Assembly: GCA_946699065.1 (NCBI GenBank)
Contig: CAMPDV010001585.1
Coordinates: 48,090-112,089 of the forward strand
Reading direction: 5' to 3'
DNA: 64,000 nucleotides
From: Loxodes magnus
Taxonomy: Eukaryota > Ciliophora > Karyorelictea > Loxodida > Loxodidae
Below, piece by piece: positions 1-64,000 of this stretch (position 1 is the first letter of the stretch; the number at the start of each line of letters is the position of its first letter). A model generated the notes under the pieces. The model made no database searches. It saw nothing but the letters and a program-made list of their open reading frames with translations, and was not told the origin of the DNA. The translations under genes and the position numbers were made by a program.

Positions 1-3000
1 TAAATTAGTAGAAAAGCTTTAATTAAAAGAATAAGTATATCATAAAGTCTAAGAACTAGAAGATTAAATTAGAATAATAAATTCTAAGTTGAAATGAAGA
101 AATAGGAATAGCTAATTAAAGGGAAATCTGATAAAATAGAAAATAGTTGTACAATAATCATCTTCATCATGCAATTTCATTTAATCTTAATGCTTTAAGT
201 TCTATATTTACACCTTAAGGTTTATAAACATAGTAATATAATGATAAAAACTTTGAATATAATCAAGAAAGTATTCATTTTAACACTTTAATAAGGAACT
301 TAATTTAGACAAATAACTCAAGCAAAATAAGTTTCAAATAAGTATTTTTAAATCTTCTTCATTAGAATAGAAACGAATCAGGAGGATATAAAGCTAAAGA
401 TACAAATATTAATATTAAAAATAAGGTGCTTAAAAAGAAGTTAAAACATATCTAAGTAAATAAATATAAGTCACTATTATTATTTCCTTTATACTAAAAG
501 GGAACCATAGTGAATATGTTTATCATAAAGTTCTTAATTCAGAGCTAAGATTTAGTTATGTATCCTCATTAATATTTTTAACATAATCCTCTTGATAATG
601 TAGTCATAAAATATTAAGCCAAACTATTTTATAGCGTTATATAAGGATACCTTTCGGAAGGTAGGTAGAATGTAAGTGACGTAGTAAGGAAGATTGAGTA
701 TTTAGAAATTAGAAAACCAACTCTAATGCTTGATTTAAAATACTGAAAATAGTATTTAGAATTAAATTAAAATAGTTAATGAACTGAGTAATTGGACTTT
801 ACCTATTAAATAAATGATGACACTTTAAAAAAATTTAATTGAATAAGCAAACAAAAGTAGAATATAGTAATAAGTACAGGAGAAGAAGAGATGAACATAA
901 CTAGAGATAATAGCTTCATGATGAATAAAAGATGCTATATAAAAGTAGCCTAACTAACAGATAATTAGAAAACTAGAAGAAGAGATATAAATATTAGTCA
1001 ATATAAGAAAATCAAGACTGAATCGAAATTAGTTAAAATACTCCTAAATCTTAAATTTCATCTAACTATCTTTTCTACTATCCACTTACAGCTCAAAGAT
1101 TATAAATATATATCTTAAAGAAAAACAGTAATTAATACATTTCCGCATTTAGGTATTTCTTAAAACATATTTATTCTTACATACAACTATTAAGTTAAAG
1201 CTTTTGAACTTTAGAGAAAATAAAGTAAATAAGCTTTATTTATTTTTTAAAGGGTAGATTTTAGCTTAGCTTTGGTTCTTTTACTTCAATCAACTTTTTA
1301 AATCTTAAATAAAAAATAAAGTTAAGATTAAATGAAAAGTGATATATTAGACTCTATAAAGTCAATGACTTACTTTTTTAATGATTAATATCTAAAGCAT
1401 GCATTTTTAGCCTACTAAGGATGTCATTAAAATATATTAGTAACTAAGAAGGAAATTAAAATTATAATAGATTACGAAATTACTAAAGCTTAAAATTTAG
1501 ACCAGGACGAGATTATTTAAGTCATATAAAAATAATTTTACAACAGTAAAATCAAGGGAAAGCTAATGATCAGACATAAACTTTAACCTTTTAAGGATGT
1601 GACGCCAGCGAAATAAACTAATTCTTTGAGGTGATTTTCAATAAGGCAGTGAAAATCATAGAAGAAAGTAATTAAAGAAGCTAGTGTTGCTTTATAGGAA
1701 ATTACAAATAGAAAATCAGAAAATCAGAAAAATTGATTGAGAATGAAGTTAGCTTTAATTTAGGGAACTTAGTAGTAAAATAATGAATTGCGGTAATACA
1801 AAAAGATTGTTTAAATATTACCAGCTTAAAATTAAGAGATGCAGATTAAGCTTAAGAATAATAAGGTGGCTTTCTAAGAAATAGGAATAAATTAAATAAA
1901 TTTTAAACTAAACTTCATGATAAGAATAGTTAAAGCAAACCTTATAATTTGCTACCTGATTGTTAATAAATATGTCTAACTACACAAATTAACTACAGAA
2001 TTATAAGTGATAATTAACCAACTAAATCAATGGAAATATTTTGATAATCTAAGCTATGATTACAAGCAACTAAAATACTTAAAATAGAGAGGAGAAAATG
2101 CTAAAGAGCTAGATGCTTATAATAGCTAAATAAGTATGACACGAAAAGTTTATTAGATTAGCATAAAATATAATTAAAGGTGATAAGAGTATTTAAGCTT
2201 TCCTAGTTAGCTTCTACCAATTTATTTAAATTATAATGATAAAATATAATATTTAATATATAAATAAAAAATTAGAAAATCAATAGGAGGGTATTTGCAA
2301 AAGCTATTCCAACATTTATAACTGTTAAATAACTTCAAATAGAATAGTTACAGTGAATCAGAAAGATTCGTAAAAACTTTACTCAGAGAATAACTAAAAG
2401 AAGAAATGTAAAATGGAATAACTTTTTACTGATAAATTAGAAGCTTTTCGATAAATAGTAATAAAATTTGAACTAAAGTAGATAAGACATTATGAAGAAC
2501 ATACTATTAATAATTTACGTAATTTAAGAGATTGCAAGTTAAATATATTCTAAAAATGATTGAATTCTATTGATCTTTTAAACTACATCAATGAAATAAT
2601 AAATAAGCATAAGCAAGAAATTTTATCCATTAATCAAAAGGATATTATAAGATAAATTTGCTCAAGTTTAAGCAATAATTATACGCTTGTTATGAGAGGT
2701 TAATAGAGATTTTATGTACTAAATTTATTTAATTAAATAAGCAAAATAAATAAATTTAATAGCATTATTTGAAGCTGAATCATAAAAAACTAAAAATATA
2801 AAAATTAGTGGATATCAAATTATAGCTAGAACTAGATAGAAAGAATTAAATAGAAATAAGAACTAAGATTTATAAAGTTAAACCAACGGGAAATAAATAA
2901 AGAACATAAAAAGAAAGCAGCAATTTCTAGCTTTAGTTTAGAGTTTAAAAAAGCATTCACAAGAATTTCTTGTTAAAGTGTTAGGAATATAATCCATATT
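1..3000 (+). pseudogene. frame-broken coding stretch, large unidentified protein
   Basis: The plus strand is strongly A-rich here, as in the confirmed plus-strand genes. Short convincing protein stretches appear in different frames, for example DASEINQFFEVIFNKAVKI starting near 1601 and KMEQLFTDKLEAFRQIVIKF near 2410-2470. Between them the best frame keeps changing. Hydrophobic pieces near 150-300 could be membrane segments. I do not recognise the family. It may be a decayed gene, or a gene broken by base-run errors, with its start off the left edge. Because nearly every codon is sense in this genome, part of the apparent openness carries no weight. Confidence 0.35.
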
Positions 3001-6000
3001 ATTTAATTACATTTCAATCTGGATTGTTTGGTTTATCTTTTAATTATATTTGATTATAATTTTTATCTTTGATTATATATTTTAAAGATATTTAATTTTA
3101 ATGAAGCTATTCATTATGAGTAAATTGAAAAACACAAATAACGCAAGGAATTGAATTACCATTTAGTATCTGGCAAGATAGATTAAAGTTGGTTACTATC
3201 GAATATGTGTAGTAAGTAGTTTGAAGTGATTTTTCATACTATATCTAAGGTATTTTAGTGATTATAATTAATTTTTGTTTTTAAGTATTATTATTTAAGT
3301 TGAGTAACGAAATTCTATTTATGAATAAAGAAAACCAAAATAAATAGAAGTATTAATATGTACAACTTATAAAGTTTAAAGATAATCACTTAAGCTTTTA
3401 CCACTTAGGTAAATAAATTTTAATTTATAGCTTAATTTCCTTCCTTGGTATGATCTTATTATTTAGCCTCCTTAAAAGATTAAAATTTTTTAGTTTATAA
3501 AGGCAATTAAAGCTTAATAAATATCTCTATTTACTGTAGCTGTTTGGTGTAATTATGATTAAATAGCTAGTATTAATTTTGATTGAGCTGATACAAGCAT
3601 TAAAATAATTTTAGAATGTTTAATGTATAAGCTTGATTTAAATTAAGTCATAAGCTTTGAATATAAAGATATTTCCTTAATTGAAATATTAATTTATGGT
3701 TTCTAGTGAGTGCTATGTGAAAAGTACTAGTAAGCTTTATAACTTTTGAAAATAAAAAGTTATATAGAAAATTAAATATACTAGAAACTGACTTAATATC
3801 AGATACCATTATCATAATTGCATTTTATCTATAGACACAATCAAATTTAAATACAAACTATTTTTAAATTAAACCTTATCAGAGTAGGAGTCTAATAACT
3901 CAATTCTTCTGCTGAAAAACCCTTGGAAGAAGGATATCATTTAAATTCCAATCTAAATGCATTGAATATATAAAAAATACAGACTTTGCCAAATGAAAGC
4001 AGAACTATAAGAACATCTCATCCTTTAATAATGGCATGCTTAAGCTTTGTTAAAGTATTTCAAGAGCAAGCTATTATGCTATATAAGAGGTCTTTTTATC
4101 CATAATAACTAAAGCTTGCCTTAAAAGAGATGCTTGGTAGGTTTAAATCTAATTATTATTCTATTTTTTAATATTAAACAGCACTTAAAATATTTAATCT
4201 TTATCTTTCAAAAGTTTCGTTTTGTAAAACCTTTAATGAGTGAATCGACTAAATAAAGAGGTTAGTATGGTATCATCTATAAATTTTAACAAAAAGGGTA
4301 TAAGATCCAGTAAAATTATACCTTAAGCAAGGCTTTCTAAAATAGCAAACTAAAGGGTAAATGTATCTTAATTATCTCTCTTTAAGAGTTGATTAAATAA
4401 CTAATTTCATTAGTCTGATAAAAAACTAGCACTTTACCCACCACAACCTCATAACTAACAATTGACTTGATACTAAGAAAGCAAGTTGTATACTTTAGAT
4501 TATAATATAAATTCTATACAATAATAAAGCTTATTAGATATAGCTAATTCTTTAATAAAGCTTTAGCAGTAAGGATCAAATAAATATTGCTTAAGACTCC
4601 GTCTCTTAAAATAATCCTAGAAATAGTTAGTATAATGAATATAAAAGATCTAATAATCAGCTGATATTAGTTAACTAAGCCTTATGGTACTATAATTTTA
4701 ATTCTTAACTATTTTATCTCTTAATATTGAATACACAGCTAAAATCTAAAAAGTTGCATCTATTAAGATGATATTTAAATCACTATGACTTTATAAGATA
4801 AGCATGAATATTAAATTTTATTCTAAATATGCCCATAGATTTATCCATAAGAGATTTGTATTACTTTTAATTAACTCAGAAACATATAAAATATCTAACA
4901 GTACCATAGCCTTTTATATGTAGATCCTACTTAATATGGTAGCTGCTATATATATAATTAATATGGATAAAATAAAGGCTGAAATAAGCAAATTCTATCT
5001 TCCCTAGACTTTAATCAACTGTTAATACCAGAACTCTCAGCTTATCTTGATTTAGTTTTTAATAATTTCTTAACATACTTAAAAAATAAATCTTTAAGTT
5101 AAGCCTCGTTATGGAATTATTTTAGGAGAGTTTTTATAAATATAGGTTTAAATTGAAGCTAAAGAGTATAAACTAAGGAGTTAAATACAGTGTATAAGAA
5201 GTTTGCTCAGTTATGAAATTAAAATAGAGCTATAAGCAAATTATATTAAATAGAATGTTAAATTAAACTTATTATCTATATTAAAGTGTAAATAGAGGTG
5301 TAGAGACAAAGTAAGAAAAAGCTTAGTTAAAAGCAGTAAAGCAATAACTTTGCCTCTTAACTGAATAATTAGACTCTTTCCATAATTATTATAATAAGAG
5401 ATTAATAGTCTATTCTTACTATAATAGGTAACAGAGAATAATAAAAAGACTTGGAAAGAACTAGAAACTACCTTTATATAAGTAATTTCTATTAATAAAA
5501 GAGAGAACAAGTTAGATCATATTTAATCAGATTTTGCTTATAAACTACTTTTTAAACAAGATCTCCAAAATTTTATATCCACTTAAAAAGAGCTCGATGT
5601 GGAATTAAGAGATAGATTTTCAGAGAAATAATTGAATATAAATAAAAGTAGCTTAGTAAGAGTCACAGAAGAGAAAAGAAAGATATAATCAAGTAAGAAA
5701 TACCACAAATTAAGAATTTATAGGCTAAATATATTAACTATATGAAGTAACTATTTAGAATGATAAATTAATTAATTATATGATATATTCCTTACTTCTA
5801 GTCTTAATATAATCAATTATTAAACTTACAAATAAAAACTATTTAATAGGCTAAATTTAAAAAATGAAAAAGAAGGATAAAAAGAAGCTTAGAGTAACTA
5901 AAAAAAATTTAGAAATATATACGAAAAAATCATTTTGATTGTATAAGTTAAAATTTAATGATATATAAAGTAGCTAATATATATAATAACTACTTAGAGA

Positions 6001-6041
6001 AAAAATAAACATTAAATTTTAATTAAAAGTATTGAAATAAT
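3001..6041. other. A+T-rich stretch without a recognisable gene
   Basis: Very A+T-rich, with no sustained purine skew on either strand and no protein motif I recognise in any frame. It separates the A-rich block on the left from the first glycosyltransferase gene. Confidence 0.5.
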
Positions 6042-8471
6042 TCAAATTCTTCCTTTATATATTCTCATTAAAAAATCCCAAGAATAGGTCTAAGTTGTTT
6101 TTAAAATTGTACTATTGAGCTAAAGCAAAATCTCGGGCTTCTAATTTGTGTAATTCAGTTGGAAATCTATTAATTATAAATATTAGATCATTACTTCTAG
6201 TTACTTTTAACTCTCAGGGTTCAAATCTTTAGAGTGAACACCATCGATGTGACTTCAAGTTATATGCTTTCCTCTTGGAATCGCAGGACTTACAAAAGTT
6301 TTCCTTAAATTTAAATTGAAATGCCAAAATGCTCTGATAATTCAATCGCAAGGAACAAATACACTCTTTAGTTCCTTTCAAATATAATTTGGAAGTATAA
6401 AATTTCAGTGCCAATTTGGTCTATCAAATCATACTTAATACAGAGATTAATTGTTTGTAACATTTCTTGCAAAATTAGTTATTGATACTGCTCCTATTCT
6501 TTTCCCATACTTATCATTATGAATAAACTCTCTATTCATTCACTTACTATACTCGAAAAAATCAACGGACTGATATATATCATCTTCACATCATAAAACT
6601 GATTTTGCTTTTAGATGTTCGAAAGTAAGATTGAGCAAGAAAAAAGCATTTTAAGCACATTGAAACTCTCCATCTCTATTCCAGTTCTTAAAATCTTAAG
6701 GAGTTTCTGTTTTAGGATGCATTACATGAATAATATTTAAAATACCTCTATTTTTAAACTCATTTATGACATCTGAAACCTCTGATGAATTACCATCTTA
6801 AGATATTATTATAATGGTCTATTTTATTCCATCTGCTCTCTCCATATGCTATAAAGTTTCTCTTAAAATGTTATGTCTTTTATAAGCAGGGGTTACTATA
6901 GGATAAAGTGTTTCTATACTAAGATTAAATCTTTTTATATAAGCATCATATTCTTTTTTGATTTATTCATAAATACCAGGATATCATTAGTTAAAATTAT
7001 AAGATAAACATACTCTTCAATCTCAAGCCATTTAAAGAAAGTTAGATTAAACAATTTATCCGTAATGATATTTTCCTATTCTATACACATCTCTAAGAAA
7101 AAATCTCTAATTTTCTTTGCTGGGTAAGAAATTATAATATTTTCCTTTTATTGAATATTTTATTCTAAATTCCAATATAGAATTTAATTAAGCTGTTTCT
7201 TAGTTAAAACCTTAGTTTAATAGATTATACTAAGTAGAAAAAAATAAATTCCTAAACTCTAAAGGATTAAGATTTCCTACTATTTCATTGTTTCCTACTT
7301 CTGGATGATATTTCTTTACTACCTAAGCTCCTATTCTGAATCTTATAGCTGTTTACATTAGTCTATAATAATCCTAATCCTCTATTTTAATCAATTTATC
7401 ATGTATTTTTATTTAAGCTTTTGGCTTTTTAGAGTTTTCTTATACATCAAAGAAAGAAGTTCCTAAAGCTGTTAACACTAACTAGATATTGTATCATTAA
7501 TTTTGTTTTATTTCAATCTAAGTATCATAATAATTGCATCCTCTATCAGATCCAGTTTCAAGTGTAATAGTTCATTTTTGATTAGAATACACAAGATATA
7601 AGAAATAACCTCAGGTATAGCTAAAGGAATCACAGCCTTCCATTTTATTTCCTAGAATAGCAAAACGTTATTAATATTCTTTTTCAGTAGAGTTTTCTAA
7701 GCTTTAATTGAAAGACAAAGGTATATTATTTTAAAAGTTTAAGTCACTAAATTTAAACTTAACTCATACAGAAATATAGAGTTCAGGGAAGTCAAAGGAG
7801 CGAAAAGGTCCATGGATAATGAACTACTAATCTTTTTTCAAACTTATAAGGAATTTACTTTAAGGAATAATAATTTTTTTTTACATCTACTAAACAATAG
7901 CTTTCTTAACTTTTTAAGAGTACTCTTATTGTTTATTTTTATCAATATAATTTTTATTTAAAGTTTAGTTTACCATTGTTTAATTTTTTAAGGTAACTTG
8001 TTCTGTTTTATTAAAGTTATTGCTGTCTAGAACACTTTAATCTGATTATAAAGTTTTCAATATATTTAAATAATTTTACTCTTGGATAGTGTTGTTTTAT
8101 TAATAAATCTTAGAGTAGCTGGTTGTTTATTATGGGACTTTGATATTTTTCTTCTTTATTAAAGTTTTAATTTTATCCCATCCAATTAGCTGAGTTTCGT
8201 TTTACTAATATTCCTCTTAATTGGTCTTTTTCTATCTAATATCTTATATTTAGCTTAACTTTTCTTCATTAAAGGCTATATCTTACTAATTTGAAATATT
8301 CAAAGCCATTTAGATTTGTTCAAAATTTGAAGGAACAGATTGATATTTCTAGTGTTAGTTCTCAACTAATATGATAGTAATATTGTACTAAGAGGTGATG
8401 ATGTAGAGGTAAAATATAATAGAAAGGCAGGAAGCAGGTATAAAGAGGTATAGTAACTTAATGGGCTACAT
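6042..8471 (-). CDS. GNT-I-family glycosyltransferase, copy 1
   Basis: Reads as one unbroken frame of 809 residues from ATG to TGA, with TAA/TAG as Gln and TGA as Trp. Layout: a short cytoplasmic tail and membrane anchor (about residues 5-28, with LFIPASCLSIIFYLYIITS), a Gln/Asn/Lys-rich stem, a LamG/concanavalin-like domain beginning at HGPFRSFDFPELYISVWVKF (about residue 220), then a GNT-I catalytic domain from about residue 470. The metal-binding acidic motif is LWCEDDIYQS (EDD at 629-631), followed by DFFEYSKW. GNT-I enzymes (MGAT1, POMGNT1) transfer GlcNAc in the Golgi, and the type II anchor fits that site. The exact acceptor cannot be told. The C-terminus SWDFLMRIYKGRI followed by TGA matches copy 2. 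Confidence 0.85.
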
Positions 8472-10349
8472 TTTTAAATTATAGTATTTAACTTTTAATA
8501 AATTCATCTTATTAAATTATATATATGTCTTCCCTTTTATCTATTTAGCTTAACTATATTCACTTTCTCTTCCAACTATCCTGCTAGGAAGTGATAAGTC
8601 AGGGATTAAAAAGCTTTTAAAAAGTAACTGGTTAGTGGAAATTGCAAAGAAGGTATCTAATTGATAGATATTTAGCACTTTTGGTAAGATATTTTAGCTC
8701 TTATCACTTAATTATTTAATTTATTTACCTATTTGGAGTTTTTCAAAAACTAGATAGGAATAGATTTATAAGAGGAACAGTTGCTAAGCAAAACTATTTT
8801 TTGGTTATTTAAGCTTACTGTAATTAAGTCTATTATACCCTTGAATCAGGCTAAAAAGGATTAATATTCTTATTAACTTTGATGGTACTTGAAATTAAGG
8901 AAAAATAGGATAAAGATGTTAAAGACACAAATATAAAAGATTCTAAAATAAACATATATAAATTGAAAGTATATGAGAATATAAAAAGAATGCATTAGGA
9001 GCTTACAAACACATTAGAGTTACCATAAAGTAAAGATAAAGTAGTTAAGATATAGCTTATATAATACACGCTATTTTAAGATAGAGTCTAAAAGATAAAA
9101 CTCTATATATATAAATTTATAAATATCTGAATATTTAAAGGCTATCCAATTAGATAGCTCCAACTACAAGAAATATGTTCTAGCCTTTTAGTTATATTTG
9201 CTTATTTTAATAATCTACCTTATTCTAAGAAAAGCTTGTATAAATTATATTGCTTTTAAGATAATAAAGTAGAGAGTAGAAATCATAATATTATCAAGCT
9301 AAACAAAAAATTATCTTAGAATGTTTGAAGCTTCTAGAGACTTAAAAGAAATATATTGAAGAGACTATTAGTAAAATAAGTGTATTTTACATCTTTATTC
9401 TGCTTTTAGAGCACTAAGGATTATTTTATTCACTTTAAAATGTTTGCTAACTTGAGAACTAATCCATAAGTATTTATACGATTAAATGATTTAAAGCTTA
9501 TTAAGAATATAATAGCTTAAAATTACACTTTTTAGCTTTAATAAAGGAAGAAGTTATTTATATTAATGAAAGCTTATAAAGAAGCATTTGGTATTATAGC
9601 TTAGAGCTAATACATTTATAAAGCAAAGTACATTTCACTAGATATTAGTCTGAGATTTGTTGATTATAGCTAAGGAAGAACTATTCAATGAAATAACTTA
9701 AATTTTAATAAGGAATTTAATTAAATTTCATATGACCAACCTCTATATGCTTAGTATGAGAGAAATCAAATTGCTTCATACTATATTAAGATTTAAATGA
9801 TACAAACTTAGAAGGATGAATTATCTTTACAATGAAATATAAGATTGTATAACTAAGTTTACAGAAGTATCCATTTATAAGTCTGATTTTTAACTAAGTC
9901 AAAAGAGAAACTTCTATACAAATTTTAAGGATTTTAGCAATTAGGATCTTATTTTAATGAGTAGGATTTTTTATACTTACTTTAAGGGATTCTAATTTAT
10001 GCGCTTAGATAAATTAAAATTATAGCAATTTGAAGATAAATAATAAAAGTAAGGTAAAGCAACTTAAATTATAGAGCTAATTCTATATAAATTATTAAAG
10101 AGTAAGCTAAAGTATAGCTGAGATTTACTTACACTAATTAAAATAAGAAAGTGACACTAAAATTAATAGCTTACAGCTCTAAAATACATAGAATTTCTTG
10201 AAATAAGATGAAAACTCTTATTTGGTTTTAATATCTTTGCTAAAATAATAAGTATCTTTTATAAATAAGCTTATAGATTTTAATTTTTATAATATTCACT
10301 AAATTTAATTAATTTTAGGTATAAAGGAAAAGATTGGCTTAATGACTAT
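8472..10349. other. A+T-rich intergenic stretch
   Basis: No gene recognised. It contains only A+T-rich sequence between the 5' end of the glycosyltransferase gene and the 3' end of the LINE. Promoter elements cannot be told from background. Confidence 0.5.
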
Positions 10350-10351
10350 AT

Positions 10352-10374
10352 ATTTAAATTAAATTAAATTAAAA
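10352..10374 (-). repeat. AAATT simple repeat, likely LINE 3' tail
   Basis: About three and a half tandem AAATT units lie directly beyond the end of ORF2. On the LINE strand this reads as repeated AATTT. Position and form fit a LINE 3' tail, but the region is A+T-rich and chance cannot be excluded. Confidence 0.45.
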
Positions 10375-10389
10375 ATAATATAGTTTGCT

Positions 10390-13300
10390 TAATAGCTTTG
10401 AAGTTTTATGTCTAAACTCAATACACTTCTACTTTTAAGTACTCTTGAAAATGTTGTAGTATTTCTCTTGTCTCATTAAGATTAGATTTATGTGTCTTAT
10501 TTTCGTTAAGTTTTAGAAAGAATATATTTGTTTTCATGTTTATTTTATTCTGCTTCATGTAGATTTTATTATTCTATCAATTTGAGTCATATAGTCTTTT
10601 TTGCAAAATATTTAATTTATTATGTTTTAATTATATTCTAAGAGCTCTTGTTCTATATTTTCATAAAGATTTTCTTAGTTTATTTTTTTTACGCTTTATT
10701 TTTGTTTTTAATAATTTTATCTTTTTAGGTTTTAAAATTATCTATACTTGTTTGGTAGTATTTACATTTGAATATGTGTTAGAATGTCTCTTTTTCTTGA
10801 CATAAGCATTAATCATATTCTTAAGGAATATATCTTTCTTGAAGATCACTTCTAAAAAAAAGTAGTTAGGTTCTCAGTCTGAATATTAATTTGGATGGTT
10901 GCATTTTCTCTTTGTATTCAATAAAAAGTAGGTTATAATTGGGAATTTTTCTACATTTTTGAATTACTTTGTTATAATTTTTGCTGTGATCATTTCTTTT
11001 TTTTCTTTTTTTTGTTGTTTTTACTATTCTTTAAAATGTTTAATTAAAAAAGTGTTCTTAATTTTTACATCAATTTTTTTTATCGAATTACATCATATTT
11101 AGATTTTATAAAGCTTTTAAATCTATTTTAAATTTCTTTTACATTTTTTTAATTTATTTCTGTTACTAAGTCTTATTTTTTTAACTTATTTAGAATAATT
11201 GGATAAACTTTTCATCTTTATTCTTAGATTATTACTATTGATTATATAAGTCATTTAGTTTTCTATAAAATTTAAAATATCTTTTTGCAGTTATTTATTC
11301 AAATCCAAGTCAGTTAAAATCTATGTGTTGTAACTCATTTCAAGATGCTTATGGCATTTTCATGTATTATATTATAATTTATCGTTAACTTACATGTATT
11401 TAGTTTTTCACCTTTGTTATTCCAGTTTGTATACTATATGGAATTATTTCAGTACCATATTCTAATTTAGATAGAATAAGTAATCTGAATAAATTTTTGA
11501 AATTAATTGGGATCGTCTTATTAAATCTGCTGTAAAATTACTATTAAAATAAGTACTTGGCCTACTAATATTTATTTTGTACTTTTTGTATATGTGTAAT
11601 TAATTAATTATTCTGATCAATTGTGAATCCTAAATATTCAACAGTTTTCTTTTATTAAATTAGCTTCCCTTATATTTTCAAATCTAATTTTTTTAGTTCT
11701 CTTATTTCTCTTTACTAATATTAATGCATTCGGTTTTTATTAAGTTTATTTTTAATTTTATTATATTGAATATTCTTTAAGTTTGATCTATTAATTATTA
11801 CATTCTTTAATCGTTGTTGGAGATTAGTAATAAATCGTCAGCTCATGCCAATTTTGAGTATTATGTATTTCCTATCTTTTATCCTTATTTATTATATTAT
11901 TCTAAGTATTACATAATAATATCATAATAAATTATGGCTAGTATAGGTCCTGATGAGCTTCCTTAAAGTATAACATTTTTGTAGTCTATTTTTCTAGTGA
12001 TTTAGTCTTCTAGTTAAAAGTGTATTTGTACTTGAGAATATATGTTTTTCAATGTTTTTATTAAGTTATCGGCTATTTTAAATCTTTCTAGTTATTTAAA
12101 AAGTAAATAGTGATTTATAGAATCAAACATTTTCTCAATATCAATCAAGGTGAAAATCAACGATTCATTTTCTTCCTTTTTTTTCTTACTTTCTTAATAA
12201 TGATTCATTATCTATTATATTTGTCATATGTTTATTGTAGTTTGCATTTTCTTTATGAATCCTTTTTAGTCTTTATTAATTTGGTTTTACTCAATTACAT
12301 CTTTATATATATGGTTTGATATTATCTTGTCGAATATTTTTTAGATTGTATTTATAATTGCTATTGGTCTATAGTTTTTTCAATCATATTTGGAATCTTT
12401 TTTATGGATCATTATTGTTTTAATTTTATTTAGTTCGGCAGGGATTAATTAATCGCGTTAGCAGTTTTGATAGAATTTTGTTAAAATTTTTCAAAGTTCA
12501 TGTCCTGCATATTTAATTAATTCATTTGGTATTTAATCAAAACCTGCAGCTTTATTATTTGGGAGGTATCTTATTATATCAGCAACTTCTTAATATAATA
12601 TTTTACTCCATGATTGTGCTATTTTTTATTAAAGAATTGTATTTTGTTTGTAGATTTCATCTATTTTTATTACTTCTTTAAGTATTTCTTATTGATTAGT
12701 ATCTTTATATTAGTTTAATACACTTTCTCAATTTTTAATAATTTATTCTGTCTAATTTGAATTGAGATTCATATTTAAAGCTTTTTTAGGATTGAAAATT
12801 TTATTTGCTTGCTTAGCCATTTCCTGGTTATTACCGTTCAAATTTATTTATTTTTATCCATTTATATTTTTTCACATGGCATTCTTCATTTTTACGAATT
12901 TTTTCTTTTACCTCTTTGCCTCTAATTTCATTTAGATGACTTCATCATTCATACGGTTAAATTAGTTTAATTTATTTATATATTATATTCTTGCGTTTCT
13001 GGCTTTATTCATTTATATCACTACAGATGAAGGCAGTTTTGGCTGATTTTATTGTCTTTGGTCAAATATCTCCAGAGCTGTAATATGGATTAAATTTTTA
13101 ATAAATCTGTATTATAACGATAAATTCAAATTTTATATATTATTTTCAAAAAAATCATAAACACCAAGGAATTAGTTTTTATATAATTATAGTTTTTCTT
13201 AGTCTTACAGTTTATTTAGATTATATATCATTCTTATTTACTAATTTTCTGCATTTAAATTAGCCGTCATTTATTTTAGCATTATATTCAGTACTAAGAG

Positions 13301-13962
13301 ATAATGGTCAGTATTAACTCCTGTTTCTTTATCTACTGTGAATATGTATTTTGTTGATTACTCTAAGTCCTAGTCTAAGAAGATATAGTCAATGATTTAT
13401 TGTCTTTTGTTTTATTTAATTTAATGTGTGGGAATTTATTTTTAATTTGTATCTATGAGTTCATTAGCTTATGTAAAATTAAATAATTAGAGATCTGTAT
13501 CTGTTTAATTATCATAATTATATAGGTGCGCATTAAAGTCTCCAGCAATAATGAAATGTTTATTCTAATTTTATATTATTATTTTTCCTATGTTTAAGTA
13601 GCAATTATTTATGAACTGTTGAGTATAATTACTAGTGGGAAGATAAACATTTATTATTATAATTTCATCCAAAATAAATGCTTAGATCCTATTAAAATTT
13701 TCCTCAAGTAATATTTCTTGAACATCTAGGTCCTTTTTAAAGAAAGAAATTAAACCTGCTTTTAAGTAAGACCTGACAAGAAGAATTATTTAAAAGATTT
13801 ATGCAGGGTTTTTGGTTCTTTTTTAATAAAAGTTTCTTATAATAGAATAATGTTGAGATTATGTTTCTTAATTAATTCAAGTATTATTTCTTTTTTGTCG
13901 AAATATCCTCCACCTATATTAAGCGATCCTATTTTTTAAATTTTTTCTTTTCTTTAAATCAT
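10390..13962 (-). CDS. LINE ORF2: AP endonuclease and reverse transcriptase
   Basis: From the ATG the protein begins MIQRKEKIQKIGSLNIGGGY. Endonuclease motifs: LLQETF, VYLPTSNYTQ, IIAGDFNAH, RQQIIDYIFLDQD and TDHYLLVL. Reverse transcriptase motifs in order: KAAGFDQIPNELI, DWKNYRPIAIINTI, DIEKMFDSINHYL (motif A), LQGSSSGPILAI (motif B) and AWADDLLLIS (motif C, active-site Asp pair). One frame change lies near 13770 within the endonuclease and a second near 11700, after motif C. The C-terminal part beyond 11700 is weakly supported and the stop is approximate. The protein nicks target DNA and copies the element's RNA. Confidence 0.75.
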
Positions 13963-14548
13963 TTTTAAATTTTCTCTGAACATGCTTGGATCATCTAGTT
14001 TATAATTAATTAAGTTAATTAAATTATTCAAAATTTGGAAAAATTTAATAATATTCATTTAGGTAGTTGTATTATATTTTTTCGAATTTAGTAAGATTGT
14101 TTCTTAAGTGAATATATTTTTAGTAATCTTAACTATAATTCATTATTCATTAAAGATTATGTTGTTGATTATATTGTGTTCTTAAATTTTATTGACTAAT
14201 ATATGAATAATTTTATGATTACATACCACCATTTAATTTGCCAGCACAAAGACATAGTGTCATTTTATCATTAATTGTTTAAATACTTAGAAATTTTTTA
14301 TTTTGCTTTATTAACTTCATCAAGAAATGAAATTATGCTTGTTTTTATGGAATTATTTTTTCTAACTTATAATCGATATATGTTTCTATATATCGCTTTT
14401 TCTTTTTTGTATCTTCCACATAGGCTTTTAATTAATCATTTATATGTATCTTTAACCATTATTATTAGTAATTTATTTAAGGCATGTTTAAGCTTATTCT
14501 TTAAAATTTCTTAATTTTTTTTTTCAATTTTTTAGTATTTTTCAATTA

Positions 14549-16859
14549 TCAATTTTTATTATGCTTTTTTTCTTATTGATTATTTTCAGTTTTTTCGTCA
14601 AATTTTTAAGTTTAATTATTGACTTTAAGAGATTTAATGTTTCCAATTTTAATTTTTTTGTAGGTTTAGATCTATTTTTATTTTATTTTATTTTTTTATT
14701 TATCGTATTTCTCTATTTCTATATCATTTTGCTATTTAATATTTAATTTTTGTTAAAGTAATTAAGATATATTTTCTAATTACCATATTTTGGTTTGTTA
14801 TTGTTCGTTCAAGAGATAACAGAATAAAGTGTTAATTTTTTGTTTTTGTTATTTGGTATTCTTAAAATCAAATTTTATTTTTTGTTTTTACTAGTGGTTT
14901 TACCTTAGGTTAATGTTGATATTTTCTAAATAGTTTATCTTCTATTTTTATTATTCTATAAATATTTCTTTTCTTTTAATTTAATGATCTTTTTCTGCAT
15001 TTGCTCTTATAGCAAATTAAGTTTCTTCCTCATTCTGATTCATCTTAATTTAATAGTTTTTATATAAGTCTAACTTTTAGATTTTTAAAGCTTGGTTTTC
15101 TTATTGTATTGCTATTAGTTTATTTTCAACATTTTTTATTACTAAATTTTTGTCATTTAATTCCTATTTTATTTAACTTTTTTATTATTTTATTTTTACT
15201 ATTTTGTTCAAATACTGTTCTATTTCTATTTCATAATTAAGATTTAAATTTTCAATCTCTTATTCTAATTGTTCATTTAGTCCATTTTAATTATCTAGAT
15301 CCTCAATTAGATATTCATTATTTAGTTTAAAGTTATCTTGGATTTATAATAGTTGCTAAATTTTTTCTTCCATAGCTAATTTTTGTTTTGTTTTGTTTTA
15401 TTTCTATATATTCTAAGTTGTCAATTTGGAATTAATTTTCCACTAATTAATTTTTTAACTATATTAATTTGATTAGAAATTTATTCATTTAATTTCTCTT
15501 GATAACGATATTAATCTTATTTATTGCATAACTAATATAATTATTCTTATAATAATAATTAAAGTTTAGAATAGCTCAGATTTATTCTTGGTGATTTGCT
15601 ACTCCTAGATCGAATTTTTGTTCTTGGCTATTTGCTTATTTTGTTTCTAAGTCCCAGCTATAAATACTCCTTGCTTTATTTCTTTCTATATTCTATGGTT
15701 CTTAAGAGTTATTATTCAAAATAATAAACTATTAATCCTCTTTTTACCCAAAATTTTTAGTCTTTTCCTATTATCTACTTAGATTTATGGTATTTTAACT
15801 TTCTACATAAAAAGATTCTTAGTTGAGCTGCAGTTCCAGGTTCTTAAGATTAAGTTAAGATTGAAAATCTTACTATGCTTAATTGCGTTCTAAAATGTCG
15901 TCAATTTAAATATTATTTTAGTTATAAGAGGCATATATCTACTTATTTATTTCAGTTTGTTGAACTTAATTGCTTTAGTTTTTAGTTTCATTTTCTATAT
16001 TAATCTTTAGTTATTATTCCAAGCCTTAAATTTTTATATTTATATCCAAAATCTAGGTTTTGTTTTTACCTTTCCTTTATTTTTTTAATGTTTAAATTTT
16101 TTATCCTATAATTTTGCTACAGTATTTAAAATGATGACCTTCTTCATTACAGAATAAACGGCATATTTATTTTTTATGTCTTAATTTTAGTTTTATATCT
16201 AAGTATTGTATGATGTTTGGAAGTTTATTTATTTATTCTTATGCCAGTTTAACAAGTAATGTAAAAGTTCTAATTTTTGTTATATCTTATTCTTGCTGAT
16301 TTTCATTATCTAGTTGTATTTCAACTATTTAGATATTTAGAATTTAATCAAAAATCATAAGAATATCCTGGAGGCTAATTGGTTAAGTTGGTAAAATGGT
16401 AATCTTATATTTATCTAAGTTAAGGTTTTTCAAATAGACTTTTTCTTAGATTTAAAAGAGGAGTTTAAGTCCAGATTGGCTATCTAATATTTCTATATTC
16501 TTATGATAATTAATAAATTTTTTAAGGTCTTTTTCATTTAAGAAATAAATAATAATATTTTTCTTAAAGTTCAATCTCATTCCACATATAAGTTCTCCTT
16601 TGTTATTTTTCTTCGGAAAGTAATTTTTGCTAATTTAGTCAAATATATTCTTGTAGATCTAATACATTTATGACTGCTATAAATCAAAAGTTTCAAAGTA
16701 TTATTAAGTTAAAACAATGAGTTGATTTAGGTTATTTTAGTTTTATAGTTATATTAGCTGTTATAAGGAGTGAACCTTATCCAAACCCTTAACCACAATC
16801 TCTTGCTGTCCTGAGACTAACTTGAGCGCGGTAATAGGATTTAAATTTTTAAGTTTCAT
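14549..16859 (-). CDS. LINE ORF1: nucleic-acid-binding coiled-coil protein
   Basis: Starts MKLKNLNPITALKLVSGQQE and stays open for about 490 codons. A CCHC-like zinc knuckle, CRLFCNEEGHHFKYC, lies near residue 233. A long Gln/Asn/Glu/Lys-rich region with heptad-like stretches follows, including NEQLEQEIENLNLNYEIEIE. The frame changes once near 15385, inside a CAAAA-rich low-complexity tract, and then continues as coiled coil to a TGA. ORF1 proteins of this layout coat the LINE RNA and help in its mobilisation. An RNA-binding fold ahead of the knuckle is likely, but I cannot confirm it by eye. Confidence 0.7.
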
Positions 16860-17076
16860 ATTTTTTTTAGCTTAAAGATAGTATAAAATTAAATTTCCTT
16901 ATTTCTCTTCCAAAATCAAAAGGAATTACTCACTTTCAAATCTAAATATTGGATCCTTTCACTTTTTTATTTCCTTTGAGCATGACTTATGGATTACTAA
17001 GAAGAGTGAAAATTTAGAATTTCTTTATAATTTCTTAATAAAATAGCTTTTATTTCTCTTTCTCAGATTATATAAA

Positions 17077-17750
17077 ATGTCAAACTTTTAGTAACTAAAT
17101 AGCCATTTAGAAATATTACAAAGAGAATTATAAAATGATAAGCCTAATAAGACTAAATGCCCAAATAGATATAATACTTATGCCTAAGTTTACAGTAGTC
17201 TGATTGGTGTTTTTCTATAGAGAGTATTGATGAAATCAAGATGAAAGAAGTAAAAAACTAGGAGATAGAAAGTTAACTTAATATAGTAGTGTACAAACTA
17301 GAATGTGGTCATTTCTGTAATGAAGCTAGTATTGTATATGATTATAGTGATATTCTTCGAAACCAGCTTCAACTTAAGTTATCTTATGAAATGTTCAAAT
17401 GTGAATGTTAGAAAGTAATTAAGAAGTAAATAGTCAAGCGAGTATTCAAGAGCATCTGAGGTTATATGAGTTCTGCTATTAGTGCTAATAATGGTTAAAA
17501 AGGAGACTTTATTTAAACTAGAGAAATGCTAGCATACTTTCTGTATTGACCACCTAGTTTTAAATCTAAAAAATCAGTTATTGAAAGATGAAATAAGCCT
17601 AGAGTGTTTGATATGCAAAACCTAAATAGCAGATAATCAGACTAAAGAAATAGCAAAAGGAGGAAAAATACTATAGATATTAATTAGCTTTATGTTAAGA
17701 AAGAGAAACAAAAAAGAGCAAAAGAATAAGTTAAATGCAAAATTTGCTCA
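17077..17750 (+). pseudogene. front half of a zinc-finger/PARP gene, cut off
   Basis: Begins MSNFQQLNSHLEILQRELQN. After a frame change near 17215 it continues with ESIDEIKMKEVKN and a zinc-binding-looking stretch, VYKLECGHFCNEAS, then MFKCECQKV, then KKEKQKRAKEQ and KCKICS. That last segment is shared with the PARP gene at 44.5 kb. Right after KCKICS the homology jumps to the sequence that lies beyond the PARP gene in the other copy, so the UBA and PARP parts are missing here. The frame change could be one missing base in a T run or a 14-nt GT..AG intron. RING-like identity is tentative. Confidence 0.5.
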
Positions 17751-18590
17751 TATTTAATTAAAATATTGGCTACTACATTTTCAACTATTTATTTATTTAT
17801 TTATTCACAGATATAAGAATAAAAAACTTTAAAAGTGCCTAAGATATTTTTGTTATTATTTAAATTTAGTACTAATTAAGATTATATTTAATGTAGGCCA
17901 TTAATTTTCACTACTTGCTATAATAGGTTTTTATGTATTTAATTACTCTTCATTTTATTTTATTTCTTCCTTCGTCTGTGTCTTTTAGCACGTTGAAAAA
18001 TAAAAAAGTGTAATTACTAAAAGCTTAAATTTTTGTTAAGCTGAAAATATTTTTATAGTGGTTATTAAAATAAGGAAAGCATTACAATTAAGTTAAAAGA
18101 GTTTTAATTATAGAAGGTTTTTATATATTTGCTAAAGGACTCTATAAGTTTAGCTAAAGTTTAATTACTAAGAGATTGTTAATAATCTGAAAAAGCAACA
18201 CTAGAAATAAATTAAACAAGTTTGAGAGAATAATGGTATTTCAGATAAAACTACCCTTCTCATCATCTTCTTCATTAGTCTCCTTTATAATGCTTGCTAT
18301 ATTTTCGATGTTTTCTATTAATTTCTAGCTATCTAAGATTTCTTGAAATTTAATTCTTTCAAGTAATTATAGCTCTCCTTCTCCCTTTCCCTTCCCATCA
18401 TTCTAACTTCGCTTTTTATATTAATTATTCTCTTCAAACTGAGTTTCCGAGGATACGCTTTTTACCTCTCTATTTGCCGATTTAGTCTTAAAAGACTTTT
18501 AACTTTGAAATATATCTTTCGATTCCTTTTTAAGACTCTCCCCTAGATTAGAATTATTCATTTATTACTTTATTGTTGCAAAAGCTAGCA
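17696..18590. repeat. dispersed duplication, copy A (internally deleted)
   Basis: Bases 17696-17749 match 44520-44573, and bases 17749-18590 match 46940-47772 at roughly 80-95 percent by eye. Relative to copy B, about 2.37 kb carrying the UBA-PARP coding part is absent at the 17749/17750 junction. The block includes the small conserved gene on the minus strand. Homology ends just past GCAAAAGCTAG near 18590. Confidence 0.85.
18241..18561 (-). CDS. small charged protein, conserved in both duplicated copies
   Basis: A 106-residue frame from ATG to TGA, starting MNNSNLGESLKKESKDIFQ and ending NEEDDEKGSFI. It is rich in Lys, Glu, Ser and Gln. The C-terminal half (LLERIKFQEILDSQKLIENI) looks helical. 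I do not recognise the family. Support comes from the diverged second copy at 47.4 kb: its frame is kept, a small length change is in whole codons, and the TGA stop is in the same place. It lies tail to tail with the broken PARP half. Confidence 0.6.
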
Positions 18591-19803
18591 ATAGAATAGT
18601 ATTATGATGATTTCTGTTTTAAATTATACTCATCTATTGTTACTTAACTTTATTACAATTAAAAAGTAACTCTAGAGGTTTTTCTAATTTCATCTAATAG
18701 ATATTTAAACCCTAAATTTTAATCCTTTTAGGTATCCATGTATTTGATGAACTCCTTAGGGTTTTACTTTTTAGAGAAAATAAGAAAGCAGTTAGCTTTA
18801 TTAGAAATTATGTTTATAAATGGTTTAATAAAGTTGTTAGAGCAAATAAAATAGATATGACTCGTTTTATCTGGATTTGATAAATGGTAAATAATATTTT
18901 TAATTGATATATTTGAAGAATTAATTTGAGAAGGGAGTTAATTTCAGCTAAAGAAATTAGGAAGATATTTAATCATTTTTCAATACTTAGCATAGAAATA
19001 AGACTTTATTATGCTAATTTCAAATAGTAGTTCAGAATGTATTGTTTTAGTAATGCTAGATTTCGGTAAGTTTCTTATTCCTACGAACTTAGTTTATATA
19101 ATTAAATTTATTATGGAAAGTCTTACTGATTATACTGAATTGTAAGGAGTATAGTCTTTTTAGTAAATAACAAATTCTAATTTTATCTTAAAAATGTTTC
19201 CTTGCTAAAATCAAAGCTAAACAAGATAAAGCATAGCAGTAGTTCCTTCTATAGCCTTATTTTTGGTTCTTAATCTTATATTATATAATATATTTTTAAA
19301 TTTTATCCAGTGATAGTAGATTTAGTTATTCTATCCTTAGACTGGAAATATATTTCTTTTATCTAAAATTATTTAATTTGCTAATGAATAGTTCCAAATT
19401 AACTAAGCTTTAAGAAGATAAAACTTAAACCTTCATACATACAGTATAAGTATTTTCTTTTATTTAAATTGACTTATATCAACTTTAGCAAATGAGCTAA
19501 TAATAAAACGACTACATTTTGACATTTAGTGTTGGTTACTCATTTAAATTTATTATTTAGATTATAATTAAAGCAAGTAATTTATTGTATTTCTCTATTT
19601 ATATATAGATATATAATTTAATTAAAGCTTAATTATAATTATACTATATTTATATAATATACCACTTTCACTATATTGAAATACTATATTTCTACTTGAG
19701 ATTGGTTGAGCGTAGCATTAGCATTTCAAAGGGAATTGTTCCTTGACTTAAATATTTATTTTAAATATGTAATTATTGTAGGAATACTTGAATATCCATT
19801 TTA
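18591..19803. other. A+T-rich intergenic stretch
   Basis: No protein motif or RNA signature recognised on either strand. Confidence 0.5.
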
Positions 19804-20400
19804 TCATATTAAAAAAGCTTAATAGCCTGCTAAATATATGGCTGATGTTTAAGCCTTTTCTGAATGCTTTTATTTACATTTTATTCACTTATTTACTCTA
19901 CTATCATAAGCCTGAATTTTATCCAAACAATCGCTAGCTTAAAAGATTCAACCTCCGATCACAAAAACTTGCTGATTTTTTTAATCACAACCAAAACTAG
20001 CTGTAGGAGTTGTAATTTATTTAATTTTATTAAACTTAAAATTCTTAAGATTAAAAGTTTCACATTTTTGAACATTCTTGCACTCTTCACCTACTTCTTG
20101 TTACCCTGATAAAATGTAAATAGCATTCCTTTTGTCGTATTTTGTTCTATATTAAGATCTATTACATTCCATTTAAGATTCTTTAGGATTATCTTAGTAT
20201 ATAGTAAAAAGCCTCTAGTTTTAGGCTCCTGATATTACTATACTCTGCTCACTTATTTGTTCGATTTAGGTATATGTTTTGGTAGATTTGCTTATACTAA
20301 TTAACTGCTAAGTATAGTTATTCTACTTTCTATCATAACTAACTTTAAGCTTAGAGCTTTGCTTGATAGTAGAAATGTAAATAAACGCTAGCAAATAGAT
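19804..20400 (-). CDS. kelch-repeat protein, C-terminal part
   Basis: One frame on the minus strand gives clear kelch-type beta-propeller blades: SIVISGAQNQ, AIYILSGQQEVGEECKNV, then QVFVIGGWIFQASDCLDKIQ and AYDSRVNKWIKC, ending SAIYLAGYQAFLI followed by TGA. The repeated aromatic-Gly-Gly followed by a Trp-containing strand is the kelch pattern. The N-terminal limit is not resolved: the frame stays open beyond 20400 with plausible sequence for another 100 bases or so, and no start codon or upstream domain is recognised. Partners are unknown; kelch propellers usually bind protein. Confidence 0.6.
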
Positions 20401-22484
20401 TAGATTGAAACAGATCTCATATTTAGTAACTCCTATTCCAAACCTACCAAAAATACGATTGAGATTTTAGTTGTTGGAGTTTTTTAAGATTTTCCTTAGA
20501 AATAAAACTTTGATAAGTTTATTTTCAGAACTAATTTCCATAATGTATCTAGGTTATCTATGTAGTATTAATAATTGAAGTGAAACTATTTACTTTCTTG
20601 TTGAAAATGGATTTATAGTGAAATATGAAAATGAAGTTATATGCTTTATTTTAATAGCTTTATGGCTAAAGAAATTAGATTCAGTTGCTTGTCTTAAATT
20701 TTATTAATTTTATGTCTCTTTGTATGATAGATACGAAAATGAGATTTATGACTAGATGAAAGGAAAATTAAAGCTATACAAAATTTAATTTTAATTAAAG
20801 GATAATAAAATCAAATAACTCCTATATCTTTTTACTTTTTTGCTGTATTAAGATTAAGAATTATCTTACTTCCAATGAAGTCTTTAATTAAGTTTGGAGT
20901 TATTTAGTCTAGTGATAAATATAATAATTTTGTAAATGTGAATAAGATTTTTTTGACTTTCCTTTAAGTAGTGCTGCACATAATATTCATAAAAAGTATG
21001 AATTGCCAGTCTATAATTTTATTATTATTTAGAGTTTGATATAGCTTATAGTCATTATTGTGTATTCTCTCATAAGGTATTTATATAATTATTCAAAGTA
21101 GAGTGTATGAATTTTTAGAATTTAACTAGCAAATGTAATCACTCTTATATTTAAATTTTTGTTCAACTTTGTAAACTCAAATGAAACTACATTTCAAACT
21201 TTTACCCAAATTTATATCTTTATATAAGCTTAAATTATCATGGACCCATTCCCCCTGTTTATTTACTTATAAAAGAAGAAAGGTCTTGAATAATGGTTGT
21301 TAACTCGTCAATTTGAAAAAATCATTGATTCTAAATTTTTTTGCCTATTACATTTTTTTAACCACTTCTCTTATTTAGCTATCAGCTATATTGCTTTACC
21401 TCATCTGAAATATGAATTTTAAATTGCTTTAAGTAGAACATTTTTAACTTAACTAAATTTAATTTGGAACTATTTACTCTTTAATAAACCTTTAATATTC
21501 TTAATACTAGAGACTAATTTCTGAAATATTTGTTCCGCCTTCATACTCTTATAAATTCTTAAAATTAGTCCTGAATCTATTGAAGTATTTTCATATTATT
21601 TATTTTTTTCATTCAAATGAAAGACAAACTTTATAGTGAAATAATATAGAAAAAATCCAAGCTAGATATTTTATATCGACACCTTTTTTATATCTATTCA
21701 ATTAACAAATTCTCTTGTTGCTAGCATTTTTTTTGTCAGCATCATTATGTTTTTTCCCTATAAACATATCTTGATTCACTTCAGTATATTTTCTCTTAAT
21801 TCTTCCTTCCTTTCTTTCTTTCCTTCAGTATTTAGTGTTTTCCGATAGCTTTTTTGATTTATTAGTAGTTAAATCCCTAAGTTTGGGCTCTTTTGTATGG
21901 ATACTTGTATGAGTAATAAAATGATAATATCTTCTTTCTTGGTTTTAATAGTAGATCTTTATTAAATTGATTAGTATCTGGATTTAATTAAAATATGCTT
22001 AACTTTTAACTTAAGTTTATCCTAATTAGCCTTTTATCCTATTGTTGGCAAATAATGTTTAGTATTTTTCTAGATAAAGATTGGGATTTATCTTCTTTAG
22101 CAGCAGGCAGTTTTATAATTTTCTCCTAGCTAGTTTTTTATAAATTTATAAGTAAAATGCTATTAAATCTCTTACTATATAGGTATCTAATAAAAACTAT
22201 ACAGGATAGTAGAATCTAGTAATAGACTAAACTAAAAGTTATTCTATTACAGCTACACAAATAAAGCATCAGCTTAATTTCTCAGTGACTATGTTTCTCT
22301 AAACCTAAAGCAGCTTAATATTAAAGTCCCTTGATTGTAATATTCCAGCACATTTGAGATGTAAGGCCTATTTGTTTAGTGGTTTTTACTTGGAATTTTA
22401 AAGCTCTAATTATTTAAGATAGTAGATTATGAGATTTTTTCATTTAATTAGTTTAGTTAAAATCATAACTAGAAGCTTTATAAA
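20401..22484. other. unresolved stretch upstream of two divergent genes
   Basis: May hold the front of the kelch gene (minus strand) and the upstream region of the second glycosyltransferase gene (plus strand). A TTCC-rich pyrimidine tract lies near 21801-21828. I see no other supportable gene. Confidence 0.4.
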
Positions 22485-24908
22485 ATGCACCTTTCTAAGG
22501 TTACCTAATGTTTTATTATTGCTATTTGTCTATCTGTTGGCCTTTATCTCTTCCTTATTACCTCTTAGTACCTTACTCAGATTATTTAAAATTAAAAGGA
22601 AGTTTAAGACTAATTATAAGATTAAGAGATAGAAAAAATCAAATAAATAGCATCTTGGTAGTAGTAAAGTGACTAAGAAGGAATTAATTTAAATCAATCA
22701 GAACTGGTTTTTATGTAAAATACAAGCTAAGAAGAAAAAAACTAGAATAGCACTAGAGAAAATTAAAAGGAAGGTAATTAAAATCTAATTAAATAAGCTT
22801 CTTAGCATTTAACTGATTCCTAAAAAGCAAAGCAACAGTAATCTGATTCAAATTCCTACCTGAATATATAGTAAGAGCTAAAATAGGCTGAGAAATCCTT
22901 AACTTAGGAATCTTAATAATATACTTAAGATACAAAAGATCAAAACTAAAATGGATTTAAATAGGGATAAAATAGCATTTTGGAAGTAAGAAACTAAACT
23001 GAAATTTAGAGTAAGGAATATATTCTAACTTAATAAGTTCAGCAACTAGATACCTAGGATAAAATAAGTCAGTAAATGGCTTAAGAAGATGTATTTTAAA
23101 TAAGCTTAAAGAAAGATTAATAATTTATTATTCATGGACCTTTCCGCTCTTTCGACTTTCCAGAACTATTTATTTCGATATGAGTTAAATTTAATTTTAG
23201 TAACCTGGAACTCTAAAATTTAATGGGCCCTTAAAATAATAAAAGTGAGGGAGAATTCCCTAAATAAGAGAAAAAATAGCGATTTGCTATTCTAGGAAAT
23301 AAAATGGAAGGATGTGATACTATTAGCTATAATTGAGGATATTTCCTATACCTTGTCCATACTTCTAATCAGAAATGAACTATTACTCTTGAAACTGGAT
23401 CTGATAGAGGGTGCTAGTATTATGATACTTATACTGAAATAAAATCAGATGAATGATATAATATTTAGTTAGTTTTAACGGCTTTAGGAACTTCTTTATT
23501 CGAAAAAGCAAAAAGTGCTTAGAAATCAAAAGCTTAAATAAAAGTAAATGACAAATTGATTTAGATAGATGATTAGGATTATTATAGACTAATGCAAACA
23601 GCTATAAGATTTAGAATAGGAGCTTAAGTAGTAAAAAAATATCATCCAGAAGTAGGAAATAACGAAATAGCAGGAAACCTTAATTCTTTAGAATTTAAAG
23701 CCTTTTATTTAACTCCTCAGTATAAACTCTTAAGTTAAAACTTAAATTTAGAATCAATTTAATTTAGTTCTATTGTGGAATTTCAGAAAAATACGTTTGC
23801 TAAGGGTAAATATTATCAATTTTTACCAGGTAGATAAAACTAGAAATTTTATCTTTAAGATGTATATAAAATAGGGAAATATCATTATGGATAGATTGTC
23901 AATTCTGACTTCTTATAAATGGTTTGAGATGGAAGAACTTGTGTATCTTATACTTTTAGTTAATGATATCCTGAAATATATGAACAAGCAAAGAAAGAAT
24001 ACGATGCTTTTATAGAACGCTTTTAGTTTAATACAGAAACACTCTATCCAATAGTAATGCCTGCTTATAAAAAGCATAGCATTTTAAAAGACACTTTATC
24101 ACATATAGAAAGAGCAGAAGGAGTTAACTAAACTATTATCATTATTTCTTAAGATGGTAACTCTTCATAAGTAATAGATGTTATAAGTGAATTTAAAAAT
24201 AGAGGGATATTAAATATTATACATATAATGCATCCTAAAACTGAAACACCAGAACATTTTTTAAGAATTAATTAAAATGGGGAATTTCAATGTGCGTAAA
24301 ATGCTTTTTTCCTACTCAATCTAACTTTTGAGTATTTAAAAGCTAAATCAGTTTTATGATGTGAAGATGATGTTTACTAGTCAACTGATTTTTTTGAATA
24401 TAGTAAGTGAATAAACCTCAAATTCATTCATAACGATAAATATGGGAAAAGAATAGCAGTAGTACCTATTACCAATTATCCTAGAAATGTTTCTGATTAA
24501 TAGTCTTTATATCAAGTGTGATTTGATATTCCTGAATGACACTGAAATTTCATTCTTCCCAATTATATTTGGAAGGAACTTAAAGATGTATTCGTGGGTT
24601 GTGATTGAATACTGAGAGCTTTTTGACATTTTAATTATAATTTGAGAAAAACTTTTGTGAGTCCTGCAATACCAAGAGGAAAGCATGTTACTTGAAGTCA
24701 TAATGATAGTATACATTTCGGGATTTTTACATCTAAGGAAGTGAATACATTTGAGCAATTGACTTAAAACTTAAAACTAATTGACTCCCCAGTAAATTAC
24801 AAAGAAATGGAACCTTAAATAATACTTAAGCACAACAGTACAATTCTGAAAACAACTTGGACCTTTTCTTGGGATTTTCTAATGAAAGTTTATAAAGGAA
24901 AGTTTTGA
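22485..24908 (+). CDS. GNT-I-family glycosyltransferase, copy 2
   Basis: A single unbroken frame of 807 residues. The start is chosen because it precedes the membrane anchor MHLSKVTQCFIIAICLSVGL and matches copy 1. Stem: Gln/Asn-rich to about residue 215, including ISLKKDQQFIIHGP, shared with copies 1 and 4. The LamG-like domain begins HGPFRSFDFPELFISIWVKF and includes GYFLYLVHTSNQKWTITLE. The catalytic domain has VMPAYKKHSILKDTL, TIIIISQDGNSSQVIDV, LWCEDDVYQSTDFFEYSKW (EDD at 627-629) and IPRGKHVTWSHNDSI. It ends SWDFLMKVYKGKF then TGA. Internal TAA/TAG as Gln and TGA as Trp fall at positions shared with the paralogues. Likely a Golgi GlcNAc-transferase; acceptor unknown. Confidence 0.87.
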
Positions 24909-26014
24909 TATTCTTAAACTAAATACATATAACTTAGAATATACTTAATTATTTTTACCTTATTAACTATCTAAGTTAACTGCTTATATGCACTAAAATT
25001 GTATACCTTATTATTTAAATGGATTTATGTAATAGGTTTAATAAGTAGCTTTGACCTTTTTCTTTTCCATTTTAATTCTATTTCATTACAATATCCAAAT
25101 ACTTTAAGTTGTTATTAAGGTGTATAAAAGTTTAAAGCTGAAATGTCTTCTAATTTATATTCAGAGAGATCAGGCATCTTTCAACATTAATGCTTTTTGA
25201 TGCACTCCAGCCTTTTCCATCTTTGCTACTGCTGAAATTACTGTTAAATTCTTCGCTCATAGATTACTTCTTGTTACCAGAGTTTAAATCAATCTCAGCT
25301 AAAGGTTTGTTCCTCTCTATTTAAAATAAATAATTAAATAGCTTAATTGATCTAGTTATAATAAAACTAACTAAGTTTGATCATATAACTTGAAAACAAT
25401 CTAACTATAAGCATATGCAACTAAATAGACACTACTTGCAATACTTTAGATCAGACTAAAAATTAATAATTTTTTACAGCTTATTATACTTTTTTACTCT
25501 AAGAGTTTTGATTCTCTTAATTTTAATTTTGTATATTTTGCTGATTTTATAGTTTCTTTGCTTCTTAAATTTATAATTTTCTAATTATTTTACATATATT
25601 CTGACTTTTTCATTTCAATTTAGTATTTTTATTTAGTTCCTCATCATGTCCATGATACTTATTGAATATTAAAAAATTTGTTGTGGTATCAGCATTAATA
25701 ACTAGGATCCATAAAAAGGAGTAGTTCTTGTTAAACAATTTCTAATTTGATTGCTCTAAGGTTATTAAGATTATTTGATTAGTCTCTTAGATCTTCTAGG
25801 TTCCTAAGGTTAGATTGATTTCTTGTTAATTTATTATTTCTCACTATTTAATTAATTTTTAGCTCTTTGGAAGTTTAGTTTCCTTAGATTTTTAAATCTT
25901 AGTTCAAGATCTCGTGTCTTATTTCTCACTTATATTATTTTATAGACTTAGATAATAAGATCTTTATAGTTAATAATTTAGCTGATTTAGATAATAAGAA
26001 GTGAAAGCAAATGA
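24909..26014. other. shared 3' spacer between two convergent genes
   Basis: Lies between the stop codons of copies 2 and 3, which face each other. A+T-rich, with no recognised gene. Confidence 0.5.
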
Positions 26015-28078
26015 TCAAATAATGTTTTTTGAAATGTTTATTAGAAAATCCCATGAGAACTCGTAAATATAAACATCATTAACATCCTAATATTGAGGAG
26101 CTACAATATCAGGCACTCTATTATCATATTTCACTATAAAATCTACTAATTTTACTCCTGAACCCAACCTTTCGTAGTGCAAGCCTTATTCTGTTAAAGG
26201 AATTGGATGGATGTTATAAGAACCTCTTCAGCTTATATGTTTACCTCTAGGAATTTCTGGGATAACAAAAGTTTTTCTCAAGTTTTTGCTGAAATATTAA
26301 ATCATTCTAATAGGTCAGTCGCAGTATATAAAGATAGATTTAAGTTCAAGTCACATATAGTTAGGCAAGAGAAAGTTTCAAGTCCAATCAATTTTGCTGA
26401 AAGTTACTTTAAATAAACTCTCGTAATTACTAAAATTTTTAGCTTCGCTTGTTATCATAGCAGAGCAAACTCTCTTTCCATACTTATAATTATGGATAAA
26501 ATTCTTATTTACTCACTTGCTATATTAATAGAAGTCCATAGATAAGGACACATCTTCTTCAAAATAATTTACTGATTTTAGCCTTAAATAATCTAATGTA
26601 AGATTGAATAGGAAAAAGGCGTTTGAAGCACATTTAAACATTTTAATTTTTAGTTCATCTTGTATATAAGCAGGGATCTAAGGAGTTGGGTGCATTATGT
26701 GGATGATGTTAAGTATTCCTCTACTTTGAAATGATTAGATCACTTCAGTTACATTCGAAGAATTTCCGTCTTAGGAAATAATGATAATAGTTTCATTAAC
26801 TCCATCTGCTTTTTCAAGCGAAGTTAAGGTTTCTTATAAAATGTTATATCTTTTAAAAACTGGCATAATAATTGGAATCATCTCCTCTGTATCAAGTTTT
26901 CGTCTTTTAATGAATTTTTAATATTATTTACGAACTGATTCATAAATATCAGGATAATACTCCTGAGAGTTTAAAAGATCACAATCTTAATCTCCATAAT
27001 TTAACTGAGAAGTAAAATTAAGATCCGTAAACTGCCCATAATGGAGATTATTAATCTATCATACGTTTGAAACTTATGAAAGTCTAAATTTCCTTCTTTT
27101 AACATTTAAATCATTATAGTATTCATTTCTTATTACAACGCTATCCAAGAAAGCTATTATGCTACTTTTCAAAGCTATTTCTTCGAAGTTCTATGCTTTG
27201 CTTAAATCTTTATATTCGTTTTTAATGTAAAAATTATAAAATTCGAAGTTGCTGAAGCTTTCAGTTAGCTCTTTGCACTATTATTTTACATCTAATTTCG
27301 TTAAAACTTAAGCACCTATTCTGAAACGCAAACCTGTCTACATAAGCCGATAATAGTTCTAATCAATGATTGAAGTTATTCAGTCATTTACTTTGAGTTA
27401 CGCCTTAGGCATTATAAAATGAGCTTCTTTATCGAAATAAGAAGTTCCATATGCTGTCAAAAGTATTTAGATGTTATACCATTACTAGGATTTTATTTCA
27501 ACTCTGTCCATATTGATATATTAGCATCCTTTATCAGAACCTGTTTCTAGAAGTATTTTCCACTGGATTTCATGCTTTGGATTGTTAACTAAGTATAAAA
27601 AGTATCCTCAATAGTCATGCAATAAATTGCATCCTTTAACTTTATTCCCTAATATAGGATACTATCTCTCCCTTAGTCTATCAGCTCCTTAACTCTAGGC
27701 ATTTGTAAAGTTATTTTTACTCCTATCATAAAAATCTAAATTAAACTTTATTCAAATAGACAAATGTAACTCAGGAAAGTCAAAGGAATTTAAAGGGCCA
27801 TGAATTACAAACTACTAATGGGATTATAAAGTGATTAAGAAATGTTGGCTAGATAGATTACTAGGTAGAAACTATTATTACTCTACTACTTCTTTAAGCT
27901 AATCACTCTCTTAATCATCTTATTAAAAGCCTGGCTTTAGAAATATTCTTTAATTCAAAACTTTTATACCAACTTCTTTAAAACGCAAATTTGCAAGCTC
28001 CAAAAATAGGAAAAGGAAAAGAAACAAAGCTAGGTAAAGTACTAAGTAAAAGAAAGCTTTATTATTAGGATTTTTCAT
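26015..28078 (-). CDS. GNT-I-family glycosyltransferase, copy 3 (divergent)
   Basis: A 687-residue frame from ATG to TGA. It starts MKNPNNKAFFYLVLYLALF, a type II anchor or signal, with a much shorter stem than its relatives. The LamG-like domain begins near residue 93 (HGPLNSFDFPELHLSIWIKF). In the catalytic domain the acidic motif reads YFEEDVSLSMDFYQYSKW, so EED (residues 507-509) replaces the EDD of the other copies. The last Asp, which contacts the metal in GNT-I, is kept. The C-terminal part (IPRGKHISWRGSYNI, then EFSWDFLINISKNII) is the most divergent of the family. The start, domain boundaries and stop are all in one frame, so the gene looks intact. Confidence 0.83.
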
Positions 28079-30299
28079 TATTAAACTATATTTAAATAGT
28101 TAAAAAGCAATAAAACTTAGCTTAGCGATAATATCCACAAAATATGCTTAACCATATGACATCATTAGAGAAATATAATAAAGTATGCAAAGCTATGAAG
28201 ATTCATAGAAGAGTAAAATGGAAAATAAAGAATATTATTCATAGCTAAACCAGATTAAAACATATATATTTTAAATCAGCGAAACATCAATTTTAGCTTA
28301 TACATTTAAATAACAAATAGGTATATTAATTTTATTTATAGTTAAGATGCTTAAATTAAGTTTAGTTTAATAATAATATTTTAGTTGAAACGTTCAAAGT
28401 AGAATCATTTAAATGCATCAGTCTTCTCCAAATAATTTTAAAAAGTGTAGGTATTAACGGATCTTTTCTACTAAGTGCTAACTTATTTAAAATTATCTCC
28501 TATGTTTGAATTCGCTTTTCTGAGTAATCATAATAACTAAAAATAAAGGTTAAATATCAGATTAAAGGAGAGAAAATACTTTATTACTATGCTTCAGACT
28601 TTTGGAAAGGTCTCATTAGATAGAATCTATAAAAGGTCTTTAATATGGAAATTTTACTAAAATAATAAACTTAAAAGTAAGATTTTGGCTATTCTAACCA
28701 AAATTGATTTAAAAAGAAACTACATAAGCTAAATACGAATAAATCTAATGAATACTTCAATTTAATTATCTTTTTCGTAGGATTCAAATAGAAATATTTT
28801 TATATTTAATGATTATCTAAAAAACTAACCTCTTCTTCATATATTAAATGAGAGTATCTATTTAGAAAAGCTTATTGTTTTTGGTATTTAATTATTAGTT
28901 AAATATTATGAACCTATTATATCTATTTTTAATTTGAAACTAGCATAGAAAATTTAATTAATCTACCTATAACTAGGAAGTTAAAATACATTTGAATGCA
29001 TAATCCTATTTTAATTTATCTGTCTATTAGATTTAAAATTAACTAGCTTCTAATCTAAATTCTAGATTTCGCTTATTTAAATGAAGCTTTAAGTTTAATT
29101 ATTTCTATGATATAAGCTCTAATTATATGTACTTAGATGTAATTAAACTACTTTATATTAAGATTGTAAAGGATTAAGCAAAATTAAATTCCAAAATATT
29201 TTGCTTTGAAGGATTTTAATTTAAGCTTTTTGATTTTTTTTACAAATAGATAATTCAAATTTTTTAGCTTTAAAGGTTGATTTAATATAAAGGATAGAGA
29301 TATCATTGCCTAGGATAGTAGAAGTTATTCTTTATTAGCAAGTTAAAATTATTTAAAAACAGAACAAACTTTGAGTGTATAATTCATCTATTTAGCCAAT
29401 ATGCAGATAGACTAAATACATTGATGTGCTATTTTTGGTATGTTTAATACAACAGCCAGTCATGTACATTAAGATTGAAAGCATAGAGATATAATAATTA
29501 TTTAAGCTAGTATATTAAAGCTATCAGTATTTTATTAGGCTTTCAAGAATTTAGTTGCAATCATTACATTCATAAAGATATAACTGTATGCATTTCTTTC
29601 TTATTAGTCTATTTTAAAGCAAAACACTGTAGAATTTATAGTAGCTTTGCTCTTCTAACTTAGAAATTTAATTTATCAAAGTAACAAAATTTATAGCTAG
29701 TGAGTCCAGATTTCAGTCTCACTTAAATTTTTATTTTTGTGAATTGCTTTGAATTTAAATTTCCAGTTCGAGATATATAGATGGAAGTAAAAGCGTATTT
29801 TTATTCATTATTCTCAATTACTAGCATAACTTGAAAGAACGATATTAGATGACTTATTTTATCAGCAAGCTTAAATAAAAACTGGAGACTATTTAGTTAC
29901 TAAATCAATATAAAACCCATTTCCATAGTCACTTTATTAACTCTTGCTCAAATTAATTTTCTCTATATTTTAATGATTCCTTTCTAGCCATTTTCATATA
30001 ATTATCTACTCTGTATATATAATTACAATTTATAAATAAATCGTATATAATACTAAAGGATTCTATTTCATGCAATTAGTAGATAGAATGAAAAGATAAT
30101 AAAAAATAAACTTAAATCTGTAAAAAAATTTAGACAAAACGAACTTCTGTTCAATGAGAGAGATTTAACAAGTAAGGAGAGACAAAAATTCCTCGCATTA
30201 AAAGCTTCCTTAGTTAAGTACAGCACTTATTTGTCTTTATTGTATTTGATTTATTTAAAAATTTGAATTTTAGAATAGAAAAAAGAAGTGAAATTAAAT
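28079..30299. other. A+T-rich intergenic stretch
   Basis: No recognised coding, RNA or repeat feature. It separates glycosyltransferase copy 3 from the 3' end of the large kelch gene. Confidence 0.5.
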
Positions 30300-33200
30300 T
30301 TATTTTAGTTCGAAGACTTTAGTCCAAGACTTGTTTTCAATATCATAGACTAATAATTTACTTTTCTCAGTAAAGATAAATACTTGATTTTTCACTAGCA
30401 ATGGGATATTATAACTCTCCTCTTTCGCATAATCTTTATCATATACTACACAATCTTTCATATCGAATGAGTAAATTTTACCTCTAAAGTCATTACCATT
30501 TTAAAATACGAGAATAGAACTTAGATTAAATGGAATTGAAAGAGTACTCTGGAAATAGCCTAAATCCCTTTAATGTTGATCTCATTTGTCTAATTGCTTA
30601 TTATAAGCGTAAATTCCATTTCCAAAACTATAAAGGAAATCTTTGAAAGAAGCAATACTATGATTGTTAATAGATATAGGAAAGTTTTACAAATCAAAGA
30701 ATTTTAAATACTTTAATGAGAAAAACTAGCACTTTCCTTTATTCTTCTTTCCAGCTATTAGATAAATTCCTTTTCCTTTTTCTAAAAATATACCATGAGA
30801 ATGCCATTCAAACAAGTTAACTCAGGAAGATTTTAGAATTTATCGAGTCATTAATGCGCTTTCACTTGGCTTAAAGTTTATTCTCACATATAAATCTGAA
30901 GTAAACTGCAATTCAGAACTTGAATACTAAGTTCCTTTACTTATTTATCCTGTACTCATCACATGATAACCTGTGTCTCCATTATGAATTAAATCATCCT
31001 GATTATTTGTTTCATAAGCAGAAGCTATTGTTAGAACTTCAAGTATGGTTGGTTCTGGTCCTCTGAATACCATTTCTTTATCAGGATAAATGGTAATATT
31101 TATGCTTGAAATTTCTTCAGGAATAGAGGAAGTTGAAGTAACATTAAACTAAATAGATGAAGCATAAGATTTATCTTCCTTGAGATTGAATAAGATGTAA
31201 GAAGGTCCATTTATTTCGCACTTCTTGCATGTTTTTTTTACATAGCAGTTTCCATTTACCATTTAGCATTTAAATTAATTTCCTTCCATATCGTCACTGA
31301 ATGCTATTCCACTTCACTCGAAACTAATGTCTTTATGACATTCTGAGTATTCTTGTATTTTCTCAGTTTAGCATTATCCACTATAAGATTCGAATTTTAC
31401 TATAAATTATAGATTTGACTTAATAGTAGGGTAAGTTTCTTTTAAAGTAAGATAGGGAATGAGAACTTTACTTTCTACGATATTATCAACAGTAAAACTT
31501 ATTAAGTTATTTAATACAAATGCAATGGCTAGTACACCAAAGAAAGATGAAAAGAGTCCACCTATGGAAGTTTTCTTTAACTTCATAAACTACCCAAGAA
31601 CATAGTTATGACTTTTATCATACATATCAAGAACTTTTATTTTTTTTCGAGATTCTTTCTTAGTTAAAAGCAAAACACTTATAAAGCCTATTATTAGGAT
31701 TAGTCCTATTATTATATAGTAGTTATAATTCTTAACTTCATCAGCATTATCTTAATAAGTTTAAGGTTATTTTGATTATTGTACTTTTTACTTCTAGCTT
31801 TTGATTGGAAGAGTAGATCCAACAGGACACTCTAAATAATTCGGGCATGCAATACAAAATTCAGCTCCTTCTTTGTCATTATAGAATCCCTTTGCACAAG
31901 GCTAACATTACCTTTCAGAAGAAGCTCCTAGATATGGTTACTCCATTCCTTTAGGACATTTGCTACATTTATTACTTTATTTTGTATAAGTACCACGAGG
32001 ACAAAGCTAGCATTCTCCGATTTCATCTTCATAAGTTCCATGACTACAAGGTAATCCACATAAAGTTAAGTTAGGATTACATCGTCGTGGAATATCGTAA
32101 ATTCAAAATTAGTTTATGGATTCCTTGGTTATACTATAACCTCCTTGGACAAAAACTCCGCCAAAGAACATTAACTTTCTCTTATAATAAATCATGGCAT
32201 GACCCCAAACTAAAGGAGGCCATTTTTCTTATGTATTGGTGATTTAAATAAATTATTTTTATTTTAAATCTATTAGAATCAGATTTTCTTAAGGATATAA
32301 TCCTCGAAATAATCCTCCATAAAGGGCCATAAAATTATTAACTGAACCAAATGCAATTATTCCTGGAATATCTAAAGTTTCCCATTCTTCTTGAAATTGG
32401 AATGTTTAAAGATTGTAAGAATAAATATATTGATTATCAGAATCCTATAAATCTATACCTTGTGAAATGTATAAAATGCTCTCGTATTCGTAAAGGTTGC
32501 AGCGTAAGAGCTTGATAGGATAATCTTTATCTTTATTGAGAAGTAGTCATGTATTGGATCCTAAGTCTAATTATCATAGTTGGTTGGTTTCTCCTGAAAT
32601 GGTTTATCCTCCAAACATGTAGAAATGCTATTCAACCATGGTATCACAGGCAAATTTTCTTGGAGTTGGAGGGTTTTTTTGTGAGACTTATTCTCACGTT
32701 TTACTGATTGTATTGAACTTATACATATCATTTAAAATTGCTGACGGGCTTTAACCCCCCATATTATCAAGAAATTTCCATTCTGAACAGCAATATGCCC
32801 GAATCTTTCCTGTGGCAAGGATCCAAACACTTTAACTTACTATCACTTCCAATTTTCTAAGTCTAGCTTTCAAATACTGTTAAGAAGCTATTACTCTGAG
32901 TTTATGCCCCCAAACACATATGCATTTCCTGAGATTACATTCATAGTGTGATAATGTATAGGTTCGGGAAAATCGATATTATTCTAGATTATTTCTCACT
33001 CCAATTTTGGTTTTTACAAATCTATAAAAACCACATCGTTCTTTATACCTGTTTTTGATATGCCTCCTATCATCCAAATTTTATTATCGCTGCATTCTGT
33101 GTAAAATTAATCTCTTATGAAATATTCTCAATTTTCTACTTCTAGTAACTTTCAAATATCATTGAAAATTACATTTTTATCCCCTTTTCCCATACAAATT

Positions 33201-33345
33201 AAAACAAAGTTTTGTTTCTAGCTTTATGCTCCATAAAATAAGTAGCGTCTCGTCGGAGGAGTAGAAGTTTCTGGGAATTATCTTCATTCAGCTTAAGAAA
33301 GTGAAAGGAAGAGTCAAACAACAAAAATAGAGATTTTTGATTGCT
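30300..33345 (-). CDS. large kelch / cysteine-rich membrane protein
   Basis: About 1,010 residues. Order: a hydrophobic signal-like start (FVVWLFLSLSQAEW), a kelch propeller (YLFYGAQSQKQNFVLICMGK, KIWMIGGISKTGIKNDVVF, AYVFGGINSE, MALYGGLF, LMFFGGVFVQGG), GCC2/GCC3-type Cys repeats (CQLCPRGTYTKQSNKCSKC, CQPCAKGFYNDKEGAEFC), a membrane helix (YYIIIGLILIIGFISVLLL), a second hydrophobic segment (SFFGVLAIAFVLNNLI), then a long outer domain ending SWTKVFELK. The frame is broken once, at a run of six G's near 32755-32760, where a seventh would keep the kelch GG in frame. No ATG is found in frame at the signal sequence, so the start is unresolved. TAA follows ELK and the next in-frame TGA is about 100 codons away. 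Likely a surface or endomembrane protein. Confidence 0.75.
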
Positions 33346-35673
33346 TAAGAAAATAAATAATGAAATTAAAGGTAAGGATAGCTTCTTAAAGCTAAAGTTG
33401 GAATTCTAATTAAAAGAAAGCATCATTTAAAATAAACTAAATAACTATAAATGAGAACTATCTAAGCATTATAATTAATAAGAAAATACTTAATGTTCTT
33501 ACAATGTATTTATACACTCTAGTGATTTTCTAAAGCTTATTTAAAATAATTAAAGCAAATTATGAAAAAATAGGGTAAGTTTGATTTAATAAATTGAATA
33601 GAGTTTACTAAGTATGTAAGAAATTTGAATAAGAGATTATCTATGAATATGGTTTTATCTTAATGCTTTGAATATTCTTATAAATCAGGCCAATAAAGAT
33701 AGCTATAAAACATTTAATTAGATTAGATCTAATTAACTATCAAAGTGTTGAGTTATTTAATTAATGTCTAAGATTCATAAATCTTAAGAGTTTCTTTTAG
33801 TTTTGAAAGAGTTAATTAAAATTCCTTTAATATACCTAAGAAATATTTAGATAGCTAATATTTTACTTGGAAAGTTTTAAAATAAGCAAGCTTTTTTATA
33901 AAGTTAAAGAATGGTAAATGGAAATAGAAATTGATTGATTACTAAATATACTTGAGTTATAGATATGGAAGATTAAAATTATAAGCTATTTAAGTAATTT
34001 TTCTAATAATTAACTCTTAACTAACATTTAGAGAAAAGCTAAAATTGGATGGACTTCTTAGATTAATGTTTCTAAAATTTGAGAATAAACCAAAGCAGTT
34101 AGCTATATTAATGCTTCATAATTTATTTTTAAATTAAAATTAGCTAAATAGACTTAAATGCTTAATTTAAGTTTTACCTAACACTCTATTATTAAGCAGT
34201 TCTATTTCCTATTATTTTTATTATAATCTAAGTTAGAAGCTTAATTTGTCAAGTTTGCTAATTACATAAATAAAAGATTGCTTATATATGCTATAGGTAT
34301 GTTGATAATAATTAAAGTTCGTATATTAGCTAAAATACCTATAACTATAAAACTTAAACTGGATACTGCTTAAAGTGAATAGAGTTATTTTATTAATAGT
34401 TAAAATTAATATTTTAGACCTTTTTCTTTCTACATTTATTAAACAAGCAAAATATGAAAAAAGTAGAGTTTGCTTCAAATGTTTTGAATTAAAATTTAAT
34501 TTATCCTTTAAAGATTTATTTAAGCATGTGTTTCATAATAAAAGATTAAGAGTTTATTATATTAAAGCAATTGTTTCTACATTAGCAAATATTTTAGTTT
34601 GATAGCTGATCATAAATCCTTATTTATTTGCCATATAAAATACAGCTATAAAAATAACTTGCAACTTTATGCTTATAAAGTATTTACTAGATCAAAGATA
34701 TAATACACTGATACTCGTTATTAATAGAGACTTTAACAAAATATTTATGAAGAGTATGCTAAAATATATAGGTATTTGATAATCTAAAACAATAAAAACT
34801 GAATAAATCATAATAGAATTTACACTTTAAAGGACTAAATTAAACAAAGAAGATATATAAATCTATATAAACAAATAAAGTAAATAAGTAAAATAGTTAT
34901 TAATAAGCAGCAACTAAATAAAAATAACTAGAAGTATAATATTAATTATATATTTATCTATTAGAAGCTATATTTAAAATAAACTAAATAATACCTTATA
35001 TATTATAATATAAATATTTTAAAATTAATTATAATCTATTCATATTTATTAATCAAACTATCAAATACTTTAACAATATTCATAACTTTTCAACTTTAAA
35101 TACTAAACCAAAATAAATTAACCAAGAAAATTCAACTTATATACATTTATTTTACTAAAAAAGCTGGATAATTCAAATTAAATATTAATAACTATTTAAT
35201 ATTCTCTATAAATTTAAAGATTATCATAACTTAAAGTCATTTCAAAGCTTTATAATTGTTTTAGTTAACTTTTAAATATCCCCATTTTTTAAATAGATCT
35301 ATTTTTCATTCTTAAGATTATATCTAATCTTTAATAGTCTAATTAATAGAAAGATAAAGTTGTTAGTTAATTAAAGCAAAGAGTTTAATTAATGAAATTA
35401 TAAATAAATAAGTTTTAATTTTTAAAAAAGATATTAGATTTATAAGTGTTTCATAAGTAAACTTTACTATTTTATCTTAATTATTATTATTTTTTAGAAT
35501 TATTTATTTAATTAGCTTAACTTTATTGTTTAAACGTATATTTTATTATTAAATTAGATTAGATTAAAAACTAATTTTTAGTAATTGTTCATATGATTTA
35601 ATTAATACTTTTCATCTTAAAAAGGTAGAGTCATAAGATATTTTTTATTATTGCTAAAATATAAAATTAAAAA
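33346..35673. other. A+T-rich intergenic stretch
   Basis: Probably contains the 5' end and promoter of the large kelch gene near its left border. Nothing else is recognised. Confidence 0.45.
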
Positions 35674-35744
35674 AGCCCAACGTGAGACTCGAACTCACTA
35701 CCACAGATTAAGAGTCTGACACTCTACCAACTAATCTAGCTAGC
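35674..35744 (-). tRNA. tRNA-Lys(CUU)-like gene, degenerate 5' half
   Basis: The minus strand shows AGTTGGTAGAG (D-loop), an anticodon arm TCAGA-CTCTTAA-TCTG with anticodon CTT, and a perfect five-pair T-arm GTGAG-TTCGAGT-CTCAC. The 3' acceptor strand GTTGGGC is followed by a run of T's, the RNA polymerase III stop. The 5' acceptor strand (AGCTAGC) pairs poorly with the 3' strand, and the D-stem has a mismatch. It is either a decaying tRNA gene, a tRNA-derived fragment, or a tRNA that needs editing. Amino-acid identity rests on the anticodon alone. Confidence 0.6.
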
Positions 35745-38700
35745 TTTATAAGGTTAAGCTTATTTAAATAAGGGATAAATGAATAAAATAGATATTACAA
35801 TAAACTAATGAAATTAAAAAATAAATTAAGCTTATAGAAAGAAGCAAAATGATAAAGTTAAATTATTAAAAAGCTTTATAAATAATTTGGGAATACTCTT
35901 TATAGTTATTTTAAGATTAATTATAATAGTAAGATTTAATTTGAATATTGAATAACTATTTATATAACTAGGTATTTATCTTAGTTTATTATATTAGATA
36001 ACTAAATAATAAAATAATTGCTAAACTTAATAGCTTATTTAAATAACTATAAAATTAAATTAAAGTTAATTGTATTTATATTTATTTATGTAGGATATAT
36101 TCAGTATTACTATAAAATAGCAACAAATTTAAAAAAGAAAGGTTTATTTAAATTAGCAAACTTTCATTCACCTACTTTATATAATTAATAATATATGCTA
36201 ATTTATTTATTTATAAGCAATCATTAAGAAAATTATAATTAATTGTATAATATAAAAATTAAACTTTGAAATAATATGATAGAATCATTTATATTTTGTC
36301 TATTCTTTTGTAACTAGAATTTATAATATTACTAACCTAAAAATTTAATAATCAAAACTAAATAAAGAGAGAAATTATTTATTAATTTAGAATATGCATA
36401 TCAAATTATTTTACAGTACTACTAAAATTATAAAAATAGCTAAACATTTTAGTTTAATATCTAATTTCATAATCAAGGCTTTTCTAAATAAATTTTAGAA
36501 AACATTAAATTCTAGAAATAATAACCTCAGAGACAAAATAAATAAATAGATATAGAAAGATTTAGAAATATAATGATAATATTAAACAATTTTAATTAAT
36601 TTTAAACTTAGAAATAGATAGTACAAATAATAATAGTCAAATTTAATACAATTAAATTTAAAAAATTAAAAATAAAACATATTATCATTTTATATAATTT
36701 AGATTTAAATCAATTTAGTAAAAATAATCATAAAGCTTTTATTTGGCTTCTTTTAAATTTATTAAGTTGTCATAAAATCCATAACTTAATAATTTATATT
36801 TTCATTATTTGCTTTAAGTGTTTATTCCTTTTTAAAAAGTTATTGTAGCTCTTTTTTATTCTTGGCTTTAAGTTAAATTTATTATTTAGCTAACTCTTAA
36901 TGAATGGATTATACTAGAACTATCTTGATTTTTTTATTAGATGTAATTATAACTATAAATGTAAATCTCATTTAAAAATAAAAGATTCCTTATTTAAGTT
37001 ATTTATATTTATTAGAAAATATTAATTTACTATATTTTTGCAACAAATAAGGATTAACTTCTGAGTCTATTATTCTTCTGTGTATATGATATTTTTAATT
37101 GGTTCTATATTATTTATTTTATTCAACAGTTACTTAATTAGGTTATCTCAAGCTTCCTTATACATTAGCCTAGACTTTATTGATTTTAGAAGTGATGATT
37201 ATTATATAATGAAAAATAATTTGAGTTAATAAGAAAATAATTAATAAAGTTAATGTTTACACTTACTATTTAAAACTTTTGCTTAATTAATATATGATTA
37301 TATTGGATTTATTTATAAAAGTGTGGTATAATTATTGAGATACTCTATTATTAAAGGTAAGTTTAATAAAAATAATTAAGGTTTATTAATTACTTATATA
37401 ATTTAATATATCTTCTACCTTAATTTATTCATTTATGTTTAAATTCTACTATTGCTTATTCATCTTTCATTTTGTTATCAATTATCTGAATCTTATATAT
37501 TTTATCATATTCTTAAATTTTTTCTTGTTTCATCTACTGAAAGTCTCTAATAATTAGTATGGTATATTATCTATAAAATTATCTTTACTTTTACCCAATA
37601 AATAATTAATAACTATCAAGTTCTATTAATTTTAATTTATTTGATTTTCCCATTTAATGATTTCTAAAAAGATAAATGAAATTGGGATTTAATATTAGTT
37701 ATCAAGCTATAGAGGAGTTTTTATTTGTTTATATGTAAAATAGATACTCTTATAATTATCATTCTATTTGCTATTTTTATTTAGTTAACATTTTATGATA
37801 AGTCTTATATTTTTAACGAAAGTCTTTATTTATGCTTAAAACTAGAATTTTTAGCTTACTTATTAACTAATTTTTATTCATTTTATTATAGATATTTAAA
37901 TATAAACTTTAAAGGGAAAATTTAATCTTAGGTAAAAATAATTGAGTAAAATCTTAATTTTTCACACTTTGGTTGTTTAATAAATGAATGAAAGAAAATA
38001 TATAATTCTAAAAATTTAACTAAATTAATTAAAATAAAATAAAATCCTTAAGGTACTCTATACACTTTTTAAACATTTTTATAGTTATAATTGTTTAATT
38101 CATGTATAAACTTTTATTATTATCGATATACCTTTATTATAATATAAGATATAAATTAAAACCATTCTTTGCTTTATGAAACTATTTACAAATTTTAATT
38201 TTAGCAAACTTTAGATTCTTAATTTTATCTTATATTATATCTTTTACAAAAATTAAAAAGAAAAATACAACTAAATTGTCTAGTAATAGAATGCTTATTC
38301 AGTTAGCAAACTTAAATAATTAATTAAAACTAAATTTTATCTTAAAAGAGTTTATGAAGCATTAATATAAGCAAATATTTAATTTACCATTATCTAAGAA
38401 ATCTATTTATTTATTCTTTAATCTTTACCTCTATTTATTTTAATTGAGAGTTTACCTAATTAGAAAGTTTATTTAAGTCAGCCTCTATTTTTTATTAAGC
38501 TTACATCATCTAGTCTGCTTCTTTTATACTCAAGGTATATTTAGTATTAAGTAAATAATAATTAAAATAATTTCTTATTTATCACATAAATTTTCCAAAT
38601 GAAAATAACTCTTAATTGTTTAATTAATATTTCTTAGTATATTAAGGAATTCTTTAATTTATATTAAATTTAAAGAAAATCCTAAAATATAGAATCTTAG

Positions 38701-39242
38701 ACACTAATTAAAATAACTTTATTTCTAAAAGCAAAAATAATTAAATTACTAATTAGTAGTTAAATCATTAAAATAACGTCCATATTTATAATTTTTATTT
38801 CAGTAAGAAATTAAAAAAATCTTTCTTGGCCTGATAGAACTCTATTTATAAGAAAATTATTAGAATTTAGTAGTTTAATTTAAATAAATACCCATGATGT
38901 AGGTAATTTAATTTTAAAAATAACTTAAAAATTAAGTTAATAACAAATATTTTAATTAGTAAAATTAAGTATATGATGAAAATAAAAATTTGCTTTTATT
39001 AGTGGAAAGACACATTTAACAAATTCTCACTGGAATAAATTTATACCTCTATTATCAAAGCATTAAGTAACTTCTTATTAATTGATATGCAACGCTTTGA
39101 TAGTTTGATTTAATTTATTGTTGTTTATTCTTAATTTAATTATTTTAAAATGATGGTTTCTTTTAAATTAGAATTTTGAGTTTTGCTTTAAGAAGTTATC
39201 GTTAACTTTAATTTAATTATTTATTTTCTTAAGGATGAAAAA
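35745..39242. other. A+T-rich stretch without a recognisable gene
   Basis: Among the most A+T-rich parts of the window, with no frame showing a protein motif on either strand. A short A+T inverted repeat near 38135-38245 is probably chance. Confidence 0.5.
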
Positions 39243-40280
39243 ATGTCGCTCCTTATTATTTATTTGTTGCTTTCACTTTCAAAAGTCTTATGAAGATGCT
39301 TTTCTAATTCTTTTACTCCTACAACAAAAATTTACTTATTTTATGGAGTATATAGCTAGAAATAAAACTTCATTTTAATTTCTGGGGGAAAAGTGGATAA
39401 AAGTGCTATTTTCAATTATGTTTTAATATTTGATTTAGCATTAATCGAATGAAATTAAATACCAGTATCGAGTTAAATAAATTTGGCACCTAGATTTTCA
39501 AGTACTTCTTATAGAGTAGAAAATTATGAAAAGACGATTATATTTGGAGGATAATCTGCGGCATGCATAGCAATTTATGATTCTTCCCTACTCAAAATTA
39601 TGAATGATAATAAATATTTACTTAAAGAGAAAAGCCAAGCACCAGATAAGAGCAACTTGCAATCTAGTATACCTGGAATATGGAAGCTACCTTCTATAAA
39701 CATTTGAAGGAGGTGCATTTATAAAATGTAAAAACGACGTTTGAGTTTATAATTCAAGATTGAACACATGAACAGAGATAAATACAACTGGAAATCCTCC
39801 TATGAAATAAGATGAAGCTCAGGTATTTTATAAAAATATCGAATTAATTGCGTAGATTCAAGAGCGTGGGGAAATGAAAACATGAACATATTAAATTTAG
39901 CAAACTTAATTTGAAGAAAGATATAGTCGAGTCATTTATCTTATTTAGAAAATTTAACTTCTAGTTACTTAGATAAAAAGAACAAAAAAATATTCAGACT
40001 CTTCAGATGACCTGATAATATAATCGATGATGCTGAAGAACAATGAGAATGTGAAAATTCGAATCATAATTTAGAGCAATAACTTCATAACAAATTGAAA
40101 AGTTAGATTTTGAAAATAGACATAATAGTAAAATTAAATGTTTGTTTCCTTGCAATAAGAAAGATTTGGACATATTTCTACACAAAATAGATACATTTCG
40201 ATAATATAGATTTAAAGCCTATCAGCAATTTTAAACGATAAGTACGAGTATCATACAATAATTAGAATTAGTTATGTAAA
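39243..40280 (+). pseudogene. broken kelch gene, paralogue of the large kelch gene
   Basis: Starts cleanly with MSLLIIYLLLSLSKVLW (signal peptide), then IYLFYGVYSQKQNFILISGG and KTIIFGGQSAA, closely matching the front of the large kelch gene. After KEKSQAPDK near 39645 the kelch pattern moves to the next frame: LVYLEYGSYLL, FEGGAFIKCKNDVWVYNSRL, NTWTEINTTG, later QQERFGHISTQNR and SAILNDKYEYH, again matching the large gene. In the first frame a TGA is met at 39705-39707, which would give a 154-residue truncated protein. The Cys-rich, membrane and C-terminal parts are missing. Probably a partial gene duplicate that has decayed, though a short secreted kelch protein could still be made. Confidence 0.7.
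39668..39793 (+). repeat. inverted repeat, left arm
   Basis: About 126 bases that match the right arm at 40311-40435 in reverse complement, at roughly 85-90 percent by eye, including GGTGCATTTATAAAATGTAA. The arm lies inside a kelch blade. Confidence 0.85.
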
Positions 40281-40310
40281 TAATTATCATCTTATCATAA
40301 ATGGAGAATC

Positions 40311-40435
40311 TCCAGTTGTATTTGGTTCTGTTCATGCATTCAACCTCGAATTATAAATTCAAACGTCGTTTTTACATTTTATAAATGCACCTCCTCCAAA
40401 TATATATAGAAAGTAACTTCCATCTTCCTGGTATA
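40311..40435 (-). repeat. inverted repeat, right arm
   Basis: Reverse-complement copy of the left arm. Read on the minus strand it encodes SYFLYIFGGGAFIKCKNDVW, a better preserved kelch blade than the left arm. The arms are separated by about 520 bases of kelch-derived sequence, so the pair could form a large hairpin. Confidence 0.85.
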
Positions 40436-40446
40436 GAAGACTCTAT

Positions 40447-43400
40447 TTGAATATTAAAAATAATGTATTTAAATTTATTAATTTAATAATTGAATTGAAA
40501 AAGCTTATTGCTTTCATGATATAGATTATCTATTAATATAGCATGAATAATTAAAAATAGTTTAAGTTTTCTAGAAATAAAACGAAAGTTAGAATCTTGA
40601 ATAAATAGCTATAAAATATAACAATTATAGGAATAATTAATCAACTTTGTATTTATTTAGATAGCTCTACAATATTCCTAAGAAATTTAGTAATATCTTA
40701 TTGTTTATTTCTTATTTTATTTGCTTAATAGTAAATATCTTAAAAAAATAAAATTTAGCTTTGATAAATTTAAATTACAGATACAAGTGTGATATGTTAA
40801 TTAAAAAATAGTTTTGGGATAAATAAAATTTAAAGAAAATTAAACTAGTAAATCATTAAAGTTTTGACAAGTTTGAAGAATCTAAACTAAGAATTTTAAA
40901 ATGTTAAGCATAAGTTTAAATAAATAAATTTGATAAATACTAAAATAGTTATTGATGCTTAAGCTAAAATTAATAAATATATATGTAGAAAATTTAAAAT
41001 TATAGTAAGATTATGATGAATTTAATAATTATAAATCAAATTATTAAGCAAATTATTATAAATTGTATATTATTTTTAATTAGAGCTAACCATTTAAGAG
41101 TTGCAAGTATTGAAATAATAAGTTATACTTATAAATAGAGGAATTTAAATTTTAAAATAAATAACAAAATTTATAAATTAAGATAAGCAAACTTTAACTA
41201 TAATTATTAAAATAACATTTAAAAAAATCTGAGTTACCATGAAAGAATTTATTTGATAATTTTCAACTCTAAATGTAATAAGAAAAACTTTAAAATTTAT
41301 TTAAAATATTACAAAATGTTCTAATGTGGTAAATAAAAGAAAACTTTATAATTAAGTTTTAATACAAAATTAAAGTCTTCACTGTATAGCTTAAAATACT
41401 TTTATATTAAGATTTTAATTACTTTCTTCTATATTTTACTGATTTGAGAGAGTCTTAAATTTTACTAAATGATATGGAAATAATTAATGAGAAGTCTTCT
41501 AATTTTATAAAATTAATAGAGTATGTTCTTAAAATAATTTTAACCCTAATATATTTAAGAAAAGTAACTTTAGCATTTTATACCATGCTAGCATTTATTG
41601 GCTAGTGAATACCTTGATTATGCTTACTAAATAGTTTAAAATAAATATAATTTGAAGCATGAAATGAATGCCTTTAAATTAGATTGAAAATTAATATAGA
41701 CTTATCTTCTTTATAATTATAAATTAATTTAAAGTGGCATATACAACTAATTAGCTTTATTTTAAAATAAGCATATTAATATCTCTATAAAAATAGTTAT
41801 AGATCTGAATAGTTCTATTAAAGCTAAATTAAAATAGCTATCTATAATTAAAATAATTATATTTATTGCTTAATGGTAGTTATAGAAAATACTAGGTAAA
41901 AGGAAAATATTTATAAGATAAAGTTAAGAATAGTTTTATTTAAGTCCATATAAAGTTGTAGCTTTTAATTATAGAATCTAAATATTTGCATAATAGAGTT
42001 TGATAAATATGATAATTAACCATTCACAATCCATATAACTTTAATTAAATAACCAATAATTTAAAACTTAAGAATATTAAATTTTAATTATTTTACAAAG
42101 TAACTTTAGTTATTAAATTTCATAAGCATTTATTTATTATAAAAGTATATAACTTTGATAATATCAAACCAAGTTTTTAAGAAGAAAATAGATAAAAGCA
42201 AATCAATTTAGATAAAGTTGTAAATTAATATTTTAAGTTTATTATATATTTAAGCTGATAAATAGCATATTAAAATACAATTATTCTGCATAAACTATTC
42301 TTAATTATAAATAATAATCTAATTTTTAATTACTTAAAGCTTTTATATGCAATGGATGGGAGTATTAATCATCATTAGTAAAAGTTTTAATTTAAGCTAA
42401 AATTTTAGTAGTTATTATTACTAACTACATTCATCTAAGAAAATTATAAAAAATAGCTAGAGAAATAATAATAAATTACATTTTGAGTATTTCTAAAATA
42501 TTTTAATATCAATCCATTATAGCATCTTCATTTATACAGATATAACTTGTTTTAGCAAAAGTATTCTACTTCCTTACTTTTTCAAAAATGGTTGTAAGAT
42601 TTGTCAAGAATTCTTGATTCATAAGATAATTTTTACACTTAAAATACTGATAACTTCGAAGCAAATGAAAAAGATTAAAAGAATGACCAAAAAATAAAAA
42701 TTAAATAGAAAAATTAGGAATATAAGATAAGTTCTATAAGTAAAAAAGAAAAAACCTCATATATTTAATTATAAATCCTAGTTGCAATTAATCAAATTAA
42801 GTAATTTCAAAAAAGATTAAATAAATTTTTTTTGCTAAAAAGCTTCCAATTTATTGTGATTGATTTTAAGTTTTAAAATTAATTCTTTAAAGGATTTTGG
42901 TTAAAAGATAAATTGAATTTTTAGCTGAAAATGAAGAAAGAAACACTAGAAATTTTTTATCTAAAATTAAAAAAAGTTATAAGCAAAGATAAATATCAAA
43001 ATCCTTGATTTTTTTTCTGATATTCCTAATTTAAAGAAGCCACATTAATTTTATGATAATTTAGCCTGATTTTATAATATGCAAAATTTAATTTTAGCTT
43101 ATTGAAAATTACTAATTTATTATAAATTGATGATTACTTATATCATAGCAAATAATTAAAGTTTAGTTTGAATTTTTGTTGCTTATAATTTATTATTTTT
43201 TATTTAATATATATGAATAAAATTTATCTAGATAATCTATATTAATTATTTAAAGCATTTATACTTTAATCAAATTATTAATTCTACAATTTATTTTTTC
43301 TTTATATTAATTAAATTTTAAATTTGATAGCATTATTTTTATTATAGCTTAAAAATAAACCTATTAAGATTAATTTCCTAATTTTATGGTAAGTTTACTC

Positions 43401-44020
43401 TAAAATTATTTAAAACCAAATATATTTCTAAATTATTAACTTAATTATATCCAAAGTCAGTCTTTTATTTTGTAGAAAATGTTTTCTCAATTTTTATAAT
43501 TTTTTTGTATAAGCACTTTAATTTTCAACCTTGAATATACTAATAATTATTTTCCTCTTTAAGATTTATATTTTAAGAATAATTTTAATTTTCTAGAAAG
43601 AATATTCTAAGATAAAGCTTGATTAAGAGATTATATTTTCACTAATTAGTTTTTTATTTTTATATATTTAGATATAATATATGAAGGATTATATTGTGTA
43701 TCTAACTTGACTTTATCAAATATCTTAAATGAATTAAATTTAATATTTTTATATTGATAATTATATAAGAAATTTAATTTTAAATAATTTTATAATGAAT
43801 ACATATAGCTCAGTAATTTAAACTTTTAATTATACCTTTAATATAATGTTTGTTCCTTAATTATTATTTTTACATTTAGATTAGATATAGGCTTAATTAA
43901 CTTATATTCCTATATTTTTTTAATAATACCATTTATTTCTATAAAACAAATAATCTAGAAAGTGGTTTTTGCTGATTTGTTAAAAAAAAACTCAATTCTT
44001 GCTTTATAAAATTTGATTAC
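40447..44020. other. A+T-rich stretch without a recognisable gene
   Basis: No motif-bearing frame, RNA gene or repeat recognised on either strand. Confidence 0.5.
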
Positions 44021-44456
44021 TCAGAACTCTTCAATTTTTTCTTCCTAGTACCCAGTTTTTTCTGCCTCTATTACCATTTTTATGATTGGTTTTTCTGGTT
44101 TTGTGAAATATTTCAGATAGCATTAAGGTATCTTTCTTTTAAGTCATGAATTGATTCTATTTCTTTTGTTACATTTAATCTCTCTAATAATTCTTGCTTG
44201 TCTTTTTTTAATTTTTTCCTCTTCCTGAGATCCAGCATCACTTTAATCAGGTAATCATAGCTTATTTACTGCTTGGTAGTGAAATCAAGATTTTCTGAGC
44301 GCATTATATTTTTAGCCTATTTATTAGGTTTTTCTCCAAAGATGGGAGTACCTTATTTGTGAAAAGTTTTCGGTGCCCCTTTCCTGGTCCTAGTAGCTTT
44401 AGGATGTCGTTAACCCTTGAGGAACGGAAAACATTAATCTGAATCCTTACATTTTT
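44021..44456 (-). CDS. small basic protein, unidentified
   Basis: A T-rich block whose minus strand reads as a Lys/Arg-rich protein of about 140 residues, with GAPKTFHKQGTPIFGEKPNK, SYDYLIKVMLDLRKRKKL and EIESIHDLKERYLNAI, then KYFTKPEKPIIKMVIEAEKT and a TGA. A one-base frame change between the last two pieces (near 44120) sits in a short A run. The start is not clear: an upstream ATG lies behind an eight-A run in a different frame. Family not recognised. A competing frame is also open in the first third, so the N-terminus is uncertain. Confidence 0.4.
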
Positions 44457-44519
44457 TTTATGGAATAATTAATAAAAATTTAAATATAACTATAAATTAT
44501 GACAAAAAGATAAAAGAGA

Positions 44520-44573
44520 TAAGAAAGAGAAACAAAAAAGAGCAAAAGAACAAATTAAATGCAAAATTTGCTC
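44520..44573. repeat. 54-base segment shared with 17696-17749
   Basis: Nearly identical to the end of the truncated PARP front half at 17.7 kb and encodes the same KKEKQKRAKEQ...KCKIC peptide. It marks the left limit of homology of copy B. Confidence 0.85.
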
Positions 44574-45863
44574 TAATGGTCTAGAAAATGAATAAGAATC
44601 AAAGCAATATTATTGCTATAAGTGCAATTTATACTTTTGTACTTAATGTGGCTAATAAAAGGAATCTAATAAAAAATTCTTAAGAGAAACGTTCTTAAAA
44701 GAGTAAACAGACTTAGCTAAAATAAATAAATTTAGCATAGGAAGTTGCTTTTAATGTAAAAACTAAGATTGTGTCATTTTGGTTAACAACTAGTAAATAT
44801 TCCTTAACTAAAATAAAGCTAACACATCAACTGATTTTAGAGATCTCTAAATTGATGACTTGTACAATATCCTTGAATTTTAGACTGAACTTTTGGAGTC
44901 TTTAGTTTAGAATGGATTTGGAGTGCTGTAAAGTTGCTAAGCGATGGTATGAACTTAATATGATATTTAGAAAACATAAGAGCTATTATAATATTAAGGT
45001 GGTTATTAAGACTTAATCAAAAAGGAGAAATTCCTTCAACTGCTGACTAAATATAAGTAGAATAAGGAAATTGATTTATAGTAGTATTTCATAGAACAAA
45101 TAACTGATTAAATGACTTAGTTTTAAGATTAGCTTCAAATACCTTAAGAGTTTGTAGATAGATATTTATCTCAGTATCAAAGCCTTAGCAAAATAAAGTT
45201 CTAGTAATGTCTCTTATGTGACGCATACTAGTGTCCATACTGCTACTAGAGTCATAGTGCTATATTTTAGTGTGATAGAATGTAGAATGTTAATGGATAC
45301 TAAATACCTGGATTTAAAGAGATAAAAGTATAAAAAATTTCGATATAGTAAAGTTATAAGAAGACAGTGCTGATTATTAGGAAATAGTGAGAATTATACG
45401 TAAAACATCCTCTGTTAAAATTACGAGTATTCAAAGAATTCTTAACTATGATCAGTATATTAGATTTAGAGCTAATGTTGATATAATGAGCTAGAAATCA
45501 GGAAAACCAGTAGAAAGAAAGTTACTTTTCCACGGAACGAGATAAAACAATCCTAATCTAATAATGAAAGATGAGGTAGGATTTAAGATAGAGTTCGCAA
45601 AAGATGGTTTGTATGGAAGAGGAATTTATTTTCATAAGAGCTTTTAATTTTGTCAAGGATATACACATTTTTCTAAAGATTATGCGTGTTAAATACTACT
45701 AGTGGATGTTATAACAGGAGAGTAATAATTACCATAAGGCCATATGTTAACCAGTAAAAGGAAGATTTTAGGAGGTAAAGATAGCAATACAGATGGAAAT
45801 GGAATGCATATAGTATATGAAAATAATAGATGTCTTCCTCTTTTCATAATATCTTATACCTGA
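44521..45863 (+). CDS. zinc-finger/UBA/PARP protein, 5'-truncated
   Basis: Order: a Cys-rich zinc module (KCKICSNG, YYCYKCNLYFCTQCG, CFQCKNQDC), a UBA-like domain (LLESLVQNGFGVLQSCQAM, QYDIQKTQELLQYQGG), a second Cys cluster (CLLCDAYQCPYCYQSHS), then a PARP catalytic domain: IVRIIRKTSSVKITSIQRIL, LLFHGTRQN (catalytic His), GLYGRGIYFHKSF (catalytic Tyr) and CLPLFIISY before TGA. Leu replaces the Glu of poly-ADP-ribosylating enzymes, as in H-Y-L mono-ADP-ribosyltransferases such as PARP14. One frame change lies at a six-A run near 45335, where a seventh A would restore it; a 26-nt or 20-nt GT..AG intron is an alternative. No ATG lies in frame at the start, and the N-terminal part is found only at 17.1-17.7 kb. 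UBA suggests ubiquitin binding. Confidence 0.75.
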
Positions 45864-46939
45864 TAAAACTAATCTCTAATGATAATATAACAGTTTAATT
45901 ATATCTATATAAAAGTATTCTATATTCATATCTTTATAACTTATCATGCAGCAATCAAATTATATAAGTAAAAGATCGTAATATATAAGTAAGAAGAGAG
46001 CTACTCAAAGTCAGTAAATGAGATGATAATCTCTTTCAGTTGTATAATATAAGGTTTATAGTAGATTGTTATAGTATTTAGATATATAAGTTAACTTGAT
46101 TTAGAGTATAAATAGAATTATTAAAATTAACAGGATAAATAAAAAATGGAATATTGATAAGTAAGGTATGAAGTTAAATTATAGCTATAATATACAATAA
46201 AATCGGGCAAGTTTAGATGTAATATTTGTATATAAATGAAATGAAGAAATAGCTTTCAATAGCTTACATTATTATTTGATAGAGTTTAGAAAAACTTTGA
46301 TTAATAAAAAAGAATGTAAAGCTTAAATTATATTTAGAACATATAAAGAAAGATAAAAAATAACACTATAAGGTATTAAATGTGTTCGTAAAGATATAAT
46401 ATATAAATTATGTAATATCTCTATTTTCTAAGTGTTAAAGTACTAATTATAATAGTATATTCAATAAAGGTGTAATAGAAGGAAAATTTACTATGAAGAT
46501 TAAAAAATATTTAATATGGAATTAATTTGGAAATATGAATTCTTTGGACTAAGAAGTTAAGATTTTTAAAGAAAGATTGAATAAACTTAACTAATAAATA
46601 GAGATTTAAGATGTTATATGGTAGTAAAAGTAGTTAATGATTATTTCTGACTTAATTACTAAGATTATAAAATAATGTAATTATACTATAAACTTTAATA
46701 GATAAATTTTCAATTTTAGTATAAAATATTTGAATATAGTTAGTTTATTAATGACTAATTTTCGGTAACTTTTATTAAGTAAAGAACATAAGTCTAACTA
46801 TCTGAACTCTTAGTTAAATGCCTTTTCTGTAAAAAAATTAAATTAGAAAAAAATATATTAAGAATCTGGCCTATAAAAGAGTTATTAAAATGAATAATAT
46901 GAGTTCAATCTTACCTTCAAGCTATTCTAAATGCTAAAG
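45864..46939. other. A+T-rich 3' region of the PARP gene
   Basis: No recognised gene. This stretch and the PARP coding part are absent from copy A at 17.7 kb. Confidence 0.5.
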
Positions 46940-47772
46940 CATATTTAATTAAAATATTGGCTACTTCAACCTTTTATTTATTCACTAATATAAGAATAAA
47001 ATCACTTTAAAAATACCTAAAAATATTTATTGGTTATTATTTAAACTAATACCAATTAAGCTTATATTTAACATAGGCCATTAACCTTCACTAGTTGCTA
47101 TAATAGATCTAAATGTAGTTAATGACTCTTCATTTTATTTCTTCCTTTATTTTCCCTTTTTGCATATGGAAATTAAAAGGACTTTAGTTACTAAAAGCTT
47201 AAATTATTGTTAATCTGAAAATATTTTTATAGTGGCTATTAAAATAGGGAAAGCATTACAATTAAATTAAAAGAGTTTTTATTAATATATAGAAGATTTG
47301 TATATATTTGCAAAAGGTATCTATAAATTTAGCTAGAGATATCTAAAAGTTTAATTACTAAGAGATTGTTAATAATCTGAAAAGGCAACACTAAAAATAA
47401 ATTAAACAAGAATCGAGAGAATAATGGTAATTCAAATAAAATTACCTTTCTCATCATCTTCTTCATTAGTCTCCTTTATAATGCTTGTTATATTTTCGAT
47501 GTTTTCTATTAATTTCTAGCTATCTAAGATTTCTTGAATTTTAATTCTTTCAAGTAATTATAGCTCTCCCTATCCCTTCCCATCATTCTAACTTCACTTT
47601 TTATATTAATTATTCTCTTCAAACTGAGTTTCCGAGGATACGCTTTTTACCTCTCTATTTGCCGATTTAGTCTTAAAAGACTTTTAACTTTGAAATATAT
47701 GTTTCGATTTCTTTTTAAGACTCTCTCCTAAATTAGAATTATTAATTTATTATTTTATTATTGTAAAAGCTA
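46940..47772. repeat. dispersed duplication, copy B flank
   Basis: Matches 17749-18590, more weakly in the first 350 bases and strongly over the small gene. Homology ends after GTAAAAGCTAG near 47772. Confidence 0.85.
47432..47746 (-). pseudogene. second copy of the small charged protein gene, start lost
   Basis: Same frame and same TGA stop as the gene at 18.2-18.6 kb, with two codons fewer in the Gly/Lys-rich segment. The start position reads ATT where copy A has ATG, and no other in-frame ATG lies just upstream. The reading frame is otherwise preserved, so either loss of the start is recent or a different start is used. Confidence 0.6.
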
Positions 47773-48410
47773 GCTAATAAATTTAGAATTATATATAAAT
47801 ATAGATTATAAAGAGTATTTTAATATAATAACTTAAGAATCTTCCTTCTATATTTGAATAGCTTTAAGAATTATATTTTCTTACATTAATTCATAAAAAT
47901 AGATTTGATAAATCATTTTATTTTCTAATTCAAGTATAAATCAATTTAAGTCTTTTTAATTTAGCTTAAGTGATACTTTTAACTATCTAAATTAAATTAA
48001 ATAAATCCTAAATTTTGTTATATTTTCCCTTTATTTTTATGGATTGCTACAACTTGCTGTTTATGTATGATAAAGAAAAAATTTGATAGATAGCATTAAC
48101 AAAGCAGTGTTGGGAATATTGCTAGTTGCAAGATTTTAGTAATAAAAGTTCTAAATAATTAGGAAACAATTAATCTAAAGCAAACAATAAAACAGATAAA
48201 TATAGGATATATTAGAGCTAATTTATTATATAACAGACATTTAAGATAAAAGTAAACTTTAATTATATCATTTAGACAAAGCTATTGTTACTAAATGTAT
48301 TATGCTATTACACTAAACTAATATGAGATAAGAGAATTAAATAAATAAACTTTAACTTTAATTTAATAGAAATAGTTAAATAATTATCAGTATCTATCAG
48401 TTAAGTTATA

Positions 48411-49667
48411 ATGAGACGTTCATCGAGCTTTAAAGGGGAAGAAATAGAAGAAATTAAATAATAAATAAGCGAAGGAATGAATATCTCACAGTCTCACTAA
48501 TAAAATGTAAATCAGTAAAATGAGGAAATAAAAGAAGATTAAAAGTAAAAAGAAGCAAATCAGACTTAAATAGAACAAGCAGGGTAAATAAATCACTAAG
48601 AAGTTTAAATAATTTAAGATGATGGAAATTTTAGTGCAGAATACTTAAAAAGCTAAATAAAGGATAGTGATATTAAGTAATATGAAAATGGGGATATTTA
48701 TAGAGGTAATATTGTCTAAGGCAAAAAACATGGATTCGGAATTTATGAATACAGCAGTGGAACAAGATTTGAAGGATAATGAGTAGAAGATAATAAATAA
48801 GGTAAAGGGTTCCTTTATTATTCTAATGGTGATGTTTTTGAAGGAATATTTGTCGAAAATATAAAATAAGGATATGGAATTTACAAGCACTAAAATGGAG
48901 ATAAATTTGAAGGATAATGATTTGAAGATGAAAGGCATGGAAAAGGAGTATATTATTATAGTAATGGAGAAGTTTACGATGGAGAATGGTTCTAAAATTA
49001 AAAGTAGGGTCAGGGAAAGTTCAAGTGAGTTAACGGTGATAAATACGAAGGATAATGATAAGCAGATAAAAAATAAGGAAAAGGAGTTATATGATACTAA
49101 AGTGGAGATATATATGAAGGTAACTTTGTTGAGAGCAAAAAACAAGGATATGGAATAATAAAATGAATAAGCGGTTCAAGATATGAAGGATATTGGGAAC
49201 AAGATAAATAACAAGGAAAAGGAACTCTTTACTATTATAATGGAGATACTTATGAAGGAGATTTTGTTTAAGGTAAAAAAGAAGGATATGGAGTATACAA
49301 GTATAGTAGTGGAGACAAATATGAAGGAAAATGAGAATAAGACAAAAAATAAGGAAAAGGAATTTTATATTATTAAAGTGGAGATATTTATGATGGAGAC
49401 TTCGATTAAAATATAAAACAAGGATATGGAATATTGAAGCATAGCAATGGAGATAAATATGAAGGTTAATGAATACAAGATTAGAGATAAGGGTAAGGAA
49501 CTTACTGATATAAAAATGGTGATATATATGAAGGATAGTGATTTGAAAACATTAAAAATGGCTAAGGAATATTAAAGAAAAAAGATGGAACTGAATAGCA
49601 AGGAGTATGGATCAAGAACGAATTTCAAAACCCTGTTTACGACAAAGTAAGCTCGTAGGCTAGTTGA
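48411..49667 (+). CDS. MORN-repeat protein
   Basis: A 418-residue frame from ATG to TGA. Residues 1-90 are charged and Gln-rich. From about residue 91 there are 13 MORN repeats and a degenerate fourteenth, for example GDKYEGQWQADKKQGKGV, GDIYEGNFVESKKQGYG and GDTYEGDFVQGKKEGYG. Odd and even repeats differ, giving a period of about 46 residues. The consensus Gln-Trp of the repeats is repeatedly written TAA TGA, direct proof of the altered code. MORN proteins bind membranes or organise cortical and axonemal structures in ciliates. No catalytic domain is attached. A next in-frame TGA lies about 25 codons on, so a longer C-terminus is possible but lacks repeat character. Confidence 0.9.
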
Positions 49668-50552
49668 CACATTCTTAGACTCTAATAATAAAATTTAGAA
49701 TTTAAATTTAATAAGTTAAATAATTAAATATAGCTGACTATATGAATTTATTCTAATAATTATATAATAAATACTTTTAACAATTTAATAGATTTCTTAA
49801 TTAAGTTTTATTTATAAAGTGCCCCTATTTTAAATTATCCTTTAGAGTATTTTATAGAGATTGGTAATATTTTAAATGGATCATCACTTTTCTATTTATT
49901 TATAACTAATGTTGAGTTTTAGTTTTTAATTATCCATTTTTTAGTTTTTGGTATATTAGAGTATCATGATTTAGTGTATGACAAACAGTTTTAAGGGATA
50001 TAGTTTGAAATAATAATAAGAAATGGACTAAATAATGAAATGATGTAAAGTTACTTTATAAAGTGATATTAAAGCAACCTATTTCTTTATATGACTAATA
50101 AGTTTATTCAATATGCTTACGATCACTACAATATGCTTATACAATAGCCTATAAATACTTTTTACAAATATCTAGTACAAACTTTTGAATAAATTCATAT
50201 TATAAAGAATAACTCTTATACAAGCTAGTCTTCAGTTAGAGTTTATACATTTTAGTTAATTTAATTGAAACATAAAGTTAATAATAAATATTTGCAAGCT
50301 TAACTTAATCATTTAATAAAGTAGAACTATTATATAAACTTATGAAAATACTCTTAGAACAATTAGTTAGTAGGAGATATCTTTCTTAATACATCTTTAG
50401 ATTAATTATAAGCAACAAAAAATTTAATAAGAAACAAACATTTAAACTAATATTGGCAAATTCTGTTATATCAAAAGTAAATTAGTTTAGATAATACTCA
50501 CTGATAAATTAAGTGTTTGTGTATTTAGTTCTTTGTAAATATATAAAACAAA
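49668..50552. other. A+T-rich intergenic stretch
   Basis: Holds the 3' end of the MORN gene and the upstream region of the ubiquitin-like gene. Nothing else recognised. Confidence 0.5.
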
Positions 50553-50783
50553 ATGTAGATATTTATTAAATTACTAACTGGTGCCACAATCACACTGGAT
50601 GTATCACCTTCAGATACTATTGAGAATGTAAAAGAAAAAATTCAAGATGAAGAAGGAGTTCCTATTGAAGAATAGAGATTAATTTTTGCTGGAAAGTAGT
50701 TAGAAGATCTACGTACTTTGAGTGATTACAATATTTAGAAAGAATCAACTATACATATAGTGAAAAGATTAAGTGGCTGCTGA
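50553..50783 (+). CDS. ubiquitin variant ending Gly-Cys
   Basis: Exactly 76 residues, as in ubiquitin, starting [20 protein letters not shown] and ending [16 protein letters not shown] before TGA. Kept: Lys6, 27, 29, 48 and 63, the Leu8/Ile44/Val70 patch, and RLIFAGKQLED. Changed: Lys11 to Ala, Lys33 to Glu, Leu71 to Lys, Arg74 to Ser and Gly76 to Cys. Without the terminal Gly-Gly it should not be activated by E1 in the normal way, unless the TGA is read as Trp and a longer tail is processed. It could be a non-conjugated ubiquitin-like protein, one that uses the terminal Cys, or a decayed monomer. Single exon, with no tandem ubiquitin unit or ribosomal-protein fusion. Confidence 0.85.
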
Positions 50784-51697
50784 TTATTTACTTTTATTTA
50801 GCTTATATTTTACTCTTTTATATTCAATAAATTAGTCCCTTTTTTCTTTACTATGTTTACTCAAAGATAAAGCTTAATACATTAGAGTTTTAAAACCTTA
50901 AAATAGAAAATATTTATAAATTTCTAGTTACATTTATATAAAAGCTAGTGTCTTTAACTATTTATATATCATATAAATCTTAGTTACTCTACAAATTTTA
51001 AAGTGAAGATAGTTTTGTTTTATATAAGTTATAAACTAAAATAATAGTTTTATCTATTAAGATTAAATTAGAGATATTCCTTTCTAAATACTCAATGCTT
51101 ATAATTTCTTAATAATAGCAAATTGTATATATTATCTTATATATCTTTATTTTAATATCGCTTATTTATAGAATTTAATATCATTAATGACTTATTAATT
51201 AAGAACTATAGCTAATTTTTCTTTTTTAGATAATTAAATTATTATTTATTTATTCATTTAAGATCTTTCTCTTTGCAAGCTTTTAAATTAAAAGCATATA
51301 AGATTTTAATATATTATATTTTATATAAATATGAAGATTAAGTTTATAGCTAATACATTAGTTTTAGTTTAGATTCCAATAAAGAATTAATAAAATCTTA
51401 TTGATATCATAATTCTATCTAGACTTAATGAATTATCAAATATTAGTTATTTCAAAATATATATTTGAATGATATTCTATCTAAGGAGATTAATAAATAA
51501 GCAGATTTAAGTTTTAAATAATATCTTTTCTCAGCATCCTGTACATCTTAATACTGCATGAATAGTAGATTCCTTCATTATATTGTAAACTGATAGAGTT
51601 TTATCATTATCTAGCTATTTTCCAGCAAAAATTAACCTTTGCTACTCAACGCAAACCCCTTCCACTTCTTAATATTTTAGCTTAAATAATTGAAAAG
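50784..51697. other. A+T-rich intergenic stretch
   Basis: No recognised feature. Promoter elements for the following RNA gene should lie near its right end, but I cannot name them. Confidence 0.45.
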
Positions 51698-51981
51698 ATG
51701 GTGGGAGCTGAGAATGACCTTCGTGACAACACTTTCTGGTTTTATGGCTAGGAACAAGTTCCTTTCCTGTCGCTGAGAAAGTCCCTGGTCAGAGTCATTT
51801 TCTGAAGGGAACACTGTCTTTGAGATTATCCGCTCTTGGTAGGGGCTTGAAGCCTGGCTGCTCATAGCGATGGAGCTCCCTAGCAGCTGAGCCTGGAGCA
51901 CAACAGGATATCCCCGCTATTCCATAAAAAGAGAGCGTCGGGTCGTGCAATCGGAAAGGAGCTTCCGGTCCAAAAACTTTT
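51698..51981 (+). ncRNA. RNase MRP/P-type RNA candidate
   Basis: A sharp island of near 50 percent G+C in A+T-rich surroundings, about 270 bases long. GAAAGTCCC at 51777-51785, followed by TGGTCAGAG, resembles the conserved CR-I of RNase MRP RNA (human GAAAGUCCCCGG...CAGAG), at the usual distance of about 75 bases from the 5' end. The ends can pair: GGGAGCT (51703-51709) with AGCTTCC (51960-51966). One G-U pair in this stem favours the plus strand. TTTT at 51978-51981 could end RNA polymerase III transcription. I could not find a convincing CR-V partner for the P4 helix, so the family call is tentative, but a structured RNA is likely. Confidence 0.5.
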
Positions 51982-54900
51982 ATAGTTGAAATTAATTAAT
52001 TAATATTTTAGCTTAACTGTCTCTATATTATCTGAACATTCTACTTCCAAAGTGGTAACTCTATTAGTTAAAGTTTTAAGATATACCTACATTTTATTAT
52101 ACTCTTTATATAAAGGAACATCCCATTCATTAATATCTACTTTTATCAGTTAATATTATCAACAGTCTAGTATGCTTAACTATTATTATTGCTATAATAA
52201 AGACATTTATTTCTGGTATATCTAAGTAACTTCTATGTTCATATAAATATATTTTATCAAGTTCTTTAATTATTTAAGAACTTATATCTTTATTAAAGTT
52301 ATTAAGTCTTCTACTAAAGCATTATAATATATTATCTAAACTTCTAGTTATACATACACATGCACTAATTTTATTTAATCAAGATAAGCAAAACTAGGAT
52401 AATTTTAAAGTATTTGTATGCTCTATATAAAATATTGATATGTGCACGCAAAGTAGATATAAAAGGAAATATATTTAGGTAGTTAGAAATATGAGATATA
52501 TATTATTAATTTAAGTTAATAGAACTATTTAATACCTTAAGCAAAACTATTAATCTCATTGTTTAACTAAAAGAAGTTAAAACTTAAATTTTCATATTCT
52601 TTAATTAAATTAGACTTAGATAAACTAGTAAATCATTCATACAGTATAAGCTTTATATCTTAATGATTATTTATTTAAATAAGTATTTTATTTTTAGCTT
52701 TAATTTTAAATTAAAATGAAGAAATTAAAGATTAAATGAATTATAAATAAAGAGTAAATTATCATATAATTATATTAAATCTTGTTATGTTTAGCTTTTT
52801 ATCTTCTATTTTATAAATGTTTATCAATGAATTGATACATGGACACTAAGCATTTTTAATAGGAAACTAAATAATTTATAAATATTACTTTTAAGAGAAG
52901 ATTAAAACCCCTAGTTTTATGCTCTAGATCTTCTATTTTAACAAGAATTATCTCAAGTATAATTGATACCTTTAAAATAGTTAGATGCTACTAGTTCCTG
53001 TATTAATTTAAATTTTATAAAAATAAGCAGATTTAATTTCTAAATAATTTGCTTATCTCCTATCTTACTCATATACCATTCTTTATTAATGTAAAGCACT
53101 AAAATTATTAATAATTTTAACTTAACAAATATCTAGGAACTAATTTATTCTTAATCTAAGACTTAAAAGTTTTTAACACTCATACAAATAAATTAAAAAT
53201 ATATCTATCTATAATGTTTCTATTTTTTCCCTATTTAGCCTATATATTAATTCTAGCAGTGTTCATCTATAAATTTAGTTTAAAAGTATAAAGATAGCTC
53301 TTATAAATATATTCTAGCCAAAATGTTTAAAGTTATAAAGTATTTTGTTAATATAGCTATTTCCTAAAATTTTATACTTGTAGCTTTATATTTGCTAGCT
53401 AAGGTATTTTATTTATTTCACTTCATATATATTTTTTAATTTAAACTAAACAGGGAAATATTATAGACTTTAATTTGCTTAGATTTATATTCTTAGTCAA
53501 AATTCTTGCTAAACAGCTTTTGAAGATTGTATATTGATAAGATTTAGATAATTAAGAATTTAAACGAGGTTAAGTTAAAAAAGATGTATCTAATTATATT
53601 ATTTAGTTAGCCATTAGGGTATTTTGATATTTATGAAATGTTTAGATTATCAAGAATGTAAATCCGGAACTTTAAGGATCGATCTTCTATATTAAATGAA
53701 AAGAAACTATTTAGGATTAAAATATCAAATTTAAGGATGTATTAAACTTTTGATTTTCATCTTTTATATTAAATCTTTTCCTGGATAGGATTTTAAATAT
53801 GTTTTCGATCTAATATTAAGTATGATAAAATACATATCGAAAATGTTTTCTATACTAGTTCCTTTGCTATTGTACCATCTTATTTAGATTCTTCATTATT
53901 CTTATTCTATTATTTTCTTCTGGCTCTAACCCATCTTGCAATTATTTACAAAGAGTTAATTCGAGCTGTAATGATAGCATTTCGTTTTAGGAGTTTTTAG
54001 CATTTTTAAAAATCTAGTTAAGGTTATTTTTAGATTACTAGATTCTTAGATTCAATTAATTAGTTTTTTCGCTTCTTATATATCTATTATAGTTAATATA
54101 TTCTATTTATTATTTAGTTTTAATTGTTTTTAAGGATATTTTGCTAATTTAAATATATGATTGATTTTCTCCTTTTTCCAATTTAAGTTTATTTCTACAC
54201 TTAATTTAATTTCTCACATTTTGAAGATTGCTTTCTTACAATATTTACCTTTCTTTCAAAATTTGAACTGAAAATAAACGGGCATTTATCTTTTTCCTTT
54301 TATATTTAGCAATTATCCTCCCAAAATTCTATAAAATAATGGTATCCAAGCTAATTTATTGCTATTCAATCTAAAATATTTATTCTTCTATTTATTTGCA
54401 AATCTTCTCTTTTTTTATTGAGTTAGATATCCTTTAAACTATAAAAGTATTATATTTAAACTAAATATTGTTATCGAGAAAGCTTTTAAATAGGAATTAA
54501 TTTAAATTCACAACTGAAATATAAAGAACCAAAAGTCTTAGCATTTCCATTCTTATAGTATTAGTAACTAAAAGTGGAAAGTTCCACTAAATAAAGAAAT
54601 AAATTTGATGAGTTTAATTAAGATAAACAGCTACCTTAAAATACAACTTTATCTTTAGATTTTAATAGTCTTTAGAAGATATTTTATCAGTGACTCAATA
54701 TAACTACAATAAGTTCAAACATTGCTATTTATTATAGATATTGAAAGATATAAATGCTATATATACAAATCAAAATAAATTAGGAAACACAGACACAATT
54801 TTTATTAGAGAAATCAATAGTTACTTATATTTTCTTCCTTTTTAGCTGTTTAGTAATATATTTAATTAATTTAGCATTAAAAGAGTTTGCTACTTAGTTA

Positions 54901-56250
54901 ACTCAAGCCTTTCTTACACCAAATATTTAATTATAATAAGAGTAAAGTACCCTTATTGTTGATTCGCTTATCTCCTTGTGCTTAAATAAGCATATCTCAT
55001 TTACTAGGATTATAAATTAACTCTTTAAGGATATATTAATATTAAGAAAGTGGATAAGTAATTATATTATAAGTTCAGCTCTAAATTTTAAAATTATGAT
55101 ATAATAAATAAAAATAAACTTAGTTTAATATTTGGTGTTAAGCCTTTAGATCCAGAAAAGAGCAAAATTTGAAAATTATAAATGTATTCAGCGTATGTTT
55201 TTATTTGTATAATACTGGATATAAACATTAATGAAAATTAAATCATTTCTAAAGATAAATCTATGCTATTGGAGTTTTAATCTTCAAAATGTTAAAATCA
55301 GCAAGAATTGTTCTGGATTTGAAAAAAAATTCTAGAAACCAAAGCTAGATGCTCATATCTAATTAAGAGATTATATCTAGAATTATTTCCTTTTAGGATA
55401 GCTTTTTTAAGACTTCATAAGACCTTAAAAAAGTAATTAGCTTGCATCGTTTTTAGTACCATAGATCAAACTATTTCCACAATATATCTCTTTAATTTCT
55501 CATATTGATTAAGGTTGAAATTTTAGCTTTTTTTTGAGAAGAAAAAGCCTAAATTATTCCTTCTAATTCTAGGAAATAATTTATTAATTTATTAATTAGC
55601 TAAAAATCAAATAGATATTTAGTTAAATGGTTATTAATATATTTAATCAACCAAAAGAAGGAGTTTGCGAAGCAAAAAAACTAAAAAAGAATAAAAAAAT
55701 ATAAAAATAATCTAAGTTTATAACCCTTTTTTAAAGCATTTATAAGAGAAATCTTTGAGTCAATAAAGTGATAAAACAGATCTTTAAATTTATGGAGAAG
55801 ATTATGTAAAAAAGGTAGTCCAAATTTTATATTTTAGAAAACTTCGTAAATCTATCATTGAGGTATAAAATCTGAATTATAAGCTCTAGAAAATACTTAT
55901 TTCTTATTAGGCTAACTAAAAAAAATTAATTAGAAGTAAGTAAATCAAAAAAAAAGAAAAGTTAAGTAAATGAGGCAATATATTCAAAGACAAAGAAATA
56001 GTCGCAAAATAGTAAAAAGTCTGAGTTAAAGAAATAGAAATTACATCAAATTTTAAGTATATGAAAGGCGGGAAATTATATAAAACCTAGAAAGTAATAA
56101 ATACTTAGATTCTAAATATATTAATTGGAAAAAAATAGAAAGAACCAAAACTTTAAGATTCAACCGATATTAATAAATTTAAAAAATGATGAGGACATTC
56201 AAAGTTTACAAGATAGAATATAATAACAGGATTTTAAATGATAAAAATTC
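51982..56250. other. mostly A+T-rich, no firm gene
   Basis: Two weak hints only: a T-rich block at 53860-54440 whose minus strand faintly resembles the zinc-knuckle part of LINE ORF1, and an A-rich block at about 55740-56240 whose plus strand reads as a Lys/Gln-rich protein (ILINLKNDEDIQSLQDRI). Neither is strong enough to call. Confidence 0.4.
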
Positions 56251-58738
56251 TTAAATAGTATTTTTATAAACTTTTATTAGATAATCCCATGAAAAGGTAT
56301 AAGATGTTTTCTAAGTGGTACTGTTGTGTGGAAGAATTATCTGAGGCTGAACATCTTTGTAGTTTACTGGATAGTTTATTAAGTTTAAGTTTTTTGTTGT
56401 TTGCTCTAGTTTTTGCATTCTCACGGAAGTAAAAATTTTAGAATGAATACTTTCATTGTGACTTCATATAATATGCTTTCCCCTAGGAATTATTGGACTT
56501 ACAAAAGTTTTCCTCAAATTCTAGTTAAAATGCCAAAATGCTCTTAGAGGTCAATCACATCCGTTGAATATACTTTTTAGTTCCTTTCAAATGTAATTTG
56601 GAAGTATAAAATTTCAATGCCACATAGGTTTATCGAATCACACTTGATATAAAGATTAAATTTTAGTCAAATTTTTAGCATAACTTGTTATTGATGCAGC
56701 AGCTATTCTCTTTCCATATCTATTATTATGGATAAACTCTCTATTTATTCACTTGTAAAACTCAAAAAAATCTACTGACTAATAAACATCATCTTCACAT
56801 CATAACACTGACTTAGCTTTTAAATGTTCAAAAGTAAGATTTAATAAGAAAAAAGCATTTGAGGCACATTGAAATTCTCCATTTTTATTCTATCTTTTAA
56901 ACTCCTAAGGAGTTTCTGTTTTAGGATGCATTACATGAATAATATTTAAAATTGCTCTATTCTTGAAATCATTTATAACGTCTACAACTTATGAAGAATT
57001 ACCATCTTAAGAAATAATTATAATAGTCTAATTTATTCCATCTGCTCTTTCTATATGTGATAAAGTTTCATTTAAAATGCTATGTTTCTTATAAGCAGGC
57101 ATTACTATAGGATAGATTTCTTCTCTATTCAATTTTAATTATTATATTAATGCTTCATATTCAAGTTTAATTTATTCATAAATATCAGAATATCATTAAT
57201 TCAAACTATAAGTAGGACATACTCTTCCATCTCAAGCCATCTAAAGAAAATTAGTCTTTAAAATCTATCCAATATGATATTTTGCCCATTTTATATGCAT
57301 TTTAAAGATAAAAAATTCTACCCTTCTTTGCTTGGTAAAAATGAATAATATTTTCCTTTTAAGGTCATTTTTTTGCGAAATTCTAGTATAGAGTTGAAAG
57401 AAACAGTTTCTGAATTCAAATCTAAGAGTTTATATTAAGTAGAAAAATAAAAGCCCTTAAAATCTAAAGGATTAAGGTTTCCTACTACCTCATTATTTCC
57501 TACTTCTGGATGATATTTCTTTACTACCTAAGCTCCTATTCTAAATCTTATTCCTGTTTACATTAGTCTATAATAATCTTGATCATCTATTTGAATAAGC
57601 TCTTTATTTATTTTTATTTGCACTTTTGGCTTCTAGCTCTTTCTCATATTATCAAAGAAAGGACTTCCCAAAGCTGTTAGCACTAACTAGATATTATACC
57701 ATTCATCTGATTTTATTCCAACTTAAGTATCATAATAATTACATCCTCTATCAGATCCAGTTTCAAGAGCAATAGTTCATTTTTTATTAGAAGTATGCAC
57801 AAGATATAAGAAATAGCCTCAAGTATAGCTAAAGGTATCACAACCTTCCATTTTATTTCCTAGAATGGCAAAGTGTTGGTACTTTTCTTATCCAACAAGA
57901 ATTTCCTTATTGATATTGCTTTAAGAGACTATTTTATTTTAAAGTTCTAAGTTACTAAAATTAAATTTAACTCATAAAGAAATATATATCTCAGGAAAGT
58001 CAAAGGAGCGAAAAGGTCCATGTATTATAAATTGCTGGTTTTTCTTTAAGCTTATTTAAAACTTATTTTAATTAGCTACTTTCTATCTTTATTTTGCAAA
58101 GGGTTAAGTTATTAAATTTTCTAAGTTAATGCTTAGTTTTAATTAGTACTTTCTTATTTAGCAATTTTCTACTTTCAGCTTCCAGTTTTATTCAACTTTT
58201 TTACCTGATAAGTATTATTTTTTCATTTATGCTTTACTATTTTATTTTATTTTTGATCCTCTTAGTTGATGGTTTTGCTTTAAGAAATTTCAGTTATATT
58301 TTTAATTTATTCAAGACTATCATTTTTCCACTGATTGACTAATATTTTGTTATCCTCCTTTTCTTTATTTTCCTCTTCCTTTCTCTAAACTGCTTCTGAT
58401 CCTTATATTATATTTATCTTTTATCCTACGTTATCGTTTTTCCACTTGTTTGCATATATTATACTTTCCTTCTTTTCTTTATAGTCCTTAACTTTTATCT
58501 AGGTTGTTTCTGATTTATTTACTTATTTTACATCCTTTTCAATTACTTTAAGTTCTTGAGATATATTCAAAGGCAGCTATATCTACTCAATCTTCAAAGG
58601 ACTCGCTTTTTTCCTCTTTTTCTCCTAATCAAAAAAAGTTTATTTTAATCTGCTACTAAAAGGTGATGAAATAGAAGTAAACTACTACAGTAAGACAGCA
58701 AAGAGCAAGAAAGTAAGTGAAGGCTTTTAGTTCTTCAT
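56251..58738 (-). pseudogene. GNT-I-family glycosyltransferase, copy 4, frame-broken
   Basis: Starts MKNQKPSLTFLLFAVLLQQF and has a stem with about three degenerate repeats of the type NQWKNDSLEQIKNI, several carrying N-glycosylation sites. The LamG-like and catalytic domains match copies 1 and 2, including ISLKKNQQFIIHGP, SVLWCEDDVYQSVDFFEF and IPRGKHIIWSHNESI. The frame changes near 58080 between stem and LamG domain, and twice near 57285-57325, where a T run and an A run are each one base longer than the paralogues need. The C-terminus SWDYLIKVYKNTI is followed by TAA exactly where copies 1-3 have TGA. It is a recent pseudogene or an intact gene with base-run errors. Confidence 0.72.
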
Positions 58739-58859
58739 GATTATTAAAATTAGACTGATTTAAATAAAATAATGACTTCTAGTAGTTAATTAAGTATTTT
58801 AAGCAGCTAATTCAAAGGAGAGAAGAGAATATTGCTATGCAAGCACTCTAACTTTGTAT

Positions 58860-59950
58860 TAGTCAGCTTAGGATTTATAAAGCTAAGCATTAAGAAATAA
58901 AATTGGAGAAAATTATTAAATTAGCTTAGCTAAGAAACTTTAGGCTAAATATGAATAGACTTTGTTAGCTTATAAATAAGAAGCTTAATTTTTAACTTAG
59001 CTTTAGTTATAACTAATAGAGTGGTTAGATGGATGCCAAATACTTAATACTTTTCTATTGATAAAGCTTCATATTTCATATCTTATAATTAATTAGATTG
59101 AAGAATAAGTTTAAATATGTGTACCATAGGATATAAGAAGGCAGACTTATTATAAGCAAAGACATTTCCAAATTTAATAAGCTCTAAATAAAATTTAGGC
59201 TAGCTAGTTTAAAATCCACTGTCAAGTGCTTTGGAGAATTTAAGATAGGATTTAAAGAGAGAAATGGGTAAGTATTTAAACCTTAAATAAATAAAATGGA
59301 ATTGTAAACATTCTAGCTCTAAACTAAGGTAAAATTATGGATTAAATAAAATGAGGATTAAGACTAAAAAATACCTAAATTATTTATAATTAAATGAAAC
59401 AGAAAAATAATAACCAGCCCAGAATAATCTTAACTAAAAGCTTTTTGAAAGGTTATTCAAGAAATTAATAAATCTAGAGTTCATAAAAGTGAAACATATA
59501 TATCTACTAAGAATTGTTTGAGCAATAAGAATATAAATACTAGAGATGTAGGGAACAAAGAATATTATAGCCATCATTATATTTAATAAGCTGAAATCAA
59601 ATTAAAGTTAAGAGTAAATTTATTTTAACTAGTTCAACAAAGCCACCTTTAAGCCTCATTAATTAGACTAAATAAAGGCATAAAAGGATTATGTGTTCTA
59701 TGTTGATAAATAAATATCGACTTACAACTAGAATATAGCTTAAAAATTATAAGCTAAACATTTCAGTAGAACTATGATAGAAAAATAATAGAGAGTGATA
59801 ATGAAACTGCAAAGCTAAATATTAATAAGATTAAATTATAAATTCAAAGTGAGTTTCTTCATTAGCATTTCACAATCAAAGTTATATTACTATAAAACTA
59901 AAGCAAAGTAGAATTATTAATTTAGTTTAAATTTCATTGCTAATATTTTT
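58860..59950 (+). other. A-rich block, possible coding region
   Basis: One plus-strand frame reads as a Gln/Lys/Ile-rich protein with helical character (SLAKKLQAKYEQTLLAYKQE, LIKLHISYLIINQIEEQVQI). No family is recognised and no start or stop is clear. Purine skew agrees with plus-strand coding, but low-complexity A-rich DNA would look similar under this code. Confidence 0.3.
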
Positions 59951-60238
59951 TCTTAATCTATATATCAAGCTAGATTAATAAAGCATTTGGAAATAATACA
60001 TCAATATAGAGTATCTTTGATACTTAAACTCACCCAAATAAGTAAAATAAGATTCAACTTGAATATGTATAAAAATAAAAAAAGCATACCTTTAAAAAAG
60101 CTATTTCTAAGCTTATAAGCTTTTACTCTATTTCAATTTAATTAAGTAGCAAACATAAACAAATGTATTTACGATTATCTTAATAGATTTATATAAGTAT
60201 AAAGGAAAAAATAACTTTATTAGAAAAAATATTTTAAA

Positions 60239-60510
60239 TATGGTAGAAAGCCCTTTCCTTCGTATGCTGCTTGGAGGCCAGCAAGGCAACTAAAAAATGA
60301 GCGCGGACGGAGGATAAATCGGAGAAAGAGAAACCAATAACAAGAGAAGGAAGATTCAACAAGCTGGAGAACTCTGAATGTCAGGAGAAAACCTTCTTCG
60401 TCATAGGCGGGGAAAGATTTACCCGTAATCGCATATTGCATCCTATGCTTTGGAAGGAAAAATTACAGAGACGTACTGCCGGAAGAGAAAAAAAGCATAG
60501 AGAGACCATA
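60239..60510. ncRNA. GC-rich structured RNA candidate, unidentified
   Basis: A second sharp island of higher G+C, about 270 bases long. The ends pair (TATGGT at 60239-60244 with ACCATA at 60505-60510), and an internal GC-rich hairpin is possible around 60267-60290. T runs follow on both strands, so the strand is not decided. Length and composition recall RNase P RNA, SRP RNA or the island at 51.7 kb, and TTACAGAGACG near 60465 recalls the RNase P CR-V box, but I found no matching CR-I. No protein frame in it fits the host's codon use. Confidence 0.4.
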
Positions 60511-60549
60511 AAATTTTATTTTTCGACATTAAATAAAATTAATTTAAAG

Positions 60550-62337
60550 AGCTGCGCACCAACAAGAGTGCTACACGTTCTATAATCCAATTTATTTATT
60601 AGTAAAAGATGAATAATTAGACTTATTTCCTTTCATTTAGTCATAATGCAAATCCTTAGTATATAAAATAATTTCAATAATATGAAATATGTATTTTCAA
60701 TTGATAAAATGATTTACTACATAACTAAAATAAAATTATATAATGAAGTGGTATTTTAGAAATTAGCTAGAAAACAAGAACTAGAATTCTTAAAAAATTA
60801 TGCAGCTTTTATATAAAGCTACAATCAACACTGTAGGAACTATTTCTACTTTATAGAAGCAATTTTAGTTTTATAGAAAAATGTATTATCTTGGAAAATC
60901 TTAAAAATTGAAGAAATTATAAGTCTTGATAAATTAAATATAGACTAATTGAGAAATAACAACAGCTAATATTACAAAAATAAAACAAAAAAACAAAGTT
61001 TTTAGGATTCTAAGTCTTAGCTTTTTCTTAAACTTAAAGCATATCCATGGTTGGTTTACTATTATTTTATAACTATAAATTTTAATATTAGTATATCATA
61101 AGTTTAACATTAATTTTCTACACTTAACTTAAACTAACTAATAAATGTAATAGCTATATTAATTATAAATAAGGATATTAACTATTTTTCTTAGTTATAT
61201 CCTTTAAAGAAAGATAAATATAAAAACATATTTATTAACCTTTATGCTATTAAACTTAAAGAAATGCTTTTTAAATAAAGGTAAAACTTAAATTTAGTTT
61301 TATATAATTTTTTATTTATAAACTAGAAAATATTTAAGAGACTAGAAATTAGAAATAACTTCCTAGCTACCAATTTAACCATAAATAAACATAATTTATT
61401 TAAATACATTTATCCCTATTAATCCTAAGTTTATTTTTACTTTTACTCAATGCTTATAACACCTAAATTAAGAAACAATCTCAATTTACTTTATTTTAAG
61501 CCATTTTCTAAAAGAGAGGTATAAATATTGAAGAAAGCCCAAGTTTTACATGAACATTGGCATTTAGTAATTTAGAGAATATTCATAATCTGAAGCAGAC
61601 AGTACTTAGACCTATGATATGCTTTATAATAAGCAGAAAAATAAAAGTTTATTACTAAAATTACTATTTCATTTAATAAGGAAATTTTATTTAATTTTTA
61701 AGCAGCAAATTAAAATCTTTATTATTTACTTTTTATTTAATGGTAAAATTAAATTTTCAATAAAGCTAAAAAGAAAGAAACTAAATAAGGCTCGAAAATT
61801 CTGGTAAAAATTAGAATATTAAAAATATAACAAAGAGATTTAAGAAAAGGAAGGAGTTTAAAAATTTAAATAACATCTGAAAAATATAAAAGATATAAAA
61901 CCTTAATTTAGAAACTAATAACAGAAACAAGAGGAGCAAGAGGAAAGTACTGAAGGAAGAATAAATGAAAATTTATAATCTTAAGTATATTTACTATTTA
62001 GTATTTATACTAGAGATTTATTTAATATAGATTCTATTTTATTTACATTCTTCAAATTAAATTACTTTTTATCATAATATGAAAATTCTTTTATACTTAA
62101 ATATTCAACTATAAGCTAATACTATTTATCTCTTAAAGCACTTTAGATATATTTAGAAAATATTTCTTTCATCCTATCTATTTAAAGATTAATAAGCATT
62201 AGCTTGGAGAAAGTTAAGTATATAAAATTATCAATAAAAGTTTAAGCTTTCATTACTTAAATAAAAAGGAATATAAGCAAATAAAAAATTAAGTGCTTTT
62301 ATAATCAAAGTTGATAAAAAGTTTAAAGGTTTTTTTT
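60550..62337. other. A+T-rich intergenic stretch
   Basis: No recognised feature. A small Lys-rich frame at 61619-61807 has no other support. Confidence 0.5.
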
Positions 62338-64000
62338 TCACGCCTCCTTCGCTTTGTTTGCTCTCCTCTAGCATCAACGAGCTAATTTTTTAAGTATTAA
62401 TTTCAAAAGACTAATTTCCTTTCTGTAATTAGCTCGCTCAGTTTTAGAATTTCTTGTTTAATTTTATGGATTTTTCAAATCATTATTATCTAAAATATTG
62501 TCTACATAGCTAATAGGATATAATTAATCTGAAATGCCATCAAAATTTATCTATAAAATTTTTAATTTACTTACATTGTTGGCTTGCTAGAAGCTTCCTT
62601 TATAAAAGTTTTACTGTAACCTATGAAAATCTGCAGGTTTATTGTCCTTTAAGTAGAAATGTTTCCAATACAATTATTTATACAATAGTTGCAAAAATTT
62701 TGATACTATTCTCTTGAGTTGCATTAAGATTTAAAATAGCAAACTCATTTAGATTTAAGCACAAGTTTTGTATTAATTGCTTGGAAATAAAGAAAAATAT
62801 TGCTAGCATCTAAATTATTTTATCTATATAAGTACTTACTTTTATTAGACTTAGCTGTTTGATAATCTTTGCTGCTCATAAGGACTTAATATGTCCCAAT
62901 ATGCTTCTAAATGTACTCTTGAAAATCCAGAAGTAATGAATTCTATTACAGTATCTGGAATGAGGTTTATTTTTTCTTGCATTCCCTAAATTAAGTTCTC
63001 AATAATATTCAGCAATTATTTTTATAAAGTAGAGCGGATTTCTTTTCGATCTTATTCTAAACTTATTTAATCTCATATTTAACTCCTACATAATTATTTT
63101 GCTTATTATTATTCTCTATGTTCATTACTAATAACTATTTGTGAAAAGTCTATATTTTAGTCTATCAGTTGGCTAAGACATACTTCTTAAAATATATTTC
63201 TAATTCACTCCAATGCCCCTATGGCTTTATTCTTCATATAATTACATAAAAAAGTATTTTGTTAGACCCGCATATCTTCAAATTATTTTTTAGCTACAGA
63301 TACTAAGAATATTCTTCTTACAGTTGATTATAGTTATTTAGAATTTGTGTGCTAGTGTTCTAATCTTTAACTTAATTTTTTTTGCTTTATGAACTCTTAA
63401 TTTTAGATCTTTACTCTTTTTCTTTTTATAGAGTACCTTAGTCTAAAATTCTTTGCAGATACCCACAACTTCAGCTACACTGCTTCTTCGATAATAAAAA
63501 TTCATTCATTTAGTTCTTTTAAAATATTTTTCTTAATTAGTTCAATAATTGCTTCTCTAGAATATCATCAATGTTCTCGTTTGATTTTAATGGGTTATTT
63601 TTTGTATAATTTTGATTATCATTTTATTAAATTATATCTTTTAATATAATTTTTTTTATTATTTTTTTGCAGACTATTTTATGCATTATTCTAATTTTCT
63701 TATACTTACTATTCATCAGCTAAATCATTCATTTCTGATTAATTACTTATTAAGGGAGTATATATTTCCTTTATCCAGCCTTTCTTCTAAATTTTAATAT
63801 TTTGATTCTGAAATTACCTTTTAATTTTAATTTGCTGCTAACTTTAACTAATATTATTAGGAATCTAATTATCTTAGTTGCTGCTATCTGCATCAAGTGG
63901 TTTTATCTAAATGATATTTTTATTGTCATCAGGTTTGAAGTTTATCTTTACCTCGATATTTTCTTGTTCCTCATTAGTTATTTAAGTTAATGGCAACTAC
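62338..64000 (-). CDS. unidentified long protein, partial at right edge
   Basis: The minus strand reads as a Gln/Asn/Lys-rich protein entering from the right edge (NIEVKINFKPDDNKNII, KKGWIKEIYTPLISNQSEMN). It ends with a well-formed segment (ALEWIRNIFQEVCLSQLIDQ, INLIPDTVIEFITSGFSRVH, LEAYWDILSPYEQQRLSN) and KANKAKEA-like residues before a TGA at 62338-62340. Between about 63660 and 63280 the best sequence passes through the other two frames (ENIDDILEKQLLNQL, then SSVAEVVGICKEFQTKVLYK) before returning. At least the first change lies beside an A run. Introns, base-run errors or decay could each explain this. An earlier TGA 11 codons upstream may be the true stop. Family not recognised. Confidence 0.5.

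Follow-up and report, generated by a model that had tools for sequence, protein, structure and literature searches.

The window, by which we mean the whole 64-kb stretch of DNA that was analysed, varies in GC content from 17 to 29% (2-kb steps) and carries the features collected in Table 1. A self-trained codon model with a generic AT-rich start marked 26 coding-like segments in it; trained on the MORN-repeat gene and ubiquitin-like gene 1 alone, the model returned only two. The Pfam families named in the window were MORN, ubiquitin, PARP, kelch with ephrin-receptor-like repeats, MGAT2/GNT-I-like, and a LINE-like reverse transcriptase/endonuclease. The sole Rfam match within the 64 kb was a tRNA, and a tRNA search of the same stretch found tRNA-Lys(CTT) alone. 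Searches for relatives returned none from viral_contigs (queried with the LINE reverse transcriptase and GNT-I) or from genome_contigs (queried with the reverse transcriptase).

Table 1. Coding features and their coordinates within the window
Feature	Position	Strand	Observations
GNT-I-like copy 1	6042..8507	-	822 codons including terminal TGA; paralogue alignment
Non-LTR (LINE-like) retrotransposon frame, same code	10403..16249	-	Pfam RVT_1 85.8 bits, Exo_endo_phos_2 43.7 bits
Small ORF of duplicated stretch	18241..18561	-	Ends TGA
GNT-I-like copy 2	22485..24908	+	808 codons including terminal TGA; paralogue alignment
GNT-I-like copy 3	26015..28078	-	688 codons including terminal TGA; Pfam MGAT2 27.3 bits (cut-off 27)
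Kelch/ephrin-receptor-like gene	30300..33400	-	Pfam kelch and Ephrin_rec_like; upper limit is the limit of the stretch read
PARP-domain coding stretch	45318..45863	+	Pfam PARP 42.7 bits; ends TGA (45861-45863)
Small ORF, second copy	47432..47746	-	Ends TGA, at the same aligned position as the first copy
MORN-repeat gene	48411..49667	+	418 codons and TGA (49665-49667); sense 36 TAA, 5 TAG, 10 TGA
Ubiquitin-like gene 1	50553..50783	+	Pfam ubiquitin 99.5 bits; TGA directly after residue 76
Ubiquitin-like gene 2, 3' part	51531..51683	-	Pfam ubiquitin 58.0 bits; TGA at ubiquitin C-terminus
GNT-I-like copy 4	56251..58730	-	TAA (56251-56253) aligned to terminal TGA of copies 1-3; upper limit approximate, by eye

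Taken together, the MORN gene, the four GNT-I paralogues, the two ubiquitin-like genes, the kelch gene and the PARP stretch contain all three standard stop codons in frame; the PARP stretch itself holds TAA and TAG and zero sense TGA. When translated with TAA and TAG as Gln and TGA as Trp, the MORN gene scored 220.9 bits against Pfam MORN (PF02493) over ten stretches. The GNT-I-like paralogues share 43 to 74% local amino-acid identity, and a long conserved region lies ahead of their glycosyltransferase part. For copies 1-3, the start Met was our choice and the end is the aligned TGA. Copy 2 scored weakly with Pfam GNT-I (21.6 bits, under the 25.4 cut-off); it had 0 matches to solved structures by sequence, and its AlphaFold model, from three sequences, was unusable (mean pLDDT 33). 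Both ubiquitin-like proteins terminate in Gly-Cys; the C-terminal residues of ubiquitin are Gly-Gly.

A duplication of ~830 bp (17790-18618 and 46967-47803) carries a small ORF on the minus strand in each copy. As protein the two ORFs are ~90% identical, above the 59-75% of whole-stretch frame matches, which suggests from sequence that the ORF is coding. Elsewhere, 44389-44574 resembles 17550-17750 (E 4e-5), and there are two inverted repeated pairs (33100-33500 with 39050-39480, and 39660-39804 with 40299-40442). Immediately upstream of the PARP domain is a Cys-rich, Gln-rich frame (44501-45320, plus strand) that looks RING/IBR-like by eye and for which a Pfam match was absent. Frame changes, located by eye, were seen at a G run in the kelch gene (about 32745-32760, minus strand), at or near a homopolymer in the RING-like/PARP stretch (45300-45340, plus strand), and twice in GNT-I copy 4, also at or near homopolymers (about 57285-57320, minus strand). 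These are either assembly errors or decay. At the RING-like/PARP frame change we considered a short GT-AG intron, but none of five candidates was convincing. No intron was visible in the GNT-I and MORN genes.

Amino-acid meanings of TAG, TAA and TGA

The original prediction leaned partly on GNT-I copies 1-3 being open for 688-810 codons only if the stops are recoded. This is true as far as it goes (Table 1), but the same holds for any frame. In copies 1-3 and MORN the coding frame has the three stops at about the frequency seen in the other two frames, and a code without stops opens every frame; openness thus carries no weight, and we dropped frame length as evidence. What speaks for the code, at the level of sequence, is conservation between copies and families. 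The proposed alignment of the GNT-I copies and of the MORN repeats was run and the residues opposite each codon tabulated, with the outcome supporting Gln for TAA, Gln for TAG and Trp for TGA. These assignments are observed in the genes of the window as follows.

With the ubiquitin-like genes aligned to solved ubiquitin and the stops masked as X, TAG stood opposite a ubiquitin Gln in 6/6 cases within the aligned stretches (Gln 2, 41, 49 and 62 in gene 1; Gln40 and Gln49 in gene 2). Scoring between GNT-I paralogues also ranked Gln first (Q 58, K 35). The RVT_1 profile was undiscriminating for this codon (E 89.8, Q 89.1, K 89.0).

TAA was found once in the ubiquitin alignment, opposite Gln31 (1/1, gene 2). 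In RVT_1, Gln was the best reading (Q 89.2 bits, E 85.5, S 80.2, K 77.6, Y 70.8, masked 73.9), as it was for copy 4 under the GNT-I model (Q 22.5, K 19.4, E 19.3, S 17.7, masked 17.0); for copy 2 the same model put Gln above Glu (Q 21.6, E 18.9). The MGAT2 model slightly favoured Glu (copy 4: E 20.6, K 20.0, Q 19.8; copy 2: E 19.2, Q 18.4). Adding TAG=Q and TGA=W to copy 4 lowered its GNT-I score from 22.5 to 21.9 and its MGAT2 score from 19.8 to 18.6. When the reverse transcriptase was compared with one R2 protein, 6 of the 22 TAA faced Lys, 4 Glu, 2 Gln and 1 a gap.

In the MORN profile, TAA scored nearly alike as Gln (154.1 bits) and as Glu (152.8 bits), so that this profile does not tell them apart. 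Repeat column 11 has five TAA and one TAG beside 3 CAA, 2 His, 1 Glu and 1 Asn; column 7 has five TAA beside 5 Glu, 2 CAA and 1 Ala. In the paralogue score, TAA ranked as Glu (E 112, K 108, Q 79) unless TAG=Q was allowed, upon which Gln came first (Q 254, E 182). Calibration of this score recovered 42/50 sense codons but miscalled CAA and CAG as Lys, because TAA and TAG are the usual codons at conserved Gln. We therefore set aside the raw BLOSUM ranking, with Glu first. Gln is the best reading of TAA, by a smaller margin over Glu than for TAG, and the Gln assignment rests mainly on ubiquitin, RVT_1 and the paralogues rather than on MORN.

Reading TGA as Trp is free of the Gln/Glu ambiguity that the MORN profile shows for TAA. 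Trp was the best of six readings in that profile and gained 54 bits over masking (W 166.7, F 157.3, Y 144.7, L 142.4, C 115.7, R 115.1, masked 112.6). Column 5 of the repeat has 6 TGA beside 2 TGG, 4 Phe and 1 Ile, and columns 17 and 18 have two TGA each among Tyr, Lys and His. Set against two solved MORN1 chains, TGA has Trp opposite it at 3/8 and 3/7 positions, and mostly other aromatic or aliphatic residues at the rest. That the repeats write Gln-Trp as TAA-TGA, as had been noticed, was borne out: EG-TAA-TGA occurs in 4/13 repeats and EG-TAG-TGA in 1 more. The string Glu-Gly-Gln-Trp is thus present, but it does not represent the consensus of the family: before Trp, the two MORN1 chains tabulated have mostly Glu or Asp.

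Many of the recoded codons were also said to sit at residues conserved between the GNT-I copies. Between these paralogues TGA faces TGG in 15/38 sense pairings, 16 times the chance rate, and faces Tyr 8 times, at about the chance rate; the corresponding paralogue scores were W 151 and Y 68. Three comparisons gave no gain for Trp: copy 2 with the GNT-I model (C 23.2, masked 22.3, W 21.6), copy 2 with the MGAT2 model (masked 19.4, W 18.4, C 17.5), and the reverse transcriptase against one distant R2 protein, where Trp lay opposite TGA in 0/4. Over nine genes there are 63 TGA to 25 TGG, so that TGA accounts for 72% of the codons for Trp and for 1.5% of codons overall. The share of A pooled over the other A/G-ending codons is 79%, near this value.

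Gene ends and the codons before them

We placed the ends of 11 genes. Alignment fixed those of GNT-I copies 1-4, both ubiquitins and PARP; for MORN, kelch and the two small ORFs a nearby stop was chosen without outside homology. As placed, nine of the ends are TGA, two TAA and none TAG, in agreement with the original prediction that genes end on TGA although TGA is also sense. Copies 1-3 end at one aligned position, both ubiquitins at the ubiquitin C-terminus, and PARP directly after the point where its alignment to solved PARP15 runs out; MORN and the two small-ORF copies end on TGA by our choice. In MORN, a TAG three codons 5' of the chosen TGA could be the real stop.

Copy 4 appears to end on TAA, as does the kelch gene, whose end was placed on TAA (30300-30302) from the fall in GC, with 146 nt beyond it lacking TGA in any frame. 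Both genes carry frame changes elsewhere, so that these two ends count for less than the avoidance test below. TAA is probably a minor stop, used sometimes, and TAG seems not to be used as a stop. Coding GC in nine genes is 26-34%, and GC drops after the stop in most of them (MORN 0.40 to 0.13), with copy 3 hardly changed (0.23 to 0.22) and copy 4 without a fall (0.20 to 0.23).

Codons were counted in nine genes, to which the two small ORFs were later added to give the 11-gene set used in the avoidance test. The other segments of the 26 and the LINE, having no placed end, were left out, and copy 4 enters by its 3' part only. The bodies of the nine genes (4,027 codons) contain 198 TAA, 83 TAG, 63 TGA and 18 TGG. 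Their last 20 codons (180 in all) contain 0 TAA (8.9 expected), 0 TGA (2.8 expected), 7 TGG (0.8 expected) and 4 TAG (3.7 expected; 3 seen without the MORN one). Trp is accordingly written 7 times TGG and never TGA near the ends, compared with 63:18 in favour of TGA upstream.

P values come from permutations of synonymous codons, carried out gene by gene. Of the two widths, 20 codons follows the L. magnus paper (PMC11441545) and 30 codons was added here. Over 20 codons of the 11 genes, TGA makes up 0/7 Trp codons (expected 5.0, P = 0.00015) and TAA 0/5 Gln codons (expected 2.3, P = 0.028), with TAG at 4/5. Over 30 codons, TAA makes up 1/17 Gln codons (expected 7.4, P = 0.00015) and TAG 11/17. 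For TGA-ended genes only, P was 0.00095 (TGA) and 0.042 (TAA) at 20 codons and 0.001 (TAA) at 30. When a single GNT-I copy was retained, the values were 0.026, 0.041 and 0.0006 in a set of 7 genes and 0.0097, 0.099 and 0.030 in another set, of 6 TGA-ended genes, in the same order. The gene set is small and, of the 7 TGG near ends, 4 represent one homologous site. Moreover, in some genes the end was chosen as the first TGA after the homology, so TGA avoidance is partly built in there, but not for the GNT-I copies, the ubiquitins or PARP.

Near the ends (last 20-30 codons), then, Trp is TGG and Gln mostly TAG or CAA. Among the 11 genes the closest sense codon to the stop lies at 42 codons for TGA, 30 for TAA and 3 for TAG; in copy 1, copy 4 and ubiquitin 1 the alignment-fixed end is preceded by a TAG at a distance of 15-20 codons. 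At the 5' side, the first 20 codons were counted in five genes; they hold 5 Gln codons (3 TAA and 2 TAG) and no Trp codon, and so serve as a control for TAA only.

The code and its alternatives

We conclude that the window is very probably nuclear DNA of a ciliate using the karyorelict code (NCBI table 27), in which TAA and TAG are Gln, TGA is Trp inside genes, and termination is mostly at TGA. We infer the karyorelict identity of the organism from this match, and codon usage points to stops being read by context. From work on other species, tRNAs would win at TAA, TAG and TGA by default, and the release factor would prevail only towards the 3' end, within reach of the poly(A) tail and its proteins. 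The cost shows in the window as a scarcity of TGA and TAA over the final 20-30 codons. Such avoidance is a prediction of the model of Swart and colleagues, in which translation is the default and termination is imposed by nearness to the transcript end (PMC4967479).

The original prediction had named the karyorelictid and Condylostoma codes together, and it is the karyorelict one that the sequence favours. Under a Condylostoma-type code (table 28), TAA, TAG and TGA would each be both sense and stop. The sense meanings are identical, two ends look like TAA, TAA is avoided near ends, and MORN could end on its TAG. However, TAG is at none of the 11 placed ends (the MORN end being doubtful) and is undepleted before them, including before the fixed ends of ubiquitin 1 and of copies 1 and 4, in contrast to TGA and TAA, which are depleted. 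Sense TGA is also very common here, at 1.5% against the 0.042% given for UGA in C. magnum (PMC4967479), and we regard this code as unlikely. A Tetrahymena-type code (table 6), in which TGA is stop only and genes with internal TGA are pseudogenes, would suit TGA as the usual terminator and the frame changes in copy 4, kelch and RING-like/PARP. It is very hard to reconcile with TGA at the Trp positions of the MORN profile, with its swaps with TGG between paralogues, and with the 63 TGA codons that lie in frame within nine gene bodies. GNT-I copies 1-3, all full-length, have 14, 14 and 9 TGA inside the frame and share an aligned TGA at the end; they differ most at codon position 3 (0.42 to 0.58 vs 0.21 to 0.34 at position 2), as genes under selection do. 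We consider table 6 highly improbable, far more so than table 28.

The same nominal code in another lineage, for example the dinoflagellate parasite Amoebophrya sp. ex K. veneficum, is also improbable, if by a hair less so than table 28. In that organism all three stops are contextually translated with likely the same meanings, according to PMC12005148. The same source gives a mean of 2.6 exons per gene, against the lack of visible introns in GNT-I and MORN, and puts UGA at 9.7% of in-frame stops in stop-containing genes, against 63/344 here. The LINE domains, low-GC flanks and depletion pattern fit Loxodes instead (PMC11441545).

Within the karyorelict reading, we also suggest tentatively, giving it somewhat less than even weight, that TGA is an ordinary Trp codon near mutational equilibrium as well as the main stop, with TAA a second, minor ambiguous stop and TAG fully Gln. 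If so, the code would lie between tables 27 and 28; position alone would separate stop from sense, and TGA need not be rare. How a ribosome chooses where to end a protein is put to the test by codes that lack a dedicated stop. With sense TGA and TAA so frequent in the window, genomic DNA is enough to reveal the position effect, as a switch between synonymous codons near the stop. Gene finders using any standard table would shred such a genome, and metagenome contigs of this kind are probably misannotated or discarded.

Comparison with known codes

The table 27 code is already known, and its listed users (Loxodes magnus and Parduczia sp.) have the same assignments and TGA terminator as the window genes. 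Less ordinary here are TGA at 72% of Trp codons and 1.5% of all, and TAA as a possible minor stop. The two apparent TAA ends differ from the UGA stop of table 27. Seah, Singh and Swart (2022) reportedly noted that in karyorelicts UAA may serve as the stop in a small minority of transcripts. For L. magnus, PMC11441545 reports TAA and TAG as Gln and TGA as Trp or stop, with UGA as the stop; depletion of UGA and UAA, not UAG, over the ~20 codons before it; GC that falls once the stop is passed; and abundant LINEs carrying both of the domains found here. Introns of L. magnus are mostly about 16-25 bp long. Its coding GC is 33.5%, compared with the 26-34% of nine window genes. In a single-cell survey (PMC6935857), UAR is likewise listed as Gln in Loxodes among others, with karyorelicts stopping at UGA, and a Loxodes Trp tRNA with a 4-bp anticodon stem has been reported (PMC13092985, citing others). 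The passages of the literature that were searched gave no figure for sense TGA in Loxodes, and we make no claim that one is unpublished. In Parduczia UGA usage is 0.120%, well below the value here, and in Blepharisma 0.059% (PMC4967479).

The Condylostoma magnum code (table 28) has in common with the window the three sense meanings and context-dependent termination. Its inferred stops are UAA, UAG and UGA, and all three become scarcer near ends (PMC4967479); a TAG stop and TAG scarcity near ends are neither of them seen here (with the MORN end doubtful). In Blastocrithidia, as here, all three stops are sense and UGA is Trp; UAA has a double role, as TAA probably does here. It differs in reading UAR as Glu (PMC12153298), whereas TAG in the window is Gln, in 6/6 cases in ubiquitin, with TAA less sharply split from Glu.
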